A stretch of 64,000 bases of DNA from Sipunculus nudus (taxonomy: Eukaryota; Annelida; Sipuncula; Golfingiida; Sipunculidae): NCBI GenBank assembly GCA_026874595.1, contig CM049320.1:15854488-15918487 (forward strand). Direction: 5' to 3'. Numbering within the stretch: the stretch's first letter is position 1; every line of letters starts with the position of its first letter. Both the position numbers and the translations under genes were made by a program. Below, piece after piece: positions 1 through 64,000 of the stretch. A model generated the notes under the pieces. It was not told where the DNA came from. It saw only the letters and a list, made by a program, of their open reading frames with translations, and made no database searches.

Positions 1-2430
1 TATAAAGAATTTTTAGATAAAAGTAAAGCAAAAATAAGCTTCTTACATTATATCAGCATCATTGCAGCTATTCCAGCTAGCTGGAAGAAAACAATATAAA
101 CATGATTTAATACATACAAATGGAACAGAACACTGGAAACGGCGGGATAATTGACACTATAAACCTTAATGTATAAGGTACATTAATATGGGCGCCTGAA
201 TTAATGTTAATTACGCTGGAAAATTTAACTGGAAAAAATGTATGTGAAAATTTCGGTATAAAACTGTATATAGAATAACTTTTTCCTATATTTCTTCATG
301 CATTTACCTAACTTAAATGAGCTATTTGAAATTGGTCTTACTTGTATATATGTTATATCCATTCTGCACCAGCTTTTCTTTTACGCAAGCATTTTTTACT
401 GTGTGCGACGGGTACAGGGGCCCCGCCTTGTCATGCGATGCGTAATTGTTGTTCACAGATCTGCTTAATTAGAAGACGACCTCAAGTCAAGGTTTTTGTT
501 ATCTTAGCACTAATTAAAATAATGACGGCATATGATCTTTGGTACTGATTGATGGATAATCTTTATGTGTAGTTAACACTATTATTTAATATTTTATCAT
601 GAATGCACTTGTGTCTAGAGCCATAAGATTGTTCAATCATTGAAATAAAAATTACACATATATACATAATGATATAACAATAAACCATGCATGGTGCATG
701 ATTGAGGTATGTTTATTTGCGCCATATCGTGTATCCCCGCAGGTAAAGGTCTGCAACGTGATGACACAGGAAAGCTTCGTATTTTACCAGGCATAAAGTT
801 CAGGGTAAAAATTGCAGGGTAAAAATTATAACTGCCTATAATTAGTAGTCCTACCTTTTACGGCGTGGGGTTAATTGTAAATAATCAAAGGTGGGAAATA
901 AAAATAAGTGATCGAAAGGTCGGCCAAGGTGTGTGTCGTCCAGACCAATCTCCCCTTGGAAGCTATTAATCAGTGTGTGATGAAGTGTTTGGTTGGTTTA
1001 AAACGCATACACACAACCTACATTTAATGAACATTTTTAATGACAGTTATTTAAGCTTTGCTATCTAGGCTTTTCAGTTGGACCAATGTCTATTAATGCT
1101 ACATTACATCACATATGGTCGATTTAAGCCAATACAAACGACGCCAAGATATGGAGTTGAATTACCAAGTAGTTTCGAAATTGAAAACAATGCATCATTT
1201 TAACAACCAATAACAATGGCTTTAGGGATGGATTATCCATGTTTTTATTGATATGATGATCCCTGTATGATTTAATTAGTGTTCAAATAGATTCTAAGTG
1301 AATGACATCGACTTGAACAGCGTCTATTTACTTAGCGTCCAGCTGTCGGCGTCCATTTTAATAGCGTCCAACTGAACAGGGTCCAGGTGACAGGGACCCA
1401 TCCCACTGCCACATTAGTTAACTGGTAGTTCATGTGACAGAAAGGTATTTCTGCCCTGCCTAATGGCAGAGATAAGGAAGAAAAGCTTTCTGCAGAAAAT
1501 CAACCCTGATGTTGACCGTCTACAATACAATAGTGAACTTGTCTGATGATATATATATAATTGGCAGGGAAACTATTATGCTTTATAACTATTATTTTTG
1601 AAGTATAATATTGCAAATGTTTGTGAAGAGCAGTTTATAAAGAAATGATGAAGTGTTAGTAAACCTCTGAGGCAAATTAACTAAATAACTGCATGGTTGC
1701 CCGTGTTGGCCTCCGAGGGGGCAGGTTTTCTCCTTTGACGCACTTCTCCAGGTAACTGTGTTGTCTACATGAACAATAGTTGTTTAATATTTAGAACAAA
1801 CTTGTTTGTTTATTATAGGGACCGACTGTATGTTCTTTTTCCATTTTCTGGTCCTCCATTTTTCTGCATTGGTACACAGTCTTCGCAAAAATTAAACCAA
1901 ATATGGCAGCTGTTTTCTATCAAAGTCCACTATAGATTTGTAGAATATTACCATAATTTCTTAAAGATATAAGACAAAATATTAGACTTGGGAATTGTTA
2001 TTAATATGGCTACATACCTACCATTTATTTGTATTTAGGTGTCGTCCTCGGAATACTTGATGATAGAATTGATCATTGTTCAATGATATCTATACCAGTT
2101 GGTCAAATATGTCCAGTGAAATAAAACATATAACCATTCGAACATATACAGTTGCATCTTCATTATTGATTAAGTGTAAGATTGGTTAAATTAAGTATTA
2201 TATTCTTTCTTTGGCAGTTCCCTTTACACCAAACGAACGAACACTTCCGAACAGTTGTGAAGTCAATCAATCTCTCTCGTAATTTTTTGCGTATTTTCGG
2301 ATTATGGCCTATAAGTTTCCACACGTTTTGCATTAATTTTAAGTATCCCCCCCCCAGGGGAGACATGTTGTTTTCAGTGCCATCGTCTGTCGTAGTCGTC
2401 GTCAGTCCTCGTCGTCGTCTGTAGGAAACC
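1..2430. other. AT-rich intergenic DNA, no supported gene
   Basis: No open reading frame here has recognisable protein motifs, and the short ORFs lack convincing splice context. The sequence is AT-rich with no long repeat visible inside the stretch. It could be intron or distal regulatory DNA of a gene outside the window. Confidence 0.5.
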
Positions 2431-2431
2431 A

Positions 2432-3180
2432 TGTGAACGCGATAGCTTTAGATGGGCTGCATATTTTCCTCAAAAATTTTTAATACTCATTATTCATCCA
2501 AAAATATAGCACGAGTTCGAAATCGGGTGACCCTGACCTTAAACTTCAAGGTCAAATCTGCCAAGGTATAAATATTTTGTTAACCCTATGACCTTTGAAG
2601 TTTTTCACATTATGTCCTCCAATTTGGTACACCAATTTTCCCTACCAGGCTCTCGGATGAGATCGAAACCGGGTGAACTTGACCAGGATCTTCAAAGGGC
2701 AAATTGGCCGAAACCTCAAGGTCAAATCTGCTTAAATATGAAATTTTGGTGAACCTCATAACTTGATCATTTTGTCCCCAAATTTGGTACACCAATAATT
2801 TCTACCAAGTTCTTGGGCGAGTTCGAAACCCGGTGAACTTGACCAGGATCTTCAACGGGCAAATTGGCCGAATTATAGTTATTCTCTTGTGAACGCGTTA
2901 ACTAAGGGCTTCATATTTTCCTCCAAAATTTTAAACACTCATTGTTCCTACCAAAATCCTGGTAAAATACCAGAAACCTGGTGACCCTGACCTTATCTTC
3001 AAGGTCAAATGTAAAGTTTTTGCGGACCCCATTACTTTTGAAGTATTTCACATTTTGTCCTCAAATTTGACACACTAGTTCTTTCTGCTAGAATCTCGTC
3101 GAATTAAAAAAGTAGTGACCTTGACCTTGAAGGTCAAATCTGTTGAAATCTAGAATTATTGTTTTGAGATAGTGCATATT
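2432..3180. repeat. Dispersed repeat with degenerate internal units
   Basis: The phrase 'gggcttcatattttcctcc' and variants recur near 2455 and 2910. Variants of 'gacctTGACCTTGAAGGTCAAATC' type words and 'gttcgaaacccggtgaactt' recur several times between 2510 and 3150, giving half-units of roughly 190-200 bp. Similar CTTGACC/AAGGTCA word clusters occur at 7.3-8.6 kb and 51.9-52.4 kb, so this belongs to a dispersed family rather than a gene. There is no coding capacity. The borders are approximate. Confidence 0.6.
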
Positions 3181-3920
3181 TTACCCCTAGTTGATTTGGG
3201 ATACCCCACAGAGGAGGCATATATCCGTTTTTGCAGGGCAAAAACAAAGCCATTCCAGTTCAATTTGAATAAGGTGTTCATGTGACTCATCTAGAACCAT
3301 CATATTTTACATTCATTACATGGAGTATCATGAACAATTCTGTTTTTCGCTTTTGGCCTTTTAAATTCCATAAATAACAATTCCTGTTTCCGGGCGACAT
3401 TCAACAACAACACTTAGTTGATATCAAGTCAAACATGAATAAGATAGGTTAGTTAATAAACCGCATTGTAATATTCTATTCACAGGTTCAACGAAGGTAA
3501 TAAGTGATCTAATTTTGTTTAAATCATGTGGTATACAGAGCACAGCGACAACCAGCGTACAATAAAACGTGAGTAAATCAGACAGTCGAGGGGTAAAACG
3601 CTCGGCTCTCTTCGCTTGCGACCAGGGGTTCGATGGTGTGGCCATCAGAGTGGGTTGTAGTTGCACGTCCAAGGTCTTATCTTTGAATAAACACTTAGAA
3701 TCTGTCTATTTTTCGTGTGATAAAATTCAAATGTAAAAATTCCTCTCACGAAGATAAACTGTTTGCGTACTTTCCCTATTTTCATGCTTCGTGCACCAAA
3801 GATCCTTTCAAACTTTTGCCAATTCGACCTATACATCATTTCATATTTTAATCATAACTTGTCATTTCTATGCCAGTGCCTGAGAAATAATTTAAATTTT
3901 ACGCCGTTTTCATGGTAAAA
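3181..3920. other. Intergenic DNA, nothing recognised
   Basis: No gene or clear repeat is seen. The minus-strand ORFs here have no family resemblance. Confidence 0.4.
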
Positions 3921-3921
3921 A

Positions 3922-4250
3922 GTAAAATAAAAAGCCGCCCGCCCGCACCATTTTTAAGAAAAAAAGTGCCTGAGAAATATATTATTAATATTTTTGGCCT
4001 TAAATATATCCTGAGCAAGATATAGCCTGCCCGCCGTGTCTCATGGTGCGTTTGCACAATCATAAGCACTGAACCGCGTCGTCAAAAAATAAAATAAAAA
4101 GCCGCCCGCCCGCACCATTTTTAAGAAAAAAAGTGCCTGAGAAATATATTATTAATATTTTTGGCCTTAAATATATCCTGAGCAGGATATAGCCTGCCCG
4201 CCGTGTCTCATGGTGCGTTTGCACAATCATAAGCACGGAACCGCTACGTC
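3922..4250. repeat. Two-copy 167-bp tandem duplication
   Basis: The word 'gccgcccgcccgcaccattt' starts at 3934 and again at 4101, a period of 167 bp. The two copies are nearly identical through 'tctcatggtgcgtttgcac', so the duplication is recent. The unit contains a GC-rich CCGCCCGCCCG block in AT-rich surroundings. Confidence 0.85.
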
Positions 4251-4846
4251 CATGAGGACACCCTGCGCATGAGCAATGAACCGCATCAAAATGAGCTACG
4301 CCTGGGTGGGTGCGCAGGGGCATAGCCAAAGGGGCACCGCAAGGGGCCATGCCATCCCCCCCCCCCTCGGTCGCATTAAATACTCTCATTCCTCCAAGAA
4401 TTTCCCTTGTTCCAATAATGATTTAATTATACAAAACATATTTATGAAATTCCTGTCACTGGTAACCGCAGTTTTGGGATTTATTTCATTTAAATATTGC
4501 TCCAACAACATGATAAAACTTATCAAGAACAGACTGTCACTGTGTACCACTGTGAGTTATTAAAGACTCTCTGGTCTGGCAAAGATGTCAGTGCATAGAG
4601 GCATTGAGATTGGTCCTCGAGATGTAATATCGGTATTTGCAAGGAGACATCCCAGGACACTTGTGCAGCATAATATAGTATTACTGGGGTGAGGTGTCTA
4701 CGAAACATGTACGCATTGCACATGCAGTAATCAATGTTATGTTCATTGATAATTCTATATTTCCTTAGATCTGATCCTGTAAAATGATTTTTTTTTATTT
4801 ATCCTCTTGTACAATTGAAAATTCTTATCAGAATCAAAACCTTAGT

Positions 4847-4852
<6 letters not shown>

Positions 4853-4904
<52 letters not shown>
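4853..4904. repeat. (TA)n microsatellite
   Basis: An uninterrupted TA dinucleotide run of about 52 bp. The apparent IYIYIY peptides in this region are translations of the run and are not genes. Confidence 0.95.
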
Positions 4905-4908
<4 letters not shown>

Positions 4909-5177
4909 TTTCCCTTTGCCAAATATTTCGGCAACCTCCCTACCCTCAATACTGGCTACGCCCATCAGAACTGCATGCTTCAAATGGATCTGCGCTCAAG
5001 AGAAACAAAATCAAAGACATCGGTCACAACTGGGAGTTCTCGCATGATAATAGCCTTGAACACGCCATTCTGTCAACATCCACACTGATAGGGCCTGTTG
5101 ACTTTTGTTTGTGACCCAAGTCACACAGAAAACTGAACTGCGATTCCCATCTACTGCACCCATATCACTGTAAACAG

Positions 5178-6882
5178 TCTGTAATCATAATGTCAGGCCA
5201 AGGCTATCAGTGAGGCATTAACACAAATCAATACATATAAATGTAAAATCAAAATTGTAAAGCTTGTAATCTTAATGTTAGGCTCAGGCTACCAGTGAGG
5301 CATTAACACAAATCAATACATATTAATGTAATATCAAAAGTGTGACGCCTGTAATCTTAATGTTAGGCTCAGGCTACCAGTGAGGCATTAACACAAATCA
5401 ACACATATAAATGAACAATCAAACGTGTAACGCCCGTAATCTTAATGTTAGGCTCAGGCTACCAGTGAGGCATTAACACAAATCAATACATATAAATGTA
5501 AAATCAAAAGTATAAAGCCTATAATCTTAATGTAAGGCTCATGCTATCAGTGAGGCATTAAAACAAATCAATACATATAAATGTAAAATCAAAATTGTAA
5601 AGCCTGTAATCTTAATGTTAGGCTCAGGCTACCAGTGAGGCATTAACACAAAAATCAAAACATATAAATGTACAATCAAACGTGTGACGCCTGTAATCTT
5701 AAACTTAGGCTCAGGCTACCAGTGAGGCATTAACACAAAAATCAAAACATATAAATGTACAATCAAAAGTGTGACGCCTGTAATCTTAAACTTAGGCGCA
5801 GGATACCAGTGAGGCATTAACACAAAAACAAAACATATAAATGTACAATCAAAAGTGTGACGCCTGTAACCTTAAACTTAGGCTCAGGCTACCAGTGAGG
5901 CATTAACACAAATCAATACATATAAATGTACAATCAAAAGTGTGACGCCTGTAATCTTAAATTTAGGCTCAGGATACCAGTGAGGCATTAACACAAATCA
6001 ATACATTTAAATGTACAATCAAAATTGTAAAGCCTGTAATCTTTATGTTAGGCTCAGGCTACCAGTGAGGCATTAACACAAAAATCAAAACATATAAATG
6101 TACAATCAAAAGTGTGACGCCTGTAATCTTAAACTTAGGCTCAGGATACCAGTGAGGCATTAACACAAATCAATACATATAAATGTAAAATCAAAAGCGT
6201 GACGCCTGTAATCTTAATGTTAGGCTCAGGCTACCAGTGAGGCATTAACAAAAATCAATACATATAAATGTACAACCAAAAGTGTGACCCCTGTAATCTT
6301 AAACTTAGGCTCAGGATACCAGTGAGGCATTAACACAAATCAATACATATAAATGTAAAATCAAAAGCGTGACGCCTGTAATCTTAATGTTAGGCTCAGG
6401 CTACCAGTGAGGCATTAACACAAATCAATACATATAAATGTACAATCAAAAGTGTGACACCTGTAATCTTAAACTTAGGCTCAGGATACCAATGAGGCAT
6501 TAACACAAATCAAAACATATAAATGTTCAATCAAAAGTATAAAGGCTGTAATCTTAAACTTTGGCTCAGGATACCAGTGAGGCATTAACCAGGGGTGGAT
6601 CCAGGGTTTAGGTAAAGGGGGTCTGACCCAGGAGAACTAATGAAAACCATAAAAAAGTCCCCAGGTCTGGAAAGGGGGGGGGGGGGGTCCAGGTTGCAAA
6701 ATTTTGTCTGAAGCCCTTCAAAAATTGTTTCTGATGCAAATGGGAGGGTCTGGATCCCATGGACCCCCCCCCCCGGAACCGCTTCTGTTAACACAAATAA
6801 ATACAATTAAATGTACAATCAAAAGAGTAAAGCCTGTTATCTTAATGTTAGGCTCAAGCTACCAGTGAGGCAATAACAACAA
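5178..6882. repeat. 85-bp tandem repeat array (satellite-like)
   Basis: About 18 head-to-tail copies of an 85-bp unit containing 'cttaatgttaggctcaggct', 'accagtgaggcattaacaca' and 'aatcaatacatataaatgta'. Units differ by point changes, for example 'taatgttagg' versus 'taaacttagg'. The two variants alternate in the later part of the array, suggesting amplification of a two-unit higher-order block. The array is interrupted near its end by a 198-bp MITE at 6590-6787, and a last unit follows the insertion. The unit length is not a multiple of three and reading frames are closed, so this is not coding. Confidence 0.93.
6590..6787. mobile_element. MITE with CAGGGG...GGATCC ends, 5-bp TSD (copy 1)
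   Basis: A 198-bp insertion inside the 85-bp array. It begins 'caggggtggatccagg' and ends 'ggaaccgcttctg', giving imperfect inverted ends, with 'ggatcc' also present just inside the right end. It is flanked by 5-bp direct repeats 'ttaac' at 6585-6589 and 6788-6792. Because it sits in a tandem array, the empty site is known: neighbouring units read 'ggcattaacacaaat' without it. The internal poly-G and poly-C runs are typical of this family (other copies at 16186, 20928 and 47221). The CAG start resembles hAT-type elements; the superfamily is an inference. Confidence 0.85.
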
Positions 6883-7150
6883 GGGACCCATTGGGCATGG
6901 CGCTCAGCTGTTATATATGATCATAAAATATGATTTGGAAAAGGAGGCAGGCAAAGGCTGGTTTTGTGAGGTAATATAAGCTCTATTATGAGTTGATGGT
7001 GTTTAACTCAAGTTATGTAAGATTTTGATAATATCCTTGGAGACAGGGAAGAGGATTGATGCCATTAATATTATTTACAGTTGGAAATGGTGTGCTATTA
7101 ATCACATAGGTTTCGACTTGGCCATAAAACTTTACCTACATTGCAGCAGA
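6883..7150. repeat. Direct flanking repeat R1
   Basis: It starts 'caagggacccattgggcatg' and includes 'cagctgttatatatgat' and 'ggagacagggaagaggattg'. The same order of words recurs in direct orientation at 8832-9100. The two copies bracket the ~325-bp array, so they may be long terminal-type repeats of a larger composite element or a duplicated dispersed repeat. Confidence 0.7.
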
Positions 7151-8780
7151 AACTATTTATTGTATCGCCAGACATAGTCTGGAGATACTATGGTTTAGGC
7201 ACGGTTGCGCCGCCGCCGCCGCCGCCGCCGCCGCAGAGATTTCTTTTGGACACAATAACTCAAAAAATATTTCACGGATCTTTACCAAACTCGGTATATG
7301 TATAGATATGGGTGAGAGGACGACGCCTATTTAAAATGAGGTCATGACCTCAACTAGGAGAGTGACCTTGACCTTGAATAGGTTCAATTTTGGGGAAAAT
7401 CACACAAATTCTTAAATATCTCAAGAAAACTTGCATGGATTGATCCCAAAATCAAGTTGATCGAAGATCATGGATAGGGTTGTCATGTTCCAGAAACTGG
7501 TGGCGCCACCTATTATTCTTTACTTGTTTTCATGCCGTTTAATATCCCCAAAATTGCTACTTGACAGTACTGTGAGCATTATAAGTCAAAAACTAATGGA
7601 CAGATTTCTTTCATATTATGCAAATACATAGATATGGGTTATGGGATGATGTTTATTTAAATTGGGGTCATGACCTTTCCCATGAGAGTGGCCTTGACCT
7701 TGAATATTGCCATATATGGTGAAAATCACACAAAATCATTAATTTCTCAATAAGGGATGCATGCATTGGTCCAAAAATCAACTTGACCGAAGATCTTGGA
7801 TAGTAATGTCATGTACCGGAAACAGGTGGCGCCACCTGTTATTCTTTTACTTGTTTTGTGTCGTTTAATACCCCATCATTGCCATTTATCAGTACTGTGA
7901 GCATTATAAGTCAAAAACTAATGGACAAATTTCTTTCATATTATGCATATACATGGATATGGGTTATAGGATAATGTTTATTTGAATAGGGGTCATGACC
8001 TTTCCAATGAGTGGCCTTGACCTTGAATATTGCCATATATGGTGAAAATCACACAAAATCATTAATTCCTCAATAAGGGATGCATGCATTGGTCCAAAAA
8101 TCAACTTGACCGAAGATCTTGAATAGTAATGTCATGTACCGGAAACAGGTGGCGCCACCTGTTATTCTTTTACTTGTTTTCGTGCCGTTTAATACCCCAT
8201 CATTGCCACTTAACAGTACATTTATAACCTGTGAGCATTATAAGTCAAAAACTAATGGACATATTTCTTTCATATTATGCATATACATAGACATGGGTTA
8301 TGGGATGATGTATATATAAATTGGGGTCATGACCTTTCCTATTAGAGTGGCCTTGACCTTGAATATTGCCATATATGGTGAAAATTACACAAAATCATTA
8401 ATATCTCAATAAGGGATACATTGATTGTTCCAAAAATCAACTTGAACGAAGATCTTGGATAGTGTTGTCATGTACGGGAAACAGGTGGTGCCACCTGTTA
8501 TTCTTTTACTTGTTTTCGTGCCGTTTAATACCCCATCATTGCCACTTAACAGTATTGTGAGCATTACAAGTCAAAAACTAATGGACAGATTTCTTGCATA
8601 TACATAGACATAGGTTAGGGGATGATGTATATTGAAATTTGGATCATGACCTTTTCTATGAGAATGACCTTTTCTATGAGTGTGGTCTGATATTAATTGT
8701 TGCTGAAGATGGGGGGCCTATTCTTAAAGGGGGGGGATTAATTGTCTGGGGATACTATGGCACCTGCGGTGCCAAGAAAT
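7151..8780. repeat. Tandem array of ~325-bp units with GGTGGCGCCACC
   Basis: The word 'gtgagcattataagtcaaaa' or a close variant begins at 7572, 7897, 8231 and 8557, giving periods of 325, 334 and 326 bp. Each unit carries 'gtggccttgaccttgaat', 'cttgaccgaagatcttgg' and the 12-bp palindrome GGTGGCGCCACC or a variant. A divergent first unit starts near 7240 after a (CGC)n run at 7208-7234. The block is bracketed by 'gtctggagatactatgg' near 7176 and 'gtctggggatactatgg' near 8746, in direct orientation. It is not coding. Confidence 0.85.
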
Positions 8781-8831
8781 ATCTAGTTTAAAATTAATAA
8801 CAAATAGTGTCAAATATAATTTAAAATAAAA

Positions 8832-9100
8832 ACAAGGGACCCATGGGTCACGGTGAACAGCTGTTATATATGATAAAAAATATGATTTGGGAATGAGGCA
8901 CATGCTGGTTTTGTGTGGTAATAAATATAAGCTTTATTATGAGTTGTTGGAGTTTAGCTTATGTATGATTTTGATAGTATCTTTGGAGACAGGGAAGAGG
9001 ATTGATTTCATTTATTTTATTAACAAATGGAGTCCTATTGTCACACATATTTTGACTTGGCCATATAACTTGGCACATATGATAAAAGAGTTTAACTATT
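8832..9100. repeat. Direct flanking repeat R2
   Basis: Second copy of the R1 sequence ('caagggacccatgggtca', 'cagctgttatatatgat', 'ggagacagggaagaggattg'). It lies just beyond the ~325-bp array and is diverged from R1 by many point changes and small indels. Confidence 0.7.
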
Positions 9101-9484
9101 ATTTAAAATTTAATAACAAATTTGTGCCAATATAATTTTTATTTAAAAAATAATAAGAAAATCATATGATTTTTAAAATAAAATATAACTGAAATGATTA
9201 TTAAAATAATATTATAGAATATATTCATGAATGCATACATTTTGAAAGTATCTGCACTGGAATTCAAATACTTTCATTTTTACCTGAATTCCCATTCTTA
9301 TGTAATAAAAATTTTTTATGCAGTACATATTCATATTCGTATTCAAATACATTTGAAAAGCATTCACACCATGTCTAGTACTTATTCAGTTTTAGCCAAA
9401 CAATGAAGTTGAGAATCCAGAATATATAAAATTCACAAATTTAAATAATGATCATAAGTACCTGGTTTTATGACTTTTATTTAT
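9101..9484. other. AT-rich intergenic DNA, nothing recognised
   Basis: No gene or clear repeat is seen. Confidence 0.4.
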
Positions 9485-9692
9485 TTTTTTTTAAATTATG
9501 TAATATATACACTTTGGACTACTTTCACATCAATCTACACACTAGACACAGTAGGAATCTAGATTAATATTATCATTAATGCATGAATTATTTTTTTAAA
9601 AATTATGTTATATATTCACTTTGGACTACTTTCACATCAATCTACACACTAGACACAGTAGGAATCTAGATTAATATTATCAAGTGCATCTT
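9485..9692. repeat. Two-copy 107-bp tandem duplication
   Basis: The word 'actttggactactttcacat' begins at 9511 and again at 9618, and the following ~60 bp ('caatctacacactagacaca', 'gtaggaatctagattaatat') match without visible change. This is a recent local duplication in AT-rich DNA. Confidence 0.88.
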
Positions 9693-10330
9693 TGTCTATC
9701 ATTAATTCCTTTCATATGATCCCTAATGATTAGTAATGAATTAATAAGATTTATTTTTTTATGATTAAAACAGAACTGAAAAATACCAGAGGTGACTGCA
9801 TGGTGTTATTTGGAATAACATTGACATTGACATTCTATCCATCCATACAAGATTCTTACACCATCAGTGTACAGAAACAGACGCACAAATGGACACTGGG
9901 CAGCATGGATAGGTCAGAGGTCAACAAAAAATGAGGGTGCAGCAGTTCACATGTAAACTGATGATAACCCCCAATTCGCTTAAAATGCAAACCAAGCATT
10001 ATAGTTCCAATAATCTGGGAATTCTGCATCTATATTTTGTGTCTAGACGTCTAGACGCTGTGTCTAGACACATTGTCTAGACACCCCCCTAGAGCCAGGT
10101 TAGTTGCCATGGTGATGTCTGGACCCCACCTGCTTGTACTGAGTGACCTCTTGACTTGGCTGCTGAAACTCAGCATGTGGTCAAATCACAGACTTTTTCA
10201 ATTGGTTACAATGCTTTTTTAAAGCTGTACATACCCCATCTATTCTTATAAAACTTGCAGAACCCTACCATAGAATAATTCTTGTAAAGTTTAAACCAAT
10301 CAGCTTTACAGTTTCATCATAAATCAGGGT
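9693..10330. other. Intergenic DNA with a clustered GTCTAGAC palindrome
   Basis: No gene is seen. Around 10037-10085 the word GTCTAGAC or its core TCTAGA occurs four times in about 50 bp. The rest of the stretch shows no recognisable structure. Confidence 0.5.
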
Positions 10331-11830
10331 AAAAGCTAGAAGAGTTTAAAATTACATTTTCGCTAGTAAAAAACACACCAATGTAGGTGGCGCCACCAAT
10401 ACCTCAATTTCAGATATTACATATGTGACAAACATTGGTATAAAATTTGGTGATTATAGCTCTAGCCGTTTCTGAGATTTTAATTTTAGTGTGCTTTTTT
10501 GGACAGATGACTAAGTTCAACCTCCTGTAACTCGGCCAAAAATCTCAAAACTGGAACCATTCGGACAAACTTGAGAGAGATTGTTTCAGGGATCATGTCT
10601 GTGAAATATTGGACAATTTGGCTGGACAGTTTCGGAGAAGAAGATTTTTAAAGCTTTTTTAGCTTTTCCCCTATAAAATCTGTGGAAATTCAGTTAGAAA
10701 AAATAAAAAAAAATCCGATAGAGTTTTTCAGATGACTGAAATGCCGTTTTTGAGATAGCTTTGGTTAACGTACAGACGACGCACGACGTACGACGCACGA
10801 CACATGACGTACGACGGACGACGCCGCACCGTCGAATAACCTCACAGGTTCGCTCAAAATAGTGGTGGCGCCCTTGTTCTTCAAGAACTGGTGAAACACT
10901 CCATGATCAATTTGCATGAAGAGAATCATAGCAATCAATGTAATAGTTATCCAGATTCTGGAGCTTTTGTATCAAATGTTAAATTATTCTAGGGGGAAAT
11001 AACAGGCCCCATAACTCAGAGAATATAGGTCACCTACTTTAAAGTTTCCCAGAAGTTTTCTTCAAAGACCTCCCTGGATGTCAAGTTGAAAGATTCTAAG
11101 TGAAAAAATAAAGTTTTTGCCCATCTGACTTTCAAGGTGCTCAAAATCATGTTTTTGGTCTAACGTTCGCAGATTATAGAAATGGATCTCTTTGAAAGTC
11201 ATTTAGGAAAATTTCAGGCCAAATGGATACAATTTGTGCCCCATCTGACCATTGGGTGCTTAAAATAATGTTTTCGGCCCGTAGCTCGTAGAATATGGGT
11301 CACCATGCATAACCTCATTTTAGGTTTCCAAGGAGATCTGTCTTGGACCTCATCTGGATGAACAATTAGAAGTTTCTAGGTCTAACGGGTACGGTTTGTG
11401 CCCTATTAACAGCCAGACTGTTTCATTTAAAAAACTCCAAAATAGAGAAAAAAAATGCGTAAAAGTTAGAAAAAATTCAGGTGGCGCCACCAGTCTTCAG
11501 GAATTGATGAAACACTCCATGATCAATATGCATGGAAAGAAACATGGCAATCAATGTATTAGTTGTTCAGGTACTGAAGCTTTTGTATCAAATTTTTAAT
11601 TATTCAGGGGGAGGGGGTACTTCACGAGCCCGTTAGCTAGGAGGATATAGGTCACAATGACCTAATTTCTACTTTCCAAGGAGATTTTTACGAACCTCCA
11701 TGGATATCAATTAGAAGCTTCTAGGTCCAGAGGTTACGATTTGTGCCCTGTTCACGGGAAACCACACGGCCGGACGGACGACAGACAAAAAGTGATCGCT
11801 ATAACTCGGATGACTTTCAGTCAGCTGAGC
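10331..11830. repeat. Dispersed repeat complex with GGTGGCGCCACC units
   Basis: A ~130-bp segment beginning at the palindrome and including 'gaaacactccatgatcaat', 'gcaatcaatgta' and 'gcttttgtatcaaat' is present near 10862 and again near 11479, about 615 bp apart. A third palindrome lies at about 10386. A degenerate run of ACGACG words at 10772-10820 and 'cggccggacggacgacagac' at 11767-11786 resemble the ends of bivalve dispersed repeats. A short + ORF at 11396 has no recognisable domain. I regard the whole block as a transposon-derived repeat. Confidence 0.65.
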
Positions 11831-12508
11831 TAAAAACAATACAAATAAAACCAGGAAAAACATTTTATATCAAAGGCACTCGTTTCCGCCACTAAAAGTA
11901 CTAAGTATAATAGCCATGAACACACGGTTCTCCAGGCATTCTTATTAGCTGATAGAGTCTTTTATGTATCATAACACTAGTCATGACGAAAACTGCACAG
12001 TCGTGGCTGCAAATGCTTTCATAAGTGACACGATACTTGCTACTTGCAAGTAATTTTCTTCATCAAGAATTTCAGTGGCGTTTTCGATATGACTCGTGCT
12101 TTCCCTATGACGTCTAGGTTAACGCAAGAAACCGCCTCTTTTGGACCACAGGCTTCCTCTCTTGGTATTCTCTTATACATCCAAAGGATATGTCTAGAGC
12201 CATATGTATACATGTTATCTCAAAAGTAATATATTCTTCAGATATGGAATATCACGATACAGTGCTTTCACTGTTGATACATATCTAACTCCGCCTGTAG
12301 CTCGCACGTATATACGTGTACTCTTATCTCCCAGGTGAATATTTCCATTTACTCGTATCTGAAATGTTCAGTGCTAAATGAATGCAGTAGCCTATTCATA
12401 TACAGACAGAACACAACAGTGACACTGTTAATAAATTATGTTCATAATAAAAAGCAAATGTTTCATTCAGTACCTGCATATACAACTTGTTAATTATAAC
12501 AATACGGG

Positions 12509-12558
<50 letters not shown>

Positions 12559-14282
12559 CGTATCCAAACATATAACCACTCTAGCCACCGGGAATAAACT
12601 ACACGATCGGCCACCATAGGTTTTTGGATGTTCGTCGCAGGAGTCTCCAATCTTAGTACAACATTTCCATATCAAAAATACTGTGATGGTGGCTCATTGA
12701 ATCACGCTGTGTATACGTTCAAGATATGGAAATTTTCCTAAATGTAGAATATTGAGCTGTATACTTCGGCCCAGAGCTTTATAGCTGGCGACAATTTGAA
12801 CCACTAGGGGAATAAATGCTAAAATGAAGAAGATGGTAGTCCTCTGTTTTAAACGGTCGTTACTTGTAGGTGTTTATTTAATATAATATTCTGTGTCCTG
12901 GAAACTATAGCATGTTAATAAAGTTGATAGTGGTAAGTATGTTCCTCAAAGTTTATCAAGGTGTGGTCCACTCGCACTCAGTAGTTTGGTGCCTCCGTAT
13001 ATTAGATCATTTATGATTCGCTTTGGAATCAGTTTTTTTTTTCCATTTATCATTGCTCTTATAGAATTATACTGTTATATACAACATATAACCATTACTA
13101 CTATTTTGCTACAATTCCATAATTCTTACTATTACCGTACAGAATGTCCCATTAGTCACCTTGCTCTCACGCCGAGCTGCTTAAAATTACTGCATTGTAT
13201 GTATAGATGAATTAGAATGTATGTGTAAACTGGAATTCACTCGGAAAAGGTTTATGTTCTGTTCAAAATGCCATATTTCTCATAATCTGAGTCCTTTTTA
13301 TGACTACATTTTCCGTGTCTTTTGCACCAAGTTGGAAAACCATTTTGTGGCCTTAATATGTATCAAGTTCATGGCAACTTTTTAGTTCTTGTCTGCATAT
13401 AATCCTGGCAGCAATAAACATGAAACCATAACTCATGAGGAATTTAAATTTACATATGTATAGGGTCTTCTATGAGTCATGCAAAAAAAAACTGCACTGT
13501 CGTGGCCGTCAGTGCATTTACAATGACGTGGCTCTAAATAGAAGGCAATTGTAACACAAGGCTATATAACTATAAGTAATAAACAAATTAATACGAGAAC
13601 GGAGCATTTGAATTAGACTCAAAATGTAAAGCCGTTTTTAAAATTGATTTGCAAATATTTCTTAGAGTATATATTGCAGTGACACAGGAACTTATATGTG
13701 AGTATTAAAACCCACTGACGGAAGGCGTGAACCAGGAGAGATTTACAAGAAAAACTGCCCTATTTGTTCATGATAATAGCTTATCGCTTAGACACCCTTG
13801 GGCTAACTAAGCGCTGACCTCAGGAGAACGAACAGCACTGGCATTTAAGTAGTTATCTTTGGGAACCCGTTGTTTTTTTATTATATATATATATATATAT
13901 ATATAAATATATATATACATATATATATATATATTAATATATATATAAGTAATTTTACATATATATTATTATATGTATAGGACAAGGCAATAGAAGGTAG
14001 CGAAAGACTATACCAACGTTGAGGTGTAATTCTGCTTATTTTTGTTTTAATAATTCCTAACTTACACTGCCTTCTGAACCAATATTTGACACAAAAAATC
14101 TTATACATAGGCAAGCCATTAGTATTTCATATTAGATGAACAAACAGAAATATATATTAAACAGGTAAAAAGCAAACGGAACGACGAAGGGAGAAATACA
14201 GGTCAAAACAAATATTGCATCAAACATCGTTATGCACCGATTGCTATCTAACCATTGCAGACGGTCTGCCGTTTTATTTCAG
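11831..14282. other. Intergenic DNA upstream of the sulfotransferase, with (TA)n runs
   Basis: No protein-coding exon could be supported. (TA)n microsatellites lie at 12512-12556 and 13882-13948, the latter interrupted. A 5' untranslated exon and promoter of the sulfotransferase probably lie in or upstream of this stretch, because the first coding exon is preceded by a strong splice acceptor. I could not identify that exon or a convincing core promoter. Confidence 0.45.
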
Positions 14283-14300
14283 ACGAGGCTGTGTCACCGG

Positions 14301-14370
14301 ATGGATCGCCACACAAAAAAGAAGTCCTTCATCTGTTTAACGATAATACTGGTTGTCTTTATCTACGGAG
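14301..14370 (+). CDS. Carbohydrate sulfotransferase, coding exon 1 (signal anchor)
   Basis: First coding exon of a PAPS-dependent carbohydrate sulfotransferase. It encodes a short basic cytosolic tail (MDRHTKKK) followed by a hydrophobic run (FICLTIILVVFIYG, residues 10-23). This is a type II signal anchor, as in Golgi sulfotransferases. I chose the ATG at 14301 because it sits in a good context (ccggATGG) and just downstream of a strong acceptor, 'cgttttatttcag', ending at 14282. The upstream in-frame ATG at 14232 would lie in an intron if that acceptor is used. The exon ends at 14370 before the donor GTAAGT in phase 1, which matches the next exon exactly. Confidence 0.85.
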
Positions 14371-14888
14371 GTAAGTTGCCCGGGACACGTCTTTATTTAC
14401 AGCAAATCCTAGATCCGCCTACTTTTCACGTCATGACTGACCACCACCGCATCACGGGCACTTTCTATAGTCGACTTCTTCAATGTCTTAAACGATCACT
14501 CAATTGGTCGCAGATCTGGTCGCAATAGAAAGGTTAAAGTTTATAAATATTAAATAAAAGTTATATTATATTATATTATATTGTTGTATTGATTTTCTTT
14601 GAAGAATAGCTATCACTATCAGAAAAAAAGGCTTCAGTTCTTCCTCACCCTCACCTTGATGTATCATTGCCAGCATATAAATTCTCAGTATACACTTACT
14701 ATTTTATGTTAAATTTTGACAGGGTCGTCAAAACGGGAGTGAAGGGTTGGGTAGGTTGGGGATGGGTGTGGGGATGGGGGTATATATCCACAGATTGATT
14801 AATCTCCCACGCCAATAAACCAGGACGTTCATTTGTTAACAAAATACACATACGTCTGCCGTTCGTGTACAATCCGTTAGTGTACATA

Positions 14889-15930
14889 CACTCAAAAAAC
14901 AGATTGGTTAAATATATAACCAATTGGTTAAGCCAGTTTTGGTTGTTTTATTCAAGATATTGTTTAGCTTAACCAATGCATTGTTAAAGTACTAACCAAA
15001 CCAGTTGGTTGTTTTGACCAATTTTCATTGGTCAACAGAATAAATATACTGTATGTAGGTTTAACCAATATATTGGTCAATTGATAACCAAAATATTGGT
15101 TATTTTAGCACACATATATGACCAATATGGTTGTTTGAGATGATATTGCATGATTTAACCAACAAATTGGTAATTTCAAACAACTTGTAACCAAACTCAT
15201 TGGTCATTTTGACCATTTTTATTGGTCGACCGTTTGGTTGCATATATTTAACCAGTTTTCTTGGTTGAGTTAAACATTGGTTAATTTTATCAACGCATTG
15301 GTAATTTTACCAACTGATTGATCAAGCACTGACCAAACCCATTGGTCAGTTTGAACATCAGACACAAAAGTGCTCCAAATCAGACACAAGAAATGCAAGC
15401 TTCACTGGCTGAGGGGCAACACGTCAGACTTGTATTCGAGCGGTCACAGGTTCGTTTCCAAGACCGGGCGGAATTAGTGTTTCCCCTTGAAACCGACACC
15501 AGAGCAAACCACCGAAACTAAAGAATGACTTACAAGAAGACATCAAATCAATCTGAATAATAAAACAACTGAAAAGGGGACTGAAAGTAGCAGTGCACAC
15601 ATAAATGTGTCCACTAATCTGACTTGAATTGGTTCATGTGACCAATTTATTATTTGATTTAACCAATTTGTTTTGGTTGACCTCAACCAAAGTACATTGG
15701 TTGAGAATTACAAAATTATTTTGGTCAAACTGAACAATTTTGTTGGTTTAAATGATCTACTGTGTTGGTTGCTCTGACCAATATATAGGTTGATTTGACC
15801 AATACCCGTTGTTTGATTACGACCAAAATAAACTGGTTGTTTTAAACAATTGTTTGTACATATTTTGACCAATTAAATTGGTTTGAATCACCAAATTTTT
15901 GGGTTGATTCAACCAATCTGTGTTTGAGTG
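14889..15930. mobile_element. TA-flanked MITE built from ATTGGTT/AACCAAT words
   Basis: A ~1.04-kb element in sulfotransferase intron 1. Its left end 'cactcaaaaaacagattggt' and right end '...ccaatctgtgtttgagtg' are inverted repeats of about 25 bp. Each is bordered by TA (14887-14888 and 15931-15932), the target duplication of Tc1/mariner-type elements. The interior consists almost entirely of the words ATTGGT and ACCAAT on both strands, dozens of copies at irregular spacing, so much of it can fold back on itself. A tRNA-like segment interrupts it at about 15355-15615. There is no transposase, so the element is non-autonomous. Confidence 0.8.
15355..15615 (+). repeat. Putative tRNA-derived SINE nested in the MITE
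   Basis: The ATTGGT words stop at about 15355 and resume at about 15625. The unrelated insert has a box A match, 'tggctgagggg' at 15406-15416, and a box B match, 'ggttcgtttcc' at 15449-15459. Box starts are 43 nt apart, the spacing of a tRNA promoter. The cloverleaf is poor (weak T stem, no matching acceptor stem), so this is a tRNA-like SINE head rather than a tRNA gene. The tail and target duplication are not resolved. Confidence 0.5.
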
Positions 15931-16185
15931 TAAAGTTGGGCTTTGCTACAGTTATACAATGTTGCTACAAATCGTGGTAAATAATTCAAGTCTCAAGACT
16001 ACCATGAATAAGAAAGAGAGCATATATACTGAATAATACAAAAGTAACTATGCAGATATATGCATGGAAATTAAAAGCAACATCAGAGTGTGTACTCTGA
16101 TATATCGTCTCCCGTGGTTCCTATCAGGCTATATTTTAATGCATATATTAAACCCTGCAGCAGTGTGGAGGCCATTCAACATGAG

Positions 16186-16359
16186 CAGAAGCGGATCCAA
16201 GGGGGGATTTTTTCATCAGAAACGTTTTTTTAAGGGCTTCAGGCAAAATATTGCAGTTTCAACCCCCACCTTTTCGAGACCTGGGGACCTTTTTTTAGGG
16301 TTTTCATTAGTCCTCCTGGGTTGGACCCACCCTTTTCCTAAACCTTGGATCCGCCCCTA
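16186..16359. mobile_element. MITE with GGATCC ends, 5-bp TSD (copy 2)
   Basis: A 174-bp element beginning 'cagaagcggatccaagg' and ending 'ccttggatccgccccta', good inverted repeats. It is flanked by perfect 5-bp direct repeats 'atgag' at 16181-16185 and 16360-16364. Its inner words 'gggcttcaggcaaaatattg' resemble the reverse complement of words in copy 1. It lies in intron 1 of the sulfotransferase. Confidence 0.85.
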
Positions 16360-16448
16360 ATGAGGCGTGGTTTTACCGTGCATGCGGATATTTGCTGACC
16401 ATCAATCATATCCATGACACGTATATTTTAGAGTTAAAGAGTAAAATA

Positions 16449-17592
16449 GTTCTATCCCCATATCAACCCGCCGCGCATCACGGAGTTCTGTCTCCATATC
16501 AACCCGCCGCGCATCACGGAGTTCTGTCTCCATATCAACCCACCGCGCATCGCGGAGTTCTATCCCCATATCAACCCACCGCGCATCACGGAGTTCTATC
16601 TCCATATCAAGCTACCGCGCATCACGGAGTTCTATCTCTATATCAAGCCACTGCGCATCACGGAGTTCTATCTCCATATCAACCCACCGCCCATCACGGA
16701 GTTCTGTCCCCATTTCAACCCACCGCGCATCACAGAGTTCTAACTCAATATCAACCCACCGCGCACAAAATAGTTCTATCCCCATATCAACCCGCCGCGC
16801 ATCACGGAGTTCTGTCTCCATATCAAGCCACCGCGCATCACGAAGTAATAACTCCATATCAACCCACCGCGCATCACACAGTTCTATCTCCATATCAACC
16901 CAGCGCGCATAAAAGAGTTCTATCCCCATATCAACCCACTGCCCATCATGGAGTTCTATCTCCAGATCAACCCACCGCGCATCAAGGAGTTCTATCTCCA
17001 TATCAACCAACCGCCCATCACGGAGTTCTATCCCCATATCATCCCACCGCGCATCATGGAGTTCTATCTCCATATCAACCCCCCCCCCCCCTTCACGGAG
17101 TTCTAACTCAATATCAACCCACCTCGCATCACAGAGTTTAAACTCAATATCAACCCACCGCGCATCACAGAGTTCTGTCTCCATATCAACCAACCGCCCA
17201 TCACGGAGTTCTGTCTCAATATCAACCCACCCAGCATCACGGAGTTTTATCCCAATATCAACCCACCGCGCATCACAGAGTTCTAACTCAATATCAACCC
17301 ACCGCGCATCACGGAGTTCTATCTCCATATCAACCCACCGCGCATCACGAAGTTCTAACTCCATATCAACCCACCGCCCATAAAGGAATTCTAACTCCAT
17401 ATCAACCCACCACGCATCACGGAGTTCTGTCTCCATATCAACCCACCGCGCATCACAGAGTTCTAACTCCATATTAATCCACCGCGCATAAAGGAGTTCT
17501 AACACCATATCAACCCACTGCGCATAAAGGAGTTCTATCCCCATATCAACCCACCGCGCATCATGGAGTTCTAACTCCATACTTACCCACGC
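16449..17592. repeat. 36-bp minisatellite, about 32 copies
   Basis: Head-to-tail units of the type 'gttctatccccatatcaac' + 'ccaccgcgcatcacgga', 36 bp long, run for about 1.14 kb. Since 36 is divisible by three, both strands stay open for long stretches: + strand 12-residue repeats like VLSPYQPTAHHG at 16392-17141, and - strand ELRDARWVDMEI at 16612-17601. Substitutions are frequent, including many non-conservative ones. The array sits inside an intron of the + strand sulfotransferase and lacks splice or start context. I therefore read it as a minisatellite, not a repeat protein. Confidence 0.92.
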
Positions 17593-17850
17593 ATGGCGCA
17601 TGCTCCAGGAGAGACCGTATATGTCCTTCTCGCATTACAAGAGGGGAACAAAGTGCCTTTGGTGGTTCTACAATTTAGGGGTGTAACATATTCTAAAATA
17701 GCGATTTCGTGATAATTAAATCATCTGGGCAATTCCTACACATATTTCTCACTTATCGCTTAAATAAAAAAATATAAAAATATATAAAATATAAATGAAT
17801 AAATAAATGTAAAATCAGGAATATGGTTTGTCATTGATTTCACTGAACAG

Positions 17851-17852
<2 letters not shown>
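17593..17852. other. Intron 1 spacer, nothing recognised
   Basis: AT-rich sequence between the minisatellite and a (TA)n run, with no recognisable feature. Confidence 0.4.

Positions 17853-17913
<61 letters not shown>
17853..17913. repeat. (TA)n microsatellite
   Basis: Pure TA run of about 60 bp, directly abutting the outer inverted segment of the Penelope-like remnant. Confidence 0.95.
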
Positions 17914-17914
<1 letters not shown>

Positions 17915-18940
17915 CTCTGGAGATAACAACACTGTTAATTCACAACAGTCTGTTTCACGGGGTGCGACCCGATCATCAGGTGAATGTGGTTAGAATGAAG
18001 CTAACGGCGTGGTTTGAAAATCCGAGACTTTACGAGATTACGAGATAATGCTTTGTGCGATTCGGGGGGGGGGGGGCGCATGTGAAAGACTGACACTGAT
18101 CCTATTGTCCTCGGGTGCACAATAGGATTGGTCGGGGTACACGTGCGATACTGGAACATAACAGGGCAGGGCAAGGAGGTTATTTAAGTTACAAATTTTA
18201 TATATAATATAATACAAAGATAATTACCAGGAGGCTCAATTAGCATATTGAACTGATTTCTAATAGGGTCTCGGAGCAGAGCAGTGAGAGAACAACTACC
18301 GGAACAGGTAAGTCTGCCCAGCGGATCCTCGGGGGGGGGGGGGGGGTTTCGGGCACGCTGAAAATTAGTACGAATGCTAGGTTTTAAAATATTTCAGGGT
18401 GAATTTGTTTTGATGGCGGCACTTGGAGAGAATTTCAGCTCTTGAGTTCAACAATGATCCAGGGGGGCCGTTGCTATAAGTAGCTTTTCAGACAAGCAGA
18501 GATCACACTTCCTAGTCCCACAGAAGTAAGGTGCTGCCTTGGCGGAATTTCTCAGGAGAGCTTGTAATTGATATTGTTGTCTTTTAGTGACCAAATGTGT
18601 TTAGACAGTTCAGTATTTTTAGCGTGGGATCTGTTCCGAAAGGATTGCATGTGGTTATTGTATCTTGTCTTGAAGTCACCTTCAGTACACACTATGTAGT
18701 GTTTCACGTCATAGTCTGTTCTAACTGTTGCCTTATAGACAATGCATTTCAGCTGACATTGACCATTCATAGGACATTCGTCATTTTTACGGCAGTTACA
18801 TTGTTTGTGAGGTACATTCACAGCATTGTCAGTATTTAAAACCTGTTGTGAATTAACAGTGTTGTTTTTCTCCAGAGTTATACCGCTCTGGCCTTGTCTG
18901 TAGGCCATAGAGCACTTTACATCGGAGGGTAACACTACCT
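17914..18940 (-). mobile_element. Penelope-like element 3' remnant with inverted flanks
   Basis: Read on the minus strand, this holds the end of a Penelope-like retroelement followed by its 3' untranslated part. The segment 'aactctggagataacaaca' + 'ctgttaattcacaacag' at about 17914-17952 is present in inverted orientation at about 18845-18883. Both lie beside or near (TA)n runs. Inverted or repeated termini are a known complication of Penelope-like insertions. The reverse transcriptase part is missing, so this is a 5'-truncated dead copy in intron 1 of the sulfotransferase. Confidence 0.8.
18378..18935 (-). pseudogene. Penelope-like GIY-YIG endonuclease C-terminus, frameshifted
   Basis: From 18935 downward on the minus strand an open frame to 18552 shows the cysteine cluster CNCRKNDECPMNGQC, then KCIVYKATV, HYIVCTEGDFKTRYNNHMQS and ELSKHIWSLKDNNINY. 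This is the arrangement of the Zn-binding linker plus GIY-YIG endonuclease of Penelope-like elements. The expected YIG is altered to YIV. After a frameshift the tail continues as CDLCLSEKLLIAT, and after another as LLNSRAEILSKCRHQNKF, both typical of the family's C-terminus. At least two frame breaks make it a pseudogene. Confidence 0.85.
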
Positions 18941-18941
18941 T

Positions 18942-19062
<121 letters not shown>

Positions 19063-19562
19063 AGCCAACGTCAAAATGACTTGGTATGTTCGAATATGAC
19101 TTTCCGAATTTGGAATAGTTGAAATTAATAAGCCGAATGTGGTAATACTGCCAGTCTAGTTACAAAACCTGAACATTTGCTTACAGCTACTGAGCTTCGC
19201 TGGTGCTAACGGTGCTAACCTTGTCACGCATAGGAACCAAACTACTATAACTAACTTACCGAATAGTCATATAGGACTTTTCATATATAACAGAGGCAAG
19301 TACCACCCCCACTTCCTAAAGTCTACTCCCCCCGCCCCGGGAACTATGGGGCAGCCTTAATCAGGATGTAAGGGTTAGTCCATTTTAAGATGAAGGGAGT
19401 AAATATGTATACAAGGGTAGATTTAGGAAATATCCTACAGTCTGTTTATTGCCAACCGAGACTAAATTACGCTGCATGTTACACATACACACACGCACAC
19501 ACGTTATTTTACTTAAACTTTATGATGATTATATTTAATATAAATCTATGCTTATACTTTAG
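19063..19562. other. Distal part of sulfotransferase intron 1
   Basis: Non-coding. It ends at the acceptor 'tatgcttatactttag' (AG at 19561-19562). Confidence 0.6.
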
Positions 19563-19809
19563 CAATGATAAAGAGCTGGGGCGTTACCTCTACAAGTCAG
19601 CGTTATGAAGAACGAGGCAGATTTCCCCGGAAGTTGATCCTTTTGTCGTACATGCGCAGTGGGTCCACCTTCCTCGGGGAACTTTTCAGTCAGAACTCAG
19701 ATGCTTGCCACTGGCATGAGCCATTAGAGGGCATTATGCATCATATATACGGCATGCTATATGCCGTTAAAGCCCTCGACGTATACTACAACTTGGATGG
19801 AACAAAAAG
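19563..19809 (+). CDS. Carbohydrate sulfotransferase, coding exon 2 (5'-PAPS site)
   Basis: Carries the 5'-phosphosulfate-binding loop: LLSYMRSGSTFLGELF, with R-S-G-S-T-F at residues 55-60 of the spliced protein. This is the P-loop-like motif that binds the PAPS donor in Golgi carbohydrate sulfotransferases. It is followed by HWHEPLEGIMHHIYGMLYA, where family members have the conserved 'EPL' after the binding loop. The acceptor AG is at 19561-19562 and the donor GTAATT at 19810. The exon begins with two bases completing the phase-1 codon of exon 1 and ends in phase 2, as required by exon 3. Confidence 0.93.
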
Positions 19810-20329
19810 GTAATTAAAATGCATAAGTCTAAGATATAATTGACAGGTGGTATGCAAAGGTTGAAATCTTGGGTTAAGCAAAAGAGGATGATTTTGTGCA
19901 ATTGTGCTACGACAGCTTTATCAGTTTCGGCGAACGAGGTGCATGTAAATAAAGCCGATACTTTTTCTATCGGCGTTTTGCCCCGCAGTTATAATAAAGT
20001 CTACCGGGAGATCCTAGTGACATGCTGTATATATTGAGGAGCGTGCAAATCTTTTCGTCTTATTTGACAACCAAACTAGGCCAACACACATTATCACGGA
20101 AAATCAACCACGCGAAGTGTAAAATGTGTTTGCTGTATTAGAACGCCTATCATTAGCGAAAAAGTAACCGTTAATACTTATAGCTCAGCATATATCTCCC
20201 AGCTTGTCTGCTGAATTACTACTTACTGCATACAAATATGGCTCCAATTAACGGGTAAAATAAACAAGATTTAGGCCGGATGAGAAACAAGAAATACGGC
20301 GGTAACTATGCAGATGGGATTTGCACATT

Positions 20330-20890
20330 AGTTTATTCATTCACATACGTATTCTTTTGTTTAAATTCTTCCCTTGTAGCCTTATGTTAGGACTACCAGT
20401 CGTATACAGCTATATCATTGCAATAAACTGGTTGTCCCTTGCAGTGCAGTTGTCCGTATGACTGGAATCATGACTCACTGTTTATAGCCCCTACATGCCA
20501 CTTATACATAAATGTCTACTGAGTCAAGTATGCACAGGGCTATCCTTTTTTGTTAATATTTTAGAAGCAACATTTTAGTGTTGTTTAGTGCTGTTATATA
20601 TTTAAACCATTTCAACGATCTCCTACAGGGGCGTTTCTGAATGTTTACTTGAAAGTAACTGGATCACCAGGTGTCGCTAGTGTTGTTAACAGGGATTGAA
20701 ACACGCTGCACACCTTATTATCAGTGCAACATATTTTTATTTGGTGATATGGTGCCATAACTAAAGGAAAATAATAGAAGAAAAGTAAATATTCTGAATA
20801 AAGAGAGAGCTTCTATTATAATGTTTAGTCTTGACTTGTGATTGAGAAAGTTCTTCATTTCATTCACTTGAGTTTTTCCAGCTTGAACTC
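20330..20890 (+). repeat. Dispersed module Z, copy in sulfotransferase intron 2
   Basis: Shared in the same orientation with 54040-54530. Corresponding words include 'gactaccagtcgtatacagc' / 'gactaccgattatatacaac', 'caacgatctcctacaggggc' / 'caacgatctccgacagagga', 'aactggatcaccaggtgtcg' / 'aactggatcactaggggtcg', and 'cattcacttgagtttttcca' / 'cattcactagaattttccca'. Divergence is substantial with indels, so this is an old dispersed repeat or a relic of segmental duplication. Confidence 0.7.
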
Positions 20891-20927
20891 CAGCTTGGCA
20901 CTCAGCACCCCTTCCTTGATTTGCCCT

Positions 20928-21090
20928 CAGGGGCGGATCCAGGATTTTGGAAAGGGGAGGGTCACGCCCAGAAAGAAACCTAACAGAAGGTCCTCTGCTC
21001 CGGGAAGGAGGGGGTCAGGGACGCAAAATTTTGTTTGAAACCCTATAAAAAAGGACCCCCTTGACCCTCCCCCCCCTGGATCCGCCACTG
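20928..21090. mobile_element. MITE with GGATCC ends, 5-bp TSD (copy 3)
   Basis: A 163-bp element with the best-preserved ends of the family: 'caggggcggatccagg' and 'cctggatccgccactg'. It is flanked by perfect 5-bp repeats 'gccct' at 20923-20927 and 21091-21095. It shares 'gcaaaattttg' + 'tttgaaaccct' with copy 1. It lies in sulfotransferase intron 2. Confidence 0.9.
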
Positions 21091-21620
21091 GCCCTGGTTG
21101 TTATTTTATAACTTTTTATGCTTGTTTAAGGTTCTCTTGTGGTCTGTATAGAGATCGGAAAATACTACTCGACCTAGAATTCAGTGACCAGGGTCATAAA
21201 TGAGTTAGAATACAAAACGTGAAATATATTGCTGAAATTTTTTTATCAAAGCTTTTCTAATCAGAAACAGACTCGCTACTCACATCCGAGAAGCCCAATC
21301 TTTTCTCATTTTCAAGATTTATTGAAACATACTCTGAAGGAAGTGTAAACTATTTTACGTTTTTTAACTTTTTTATCAGTTTTGCGTTTAACATTTTATA
21401 TTATCTGAGTACACGTTCGCATATATAGATACAATATTTCTATGTTATGACGGGCTATTTGCGATAACCTGTGCAGTTAATAAATTACGAGTTGAATAGA
21501 CCAATTTTAAAGGCATTGTATTAATTTCATATATTAACCAAATATCTATGAATGTCCTAGGAGTTTTTTCATTATTTATTTGACCTTGTTTCTTTTTATT
21601 TATTTTTCATTTTTATGTAG

Positions 21621-22536
21621 AGTTTATTCGACATGGGAGCGAGAGAATTTAGTATACTATCTCCACAGAATGCTTTCGGACGTCAAACCGAGTAATCTAC
21701 CAATAGAATTGATATATAGTCACTTTACATTGTGCATAGCGGCCAACAAACCTGAAGTACGAGAGTGCGTCGAGAAGCACATTCAAAAGCAGCTTTGGCG
21801 TTATAAAAAGGAAAACTGCAGTGCTTGCCGCGATGAACCTGACCACGTGGCCATTGGTGCTTGTTCATTCCATCGTCAATATGGGAGGCTCCATTGCGAA
21901 GAAGTGCCCGACTATGAAAAAAGTCTTAGTTGCCATCGTATGTGTATGAATGAAGTATGGAGATATACTCAGGATTGTTTAAAACTCGTCGATGAAACGT
22001 GTGGTAATAAGTTAATTCATTCGACAAAAACTGTACGACTTTCAATGGAAATCGCGGAACAACTGGTCAGAAAAGACCCGGATGTCAAAATTGTGCATTA
22101 CGTCAGAGATCCACGTGGTGTGTACATGTCACGGAAACCTGCCGAGTGGATTCGCTCTAAAGTGTCCGGTGAAAGCTGGTCCAAAGAAATGAAGTACACT
22201 TGTAAATTAATGGAAGATAATATAGCAACAGCTGAAAGAATCAATTCTAATTACCCGGGCAGTGTAATAACAGTAAGATATGAAGACTTGGCTACAGAAC
22301 CCCTAAAATATGCTGGAATTATATATGGTCATATAAAAATGGATTTACCATCTGATGTTAAAATATGGTTAACAATGAATACGCATGCGCAGAAGGACAA
22401 TGGGGCATACTCTACGGCAAGGAAAAATTCAACGAAGACGGCATACCGCTGGATGGAAAAGATAACAAAAGAAGAGAAAGAGGAGATAAATAAATACTGC
22501 AGTGATGTGATACAGAAATTTGGATACAAGCCTTAA
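21621..22536 (+). CDS. Carbohydrate sulfotransferase, terminal coding exon
   Basis: Encodes residues 106-410 of the sulfotransferase and the stop TAA at 22534-22536. The 3'-phosphate-binding motif VKIVHYVRDPRGVYMSR is present, with RDPRG at residues 268-272 and the conserved S and R at 276-277. Before it lies a cysteine-rich insert (NCSACRDEP...GACSFHRQYGRLHC...SCHRMC, residues ~170-215). After it come VITVRYEDLATEP and a C-terminal end (MNTHAQ...WMEKITKEE...CSDVIQKFGYKP) matching the family fold. All key motifs are intact with no frame break. The 410-residue product is normal for Golgi 6-O/keratan- or chondroitin-type sulfotransferases. The acceptor sugar cannot be deduced. Confidence 0.95.
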
Positions 22537-22711
22537 TATGAGGGATGTATAAACTTGGATTTCACCAGGCATACGGTGTGCACAGGATTTAGAGATGTAG
22601 AGAGGTGAGATGCGACCTTAAAGTTGCTAAAAATTGCTCTTTTTGATCGAATGACCTCCATGCGGCCATGATCAGACCTCAGCTGTATTATAGACAATAT
22701 AATTTTTTTAA

Positions 22712-22717
22712 AATAAA
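22712..22717 (+). promoter_or_regulatory. Candidate polyadenylation signal AATAAA
   Basis: First AATAAA downstream of the sulfotransferase stop, 176 bp past it, in an AT-rich context. The signal is canonical, but such words are frequent in this base composition. Confidence 0.4.
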
Positions 22718-22756
22718 AACCTGGCTTAATATCAGAATATTATTTCTTTTTTTTTT

Positions 22757-22905
22757 TTAATTATCTAACAATGTGAATCGAATTTAGACAGTAATGTAAA
22801 ACTCGAGATAGGACACGTGACCTCATTTTTTTTAATTAACTAACAATGTGAATCGAATTTAGACAGTAATGTAGAACTCGAGATAGGACACGTGACCTCG
22901 TTTTT
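22757..22905. repeat. Two-copy ~78-bp tandem duplication
   Basis: The words 'aacaatgtgaatcgaattta', 'gacagtaatgta' and 'actcgagataggacacgtga' occur twice in succession with only a few changes. A run of GACTCG words follows at 22908-22990. Confidence 0.85.
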
Positions 22906-23154
22906 AGGAACTCGGACTCGGGCTTGGACTCGAAGGTTATGGACTGGGACCTCTACTTGGACTCGGAGGTAAGAACTCGAGAAGTAAGACCGAGGCCATC
23001 TCGAGTCAAATAGAACCAAACTCTGCCATATACTATAATGACTTATTATATACATGCGCGAACCACAACACAATAAATAGGATAATAACTCTGACTTTAA
23101 TCAGTATCGGGAGCTAAAGTAAATTTAACATTCAACTATACACCATGTATAACC

Positions 23155-23430
23155 GGCTTCTGTGGTTTAGGGGTAGAGCACAGGGCTCAAACCCGTGAGA
23201 TCGTGAGTTAGATTTTCAGCCGAGACGGTTAGATTTTTCATGGTCGGCCCTGTCCCAGGTTGAGCGCTTTGTTAAAGTGGAAACTATGTCCCACAGTCAT
23301 GTTTCTACCACAAACAGGTGCGCCTTTCGGAAGTACCCGCAGGAGTGGTACACCGCGCCTGGTTGACACCAGGATATATGTAACCCCTGTGACGTAGTTC
23401 GTAACCAAAACGGGACTCTGTTACTATATC
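23155..23430 (+). repeat. Putative decayed tRNA-derived SINE
   Basis: A box A match 'tggtttagggg' lies at 23163-23173 and a degenerate box B 'agttagatttt' at 23206-23216. Box starts are 43 nt apart. The leading 'ggcttctgtggtttaggggt' looks like a tRNA 5' half. The body to about 23430 contains 'gtaccgg'-free unique sequence, including 'gcgcctttcggaagtacccg'. No poly(A) or target duplication is evident, so the borders are approximate. Confidence 0.45.
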
Positions 23431-25414
23431 TAGCATTAGTCATGTGAGCATTAAAAATGGAGGTGGTTACCGCCACCACCGTTTTGCAATCGAATTTTCT
23501 TTATGTGGTCTTAATATAACAATCATCGACACGTGGACTGATTTTATTCAAGCAGAACAATATGTAAAACAGGTGATCTGGAGATACTACAAGTCCGTGT
23601 GCCGGGATGGTTTTGCTTTTGGAATCTTTGTTATCAGCCAAAATGAACAGACAACGTGAGATACACATGCATATTACTGCAAATTATTATGTATACCTTA
23701 TTTTGATAACATTTAGAAAATTGTGTAACATATCCAATTCCTTTGGAACACGCACATGTGACATTTATCCTCTGAATGTATAGATTTAGTTTGATGTCAT
23801 CCTTCTATATTTTAAAGATTTAAGCGTGGTTAAAAAAGTGTTCTTCCGTTACATGCCTCCCTTGTTCCTGTAACTGTTCAGTTCCTGTGTTGTTACTCTG
23901 GCAACTTAGACATTCGGGGTCTTATGTTCTGTTAATTTGGTATCGAAAGGTTACAAGTTGTTTGCACCAATGGGGATTAACATTAATCCTAGAGGTAATG
24001 GATGCAGCATAAATCTTTTTGATTTTCTTACTTGCTGGAAAATCAGTTTTTAAAATTGTGCACTTTGAAAATTCTTATCATAGTTGTACACTTAAAAATT
24101 GTTTCAAATGTTGAATATATTGAAATTTGTTTGTAAAGTGTTATACTTTTGAATTAGCTTTATAAAGTATTATACGTTTAAATTAGTTTAAGAAAAATGT
24201 CAGTTATGTCCATGTGATGTCAGGGCATGTAGTTTATGTTATATTTCATGCCAATACAATGTCTGATCACTTTTTTAATAAAAAAAAGAGAAATTCTAGC
24301 GGACGAAGTTATGTTGTCTTTTATCATATAAATGAACACAAGGTGATGTAAACTATTGATATATGCGCTATTTATTTGCATTATGTTCTAGAAAAATGTC
24401 CATTTCACTCCCTATAGGCGACATATTTTTTGTGTTATGGTCACCTTCATTTACATGCGTATGTCTAGACTATTGCACAATTATTTCTTATAAAATTGTC
24501 ATAATAATCAGCTATATATGGACCAATGTATATGTCTGAGATAAAAGCATTCATTCATTAATTCATTCATTCATTTTTGTGCCTGGTGAATATGATCATT
24601 AGCAGTGCGAGTGTGCTATGATTCCTAGATGTCGCTGTGGCCCCACCGCATTGTGGCACATAAAGGGTTGACTGGAACCCAGCTCTATTTGGCCCTCGGC
24701 CAAGCTGTGGCTGAGCGGGGTACCAAATTACATGAAGGAACCCTTCTGACCTAGAAAATATTGCAAAATCGCACATTTTTGAAGGCTCTGTAGCTGTAAG
24801 CAAGTTTTATATATGATCAGTTGGTGTTTCAATATTTTCTCTCAATTCATTGTATTCGTTTAAACTCGTAAGCTAGGCAATCACCCATCATATGATATTC
24901 ACCCTCAATTTGTCCAATACGTCTTCAGGCCAGTCATAAAATATTTACACCATTATTCAGTCCTATGTATATTCTTTTATATCTGACAATTTCTATTTCT
25001 ATAAGAAAGTCACTTAATCTAAATTTGCCAATACAGCTGTCAAATTTGGTGATAAGTACTCTAAATAGTTATTTGGTTCTAAAAGCGATTTTACACAGTT
25101 ATAAATTTGCAATCTAGTACTTTTTATAATTTATCAAAAAGTATTTAAAATTATCGAAAAGAGATATCTTACATCTCTCACAGCTGTAGGTAATCAGACG
25201 ACCCATAAAATATTTAACTGTAGTTAAATACCTGATGCATGTATTTAAGTATCATTTATTTGCTTCATCATTCTGTATATTTTTAAGGAATTCTATTCTT
25301 TCCATATATAAAAGTTTACATCAGTACTCTCCAAGGACATCACTACCCCTAATACATGTTTACTATATCTGCATTGTATTCGTTCAATTTGTCCGTCCCC
25401 CAAGGCTCACCCTG

Positions 25415-25418
<4 letters not shown>
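23431..25418. other. Intergenic DNA, no supported gene
   Basis: No exon with recognisable protein motifs is seen. There is a (TTCA)n-type short run near 24550-24575. The rest is AT-rich unique-looking sequence. Confidence 0.45.

Positions 25419-25481
<63 letters not shown>
25419..25481. repeat. (TA)n microsatellite
   Basis: Uninterrupted TA run of about 62 bp, 65 bp upstream of the TIR element. Confidence 0.95.
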
Positions 25482-25485
<4 letters not shown>

Positions 25486-25546
25486 GACCTTAGGTAGTAT
25501 AATGTTATCTAAGAGCTTGGATCTTTCACAAGCTGGCAGTATTCCA

Positions 25547-25835
25547 GGTAATCGTGCAATATAACGGACCCATATTTCTCTCTCTCACAAATAAGTGTGA
25601 CCACATTTCACTAAAAGTTTTTTTTTTGCATGATAAAGTTGACGATCCGGCGCATCTAATGATATCATATTTTTGTATGTTATTTAAATATTTATTTTGC
25701 TACAAACTGTCGAAAAAGGGTAGTTTGCCGAAAATACCCAAAATGACGTCGTGTCAAAGACGTTCTGAGCCGACGACATGAATCCACAGTAATATACATA
25801 TATACCATGTTAAACATTTAGATGATGTCTTATAA
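25547..25835 (+). repeat. Left terminal inverted repeat of the satellite-core element
   Basis: Aligns in reverse complement with 27937-28223 through shared words such as 'gtgcaatataacggaccc', 'ggcgcatctaatgat', 'gctacaaactgtcgaaaaag', 'gacgtcgtgtcaaagacgtt' and 'ataccatgttaaac'. It contains 'gtgtgaccacattt', the core word of the internal array. Confidence 0.9.
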
Positions 25836-27085
25836 AATTGGTGTGACCACATTTTTCACCAAAGAATATTGACAAAAATAAGGTGTGACCACATTTTATT
25901 TGACCAGCCTAATAAGTTTGTATTATAAATATAATATTATAAAATGTTGTCACATATGGGGTGACCACATTTTTCACAATAAATATTGACAAATATAAGG
26001 TTTGACCACATTTTATTTGACCAGCCATATAAGTTTGTATTATATATAGAATATTAAAAAAATGTGGTCACATTAGGTGTGACCACATTTTTTACCAATA
26101 AATATTAACAAAAATAAGGTGTGACCACATTTTATTTGACAAGCCATAAAAGTTTGTATTATATATAATATTATAAAATGTTGTCACATATGGTGTGACC
26201 ACATTTTTTACAATAAATATTGACAAAAATAAGGTGTGACCACATTTTATTTGACCAGCCATATAAGTTTGTATTATATATAGAATATTATAAAATGTGG
26301 TCACATATGGTGTGACCACATTTTTAACCCATGAATATTGACAAAGATAAGGTGTGACCAAACTTTGACCAGCCATATAAGTTTGTATTATATATATATA
26401 TATGTTATAAAATGTTGTCACATATGGTGTGACCACATTTTTAAAAATAAATTTTGCCAAAAATAAGTTGTGACCACATTTTACTTGACCAGCCATATAA
26501 GTTTGTATTATATGTAGAATATTATAAAATGTGGTCACATATGGTGTGACCACATTTTTCACCGAAGAATATTGACAAAAATAAGGTGTGACCACATTTT
26601 ATTTGACCAGCCTAATAAGTTTGTATTATATATATATAATATTATAAAATGTTGTCACATATGGTATGACCACATTTTTCACAATAAATATTGACAAAAA
26701 TAAGGTGTGACCAAACTTTGTCCAGCCATATAAGTTTGTATTATATGTAGAATATTATAAAATGTGGTCACATAAGGTGTGACCACATTTTTTACCAATA
26801 ATTATTAACAAAAATAAGGGGTGACCACATATTATTTGACAAGCCATATAAGTTTGTATTATATATATATATTTTAGAATGAGGTCACATATGGTGTGAC
26901 CACATTTTAAAATAAATATTGACAAAAATAAGGTGTGACCACATTTTATTTGAACTGCCATATATGTTTGTATTATATATATAATATTATAAAATATGGT
27001 CACATATGGCGTGACCCCATTTTTTTACCAATAAATGTTAACAAAAATACGGTGTGACCATACTTTGACCAGCCATATAAGTTTG

Positions 27086-27140
<55 letters not shown>

Positions 27141-27515
27141 AATGTGGTCACATATCGTGTGACCACATTTTTTAAATTAATTTTGCCAAAAATAAGTTGT
27201 GACCACATTTTACTTGACCAGCCATATAAGTTTGTATTATATATAGAATAATATAAAATGTGGTCACATATGGTGTGACCACATTTATTACCAATAAATA
27301 TTAACAAAAATAAGGTGTGACCACATTTTATTTGACCAGCCATATAAGATTGTATTATATATATAATATTATAAAATGTGGTCACTTATAGCGTGACCAC
27401 ATTTATTACCAATAAATATTAACAAAAATAAGGTGTGACCACATTTTATTTTACCAGCCATATAAGTTTGTATTATATATATAATATTATATAAATGTGG
27501 TAACATATGGATGAT
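25836..27515. repeat. ~120-bp hairpin-forming tandem array
   Basis: About 14 head-to-tail units. For example 'attataaaatgt' precedes the palindrome at 26521 and at 26641, exactly 120 bp apart. Each unit carries a near-perfect palindrome, 'aatgtggtcaca-tatgg-tgtgaccacatt' (12-bp arms, 5-nt loop), and a second copy of 'gtgtgaccacatttt' followed by 'ttgaccagccatataagttt'. The 120-bp period keeps minus-strand frames open and gives apparent 40-residue repeat peptides (MVTPYFCQYSSVKNVVTPYV type), which I do not consider genes. One unit contains an expanded (TA)n at 27089-27136. Confidence 0.93.
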
Positions 27516-27936
27516 ATGCCCAATATGGTCCCGTGTTTCTCCCGCGTTCGTCTCGATTTTAAGGGCTACCGGTCTGTTACTCATGGGGAGGGGATGTTCC
27601 CATCTGATTGTCCTTACATAAAGTAGTCTAACAGGACAAAAAAAATAAATAAGATAAATGACATGTATAAAATGTAGTCTATATACTCTGTCCACAAAAA
27701 TGACTGTTTATTACACAATTTATATTCATTTGACATATAAAACGTACATAGAGACAAAGCTGAATAGAGCAAGAGTTAACGTGTTCAGTCGAATACATTC
27801 ACAGACGACAGTTGCATGTTTATGTTTTTGGCGGCACGACGTCGTCAACTTTTATTAAATCTTGGGAAATATAGATATTTAAAGGTGTAAAATTGTCTCT
27901 ATATCTATGCATAAAAAGATATATTGACTGTAATTT

Positions 27937-28223
27937 TTGTTAGACATCATCCTTTTGTTTAACATGGTATGCACGTACAGTACTGTGGATTCATGACGTC
28001 GGCTGAGAACGTCTTTGACACGACGTCATTTTTGGGTATTTTTAGCAAACTACCCTTTTTCGACAGTTTGTAGCAAAATATATTCATATCAAACATACAA
28101 AAATATTGTATCATTAGATGCGCTGGATCTTCGACTTTTACATGAAACAGTTTTTTCATTGAAATGTGGTCACACTTTTATGTGAGACCATGTAAGATGG
28201 GTCCGTTATATTGCACGATTACC
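27937..28223 (-). repeat. Right terminal inverted repeat of the satellite-core element
   Basis: Reverse complement of the left repeat, with scattered substitutions and short indels. The terminal ~25 bp are identical to the left end. Confidence 0.9.
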
Positions 28224-28231
28224 GTATTCCA

Positions 28232-31135
28232 CATTTTATATCTACATTATTCAATATTTCCGCTTTAATATTTGAATTTTGATATGACAGACTTCATTTT
28301 TTTCATGATAATCTTCATGATGCTTTATACATATGTATTAGCAATAATTTATATTACTGATGTTTTTACCTTGAATGCCCATTATTCAGGTTTCTTGAAA
28401 AATAATAATAATAATAATAATAATAATTAATAAGCATTTCCCATTTGTTACAAAATAAATACAATATTATATAAATTAATTTCTGCAAATGACAAGGAGT
28501 ATCAGGTGAAAAAGGTCAAAATCAACACATAATAATCCAAGGTGCATTTTCTTTTTATGATATTCCATGCAGCTTCGACAAGTGCTTGTTTTAATCATCT
28601 CATATAACTGATAACAAAACTACGAGATTAAATAATATCGGGCTCAATACACACCCTCTCCTGGTCGCCTTTTCACTCTAATCCATTCAGTTAACCCATC
28701 TGTAAGAATCCAGCTTAAAGCCGGAGATACATTGTTCTGATTACCGAAAATGTATATTCATGAAATCAACATGGTATTAATTTATATAAAAAAGTAAATA
28801 ATATTGCAAAAAGAGAAAAAATTGACGTAACAGCGATGGGGCTGTCCATTTTGTTTATTAAGGTAGCTTTGAACAATTCCATATAAATCGCACTCTAACC
28901 TTGCCGGAACCCAGTTTTGTCCTAGGTCTGATATGGCAATCTCTTACATAAATTATACACTTGGTTTTACTAAAAATACTTAGTAAAGAAAGGCCCGGGG
29001 ACGGATTGAGACACTCGGACGTTTCCCGATGGGCCGATCACATAACCGTAACCTAGCTGGGCCCTGATATGTTTTTCATATAGTTTTCCACTTAATTTTT
29101 TCACGGAATGCAAACAAAGTGACATAACCTGCCGAAAATGCCGACCATGTCGACCATGTTAGTCTAGGCCAGCTCACTAAAATAAGAGATCATTCAAGTA
29201 CAGGCGAAGAATCATTCTCCACACAGAAGGTCTATCTATGGATGTCAAGGATACATTTCCTGCCCACATTTAATCTCACAGCACGCGTTTACGCCGCAAT
29301 CGAGATATTTCGTCAGAGAAGTGTAACTTACAAAAATTAATTAAATGGAGCAAATATAGAGTATGCAACAACAACATCCGTTCCAAATATTACCGAGAGA
29401 AAGTATGTTTAAGTGAAACGTTTTATATATTGATAAACTTGTTAATCTATTTTGTGGTATAGTATCTGTGACGCGGTTTTGCAATATACACAGAAACTTA
29501 TGCACGTGCTTAATTGGATAGTTTACCTAATACGACTGTTTCCTGAATTGTTAAGGATGTAAATGCAAGGTGATAGTGCGGCGACGCATGCTGTGGTCAT
29601 TTTCAATATTAAACAAAAATGATTACCTTGATGGATCAGGGGATGAACCATTATTACATGCTGGCATTAGAAATGGCACACGCAAGTTTGTCTGGTTAGA
29701 TTAAATGTCAGGTCAAACATGCTTAAATCCGTCACTGACAGCACGGCTTATTCATATGCTCAATAGACCTAAACCCTAAGCTTGGGGTTTGGGAGGAGTA
29801 TGGTCTTGCTGCCTTCGACATGTCTCGGAGCGCCATTTCGGCCCTCTGATATTAGAGAGTCTACGACCTGCGTACTGGCTATCAGAGTGCCGTTACATCC
29901 TTCGGCGAGGAACGCACTTTAAGGCGATATGACGACGCAAATATTTTCGTTGTATTCGACAACGTTTTATGGCCTACAAGTACGCTGTTACTTGAAATCA
30001 ACCATAGCAATCATTAGCTTTGTTAGTATACTTTCTTATCACTTAACATGAGCGAAAATGATGAGAGAATAACGACTCAAGTTAGGCTTACCAGCGCAAC
30101 ATAAATTCCCACCGAGTCGTTTTGTTATTTGTCCCGTAAAACTGCGTCTGGGCATCTCTATTGTCCATAATACACACAGAGACACAGCATTGGTCTATGC
30201 GTCAAATATAATGAACAGTTATTTCTTTCCTTTGATGTTAGAGAGCAAAAGAGCAGGGCCCGAATAAGCTAGTGTGTGGGGTCTCTAGCATTTATAATTG
30301 AAAGACTTTTCCTAAAAATAACACAAAGATATTATTAAAGGATTCTCAATTAAAATGTAAACACAAATTGATATTATACCAATTGATCACTTTTATGATT
30401 ATTTTTTATTTGCAATACTGTCAGAGGTCACGACAGATGATTAACACTTTGGAATAGTGTTTCATGCATGTATGTCCAAGTAAAAAGTGAACCATAAAAC
30501 CTTGGACAAATACCCTGGGAATATAGACCCAGTGGTGGCTCTGTAGTATATACAGAGTCACAGGTCTCTGCTTTCATTTATCTAGCGATTCAAGTGCATG
30601 CAAAATGCTGCACAGCCCATATGACCAGGGTTGTTGGGTACCTATTCTAGTGGGTCGACCACTGGTTACACACGCGATTGTTTCAGCCTGCGGGGTGTAT
30701 GTAGGCCTACATGTATTGCATTTCAGCTGGGTGGGCCAGGAGGTAAGCTGTGATGATGTAAAGGAAATAAAGAAATTATTCCCGTAGTTCTTTCAAGTAT
30801 TGACCCGAATTTATAAATATTCTCTTTAAATTCGATAACAATATTTATTATTAATATTAATCAAATATCATATCTGTGTGAATACATCAATGTTATAACT
30901 GACGTCACATTTATCTCTATATGTATGGACTTTTTGTCAGGTATGCTGTCTCCTGAACTGATGAAATTGTTGAAAATCAGGCTTCTCTACATAATCCATG
31001 ACCATATTACATATTTACCACGGTCGTTATACAGAATTAACAAATGGAAATTTACAATTAATTTTAAAACTTTGTTTGCCAGTTAGGTATTAACTAGTTG
31101 TACTAATCTAGAGGAACAAAAGAACATAATTCGAC
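28232..31135. other. Intergenic DNA, no supported gene
   Basis: No recognisable exon is seen. An (AAT)n microsatellite lies at 28401-28428. The remainder appears unique and AT-rich. Unlike the flanks, this stretch has no obvious dispersed-repeat words. Confidence 0.5.
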
Positions 31136-31965
31136 TCGTATTATTGATCACTATACAGTTATTCTTATAATAGTTGTTAATAATCTGCCGATGGCCCTAA
31201 GTTATCTTCCATTCCTAACAGTTTTATCCACCATCATGATCTTATCCTTCTTACATCAGTTTTGTTATAGTTTTTTCATCATCCATATCTTTTCATGGTT
31301 TATGTTATGTATCCTTATTTTTTTTTGTATGTAATGCATGTTTAGTATATCCAAAACATACTGATCAATACAAAATTGTAGGACCACAAGTATGACCAGT
31401 GGCATTGTAAAATCATCGTATAATTTATATCAATATGGGTATTAGTGTTGAACAGGTAAGAATTGGGCCTTTACATACAGGATACTGAAACGATCACACT
31501 CAAAGGTTACTAGGGAACTTCATGCATTGCGTGATTTGTTTTTATCAACAATTCACAATAAAAAGGTTTATAGACATATTAATAGCTCTTTACTCGGATG
31601 TACACCCAAACCCTGGACCTCCCCTGGTTCAAACATCTATAACTAAATTCGTAACATTCAGTCCTGTAAACATTAAAAGCATAATGTCTGAGCGCAAACT
31701 TGATAAATAACATCACTTATGTAAACAAAATAATATTGCAGTTTTGTGACTAAAAGAAAATTGGCTAAACGGCAATATAGACAATCATCTAATAGCAATT
31801 GATGGGATGAATGAACCGTTACGCAGGGACCGAAATACACATGGGGAGAAGTAGCTGTGTATGCGAGTAATGAGCTATCGAGTGTGCGCTGAACTGATCT
31901 AGAAAGAGTACTGGAAAACTATTAATAGTGCTTGTTCCACACAAAATAAATCTGGAAATATTAAC

Positions 31966-32364
31966 ATGGAAACCTTTGTGAATCACTTTAAACACCTGGG
32001 CAATAAAAAATGCACAAATGAAAACACAAGTAGCGAAACTTATAACCCAGGGAGTGCAGGTCACACCATTAATGAATTCATTAATGGCAGTTTCACTGTT
32101 GAGGAAGTAGTGCCAATAATCAGAAAGCTCAAGAACAATAAAGCAAGTGGTGTAGATAATATCCTAAATGAATTTATAAAAAACTGCCCCCAAAAGGTTG
32201 TACAAATTATAGTAAAGATGTTTAATATTGTCTTAGAAACTGGATTAGTCCCTAAGGACTGGTGTACCGGAATTATTCAACCAATATATAAAAAGAAAGG
32301 TGCTACTGATAATCCTGATAATTATCGGGGCATAACTTTATTAAGCTGTTCAAAGCAACAATGA
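31966..32364 (+). pseudogene. LINE A reverse transcriptase, N-terminal fragment (left)
   Basis: Open for 132 codons. It shows KLKNNKASGVDNILNEFIKN (RT block 1 region), then WCTGIIQPIYKKKG and DNPDNYRGITLLS (block 2). The frame is lost at 32362 where family members continue into the KLF motif, so this is a pseudogene fragment. The reading continues in other frames towards the palm domain. Confidence 0.8.
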
Positions 32365-32499
32365 ATGTCAGGCTGGCAAACTATATAGATGCCTGTGGAA
32401 TAATGGGCGATGAGCCAGCAGGGTTTAGAGAGGGTTATTCCACCCTTGACCACATTTTTGTCCTACATTCACTGCTTGAGCTTTATATGCATAACAAAC

Positions 32500-33055
32500 G
32501 ATAGTATTTTGTGCTTTTATTGACTACAAGAAAGCTTTTGACCTAATCGATAGATCTTCTCTGTGGTATAAGCTGATAAATAATGGTATCAACGGCAAAG
32601 TCTTAAAAGTAATATACAACATGTACAAAAATGGCAAATCTTGCATAAAAAATGGAAGACTTCTATCTGACTCCTTTACCTGTAATGTTGGAGTGCGTCA
32701 GGGTGAAAACCTGTCGCCACTTTTATTTGCCATATATTTGAATGATTTTGAATTTATTATAAGTCGCAGCTATAATGGTTTAGGCCTGTTGGCCGATACT
32801 TTAAGAAGCAACCTCAGTGATGATGACACTGAATTATTTCTAAGATAATATGCTCTCCTCTATGCGGATGATACTATTTTTATGGCAGAATCACCTGAAG
32901 ATTTGCAGACTGCCCTAAATGCTGTCCATGATTATTGTGGCAAATGGAATCTAAGCGTCAACACAGAGAAGACAAAAGTGGCTATTTTTGCCAAAGGAAA
33001 AGTCAGGTTATGTCCATCCTTCTATTTTGGTAATGAGATGCTAGAATATCGGGTT
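32500..33055 (+). pseudogene. LINE A reverse transcriptase palm domain (left)
   Basis: Translations in shifted frames give FIDYKKAFDLIDR (first catalytic Asp), NVGVRQGENLSPLLFAIYLN and ALLYADDT (the YADD catalytic pair), then SVNTEKTKVAIF. A stop interrupts between ELFLR and YALLYADDT at about 32846. The catalytic residues remain visible, but the frame is broken at least twice. Confidence 0.8.
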
Positions 33056-33109
33056 TGAAAAATATCTGAACATATTAAATTTTGGTGACAGAATAGCCCT
33101 CACTAAATT

Positions 33110-33389
33110 TCGCTGTGCAAATCATAAACTGCCAGTATCCAACAGCAACCCTGACCATTTAACTGGCTCTAAGGCATGTACCCTATGCAACATGAATGAG
33201 CAGGGTGATGAATTCCACTACCTTTTTATATGCCCTGAATTTAGACAAGAAAGACTCAACTATATAAACCAGTACTATAGTATCAGACTAAACACTCTAA
33301 AAATGCATGAATTATTCAGTGACACAGACCAACTTCAGCTGTCAAACCTAGCCAAGTTTGCTAAAAAGATTATATCCAAATTTAATTAA
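33110..33389 (+). pseudogene. LINE A C-terminal domain (left)
   Basis: Encodes FRCANHKLPVSNS, then the cysteine/histidine block CTLCNMNEQGDEFHYLFICP and a basic tail ending KIISKFN at the stop 33387-33389. This Cys-rich region is usual at the end of LINE polyproteins. It follows the deletion junction at about 33055, where upstream RT/connection sequence ends abruptly. Confidence 0.75.
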
Positions 33390-33956
33390 AGAATACTATG
33401 TACAAAATATTTACAATGTCTATATATGATCACCCTTATATTTGCTCAACCAGGTTTATCCTCATGAAGTGTATGAAATGCTCATTCATTTCTTGTAAAG
33501 TATGGAGCAAGTTTGTTATTCTTAAGCAGCATCAACAACACAACTGCAATACCTGTCGTGTTTATTGATCTCATAATGACACTTTGATACTAGAACTTGT
33601 AAGAAATCTTGATGGTACCCAGATTGTGTATTTTTTTGCAACTAGTCACTGTCTATCTGATTGTTAACCCACCAGATTGAATTTATGTGCATATACATTT
33701 ATATTCTTAGGTAACAAAAAGGCATTGTCTAATATAGGAATCATGCCTATATCATAGAAATACTATTGCACAAGTCAATGCATGTAAACAAGCTGCTTTA
33801 TATTTTTCTATGCACTTATTTATCTCCATATATTATTTATGTGATATATGTATTATTTTCTCTATCATTATACAATTTTTTACCTACAGTGACATGACAT
33901 ACACAGGCTTTCCTATTTATACCCTTATGGAGTAAATCAAAACACATGCGTGTATG

Positions 33957-33989
<33 letters not shown>

Positions 33990-33992
33990 GTT
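33957..33992. repeat. (TA)n microsatellite in LINE A 3' region, left arm only
   Basis: An interrupted TA run. The corresponding right-arm position (about 61065-61085) has only a short 'gtatatatacatac', so the run expanded after duplication or contracted on the right. Confidence 0.8.
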
Positions 33993-34571
33993 TATATGTT
34001 TATTTCTAATTTTTGTAACAAAATGTGCTTGACATGCATATATAAGGCTTCTCTACCTCTACCGTATAAGTGATGGATCTCATTATACATTAAATGTACA
34101 AAAAACTAAGAAGTAAATCATAGACAAGGTGCCTTATAATATACACTATTATCACTTTAGGAAACTTTCTTAGTCCAAAATATATAGCCAGCAACTTATG
34201 TTTTATACTAAAGCATACAAGTTTAAATGCATATTCACTTGAAGTAAATGTTACTGCACCTAATACCTGTGATATGACTCTATAGTATATGTAGTACTGT
34301 TTGTACCTACACTTTTATACAAACTTGAATGTTTACAAGCAAGTTAGTGATAGTTCACTTGCACTAGAAGATATAGATTGTATGTACACTTATATACACG
34401 AACACACCCAATGTATGTTTTCAAACAAATGAGAGCTGTGTACATTGTGTAAGCATTACCTGTGATACAGTAGTATATATAGTTACATGTAATCACAGTA
34501 CATCCTGTATATACACTGTAATATAGTTTTGCATGACTCTGTATACCTCGAAAGGGGTCACTTGAGTTGAA

Positions 34572-34581
34572 TAAATTATTG

Positions 34582-34612
<31 letters not shown>
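34572..34612. repeat. (ATT)n tail of LINE A (left)
   Basis: A run of ATT triplets directly after 'gagttgaataaattattgtt'. LINEs of several clades end in short tandem repeats instead of poly(A). Endonuclease-like sequence of LINE B follows immediately. Confidence 0.8.
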
Positions 34613-37451
34613 GATCCAAATATTGATACATTTGGACAGAAAACATGATCAATAATAACAAAAAGAAAATTCTTTAGGTACTTATTATAGGCCGCCTGGC
34701 CAGACATTAGATCAGTGAGACATATTCCTGGAAGCATTAACACAGTATTGAACTAGCTCTATCAGAAAGACCGTATTCCCTGTTGATTACAGGGGATTTC
34801 AGTGATAGATGTAACAGATGGGATTCTGATCATATACAAATAGTGACTTGGGGAACAATTTAGTGAATTTAGTGGCACATAGTGGCCTGTTCCAACTAGG
34901 TGATTAACCCACCAGGATTAGCGAACTTAAATCTTTACTCCTCGATCTACTTATAACCGATACGACACGCATAGTAAATAATGTTGGCATTCTACACCTA
35001 ATATCGACATGTGACCACAAGGTGCTTGTTTGGTCAATGTCTTTGAAAATAAAAAATAAGAGCGCCGTATAAAAGAAAAGTTTATTATTTAAAATATTCA
35101 GACTTCATCGGTCTCAAAGAATCTCTAAGCTCAGCTCCCTGGGGGTATCTTTATATATTGTTGATGATGTTTCTGAAATGGCAAATTATTATGAGCAGTT
35201 ATTACTGGAAACTATACATACTTTTGTCCCTAATAAAAAAGTGTGTTTATAGAGGCCAACGATTTACCCTGGATGAATCATGAATTGAAAAAAAATCTAA
35301 TGAAAAACAGAAACAGGCAATGGAAAAGATATGAAAGAACAAGAAATCCTGAACATTTTCAGTCTTTTGAAAAGGCAAGCAATCAAGTGGTCTTAGAAAA
35401 TAGGAAGAATTACAAGATTTATATGGCAGGCATAAACCAAAGATTTATGCACCAGAATACCGAGACCGCTGCGTGGTTAAAACTATCTCGATCTTTTTTT
35501 TAAGAATAAAAAGCTACAAAAGGTACCTTAACCTCAAGCAAGGCAGGCACTTATGGGTTCTTTGTAGCGCAGTGCTGTACGGAGGCCAACGAAGATGTAA
35601 TTTCTGATGACAAGGAATCTATCCCGCCTTGTTCTCACACATTAACAAATGTAAAGTTTTCTGAAAATGAAGTTTAATATGTTTTAAAATCTTTAAGAAA
35701 AAACAAAGCTACTGGTCCAGGGGAAATCGGTAATTTTATTCTTAAAGAAATAACATCTGCAGTTTCAAAACCTCTCACTAAATGATTCATCTCATGCATG
35801 AAGAACGCAACTTTTCCCTCTGAATGGAAAAAGGCACACGTACTTCCTTAGTTTAAAAAAGGTGCCCGGAATATAATTGATAATTATAGGCCAATATCTT
35901 TACTAAATGATATTTCGTAAGTATTAGGAAATTAGAAAGTATTTGTAAATAATAAAATATACGAACATCTAATAATAAATAATCTATTGACTGATATTGA
36001 CTGATAACGGTCTTAAAAACGGGTATGATACCAGACTTATATGCCTCGATGCTTCTAAGGCTTTCGATCGTGTCTGTCATTAAGCATTAATACATAAATT
36101 GAAATCTGTAGGGATTTAAAGTCAATTTCAAAAGTTCCTTGGAAGTTATTTAAGTAACAGAAAACAGTGCGTGATCCTCGAGGGATGTAAATCTAACTAT
36201 ACATGTATGTAAATTTCCTCGAGCTCCACAAGGCTTTATTCTGGGACCGCTCTTATTTATAATTAATACAAATGACATACATATAGGTCTAGAAATGACA
36301 TACATATAGGTCTTCTATTAAGGACCCAGTGATAGGCGCTGAATCACTGAACAGAAATTTAGAACGTGTCAACAAATTGGCCGAACGATGATGCTTGGTG
36401 CTAAATCCGGACAAAACCCAAGAAATTTGCTTCACAAAAAAGGAAGTATAAAATTAATCATCCACCCTTGTTTTTAAATGGGAAAATCCTCAAACAAACA
36501 GACAACTTAACTCATCTCAGTTTTAAAATCAATGGAACTTTGTCTTGGTACGAATATATAAATAACATCTCTCTTAAAGCAAGTAAACGCCTGGGGACCC
36601 TTAAATATTATATATTTCATTTCTTAATGAAAATACTAAATCGTATGTATAAGGCTATGGTTCGTTCCATTTTGGAATATGGTTGTTAAATATTTATGAA
36701 ATGCTCTGCACAACAACAGAACCAAATGGAAAGTATACAGAAGCAGGCAGCAATCATTTGTACTGGAGCATTAACAACTACACCAACAATAAAATTGTTA
36801 ACAGACTTAGGATGGCCATCATTACAAAAACGCAGGGAATTCATGATTGTAACAACGTTCCATCACATGATGAATGGTCATGCATCAGGATACCTTATCA
36901 ATCTGATACCACACATAGTATCTCAACACTCGCAATATAAACTTAGAAATGAGCATAATCTCCCTTTTTTAATTACAGTAAAGCGATGGAGTCTTTTCTA
37001 CCAACTGCCTGTAAATTATGAAATAAACTAACATTGACAACTCGAAGCATTGCTAATACTGAAACAATAAAAAAGTTAAACAAACACTTAAATCAATATT
37101 CAGCACACTTGTCTTTTCATATAAACAGCAGAAACCTTGAGATAATTCTTAACAAACTAAAATACAAGGTTATGTCCCTTGAATCAGTAACTATTCAGTA
37201 GAGGGAAATCTGACACCTTATATTGTAATAGCGACTTGGAACAGGAGCGTGTAGAACACTATATGTTAAAACGCACAAATTATATTAAAACCAGAGAGAA
37301 ACTGTTCAGTGATATCAAGTCACTATATAAGAAATTTGACAATCAGCCACTAATCTTTATAAATTATGTTGCCAACAACAATGAAAGAAATAACTGCTTG
37401 GTACTAATGCTGCTCACTTGTAAAAATGTACCAATGGCATTTCCAAGGTAG
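34613..37451 (+). mobile_element. LINE B, left copy, 5'-truncated and decayed
   Basis: A second non-LTR element, in the same orientation as LINE A and beginning right after its (ATT)n tail. In broken frames it shows late endonuclease sequence (GTYYRPPGQTLDQ at ~34677, ITGDFSDRCNRWDSDH at ~34790, then LLLDL and CDHKVLVWSMS). Next come a basic linker (NRNRQWKRYERTRNPEHFQS), RT blocks (EWKKAHVLP, NYRPISLLND, LDASKAFDRV, FPRAPQGFILGPLL) and a C-terminal domain ending KNVPMAFPR at 37451. Many stops are present. The RT layout is jockey/CR1-like; the clade is an inference. Confidence 0.85.
37236..37451 (+). pseudogene. LINE B C-terminal fragment (left)
   Basis: An open 71-codon stretch, ...YMLKRTNYIKTREKLFSDIK...CLVLMLLTCKNVPMAFPR. 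It is nearly identical to the end of the longer right-arm ORF at 57598-58017, which identifies it as the LINE B tail and not an independent gene. Confidence 0.8.
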
Positions 37452-38180
37452 ATTAGGTAAAATAATTATGAATATAATTATAATATAATTTAAAATGCAC
37501 CAATCGTTTTAGTGTCCTAAAGCAGGAAGATGAAAAGAATTATAAGTAGACAGTCATGCAATTCATGACTTTAGAGTTTATGTGTCAGCACCCAAATATA
37601 TAATTTTATAAGTCCTATAAATTATACGAGGCTTCATATGCATGTCACGGTCCTATCTAAATTTGCTTGCTGGCGCAGTGTACATAATGTATAAGTTACT
37701 CGTGTGCCGTCTCTTCATATTCGCTCTATATGTTATATATGTGCAGGAGAGCAATTATATAGACAAATAGGCTACTTTTGTAATTCTGTTTAAATGAATA
37801 TGTTAAAATCAAGGTATTTGTAGCAGGAACTTAAGGCTGCATCTAAACCTGTCTTCAGCCAGTGACTTAATCCCTGGCCGTGATGACAGGGACGACGACC
37901 TAGTCATGACAGTTAAATATCCGAGCTAGTCTAATAAGCTAATCCTACCATACAAAAATATTTATAACATTGTACATGTTTTATTATTTTTTTATTTAGC
38001 ATTTATTTTTATTATGCTGCTGTCCCTTCTGTTTGCGCACATGTGAGTTTACTTTATCTGTTAATACAATGTACTGCTTTTAAATAAGATGTTACCGTGG
38101 TGTCAACCGATGATATGACAGCTAGCTGTCTCCTTATCTGTTACTTTTATTTTTATTCGAGTTTGAGGGATATTTTGTGT
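37452..38180. other. Arm sequence between LINE B and the PAN fragment (left)
   Basis: Non-coding sequence shared with the right arm (56600-57597, reversed). It holds a single copy of a 57-bp unit at ~37695-37760 that is expanded to about five copies in the right arm. Confidence 0.65.
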
Positions 38181-38412
38181 TACTCACGGGCACTCCGCGT
38201 CACTCTGACTGAGGATTCTGTTGACAGCTGTGACTCCAGTTGAAAGTCAGAAACAAGTCTTCCGGTTCAGGGGTAGGATGACACGTGTCTGTTGATGTCG
38301 GGTCTGCTGTCACTAAGAACGCTGAACAATAGACATGTGTCATCTGGCATCAAACGTTCAACCGATCATAGAACAAGTTCACAACTGCCGTTGTGGAAAA
38401 AATTGACCTCCT
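38181..38412 (-). pseudogene. PAN-domain exon fragment, left-arm copy
   Basis: Read on the minus strand it parallels the 3' part of the PAN exon at about 43960-44200 and the right-arm copy at 56341-56590: 'tgaacttgttctat', 'gatgccagatgacacatgtc', 'cagcgttctt' and the terminal 'gcccgtgagtaa'. It is more diverged than the right-arm copy and its frame is interrupted. It has no lectin exons behind it, so it is a captured or duplicated exon piece. Confidence 0.75.
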
Positions 38413-39455
38413 TACATTTCTATGTTGATTACATTTAGTCAAAATAAATATATTAACCCAATACAAAAACCAACTAACTTCGTCTTAAAGCTTTTCCCTA
38501 GATAATGAATCAAGCAGGTTCATAAGTTATATATCTATATAAGCTAACACTGTAGTATTCTTCATGGTATATCGGTATTATGTTACGTGTTCTGGTATTA
38601 TTTAACGTTTCTGTTCATTAATTTACGTTTCTTTGCATTTTTATAACTCGACTAAAGGTGGAATGTTCGATTCCCCGAATGAGGCTATTTTCTTTTCATT
38701 ATATAATACATTGTTACAGGTGCCCTTTTTGCAACGGTTTTGCATGTGTTTCCTTTATTGTGCGCGGGGGTGCTCCATGCGTTGTTGACATTTGGTTTGT
38801 GTGCCACGCGTAGCTCGTGTTGTAGCGGCCTCGCCTGGCTGGATGTTGCAGGCTCGGTTTAATCAGCATTGGTTGAACCCTGGCGTGTAGATACACAGTG
38901 TTCTTTGTTCAAGTATGTTCTTTGAGCGTGTTTATTATGTTCGAGAAATGGAACGTTCTCGGCTTGAGGTAAAAAGTTATATAACGAGGCTGTGTTTTAA
39001 AGCCGGGAGAGAGGTGAGAAAATATTCTAGCGGACACGGAAGCGTGATAGTCAGTTGTGGGACCTATCCGATTATCCAGTAATTTCAGGGATTATATTAA
39101 TTCTATATAATATATTGCTGCCTGTTTCATTACATTAGACTGTTATTCTCTGAAAAGATTTATGTGGACTGTTCATTCGGTTTATACATTTTAAAGGACT
39201 TGTCGCTGTGACAGTGGTGGTATCCAGTTACTGTGCACTTTGTATAATTTACTGTGTGATTTTATAGTTTTATAGTTTATATGTAATATAAATTTATAGA
39301 TATAGTATATCGTTTATAGTTTTATGTATTCAACAAGATTTCTTCTCCTTTGCATATTTTCTGAAACTGATTTTTATTTCGTTTATTTATTTTTTATTCT
39401 GCTGAATTTAGGTTATATATGCACGGGAATTAGAAATAATCCATAAATTATAACC
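38413..39455. other. Inner end of the left arm, non-coding
   Basis: Matches right-arm sequence 55440-56340 in reverse complement. The last part (39318-39455, 'gtattcaacaagatttcttc' to 'ataatccataaattataac') instead matches 53774-53915 reversed. No coding potential is seen. 'ttcgattcccc' near 38667 resembles a tRNA box B but has no box A partner. Confidence 0.6.
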
Positions 39456-39459
39456 CAAG

Positions 39460-39985
39460 TTTGACCCTTAACATAGCAGGGTAAACAGCAAACCTCCATC
39501 TATTTGCCCTACTTATTTTTATAACTTCTGCGCTAGGTGCAATTTTTCAGACATTTTTCTTTTATGTGGTTGACATAATGCAACAGACTTGGCATATTGG
39601 TATGTCCTTTATCGACATACGTTTAAAACATTATCCCGAAAAGTGTTCATCTGTTTATCAGTCAAAAATTCGACAACTACTCTTAATTAAAAATAATGTT
39701 TTGTCAGACAAATAAATGGTGAGCAGGTCCGGATGTTTGTTGATTGATTGATCATTAAATTAACTATACCATAACTTTAGTCCTATGTTTTGAAGACTTA
39801 AAATTTTCGCAAATCCAAGCACTCTTCATGTCAGAATAAAATGAACCAAGTGCGATGTCTTGTATATATAGAAATGTTGATACCATGTGGCAAATACAGG
39901 GAAATTCTAATAAAAGAAAATACTATTTGTCTAAATCAGGGGATGTAAAATTAGATGGTGGCTAAAAGCGATCAGTCCAAGTTGT
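39460..39985 (+). repeat. Dispersed module Y, copy 1
   Basis: Matches 54515-55250 in the same orientation: 'catagcagggtaaacagcaa' / 'catagcagggcacacagcaa', 'cctccatctatttgcccta', 'tgttcatctgtttatcagtc', and 'accatgtggcaaatacaggg' / 'accatgtgacaaatacaggg'. It is direct, whereas the adjoining arms are inverted, so an independent repeat or a later rearrangement is required. Confidence 0.75.
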
Positions 39986-42653
39986 ACGTTAATGTAATTA
40001 AAAATGTATTATGTAAGGTACAGGAAAATAGTCTCCCTCTTAGAATCGAACATTACAACGCACAGGTGTCTATCGTCACTCATAATGGGTGCCGGAGGAA
40101 ACGTAAAATTATGCATTGCCTAAAATAAAGAGTTCCTCACTCTATATTTTATGAGTCAAAGTTTAATTAATACTTGTCATTATCCATTTTCCTCAAAGTA
40201 TGCAGAGATGCCCTGAGATCATATTGTGATAAATATTGTCATAAACTTTCCTTCATTATTGTGGTTTTATTCAGTTTATTTTGTTGTTCCCAGAATTAGT
40301 GAAAATGTCAATTTCTACAGCACTCTCATACTTCTTGACCGCAGTAACCCACATGAAAACAAATCGACTTATATATTTCAAAAAGAGCTTAATATCAGCT
40401 TTTTATCACAATATGACATAATACGATCCACCTTAGCAAGGTGCGTCCAGGGGTTGTTCTTTGGCAATATACAGACCTCTCAGATATCCTGTACCTCAGT
40501 CAAAGCCGGAATTTTATCTTTATAATTCTTTTAAATATTTTTCCATAAATGCAGATCAATAGTTTCACAATTAAATATGTGCATACACATGCAAAGAAAC
40601 AAAACAGACACGAGGACAGAGATACCCTGGCTAAGAAGTAACCCCATCAATTTGCGAAAGCGAGCGTTGAAAATGCTCAAAAGGCTTATTCTGTTAGAAG
40701 TTAAAGCTCTGTTCATCAATGCCAGGGTCGCCTTTGATCCTGAAAAATAATACAGTTTAGCTGATACATATATGTATCTTATGAATTTGCTTTATTCATT
40801 TTCACAGGGGAGAGCTTCGACATACAGATAGTTGGTTTTTGTATTGGGTTAAAAATATTTATTTTTACTGTAGTAGCTGTTTAGGTTTAAGGTAGATCTT
40901 CTCTGTGTAAGTTGGTTACTTTGCGTTTCTGTACAGTCGCTGAATACTCCTAATATTTTTAGAGGAATAATCAATTATTTGAACAACCGTCCGAGTATTT
41001 TCATCGATACCTTGCATTTTATAATATTCCCGGATGCATTTTTTCAGTTTTACTTTGATCATGTAGAGATGGATGAATACTTGCATTTTTTTTATTTGAG
41101 AAGAATTACAAGGTTTTGCTTGATTGCTGGTCCGTTAACTCGAATGCTCCAAGTTTTGGTCAAGCTTTTTTTTCTGGTGTTACTAGGTTTCTAGCAGTAG
41201 AATTAAAGGAATTTGCAAAATACATTTTAGTTTTTTATGTTTTTAATTGGTCAGAAAATATTTCTTATATAAACAAGAAATACAACTGGTTATGTCATAG
41301 AACTTTGACTGAATTTCACAAAAATCTGATTGTACGCAATTGCCCCTTCCAGTCAGTTCAGTTAATTTCAATAAATTTCAACATGGAATCCGCGACACCC
41401 AGGCATTAAGTTCGTAATCCTTTATGTCACGCACTCTTGAAGCATTTGATGTGTCGAGGCATGTAAACTCTGCAATCTAATTAATGCAAACATTCGCCAA
41501 TTACTTATTCGGACAATGTTCCCCGGTTCATTGTACAGAAGACACTATATATATTTTAATATTCCTGGCTGAAGTCCCGAAATCTGGTTATATTTCAAGT
41601 GTTTACACGACAGCATCCAATCAGCAGCTGTCAAATGAGGCTGGTTTGCATGCGACCAATGAACTTAAATGTCATAAGTAGGTCTGAAATGTTGTAAATG
41701 TAGATTGACTTCTCATGTTTTTAAATAATTCTGTTGCTTAAATAAAGTGTAAGGTAGATATCTATTTACCTTAGTGAAAATTAAGGTCCTTTAACCCTCT
41801 ACCGTACGTTGTAATTGTTTCCCTAGATATGTAACTGACTAAAATATTCATAGCAAAAACATGTGAACATGAGGGGATGAACCAAACTATAGTGTGATGT
41901 TGTTAAAATTTTCATAGAAAAAACATGTATACATGAAGGGATGAAACGCACTATATTGTGTGATGTATAATCCACCTGTCTGGACGACAGGTTATAACTT
42001 ATGGATTACTTAAACTCCCTTGCATATAAAAACCTGAAATCCAGAGGACTTAAACATAAGTGATAATACATAGCATTCTTATCGTATGAATGCCTTTATC
42101 TCCACGTAATACACAGTGAGGCCAAAAGGCCGCGTAACAATCCATTTATAAACAATAAAAGCAAATATGTATTAGGACACAGAAGATCAAGTGGGAATAT
42201 GACATACGGCCATCATAAATATGACTATTGTCCCAGAATAGAATACAGATACTTTGACACAAAGTTTAGCTTTTCAGGACATATATAATTTATGAATCTG
42301 TGATATCCATATTCAGAAGAGAAAGCTTTAGGACACAGATACTTTTGGTGATGCATTGAGTCCAGACGTCAAATTTCAAGTGTATAAAAGTTGCAAACTA
42401 GAAATCAATAAAGTTATTTGTTTCTGAAAGCAATTCACTGACACACAAGACATTGATCAATCTGTGACTGCTTAAAGTATATTAGCAGGAGTTCACTACG
42501 ACAGTTCTACGGAAACAGCAGAAAGGGCATGGTCTTGAAAGGCCTCAAAACTAACTGAAGAGTGGCTTTCAATGGAATAACTCCTCGACTAGACAGAGAT
42601 TAAACATCTACGTGTACCTTGAATGGCGAGATCTTACGCAAGTTTGACTAAAA
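39986..42653. other. Spacer upstream of the lectin-like gene
   Basis: No supported exon is seen. A two-copy ~75-bp tandem duplication lies at about 41838-41985 ('aaaatattcatagcaaaaac' / 'aaaattttcatagaaaaaac'). Sequence at 41990-42055 ('ataacttatggattacttaa') resembles 53774-53830. The promoter and 5' UTR of the lectin-like gene probably lie in the last few hundred bases; I could not define them. Confidence 0.45.
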
Positions 42654-42693
42654 ATGCTTAACCGAGCGCTACTATTTGTTCTTTTATTTGCAG
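42654..42693 (+). CDS. Candidate signal-peptide exon of lectin-like gene
   Basis: ATG followed by LNRALLFVLLFAG, a typical short secretory signal peptide, then a strong donor CAG|GTGAGA at 42694. A phase-1 signal-peptide exon is the usual start for molluscan secreted lectins. The phase does not match the open frame of the PAN exon downstream (43800 start needs phase 2). Either an exon is missing between them, the sequence has an indel, or the gene is broken. The same 'tttatttgcag' could also act as an acceptor, so this call is tentative. Confidence 0.5.
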
Positions 42694-42701
42694 GTGAGAA
42701 A

Positions 42702-42703
<2 letters not shown>

Positions 42704-42760
<57 letters not shown>
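42704..42760. repeat. (TA)n microsatellite
   Basis: Pure TA run of about 57 bp, starting 10 bp after the candidate splice donor. Confidence 0.95.
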
Positions 42761-42763
<3 letters not shown>

Positions 42764-43799
42764 CTATTTATTAATTATTACAGGTGACAGCTAGCAAGTT
42801 AATAGACATGCATATGTAAACTGGCTTATTCTATTACCCTGACACTTTATGAGGAAATCTGTAAAATATCTGTGTAAATAACCTCACAGTTATCTATGAA
42901 AAAGCACCTGTCAGATATTTGTCAGATTCCTTAGCACCAGGTAAAAAGCGAATATAAATAAAAATAATTATGGCAAAACTAATATTGTTGAACTAATAAA
43001 ACTGTATGATCAATATGTTTACATAAGCATATCAATGATAATAATTTGATCCATTACTAAGAAATTGAGATGATTGCTAAAATATGCCGGTTATAAAATA
43101 TGCCTATTTTAGTCTTATCCCAACGATAAAAGTATACAAGGTCAACACGCAGAGTGGATTAAATGGCAAAGTATTAGAAAATTGATGACTTTCTATTCAA
43201 AAAGGACCGATTCCCGTGAAATTTGTTTACTACATGCGTGACTCGACTTTAACAATATTCAACCGGCCACTCCCCCCGCTGTTGACCTACCAAGTGCGCC
43301 CATCGTGAGCATCAGCTACATTGTCTTACCAATCAACTCATTTCAACATTCATTCTAATATGTATTGGTTCCCAAATCTGTAGTCGGTTACTTGTGTCAC
43401 TTGTAATTTTATTTTCTATTAGGGCGACTTTGTGACATATATTTTTAACGCTGTGTATTGCAATAAATATCTACTTTGCAACACAGATTTATTCAGCATG
43501 TTAACTCTGGACATTACCACAATTGTGCTTATTTGACGGCCGCAATAACTTCGATGTTTAAACAAGGTATACTTGCAGATGCTTTTAATTCCGAAGAGGA
43601 AATATCAATTTCCCGGATGTCTGTTGGTCAACCACAAGAACGCAAGTTAACCTTTTTAAAAAGGCTAGGTTTTGACCGAAAGCATGATTGTCTGTTCACA
43701 GGAAATACCGCATATATTATTCTTAAAATCTATAGGGTTCAATAAACGGTATGATTTACTGATCAGCAACAGCTGCCAGTCTAAATATTCTGCTTTCAG
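42761..43799. other. Probable intron 1 of the lectin-like gene
   Basis: AT-rich. The section at 42985-43110 ('ttgttgaactaataaaactg', 'tatgatcaat') resembles 53895-54010. A 43476-43745 ORF lies here but has no recognised domain and no phase-compatible splice sites; I do not call it. The stretch ends at the acceptor 'aaatattctgctttcag'. Confidence 0.45.
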
Positions 43800-44197
43800 A
43801 AACCACTGCGGTTTCTACAATCGAGCAAAACTATCACATACGTGGGAACAAGCGAGCTCTGGCAAACGAGACTTTGAAATATCAGCTAAATCTGCTCGAG
43901 TTCTACTTGAAGCCTCTTCCTGTTTGACCAAATGCAATCAACTTCGGAAATGCAAGGAGGTCAATGTGTACCACAACAGCACGTGCGAACTTGTTCTATC
44001 ATCGGTTGAACGTATGATGCCAGATGACATTTGTCTATCGTTCAGCGTTCTTGGTGGCGACAGACCCGTAGGGAGAGAATCCGACACCAAACGACACCTG
44101 TCAGCAAGCTCCAGAACCAGTAGACATGTTTCAGCTGACGTTATATCTGGTGGACAGCTGTTAACGGAATCGTCTTTCAGGGTTACGCGGATTGCCC
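43800..44197 (+). CDS. PAN/apple-domain exon of a secreted lectin-like protein
   Basis: The acceptor is 'ctgctttcag' (AG 43798-43799) and the donor CCC|GTAAGT is at 44198. The exon stays open throughout. The pattern ISAKSARVLLEASSCLTKCN, QLRKCKEVNVYHNSTCEL is that of a PAN/apple module: residues before the first Cys, CxxxC, then C and a late C-x-L, with hydrophobic beta strands. A Ser/Arg-rich linker follows (LGGDRPVGRESDTKRHLSAS). The exon ends in phase 1, which fits the lectin exon. Partial copies of its 3' half lie at 38181-38412 (-) and 56341-56590 (+). PAN modules bind proteins or sugars; no specific ligand can be inferred. Confidence 0.7.
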
Positions 44198-44466
44198 GTA
44201 AGTAAAACGAAATGTCCATTGAACACAGATTAAATATGTTCCTAACAGACACGATAACTTTTTATATTATCATCTGTCGGCAACTGCATTCCTCTTTCTA
44301 AAACTAACCTTTCTGAGATATATATTGATGTGTTTAGAAGTTCGGGAACGAAGAAGAAAACAAAAATAAAATAAAATAAAGAATAAGGCGTTCAATGTAT
44401 CACTTTACCAAAGATACAAATCATGTTCGGCGATTATTGATTGAACTTCTTCATTCGAACGTTCAG

Positions 44467-44669
44467 GGTGTCCTCTTGAATTCGACCACTTTCTCCATAT
44501 AAAGTATAAAGGGCCATCTGGTTCTTGCTACAAGTACTTTGAGGCAGGAGTGACCAGATTTGTGCCGTTCGTTTATGTGAAGGGGACTTCGGGTATCTTC
44601 TCAGTATAGAGACCAGAGAAGAGCTGTCTCATATCGTCTCAATCATAAAGAAAGTAAACGGAGAGAAAG
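44467..44669 (+). pseudogene. C-type lectin-like domain, first half, with a frame break
   Basis: The acceptor 'gaacgttcag' ends at 44466, and the phase-1 join gives CPLEFDHFLHIKYKGPSGSCYKYFEAG, the CP...SCY start of a C-type lectin-like domain. In the same exon, but one base out of frame, the expected continuation is CAVRLCEGDFGYLLSIETREE, then LSHIVSIIKKVNGEKG, ending phase 1 at the donor GTAATA. The break lies between about 44545 and 44561. The first frame as given hits a stop at about 44608. Everything else is well preserved, so this is either a recent pseudogene or a single-base sequence error. Confidence 0.75.
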
Positions 44670-44965
44670 GTAATATTCTGCATACTACATAAAACGTCAA
44701 GTTTTGTTATCAGTATAGGGATGCTATTCCCCTGGCCGGTGAGTATCACTGTGTGACACATTGTCGGGGTTGGATACGACACGCATAGAATGTGTCGGCT
44801 AGGAATCGTCCAATAATTTGAGAATGCTGGGTTTGTTGACATCCAAAATATATATGCACTGCCTTAAACATAAGATCATGTCGTCGTTTTGATGTTCCCG
44901 ATAGGTGTCATAAAGCAGTAAGTTTTTTGTGACATATTAATCCTTATCTAATTATCTGCTTATAG

Positions 44966-45183
44966 CTTCATGTATCTGGACATCTATATATTCTGTTTTG
45001 AATACCATGTGGGTATGGGGAGGCAGCAAGACGGTTATCAACTTTTCTTCACTGGGGATGAAGTCTATCTTTAGAAACAGTATAGGTGCTTACCTAATCC
45101 TGACGACGGATGGCGCTCTCATAATGAGATATCAAACACAGCTTTGTCCCGTGGTCTGCGACGTAGAGACTCTCTTTGGCTGA
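44966..45183 (+). CDS. C-type lectin-like domain, second half, terminal exon
   Basis: The acceptor is 'tatctgcttatag' (AG 44964-44965). The phase-1 join fits the second frame of the preceding exon. The product reads CIWTSIYSVLNTMWVWGGSKT...AYLILTTDGALIMRYQTQLCPVVCDVETLFG, with stop TGA at 45181. The WVWGGS strand and the terminal C-x(3)-CDVE match the end of a C-type lectin-like fold. The calcium/sugar motifs EPN/QPD and WND are not recognisable, so sugar binding of the classical kind is doubtful. Confidence 0.7.
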
Positions 45184-45594
45184 AAACTGGAACTTGAAGT
45201 CATATTTTGTTTTGAAGCTGGACAGGTTTGCTTCATATATACACATGGAGCACTCGTGCTTATAAGGACATGTTGAAATAAGGACGATTGTCTCTCTGTA
45301 GCTGTCCGACTGTCTGTTGCTTTGTCAGGATTTCCGCCTTTGTATTATCTTTTTAAACCAACACAGTCTTAGTGATTTCCTAAATAAAAGAAAAACATTA
45401 TCTATTATTATAGAAAGAGGAATATCTATCTTCTTGCCTTTTTGTAAGTTATTGAGAAAGCAGGAGTTTCGAAGTCTATTTTTCCTTTCATATTTGTACA
45501 GTGCATACACTCAAAAATTTATATTTATATGCGATTTATATTTATATGGTTCGTATGAGTACTTGAAATGTGGTCACAACATGAAAACACATTG

Positions 45595-45650
<56 letters not shown>

Positions 45651-46010
45651 TACCTAATTTACTACATAATATGGTGCACAAATATTTTTTAAAAGTGGTG
45701 AATACATTATTATCAATAGATCTATTTAGCAATACCACCCTCCCCCCCCCCCCCGCCCCCGCACCAAGTTGTGACTCTGTGTTACTTGATTGTAACTCGA
45801 AACTTGATTTATCTAGCGAACAGCACATGAAACTACTGCAAAGTAGGCCTACTTGTTGCTGTTTGTCCAGCATCTGGTCTACATTTTGGAACATTAAAAT
45901 TAAAGAAGTTTGGTGTTTGTTATCATGTATTTAACTCCCTTGTATATTACCAGACATCCCTGCAATTATACCATTCATACTAACATGAAATATCAATGTA
46001 TACAAGAATT
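45184..46010. other. Region downstream of the lectin-like gene, with a (TA)n run
   Basis: A (TA)n microsatellite lies at 45596-45647 and a C-rich run at 45738-45762. A 205-codon + ORF from 45317 passes through the TA run and shows no domain, so I do not call it. The word 'gaaatgtggtcacaac' at 45566 resembles the hairpin word of the 25.5-28.2 kb element but is isolated. Confidence 0.5.
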
Positions 46011-46092
46011 CATCCTAAGCAGGATTCAAACCTGCAATCTCAAGATCAGGAGTCCAATTAATATGTAAGTAACTGTGCCATGGAGGACAAGA
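46010..46092 (-). repeat. tRNA-like sequence, probable SINE head or tRNA pseudogene
   Basis: On the minus strand there is a good box B with a perfect 5-bp T stem, 'gcagg-tttgaat-cctgc', and an approximate box A 'tggcacagtta' starting at 46082 and running downward. The acceptor stem does not pair well and the anticodon loop is irregular. A working tRNA gene is unlikely. Confidence 0.45.
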
Positions 46093-46514
46093 TACCAGCT
46101 GGGGTGATTTTGGTTTATTTTCATTTTGTGAAGCACCTTCTGCCAAGTAATGGTGGAACTATTCCTTTGATTTTACACTGATATATAATAAAAGGGGGGG
46201 GGGATTCCCATCCTCACACCCATTCTATCAGGGGACCCCTCCTCGTGTAATATAATGTACCATAGTCCAGATATGCCAAAGTCCATATGGGGAATTTAAT
46301 AATATTACAGTATTTGCAAGGAATAACAATTTATGAGACATCTGTTTCCCAAATTTCATAAAATGGCCCAATGAACATACTCATTTTTGTAGCCCTGCAT
46401 GGCTGAATACAAGGCCAGCAGTGAAAATGTTATATATGTATACCCTGCTGACTGAAAAATCTGTGTGTAAGCTGTGGCCTGCTCACTTGGGCAGGTGACG
46501 GGCTTGATAGGTCA

Positions 46515-46735
46515 AGTATCGGGTACAAGTACCACAACTTAGTACTCAGACTAGAACTTTCAAGTACATTTTTGGCAAGTACAAGTACAGTACAAGTACA
46601 GTACAAGTACCGTACAAGTACATGTACTGTACTTCGTAAAGTCCCTTAGCTATTGACAAGTACAAGTTCAGAATTTAAGGTGTACATAAGTACAAGTACA
46701 GGAGTCTGTCCTTAAGCACAAGTACAACTACTTAT
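46515..46735. repeat. Cluster of GTACAAGTAC words
   Basis: Overlapping copies of ACAAGTAC, CAGTAC and CATGTACTGTAC are concentrated at 46515-46630, with scattered ones to 46735. The word is nearly self-complementary around GTAC. It is a low-complexity, cryptic-simplicity region without coding potential. Confidence 0.75.
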
Positions 46736-47220
46736 ATCATTTAATTCATTAAGATAAAGAAAATGCACAAAATATTCTGATTGTTCTGTAATTATGTAAA
46801 ATAAACATATATATCTTTATTATTCACTGGATATATGACATGTAGCAGAATTAGGCTTCTGTGAGAACATTAAAGTGTTAATAATTAAGCTGCTTAAAAA
46901 TGCAGTTATAGCACAAAGTTGACTCTTCACTCTAAAGTTTGCACACAATATATCAACTGTGCCGCAAGCCCATATCAAATTGACCAAAACAAACATCAGT
47001 ACACAAAATGTACATGTATAACTAGGTAAGCCATTTGTAATGTGTTCATGAGTTGTCCAGGGATGTGTTTTGTATTATTGGGCTAGTCTTGGGTCTGCCT
47101 GAAATTCATCATCATTTCATTTTAGTACAGTTATACCAGTCATTTGAACGTCATATACTGATAGTTTTCCACTGTATGTTTATATTTTTAAAAGGCTGAA
47201 GAATGTCTTGATTGTAATGT
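46736..47220. other. Intergenic DNA, nothing recognised
   Basis: AT-rich unique-looking sequence. Confidence 0.4.
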
Positions 47221-47410
47221 CAGGCGTGGTTCAAGGATTTTTTGCAGGGAAGGGCCAACTGGTGTCCTGCATACAAGTTGTCTAAAAATGGACGTTGGTT
47301 CCAGAGCAGAGGGGGGTCTCGACCCCCAAAACCCACTGCCATGTATAATTTTTATCTATCGGGGGGGGGGGGGGCTGAACCCCAAAACCCTCCCTCTGGA
47401 TCCGCGCCTG
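47221..47410. mobile_element. MITE with GGATCC-type ends (copy 4)
   Basis: A 190-bp element starting 'caggcgtggttcaagga' and ending 'ctggatccgcgcctg', the most diverged of the four copies. Flanking 5-mers are 'aatgt' and 'aaggt', a target duplication with one mismatch. It contains a poly-G block like its relatives. Confidence 0.75.
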
Positions 47411-47589
47411 AAGGTAAATGTAGCAGATAAGGATTAATTATAACTGGGATGGAATTTTCTTATAAAAATAAAATTTATCATATCTGTTTCTCTTTGTCCA
47501 TTCCTACACTTTATACTGTCATTACAAACAACAAGACTTAAACTGTCATAATTATTCAACTGATTCACTGTTCTACAGGTGTTTAGAGA

Positions 47590-47873
47590 GAACATGCTTC
47601 AATCTGAACCAAGTCACTTCCCCAAAGCAGGGCCAAGTCTTGCTGTGACAGTATCAAATAAGCACTTGCAGACACTGCCTGAAATTCCATAACAAGCACC
47701 GTTACCTAAATTTTATGGGCCTGTCGCATCTTTGCTGAATGGGAATGACAAATCAAGGGTTCCTACTGTTTACAAACAAATGAAAGAGAAAGCTGCAGGT
47801 TTCTACATGCCTCTCTGTCCCACCAGTTATGAAAGGGCTAAGCAGTCATATGAAAACATTGGTATGTCATTTT
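47590..47873 (+). pseudogene. Remnant exon of an unidentified gene (SAMD3-like pattern), part 1
   Basis: A coding-like stretch reads ...PLPKFYGPVASLLNGNDKSR and KEKAAGFYMPLCPTSYERAK, then QSYENIG, and runs into a donor G|GTATGT at 47874. An in-frame stop lies upstream at about 47692, before LPKF. The order 'LPxF...Y...P..Y......I' just ahead of the YPSL motif in the next exon recalls the C-terminal half of SAMD3-like proteins common in molluscs and fish. The resemblance is from memory of the pattern only. The upstream stop suggests decay. Confidence 0.4.
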
Positions 47874-49095
47874 GTCCACAAATTCCACGAAAAAGTTTTA
47901 CTCTTGTTCACTTTAAGGTTTCTCTGTTGCATTTTCACTATACATGTTTTATTCCCCCCCCCCCTACTGCCATTAATGGACTCCTTATCTAAAGCTTTAA
48001 GTTCCTGAGGTTCTTAAGTTCTTATTTGTAGTTTCTTTTTTTAGAGGATGTAAACTATAGTCTGCATATAAAGTGGTATTGAAAACCTTGTAATAAATAT
48101 GACATCTGTCACAGACCTTTGATTAAATTTTATTTCTACAGCAACTAAGATCATATTACAGCCATAGGTAACTGCTGTGTTCTTATGTGAACATATATAT
48201 GCCAAAAGGGTTTATTTTTCACTCATTGGTGCTATTTAGGTTATTTTATCATTCACAAAATCTAAATGACCATTAATAATAGAACCTGGCTCTGACTGAG
48301 TTTGGAGGAGCAAAGTTGATGTTTCTAATGTTTATTTGATCCAATTTTAAACTGTTGTTCAGTGTGATGTCTCTAAGTTTTAAGGGGCTGAGAAATATTC
48401 CCTAACCTGTGGGATATTGTATGAAAAAAAAACCTGTTTAATGAGTGAAATTAGTCCCCCAACTATAGGAAGGATGACTATTAAAATGGCCTGTGTCTAT
48501 CTGTCCATCTGTCCATCCTAACATCCAGCCTTTCCTTACCAATTATCTTTGAAACCCCTGCTGCTTTCTTCACCATAATTTATAGACATATTCACCACTT
48601 GACTGACATGTGGTTATTGCCTGCAAGTTGCGCTACTTATGTTGAACTACATGTTCTGCAATCCAAAAAGATGTTTTCATCTTTCTGTCAGATATGTCTG
48701 TACATGAGATTACTGTGGCCTTCTAATTTCATACGTTTTTTTAGAGCAAGTAAAATTAAATGAATATTAATTTGAATGCAGTTATTTTGAAAATAATGTT
48801 TCCTGAATCCACAGAACTTTGAACTTTATGATTAAGAAGTAATATGATTTTGCATGTTTGCATATATGGTGCAACATCTGTTACCTTTTAATGCACAGGT
48901 TTAAAATCACACAAGAATGATTCCTACATGGTCCTTGTTCAAACTTGTTTGAATGGTTCTGGTTCATTGATTTTTAGCTGGTTTATTCTGGTTCATAAGC
49001 TGAACTCAGTCATATGCAGTTAAGAGCTCATTTCAGGCCTTGGTAATTTGTTTGGTAAGACACATACAAGTTTTCTTGACTTTGCTTTTCACAGG

Positions 49096-49430
49096 GAAAA
49101 TGATGACAATAAAATACCCATCTTTGAAAATGGAGGACAAAAGCAGTTGGCAGTTCCTCAACATTAATTATCTGCTAAAATAAGGAACAATTGAAGTCAT
49201 CAAAAGGAAAAAATGAAGAAACTGAATACAGCTTGTGATAAATACCCAGCGAAAAAAACCCAAAGCTTTTGTCAACTGCAAGTTTGGAGGAGTGAGCTTC
49301 ACAAACAGAAGAAGAGGAGCTTGAGGTGGAAGATATTATTCAGAAATTTATGGCAGAAAAAAATGAAAGTTCAACTCGATATGGGGAAGTGATAAAAATG
49401 GCAAAGGGAAACATTTGAACATCATAAGAT
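49096..49430 (+). pseudogene. Remnant exon of the same gene, part 2
   Basis: The acceptor 'gcttttcacag' is followed by GGAAAATG. Joining to the previous exon in phase 1 gives IGKMMTIKYPSLKMEDKSSW, then QFLN, a good continuation (a KYP-L-W block). The frame then stops at about 49180. A shifted frame continues LSAKIRNN and, further on, EELEVEDIIQKFMAEKNESS. Several stops and shifts are present, so this is a degraded gene or retrocopy remnant. Protein identity is uncertain. Confidence 0.4.
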
Positions 49431-51235
49431 TGGATATGTTTAATAAGCCATCAACACAAATTACACTCAGCATACTGTTTGTAGAAAACGTGAAATGGAA
49501 ATGCTTGGATACAGGGAAGAAATTTCAAAGACAACTTTATGAAATTCATGAGTAAAAATGAGAATTTCCACAACATAGGCTGTGATCTAAAGAAAGAAGC
49601 AGCCATGTTGGAGCTGCTTAAAATAGCAGAGGTTTCCCACAGAGGATAAAGAAGAAAGAAGGAGGTGATAACATTTCTAAAATGTGTAATTTGTCTTATA
49701 TATATATATTTTTTTTTTGCATTTACCTGCACTTATTCTGATTACACTAAATCTAGCTTTTTAGCTCCACTGACTAGAAGTCAGCTGAGCTGTTGGATGG
49801 TCCAGCGTCAGTCGGCCATCTGTCCTTCTGTCCGTCCATCTGTGTATCCTTCAGTTTTTCATTGTATTGTGGGGGGTGGGGGTCTAGAGTATGAGTGCCT
49901 TTTCAGTTGATTGAAGATCTGTATTTGCATTATGTCATTTGAATTCTAGCAATTCTGTTAAACTTAACTGTTTTATAAATTATAATATAAACTTAAATCT
50001 TTGAGTTCACTGTTGCCTCCTTGCATATTTATTATATTTATTGCAAACTTTCCATTGCTCTATTGGGCCAATATAATATATAAACATACCTTCTTGACTA
50101 GCCCAACCTTTCTTCTACTTTGTTGTTAGTAAAACAGAGCCACATCTTTTGTTGCTATGTACAATCAAAATGTATGGATGGAAGGAACAAATCCAAAATT
50201 GATAGATTTTATGCTGGGCAGTTTATTTGCCTCATTACAGAGTGAATCAACTGAAATGACTCACGAGATTAATTCTTCTTTGCTAGCATAAACACATTGG
50301 GATTAACACTAGATCATACACGTTGCCTACGAGCCATGATACTCTGAATTTGAAATGTTCAAGAGACTCAGGGGGTCTTTCATCCTTTTAAATAGAACAT
50401 AGTAATAGGTAGCAATGAAATAAAATTGTGAACTTGAAAATATCATTTCAGCTGTAGGCATGCATAAGTGGCACTACCACAGAGTGGTTTACATATAGGA
50501 AAGTGAAATATACCATTATGGATCACAGGAGGGTTAGCAAGGGGTTCACATGAACCTGGTAGGCTTTACCCCAAGTTTCAGTTGGGTACTCATTGCAATG
50601 AACACAGTATGAAGTTCTTAGCAGGTAGCTTTGTAACAATGCAAAACATGTACATGTTTGACTTGGTGTATAACTCTTCAGTTTGTAATATGTAAATTGT
50701 TCTTGAAATGTATATTGTGTTAGCAAGCCCTTTAACATATTTGCCAAAACAATGCCTGCTCTGGCTATAGAGCCCTACAGTAATAAATAATTAAAGACAG
50801 ATTTGCTGTGGTAAGCAGATATACTTTAAAACCTCATTTACTTGATTACTAATTAGGAACAGAGTGATTGATTACAGTTGTTCAGACTCTAGGGCCCCTT
50901 TCAGCCCCTGCTCACAGAAAAGACTTTCATAGGTGGCACTGTCTATAGTTCAAATGATCATTATCCTGTAAAATTAGGTGCTCATGACTGCAGCAATTCC
51001 TGAGATATTGGTTAACAGACATCATATTATGTATGCGAACACTTCCTAAAAAATGTTATCAGCAAAATATAAAATTATATTTCCAAGTTTGATTATGCTA
51101 GGCCTAGGCCTTGTCAGGTTTATGCCCTTTTAACAGATGATTGCCACAGAAAGCGCCGTTAGTGGAGCCCAGTTGACTCGGAAAGTGACCACTATTGCTT
51201 GTTGCATTTGAGTTTCTTTTCTTTCTTTTTTTTAG
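49431..51235. other. Non-coding sequence with repeat fragments
   Basis: At 49755-49860 a fragment 'agctccactgactagaagtc' with CTGTCC/GTCCATC words resembles the start of the dispersed repeats seen at 51.9 kb. The rest shows no supported gene. Confidence 0.45.
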
Positions 51236-51380
51236 GAGAAAATATCACAAGACTCTCTGACATCAGATACCAGTGAGGAACCGAGTTCAGTTTTCATTGT
51301 TGATAAAGGAATGGTCAGAACAAGCGTTAATTTGGGAGATGGAAATCAGATCAATCTGATCCAGAAAGGATGTGTGTCCT
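51236..51380 (+). other. Possible terminal exon of unknown gene
   Basis: After a strong acceptor ('ctttctttcttttttttag') the sequence stays open for 48 codons: EKISQDSLTSDTSEEPSSVF, IVDKGMVRTSVNLGDGNQIN, then LIQKGCVS and a TAG stop. It could be a last exon of the 47.6-49.4 kb gene remnant. No family is recognised, and the match of a polypyrimidine tract to an open frame may be chance. Confidence 0.3.
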
Positions 51381-51887
51381 AGATGAGCTTTCTTTTTCTT
51401 GGATGGTATTACATCCTTAACCTCACATATCCACTACCAAACATGCAAATGTTGAATTTGCTTCACTTGTCCTTCGTGGGAACTTCTTCTTCAAGGCAAA
51501 GTCTACAGGTTATAAGCAGCCTGCGTCTATGCTAAAATGACTTCATTACAACTCTACCCTAATATATCTGATGTTGTAGATTACAGTGTGATACAAAGCT
51601 GTGTTGTAAGTAGTTTGCAACAGTGCTGAAATTGCAATTTTATATTGAATAAGGGCCTGATTTCTGGTATGTGAATGTTATTAGGAGTAGTTATGGCTTT
51701 TTTTCTCCAAAAACATTAAACACTTTACATTGGTAAAGCATATAAGAACTCTAGTAATTCACTTTTTGTGAAGTTTGTCAGTTAGATTGATGTTTTTCCT
51801 TGGTATGAGCATAGTGATATAAAGTAAATCAATGAAACTTACAGCCGCAGGTAAAAACGACCCTTGAAATGTAACCCTTTTTTAGCC

Positions 51888-52625
51888 TTCAGCCCTTAGG
51901 CTGATGGGTTATTGTCGTCACCCAAGCTGTCCGTCCGTCCGGCGTCCGTTAACTTTACCTTGTGAGCGGGATATGTTGAAAAGGATTCACCGTCAGAATT
52001 TTATTTCCTCGGTAAAGATGTACATCGACAAAATCAAGGTCAAGTTCGAAGATTGGTAACCTTGACCTATTTTTCTACATTTTAGAGCTGATTATAGAAA
52101 AAAAACTTAAATGCTTATTACTCAGGAACCATTTGGGTTTTTTTTACAAAACTTACTACGACTATTGGGACTGATAGTCAGTACCTGCTTCACAAGTTTG
52201 GTGGCGTCACCTACAGTTTCTGATTTTTAATGAATTTTTATCGGATTTTTCAACCTTTGGCTTGTGAGCGGGATATCTCTAAAAAGATTCATCATAGGAA
52301 TTTTATTTTTTCGGTGAAGATGTATATTGACAAAATCTCAGTCAAGTTTGAAGATGCGTGATCTTGACCAACTTTTCAAGGTCGCAGAGCTTATAATAGA
52401 ATAAAACTTAGAAGCTTATTTCTCAGGAACCATTGGGTGGATTTTCACAATACTTACTATGATCATAGGTACTGATGGTCTGTAAATTCTGCACAAGTTT
52501 GGGGGTGCCCCCTACAATTTCTAATTTTTAATGAATTTTTCTTTGATTTTTTTATGTTGGCCTTATGAGCGGGATATCTCTAAAAGGATTCACAATAGGA
52601 ATTTTATTTCTTTGGTGAAGTAGTT
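51888..52625. repeat. Dispersed repeat with ~310-bp internal units
   Basis: It starts with 'cttaggctgatgggttattg' and CGTCCGTCCGG words. Near-identical segments 'tgtgagcgggatat' recur at 51962, 52264 and 52566 (periods about 302 bp), each followed by 'aaaaggattcac' and 'gaattttatttc'. Each unit carries TTGACC words and a variant of the GGTGGCGCCACC palindrome (52199, 52502). It is a relative of the repeats at 7.2-8.7 and 10.3-11.8 kb. Confidence 0.8.
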
Positions 52626-53156
52626 CAGTTAAATATTTCTTTCATAGGACAGTCTTTGCAAAAGATAAATTGATACACATAATTATCTTACTCAGTCTGT
52701 ATATATCTCTTTTTATCTTTTTTTTTATTTATAAAGTTAGTCAAAGGTAGATAACAGTCTGACCATTCTTATAGGTGTTAACATTTTCATCCTTACAAGA
52801 AGCAACTAAAACATATGTTTAATTTGCACCCATATTAAGTAATTTCTTAACTTCATAAAAACCATCAGTTATTATTGCCATGAAATACTTTGAGGTAAAT
52901 GTTTAATTCTCATGATGCATCAGTATTTAAAACATTTACTTTATTATGGGCTCAATAGCTTACAAATATAGATTAGTTTAAAGAAAATCAGAGATATAAT
53001 TATGAAGGAAATTCTGTTTAGGTTTGTTCTTTGAGTTTATGTATCCATGCATGTACCTCCGTTCGGCATATACAAGCATACAATCAGCATAATGGCTTCA
53101 GCTTTTGTTCATATGATGATTTACATTATAAAGTATGTTGGCACATGTATATTAAT
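52626..53156. other. Intergenic DNA, nothing recognised
   Basis: AT-rich, with no supported gene or repeat. Confidence 0.4.
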
Positions 53157-53658
53157 AGATGCAGAAAAAAAAGTATCCCGAGTTTTAGCTTTTAAAATGT
53201 GTTCTGGGTGTTTCGAAAAGAGAGACAACTACATGTTTCAAGCCACAGGTGTTTTAAAACCGAGACGTCTGTAACACGTCTTAAGACACGTCAGCTTTTA
53301 AAACGTCTTTTTGGTGTTTCGAAAATCGAGACAATGACATGTTTCAGGTCACTGGTGTTTTAAAACCGAAATGTCTGAAACGTCTCTCAAGACGCGTTAA
53401 AGGATGACATGTTTGAATTTTCAAACATGTTGGAAGAAACATGTCTCAATCTTTTGGTGTCTCAACATGTTTCTCTTTGAAACATGTTTTGGTGAAACAT
53501 GTTTAATACAGAAACGTCATCTTTTTTAAACATATTTTACACATATTTAAAACGGCTATATCGTGTGAAACGGCAAATCACGAAAGACATTTTTCGAAAA
53601 GTGGGACAAGCTGGTGTTTCTCATTAAAACACGAAACATGTCCTCGGCTTTTACAGTG
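53157..53658. mobile_element. MITE-like block built from AAACATGTTT/AAACGTCT words
   Basis: From about 53205 to 53650 the words ACATGTTT, AAACATGT, GAAACGTC and TTTTAAAAC recur on both strands, allowing extensive self-pairing. The right end '...cctcggcttttacagtg' is followed by TA and resembles CACTGTAAAA termini of Tc1/mariner-type MITEs when reversed. The left end ('gcagaaaaaaaagtatcccg') is a poor match, so the border and class are tentative. Confidence 0.5.
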
Positions 53659-53773
53659 TATCAAAAGTAAAATGGTGCATATAAACAGTAATAATAGCAC
53701 CCCACCGGTGCCTAATCAGCATAACGGCCGAATCTCGAAAGACTTTCAGAGGCTGCCTCTGATGTTATAACGG

Positions 53774-54010
53774 CTGGTTATAATTTATGGATTATTTCTA
53801 ATTCCCGTGCATATATAACCTGAATTTCAGCAGAATAAAAAAATAATTAAACGAAATAAAAAATATGTTTAAGAAAATATGCAAAGTAGAAGAAATCTTG
53901 TTGAATACATAAAACAATATACGATCAATAAATTTACAGACTTGATGCCAATACATTGACGCAAAGTACCGAAACTGGCATGATGGCTAAAAGTGCCTAT
54001 TAATACCATA
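53774..54010. repeat. Dispersed module X
   Basis: The part 53774-53915 is the reverse complement of 39318-39455 ('ataatttatggattatttct', 'aagaaatcttgttgaatac'). The part 53895-54010 resembles 42985-43110 in the lectin-like intron, and 53774-53830 resembles 41990-42055 in the same orientation. It is thus a repeat with at least three partial copies in this window. Confidence 0.65.
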
Positions 54011-54039
54011 CCTTTGGAATAAACATGTTTGCTTGTACA

Positions 54040-54530
54040 TTCACAAACGTATTCGATTGTTATACTTCTTCCCATGAAACTTAATGTTAAGACTACCGAT
54101 TATATACAACATTATCGTTGTTATAGGCTGTTGTCCCTTTGCCGAAACGTTTTCCGTGTGACTGGGACCACGTCTCAATGTAGTCCCACTCAGGTCCATA
54201 TATAAATGTATATGTATACTGGGTCATGAAATCACGCCAGTCTGGGGAAGCTAACATAAGGGAGTGGCCACTTTATTTTTATATCATATCAACGATCTCC
54301 GACAGAGGAGTTTCTGAATGAAGTTCCCAGCAACTGGATCACTAGGGGTCGATATTGTTGTAAACAGAGGCTGCGACGTCGGCGGATAATGCCATCACTT
54401 TGTTCTCAGTGCAAGATATTTTGCGTAAAGAAAAGAAAACATCTAAAATAAAAAAAAGTTTATATTATTGTGTTACTTTACTAATGTTTCAGAAAACCAT
54501 TTCATTCACTAGAATTTTCCCAGCTTGACC
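54040..54530 (+). repeat. Dispersed module Z, second copy
   Basis: Direct-orientation relative of 20330-20890 in the sulfotransferase intron. Shared words include 'caacgatctcc', 'aactggatcac', and 'agtgcaa' + 'atatttt'. It is non-coding. Confidence 0.7.
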
Positions 54531-55250
54531 CTGAGCATAGCAGGGCACACAGCAAACCTCCATCGATTTGCCCTAGCTATTCTTCATAACTACTGTGCTA
54601 GGTGTCATCTTTCAGACGTTTAAATGAATTATCCCGAAAAGTGAGTGTTCATCTGTTTATCAGTCAAAAGTGCGTCAGCTACTGTTATTACTAATGTGTT
54701 GTCAGGTGAATAAATGATGGGCAGGTCCGTGTGTTTCTTGACTGAGTGATCATTAAGGCAAAAAAGTTATGGTTCTCGGCATTTTTTTTCAGAAATCAGA
54801 AAAAAAACTTTTTTGGTGTTGTTTCGATAAAAATATCATATGATCAGGGAAAAGTATGATGATAACACAGTATTTTCTTAAATAGACATAAAACACTACA
54901 TAACAAAGTAAAACTCATCAAAATAACATTAATTTATCTTCTTTAAAGATGAAAATTAAAATAAAAAATTTTGATGTGGGGGTTAAATTTGACGCGGTTG
55001 GTGTCTGAGAACTTTACCTTTTATATATTTTTTTGCAAACTAAGCTATACAATGTCGTTAGTCGTATAGTTAGAGGACTTTAAATTCTCGCAAGGCCAAG
55101 GATCTATCTGGTCAGAATTAAAATAAACCAAATGCTTTTATAGATAGAGATTTTGAAACCATGTGACAAATACAGGGAAATTTAGATAAAGGAAAATATT
55201 GTTAAGCACGATCAGGGATGTAAATTAAGTGGTGCTGTAACAGATAATTC
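54515..55250 (+). repeat. Dispersed module Y, copy 2
   Basis: Direct-orientation relative of 39460-39985, joined directly to module Z. It is longer than copy 1 by about 200 bp because of an AT-rich insert near 54760-55000. Confidence 0.75.
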
Positions 55251-56340
55251 TACCTTGAACGGTAATTTCATTACATTTCATGTTGTTACGGAACCTAATA
55301 TCAACAGATTTCGTATACGTGATGAACATAAAGTTTGTAATGGAGATAAAAAAATCAGATTCTATAACACTAGACAGCGTGAAATGTCTAGGGGAATGAA
55401 GGCAGTGGTTTTTTGTTAACAAATAACTATTATTTAATCTAAAAATCAACCCTAACATTACAATACACTAATCAATACAATTACACAGTATAACAACAGT
55501 ATAACAGCAAATCAATACAATCACACAGTAAATTAAACAAAGTGCACAGCTACAAGTCCTTTAAAATGTATAAACCGAATGAACAGTTCACATAAATCTT
55601 CTCAGAGAATAACAGTACAATTTAATGAGACAGGCGGCACTAAATTGTATAGAATTAAAAGAATCCCTGAAATTACTGGATAATCGGATAGGTCCCACAA
55701 CTGACTAACACGCTTCCGTGTCCGCTGGAATATTTTCTCACCTCTCTCCCGGCTTTAAAACACAGCCTCTTTATATAACTTTTCACCTCAAGCCGAGAAC
55801 TTTCTATTTCTCGAACATAATAAACACGCTCAAAGAACATACTAGAACAAAGAACGCTGTGTATCTACACACCAGGGTTCAACCAATGCGGATTAAACCG
55901 AGCCTGCAACATCCAGTCAGGCGAGGCCGCTACAACACGAGCTACGCGTGGCACACAAACCAAATGTCAACAACGCATGGAGCACCCCCGCGCACAATAA
56001 AGGAAACACATGCAAACCCGCTGCACACAATAAAAACAATGTATTATATAATAAAAAGAAAATAGCCTCATTCGGGGAATCGAACATTCCACCTTTAGTC
56101 GCGTTATAATAATGCAAAGAAACGTAAATTAATGAACAGAAACGTTAAATAATACCAAAACACGTAACATAATACCGATATAACATGAAGAATACTACAG
56201 TGTTAGCTTATATAGATATATAACTTATGAAACTGCTTGATTCATTATCTTTAGGGAAAAGCTTTAAGACGAAGTTAGTTGGTTTTTATAATGGGTTAAT
56301 ATATTTATTTTGACTAAATGTAATTAACATAGAAATTTAA

Positions 56341-56590
56341 GGAGATCAATGTGTACCATAACGGCACGAGTGAACTTGTTCTATCATCGGTTGAACGTAT
56401 GATGCCAGATGACACATGTCTATCGTTCAGCGTTCTTGGTGGCGGGAGACCCGTAGGGAGAGAATCCGACACAAAACGACACCTGTCAGCAAGCCCCAGA
56501 ACCAGTAGACGTGTATCAGCTGACGTCATATCTGGTGGACAGCTGTTAACAGAATCCTCGGTCAGGGTTACGCGGATTGCCCGTGAGAAA
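56341..56590 (+). pseudogene. PAN-domain exon fragment, right-arm copy
   Basis: Encodes VYHNGTSELVLSSVERMMPD, then DTCLSFSVLGGGRPVGRESD, TKRHLSASPRTSRRVSADVI and SGGQLLTESSVRVTRIARE. This is nearly the same as the 3' part of the exon at 43960-44197, but the Cys before E-L is replaced by Ser. It lacks the N-terminal CxxxC half and the lectin exons. The donor-like site is CCC|GTGAGA. The frame is still open, so the copy is younger or less eroded than the left one. Confidence 0.8.
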
Positions 56591-57009
56591 CACAAAATAT
56601 CTCTAGAACTTGAATAAAAATAAAAGTAACAGACAAAGCTAAAAAGTAAAGAGACAGCTAGCTGTCATATCATCGGTTGACACCATGGTAACATCTTATT
56701 TAAAAGCAGTACATTGTATTAACAAATAAAGTAAACTTACATAAGCGCAAACAGAAGGGACAGCAGCATAATATAAATACTAAAAAAAATAATAAAATAT
56801 GTACAATGTTATAAATATTATTGTATGGTAGGATTAGCTTATTAGACTAGCTCGGATATTTAACTGTCATGACTAGGTCGTCGTCCCTGTCATCATGGCT
56901 AGGGATTCAGTCACTGGCTGAAGACAGGTTGAGACGTACCCTTAGATTCCTGCTACAAATACCTTGATTTTAACATATTCATTTAAACAGGATTACAAAA
57001 GTAGCCTAT

Positions 57010-57345
57010 TTGGCTATATAATTGCTCTCCTGCACATATATAACATATAGATCAAACATGAAGAGACAGCTAATATGATTGCTCTCCTGTACATGTATAA
57101 CATATAGAAGAAACATGAAGAGACAGCTAATATGATTGCTCTCCTGAACATGTATAACATATAGAACAAACATGAAGAGACAGCTAATATAATTGCTCTC
57201 CTGTACACATATAACATATAGAGCAAACATGGAGAGACAGCTAATATGATTGCTCTCCTGTACAAATATATCATATAGAGCAAACATGAAGAGACAGCTT
57301 ATATGATTGCTCTCCTGCACATATATAACCTATAGAGCGAATATG
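57010..57345. repeat. 57-bp tandem repeat, about five copies, right arm only
   Basis: Units of the form 'catgaagagacagctaatat' + 'gattgctctcctgtacat' + 'ataacatatag', e.g. 'catg' at 57057 and 57114. The left arm has a single copy at the corresponding place. 57 is divisible by three, so minus-strand frames stay open and give false repeat peptides. Confidence 0.9.
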
Positions 57346-57597
57346 AAGAGGCGGCACACGAGTAACTTATACATTATGTTTACTGCGCGAGCAAGCAAAT
57401 TTAAATAAGACCGTGACATGCATATGAAGCCTCGTATAAATTATAGGGCTTATAAAATTACATATTTGGGTGCTGACACATAAACTCTAAAGTCATGAAT
57501 TGCATGACTGTTTACTAATAATTCTTTTTCATCTTCCTACTTTAGGACACCAAAACGATTGGTGCATTTTAAATACTTTATAATTATATTACCTAAT

Positions 57598-58017
57598 CTA
57601 CCTTGGAAATGCCATTGGTACATTTTTACAAGTGAGCAGCATTAGTACCAAGCAGCTATTTCTTTCATTGTTGTTGGCAACATAATTTATAAAGATTAGT
57701 GGCTGATTGTCAAATTTCTTATATAGTGACTTGATATCACTGAACAGTTTCTCTCTGGTTTTAATATAATTTGTGCGTTTTAACATATAGTGTTCTATAC
57801 TCTTCTGTTCCAAATCGCAATTACAATATGGGGTATCGGATTTCTCTATACTGAATAGGTACTGATTCAAGGGACAAGCATGGTATTTTAGTCTGTTAAG
57901 TATTATCTCAAAGTATCTACTCTTTATATGTAAAGACAAGTGTGTTGAATATTGATTTAAGTGTTTGTTTAACTTATTCTTGAATGTTTCAGTATAAGCA
58001 ATGCTTCGAGTTGTCAA
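57598..58017 (-). pseudogene. LINE B C-terminal region (right)
   Basis: An open 139 codons, from TTRSIAYTETFKNKLNKHLN to CKNVPMAFPR. It includes a Cys cluster (PYCNCDLEQKSIEHYMLKR) typical of the end of jockey/CR1-like polyproteins. It is the longest intact C-terminal piece of LINE B in the window. Confidence 0.75.
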
Positions 58018-58121
58018 TGGTAGTTTATTTCATTATTACAGGCAGTTGGTAGAAAAGACTCCTTCGCTTTACTGTACTTAAAAATGGGAGATTTTACATT
58101 ATGCGCATTTCTAAATTTATA

Positions 58122-58589
58122 TTACCAGTGTTGAGATACTATGTGTGGTATTAGGCTGATAAGGTACCTTGGTGCATGACCATTCATCATGTGATGGAAC
58201 GTTGTTATGATCATGAATTCCCTGCGTTTTTGTAATGATGGCCATCCTATGTCTGTTAACATTTTTATTGTTGGTTTAGTTGTTAAAGCTCTAGTACAAA
58301 TGAGTGCTGCCTGCCTCTGTATACTTTCCATTTGGTTCTGTTGCTGTGCAGAGCATTTCATAAATATTTGACAACCATATTCCAAAATGGGACGGACCAT
58401 AGCCTTATACATACGATTTAGTATTTTCATTACGAAATGAAATTTATAATATTTAAGGATCCTCAGGCATTTAGCTGCTTTGAGACAGATGTTATTTATA
58501 GATTCGTACCAAGACAAAGTTCCATTGATTTTAAAACTGAGATGAGTTAAGTTGTCTGATTGTTTGGGGATTTTCCTATTTAAATACAA
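58122..58589 (-). pseudogene. LINE B post-RT domain (right)
   Basis: An open 155 codons with the post-RT 'thumb/connection' layout: LGxxI-like block (TLSWYESINNICLKAAKCLR), then RMYKAMVRPILEYGCQIFMK and MESIQRQAALICTRALTTKP. The order V-R-P-I-L-E-Y-G and the later RRxFM are hallmarks of jockey/CR1-type LINE proteins. Upstream RT palm sequence (SKAFDRV and YADD-type segments, 58750-59050) is in other frames. Confidence 0.8.
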
Positions 58590-59042
58590 GGGTGGATGAT
58601 TAATTTTATACTTCCTTTTTTGTGAAGCAAATTTCTTGGGTTTTATCCGGATTTAGCACCAAGCAACATCGTTCGGCCCAGTTGTTGACATGTTCTAAAT
58701 TTCTCTTCAGTGATTCAGCGCCTATCACTGGGTCGTTAATAGAAGAATATAGACAGGTATCATCCGCGTACAGAAGTATGTTGTTTTCTAGACTAAAATG
58801 TATGTCATTTGTATTAATTATAAATAAGAGCGGTCCCAGAATAGAGCCTTGTGGAACTCGAGGAAATTTACATACATATAGTTAGATCTACATCCCTCGA
58901 GGATAAAGCACTGTTACTTAAATAACTTCCAAGAAACGATTGCAATTGACTTTGAATCCCTCCAGATTTCAATTTTTGTGTTAATGCTTTATGCCAGACT
59001 TGATCGAAAGCCTAAGAAGCATCGAGGCATGTAAGTCTGGTA

Positions 59043-59324
59043 TCATACCCTTTTTTTAAGACCGTTATAAATGTCATGACACAATTTTATCAACAGGTAC
59101 ACTGTGCTATGATTCTTTTTGTACCCTGAATTAAGATCAGTCAATAGATTATTTATTATAAGATGTTCGTATATTTTATTATTTACAAGGCATTCTAATA
59201 CTTTAGAAATATCATTTAGTAAAGATATTGGCCGATAATTATCAATTATATTCCGGGCACCTTTTATAAACTTAGGAAGTACGTGGGCCTTTTTCCATTC
59301 CGAGAGAAAAGTTCCGTTCTTCAT
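59043..59324 (-). pseudogene. LINE B reverse transcriptase N-terminal part (right)
   Basis: 93 open codons: WKKAHVLPKFIKGARN, NYRPISLLNDISKVLECLVN, then LNSGYKKNHSTVYLLIKL. These are RT blocks 1-2a. The frame is lost before the first catalytic Asp. Confidence 0.8.
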
Positions 59325-60475
59325 GCATGAGTTGAATCATTTAGCGAGAGGTTTTGACTGCAGATGCTATTTCTTTAAGAATAAAATTACCGATTTCCCC
59401 TGGACCAGTAGCTTTGTTTGTTCTTTAAGATTTTGAAACATTTTAAACTTCATTTTAAGAAAACTCTACATTTGTCAATGTGTGAGAACAAGGCGGGATA
59501 GATTCCTTGTCATCAGAATTTACATCTTCGTTGGCCTCCGTACAGCACTGCGCTACAAAGAACCCATAAGTGCCTGCCTTGCTTGAGGTTAAGGTACCTT
59601 TTGTAGCTTTTTTTCTTAAAAAAATATCGAGATAGTTCCAACCACGCAGTGGTCTCGGTATTCTGGTGCATTAATCTTTGGTTTATGCCTGCCATATAAA
59701 TCTTGTAATTCTTCCTATTTTCTATGACCACTTGATTTCTTGCCTTTTTAAAAGACTGAAAATGTTCAGGATTTCTTGTTCTTTCATATCTTTTCCATTG
59801 CCTGTTTCTGTTTTTCATTAGATTTTTTTCAATTCATGATTCATCCAGAGTTAATGGTTGGCCTCTATTAACACACTTTTTTATTAAGGACAAAAAATAT
59901 GTATAGTTTCCAGTAATAACTGCTCATAATCATTTGCCATATCAGAAACATCATCAACAATATCAAAAGACACCCCCAGGGAGCTGAGCTTAGAGATTCT
60001 TTGAAACCGATAATAAACTTTTCTTTTATTCGGCGCTCTTATTTTTTATTTTCAAAGACATTGACCAAACAAGCACGTTGTGGTCACATGTCGATATTGG
60101 GTGTAGAATGCCAACATTATTTACCATGCGTGTCGTATCTGTTTTAAGTAGATCGAGGAGTAAAGATGTAAGTTCGCAAATCCTAGTTGGTTGATCACCT
60201 AGTTGGAACAGGCCACTATGTGCCACTAAATTCATTAAATTGTTCCCCAAGTCACTATTTGTATATGATCAGAATCCCATCTGTTACATCTATCACTGAA
60301 ATCCCCTGTAAGGGAATAGGGTCTTTCTGATAGAGCTAGTTCAATACTATGTGTTAATGCTTCCAGGAATATGTCTCTCTGATCTAATGTCTGGCCAGGC
60401 GGCCTATAATAAGTACCTAAAAGAATTCTTTTTGTTATTATTGATCATGTTTTCTGTCCAAATGTATCAATATTT

Positions 60476-63400
60476 GGATTTTCTAATAATAATAATAATA
60501 ATAACAATAATTTATTCAACTCAAATGACCCCTTTCGAGGTATACAGAGTCATGCAAAACTAAATTACAGTGTATATACAGGATGTACGGTGACTACATA
60601 TAACTACATATATAATACTATATCACAGGTAATACTTACCCAATGTACACAGCTCTTATTTGTTTGAAAACATACATTGGGTGTGTTCGTGTGTAAGTGA
60701 ACTATCAATAACTTGCTTGTAAACATTCAAATTTGTATAAAAGTGTAGGTACAAACAGTACTACATATACTTTAGAGTCATATCACAGGTATTCAGTGCA
60801 GTAACATTTACTTCAAGTGAATATGCATTTAAACTTGTATGCTTTGGTATAAAATATAAGTTGCTGGCTATATAATTTGGCCTAAGAAAGTTTCTTAAAG
60901 TGATATAAGTGTATATTATAAGGCACCTTGTTTATGATTAACTTCTAAGTTTTTTTGTACATTTAATGTATAATGAGATCCACCACTTATACGGTAGAGG
61001 TAGAGAAACCTTATATAAGCATGTCAAGCACATTTTGTTACATAAATTAGAAATAAACATATAAACATATGTATATATACATACACGCATGTGTTTTGAT
61101 TTACTCTATAAGGGTATAAATAGGAAAGCATTTGTATGTCATTTCACTGCAGGTACAAAATTGTATAATGATAGAGGAAATAATACATATATCACATAAA
61201 TACCATATGGAAATAATTAAGTGCATAGAAAAATATAAAGCAGCTTGTTTACATGCATTGACTTGTGCAATAGTATTTCTATGATATAGGCATGATTCCT
61301 ATATTAGAAAATGCCATTTTATTACCTAAGAATATAAATGTATATGCACATAAATTCAATCTGGTGGGTTAACAATCAGATAGACAGTGACTAGTTGCAA
61401 AATAAACACACAATCTGGGTACAATCAAGATTTCTTACAAGATCTAGTATCACAGTATCATTATGAGATCAATAAACACGACAGGTATTGCAGTTGTGTT
61501 GTTGATGCTGCTTAAGAATATCAAGCTTGCTCCATACTTTACAAGAAATGAATAAGCATTTCATACATATGAGGATAAACCTGGTTGAGCAAATATAAGG
61601 GTGATCATATATAGACATTGTAAATATTTTGTACATAGTATTCTTACAAGAAATGAATGACCATTTCATACACATAAGGATAAACCTGGCTGAACAAATA
61701 TAAAGATGATCATATATAGACATTGTAAATATTATGTACAGAGTATTCTTTAATAAAATTTGGATATAATCTTTATAGCAAACTTGGCTAGGTTTGACAG
61801 CTGAAGTTGGTCTGTGACACTGAATAATTCATGCATTTTTAGTATGTTTTGTTCTGGTTCTATAGTACTGGTTTATATAGTTGAGTCTTTCTTGTCTAAA
61901 TTCAGGGCATATAAAAAGATAGTGGAATTCATCACCCTGCTCATCCATGTTGCATAGGGTACATGCCTTAGAGCCAGTTAAATGGTCAGGGTTGCTGTTG
62001 GATGCTGGCAGTTTATGATTTGCACAGCGAAATTTAGTGAGCGCTATTCTGTCACCAAAATTTAATATGTTCAGATATTTTTCAAACCCGAGATTCTAGC
62101 ATCTCGTTACCAAAAAAGAAGGATGGACATAACCTGACTTTTCCTTTGGCAAAATAGCCACTTTTGTCTTCTCTGTGTTGACGCTTAGATACCATTTGCC
62201 ACAATAATCATGGACAGCATTTAGGGCAGTCTGCAAATCTTCAGGTAATTCTGCCATAACAATAGTATCATCCGCATAGAGGAGAGCATATAATCTTAGA
62301 AATAATTCAGTGTCATCATCACTGAGGTTGCTTCTTAAAGTATCGGCCAACAGGCCTAAACCATTATACCTGCGACTTATAAAAAATTTAATATCATTTA
62401 AATATATGGCAAAAAAAAGTTGCGACAGGTTTTCACCCTGACGCACTCCAATATTACAGGCTAAAGAGTCAGAAGTCTTCCATTTTTTATGCAAGATTTG
62501 GCATTTTTGTACATGTTGTATATTACTGTTAAGATTTTGCCGTTGATACTATTATTTATCAGCTTATACCACAGAGAATATCTATCGATTAGGTCAAAAG
62601 CTTTCTTGTAGTCAATAAAAGCACAGAATACTCTTCGTTTGTTATGCATATAAAGCTCAAGCAAGAAAAAATGTGGTCAAGGGTAGAAAAACCTACTCTA
62701 AACCCTGCTTGCTCATCGCCCATTTTTCCACAGGCATCTATGACAGCCTGACATTCAATGTTGCTGTGAACAGCTTGCCTAGGCAGCTTAATAAAGTTAT
62801 GCCCAGATAATTATCAGGATTATCAGTAGCACCTTTCTTTTTATATATTGGTTGAATAATTCCGGTACACTAGTCATCAGGGACTAATCCAGTTTCTAAG
62901 ATAATATTTAACATCTTTACTATAATTTGTACAACCTTTTGGAGGCAGTTTTTAATAAATTCATTTAGGATATTATCTACACCACTTGCTTTATTGTTCT
63001 TGAGCTCTCTGATTATTGCCACTACTTCCTCAACAGTGAAACTGCTAATTATGAATTCATTAATGGTGTGACCTGCACTTTCTGGGTTATAAGTTTCGCT
63101 ACTTGCATGTTTTCATTTGTGCATTTGTTATTGCCCAGGTGTTTAAAGTGATTCACAAAGGTTTCCATGTTAATATTTCCAGATTAATTTTGTGTGGAAC
63201 AAGCACTATTAATAGTTTTCCAGTACTCTTTCTAGATCAGTTCAGCACACACTCGATAGCTCATTACTCGCATACACAGCTACTTCTCCCCATGTGTATT
63301 TCGGTCCCTGCGTGACGGTTCATTCATCCCATCAATTGCTATTAGGTGATTGTCTATATTGCCGTTTAGCCAATTTTCTGTTAATCATAAAACTACAATA

Positions 63401-63650
63401 TTATTTTGTTTACATAAGTGATGTTATTTATCAAGTTTGCGCTCAGACATTATGCTTTTAAAGTTTACAGGACTGAATGTTACGAATTTGGTTATAGATG
63501 TTTGAACCTGGGGAGGTCCTGGGTTTCGGTGTACATCCAAGTAAAGAGCTTTTAGTATGTCTATAAACCGTTTGCTTTGAATTGTTGATAAAAACGAATC
63601 ACGCAATGCATGAAGTTCCGCTAGTAACCTTTAAGTGTGATCGTTTCAGT
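60476..63650 (-). mobile_element. LINE A, right copy, same internal deletions
   Basis: Minus-strand counterpart of 31500-34612. The (AAT)n tail is at 60485-60520, and the 5' ORF start with DVHRNPGPP lies at about 63510-63540. The two internal deletion junctions (endonuclease loss near 63230, RT-to-C-terminal jump near 62090) are at the same sequences as in the left copy. RT palm segments are cleaner here: FCAFIDYKKAFDLIDR (62461-62664), then GVRQGENLSQLFFAIYLN and LYALLYADDTIVMAE (62096-62494). Confidence 0.85.
62096..62494 (-). pseudogene. LINE A reverse transcriptase palm with intact YADD (right)
   Basis: 132 open codons spanning CNIGVRQGENLSQLFFAIYL to ALLYADDTIVMAELPEDLQT and SVNTEKTKVAILPKEK. 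The YADD catalytic pair is intact, and no stop separates ELFLR from YALLYADD as in the left copy. The frame is lost towards 62497 against the preceding FIDYKKAFD segment. Confidence 0.8.
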
Positions 63651-64000
63651 GTCCTGTATATAAAGGATCCAATTCTTCCCTGTTCAACACTAATACTCAT
63701 ATTGACATAAATCATACGATGATTTTACAATGCCACTGGTCATACCTTTGTCCTACTTGTTGTATTTATTTATATGTCCCTGGATATACTAAACATGCGA
63801 TAAATACACGAAAAAAAGGATGAATACATAACATAAACCATAAAAAGATATTGATGATGAAAAAACTATAACAAAACTTATGTAAGAAGGATAAGATCAT
63901 GCTGGTTGATAAAACTGTTAGGAATGGAGGATTACTTAGGGCCAGCGGCAGATTATTAACAACTATTATAAGAATAACTGTATAGTGATCATTAATACGA

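Follow-up and report, generated by a model that had tools for sequence, protein, structure and literature searches.

The window analysed here, a 64,000-nucleotide stretch of Sipunculus nudus DNA, holds one complete element with terminal inverted repeats (arms), a central tandem array and a spacer (Table 1), and it lies at exactly the coordinates of the original prediction. The flanking target duplication had been described as perfect, and this was confirmed: GTATTCCA stands without a mismatch on both sides of the element, and since the next bases outward differ, the duplication is 8 bp and not 9 bp. The sequence GGTAATCGTGCAATATAACGGACCCAT opens the element and, in inverted orientation, closes it, so that both ends begin with 5'-GG. 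The two ends were also said to be identical, which is true of their outer 27 bp but not of the arms as a whole; aligned to each other, the arms match at 248 of 297 columns (283 ungapped), and have thus diverged from each other.

Table 1. Features of the element and their positions in the window (bp, basepairs).
Feature	Position	Strand	Basis or remark
Whole element	25547-28223		2677 bp, of which 1005 bp lie outside the array
Left target site duplication, GTATTCCA	25539..25546	n/a	Sequence reading and window scan
Left terminal inverted repeat, 291 bp, starts GGTAATCGTGCAATATAACGGACCCAT	25547..25837	+	Alignment of arms
Subterminal motif GTGTGACCACATTT, left arm	25595..25608	+	First base is base 49 counting inward from the left end
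Tandem array, 14 monomers of ~118 bp	25839..27510	+	Consensus carries the motif core three times, two direct and one inverted
Six-monomer block m1-m6, first copy	25842..26544	+	Monomer comparison
Six-monomer block m7-m12, second copy	26545..27273	+	652/695 ungapped columns identical to m1-m6
(TA)n expansion within monomer 11	27089..27139	n/a	Tandem-repeat analysis
Spacer, array to right arm, 424 bp	27511..27934	n/a	Single copy in the window; its open frames give no Pfam match above cut-off
Right terminal inverted repeat, 289 bp	27935..28223	-	Alignment of arms
Subterminal motif GTGTGACCACATTT, right arm	28162..28175	-	First base is base 49 counting inward from the right end
Right target site duplication, GTATTCCA	28224..28231	n/a	Sequence reading and window scan

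We searched the entire window for inverted ends that match perfectly over 12 bp, lie 80 to 6000 bp apart and are flanked by a perfect duplication of 5-10 bp, leaving out ends and duplications of low complexity (fewer than three different bases). Apart from pairs nested within this element, the search returned nothing but the element itself. If independent bases are assumed, the chance of an 8-mer duplication at one given site is ~2.9e-5, and the expected number of inverted 27-mer pairs no more than 6 kb apart is ~1.9e-7 for the window; the probability that the ends together with the duplication arose by chance is negligible. The window contains a single copy of the element (n=1). A second copy of the 300-bp flanks of the element was likewise absent from the window, which thus offers no empty site for comparison.

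Elsewhere in the window we noted a large inverted duplication (31136-39210 and 55545-64000), whose two arms are ~16 kb apart and which extends to the window's right end. Its aligned pieces, of 4466, 2385 and 1539 columns, are 89.6-92.7% identical, and both arms carry a reverse transcriptase piece above the Pfam cut-off (32495-32845 and 62099-62548). Other tandem arrays are found at 5179-6589 (85-bp unit, 16.5 copies), at 7302-8671 (326-bp unit, 4.2 copies) and at 16448-17581 (36-bp unit, 31 copies), the last with long open frames overlapping on both strands. An open frame of 332 amino acids at 21538-22533 matches sulfotransferase (E 4.5e-8). The window yielded no tRNA, and no Rfam family at the gathering score.

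To describe the coding content of the element, all 28 stop-to-stop frames of at least 40 amino acids that overlap it were compared with Pfam at E values up to 10; in a first set of ten of these frames, one starts to the left of the element and three extend into the array. No frame (0/28) gave a match at or above the curated cut-off, and no transposase was named among the weaker matches. These weaker matches (TMEM251, 0.017; DUF7300, 0.07; DUF1801, 0.093; DUF6492, 0.15; Glyco_transf_99, 8.5; and RING-type and C5HC2 zinc-finger profiles in array frames, best 0.011) are taken as chance. The DDE_Tnp_IS1595 transposase, in particular, is absent from all 28 frames at the Pfam cut-off. The element as it stands is non-autonomous, and the boundaries described above make it almost certainly a transposon of the terminal-inverted-repeat, cut-and-paste type. 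For the one copy at hand, the structure gives good support to the proposal of a non-autonomous DNA transposon with satellite-like DNA. As in a MITE, inverted repeats and a target duplication are present without transposase coding; however, MITEs are given a size of 80-500 bp in PMC2874221, and neither the whole element nor its length without the array falls within that range. MITEs are there also described as occurring in large numbers, as against the one copy in this window.

The array lies centrally between the arms, in a single orientation, and is 1672 bp long. Thirteen of its monomers measure 113-120 bp and one, swollen by a (TA)n run, 148 bp, in agreement with the ~120-bp tandem repeat that had been predicted; pairwise identity between monomers is 86-98%. 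The predicted array length of ~1.7 kb was likewise right, but the 2.68 kb that had been assigned to the interior is the length of the whole element. The description of the element as foldback-like did not hold, because the array is central and in one orientation and no tandem array was found inside either arm, unlike in the Tetris element discussed below. With the array between the arms and not inside them, we rejected a typical foldback element.

A satellite core built of hairpins had also been predicted, and all 13 monomer junctions indeed fit the hairpin pattern TGTGGTCACA / TGTGACCACA (with at most two mismatches per half), the hairpins arising where inverted and direct copies of a motif meet. 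Four pieces were folded as DNA: one junction, two single monomers and one 120-bp piece of the spacer. The junction reached -14.5 kcal/mol (z -5.4), a stability equalled by none of 200 shuffles. The two monomers gave z of -4.2 and -4.6, with the second direct motif copy pairing with the inverted one, and the spacer piece folded alongside them gave z of +1.2.

The monomers also retain a trace of how the array grew. Their mean identity is highest at a lag of six (0.926 versus 0.891-0.907 at lags 1-5 and 7), an excess with a permutation p of 0.0018, or 0.006 over seven lags. Monomers 1-6 and 7-12 are 93.8% identical as blocks, compared with 88.9-90.2% in three other registers. The peak at lag six and the match between the two blocks show that the array grew partly by duplication of six monomers as one block, an outcome expected of unequal exchange. 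We also observed that over the first eight monomers (25945-26772) the inverted motif copy alternates between TGTTGT and TGTGGT, a two-monomer pattern within the six-monomer block.

The arms and the array have a sequence in common. The 14-mer GTGTGACCACATTT is present in both arms and in the monomer consensus, which contains two direct copies and one inverted copy of TGTGACCACATTT. With one mismatch allowed, the ten-base core of the motif is found about three times per monomer, 41 of the 42 expected copies being present (direct, 27/28; inverted, 14/14). Outside the array, at the same stringency, there is one copy per arm, and four more lie in the window outside the element. Dinucleotide shuffling of the consensus, repeated 5000 times, gave a string of 14 common to both arms and the consensus only once. 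Judged by local alignment score, the similarity between arm and monomer is less marked, the score being equalled by 4/500 shuffles for the left arm and 22/500 for the right arm. On balance, it is likelier that motif and monomer have a common origin than that they do not. As to direction, we lean slightly towards the array having been derived from the subterminal motif. A candidate stray monomer at 45563-45628 was rejected; it looks like a TA run beside one core copy, which we take as chance. Within the array (25839-27510), the core ACCACA/TGTGGT resembles the RUNX binding consensus, probably by coincidence.

The opposite direction, to which we give appreciable but less than even probability, is that a transposon captured a pre-existing satellite monomer, the common 14-mer being a coincidence or the site of a host protein. 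Such a capture has been proposed for miDNA4 in Xenopus, according to the review PMC12628747. It would agree with the finding that outside the motif the arm-monomer match is no better than in shuffles: once the motif was masked, scores dropped to 18-25, the shuffle means being 26.7 and 24.7. Nor are the motif columns significantly more conserved among the monomers than the others (0.951 versus 0.921, rank 17 of 118 circular shifts), so that column conservation gives no significant sign of selection on the motif. What argues against capture is that the 14-mer stands at an equal distance from both ends of the element, together with the rarity of such a match among the 5000 shuffles.

It is also conceivable, though we rather doubt it, that the hairpins themselves drove the growth of the array. 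Replication would stall at the palindromes and slip, and the array would be a by-product of secondary structure. Every junction is near-palindromic, the junction and both monomers that were folded are stable, and stem-loop models have been published for such arrays (PMC12628747; PMC8268682). However, stem mismatches such as the TGTTGT of 4 of 13 junctions look, by eye, uncompensated on the opposite side, and the pairing does not look maintained. Hairpin-driven growth and amplification of a subterminal motif, which is part of our best explanation, can hold together.

By structure, the ends of the element are Merlin-type. According to PMC8101967, Merlin ends start with GG in new and earlier families alike, the duplications measure 8 or 9 bp and the inverted repeats 24-462 bp; here, one copy combines 5'-GG, an 8-bp duplication and arms of 291 and 289 bp. 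The original prediction held that the ends do not settle the superfamily, which stands in that they are no proof, but GG, 8 bp and long inverted repeats all match this description. Of the termini that it proposed for comparison, those of Merlin fit structurally and those of hAT do not, owing to arm length. Structure alone cannot prove Merlin, because hAT, Zisupton and P elements also leave 8-bp duplications and Tetris leaves duplications of 8-10 bp; membership of the superfamily is something we infer. Since this copy contains no DDE_Tnp_IS1595 transposase, we do not file it as a Merlin member. In a mollusc survey, which may not apply to the host's group, Merlin is a minor superfamily, nearly confined to cephalopods in automatic libraries and represented by 63 elements in a frame-based count (PMC10294476). 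We nevertheless consider a Merlin-type transposase the probable mobilizer of the element.

Other classes fit less well. Helitrons are not known to leave a target duplication, and the inverted repeats of the Helitron or pearl type are subterminal, whereas this element has terminal repeats and an 8-bp duplication, though a tandem core is common to both. A member of the Mutator superfamily, or a foldback-type derivative of Mutator, is unlikely here, even though the majority of foldback elements have been assigned to Mutator, including Tetris, which has 8-10 bp duplications and was placed there by its authors (PMC4079207). The long arms fit such an origin, but the position of the array outside the arms does not. 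Moreover, duplications of at least 9 bp are the rule for Mutator, and the one here is exactly 8 bp. Derivation from hAT, P or Zisupton, which share the 8-bp duplication, is improbable, as hAT and P ends normally lack the initial GG. Galileo, of the P superfamily, does have tandem repeats in its arms that provide additional sites for transposase binding (via PMC4079207), but hAT, which leaves 8-bp duplications, has arms of 5-27 bp (PMC2874221), and is unlikely because the arms here are ~290 bp.

Overall, the best explanation, and in our judgement a probable one, is a cut-and-paste, non-autonomous transposon with Merlin-type ends whose subterminal motif has been amplified internally. A transposase produced elsewhere would recognize the ends and mobilize the element in trans, the identical outer 27 bp being the natural core recognition site, and its insertion here would have left the 8-bp target duplication. 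The 14-bp motif at position 49 inside each end would probably be a second, putative subterminal recognition site; that the transposase itself binds this motif is a tentative suggestion. Between the arms, the motif-bearing segment would have multiplied in tandem to give monomers of ~118 bp, and unequal exchange would later have duplicated the six-monomer block.

We think it improbable that the array further acts as a binding platform, on which ~40 internal copies of the subterminal site would gather transposase and thereby raise mobility or titrate the enzyme. If it did, selection would have favoured the satellite as a binding platform at a stage before it could turn into a satellite of the genome, and a Merlin-type element would be using a central array as Galileo is proposed to use the repeats inside its arms. 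In any case, the element is a clean single example that bears on the question of how satellites arise within transposons, in which the duplication, the arms, the motif and the history of the blocks can all be read. If there are sister copies of lower monomer number, they could reveal stepwise how a subterminal site became an array.

Wider searches gave no relatives. Used as exact patterns, the ends of the element had 0 matches in viral contigs (24-mer) and 0 in prokaryotic contigs (21-mer); the whole element had no match among plasmids, and the spacer none among phages at E 0.01. Absence from viral, prokaryotic, plasmid and phage DNA means little for an apparently eukaryotic sequence. A search of literature text with the end and motif strings returned, within the text it covered, nothing related, the sole occurrence being in unrelated work.

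The nearest precedent we found for the proposed mechanism is Tetris of Drosophila virilis, which, like the element here, is non-autonomous, and which has duplications of 8-10 bp (PMC4079207). As described there, the repeats of Tetris are ~220 bp long, lie inside the arms and have 37 bp in common with the terminal domain of the arms, whereas here one central array of ~118-bp monomers has 14 bp in common with them. The authors of Tetris proposed that extra transposase sites raise the efficiency of transposition, as in Galileo. Galileo, also of Drosophila, resembles our element in its repeated motif copies that may also serve at the ends; it belongs, however, to the P superfamily and carries its repeats in the arms, with reported transposase binding sites, whereas the motif here is a putative site (via PMC4079207). 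Some Merlin families likewise carry tandem repeats, with 52-bp and 163-bp units, but the families described in PMC8101967 contain the DDE_Tnp_IS1595 domain that this copy lacks.

Tandem-repeat cores are known from MITE-like elements of molluscs (PMC5139131; PMC5874043). The pearl family of molluscs (DTC84, CvA) is, as here, non-coding and mobile with a satellite-like repeat core, and DTC84 has a palindrome near the repeat junction, as does our element; in contrast, CvA has subterminal inverted repeats in place of true terminal repeats with an 8-bp duplication, and pearl arrays have up to six repeats as opposed to 14 (PMC5139131, PMC5874043, PMC11136912). CvA, CvE and CvG are named as Helitron/Helentron examples in PMC11136912. 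The Xenopus MITEs miDNA4 and Xstir have internal tandem arrays as well, although miDNA4 is, unlike the present element, of the Tc1/mariner type (via the review PMC12628747). A MITE of Porphyromonas gingivalis, which is bacterial and likened here by description only, similarly contains a minisatellite inside an inverted-repeat element (PMC4596501). The general kind of element described here was already known.
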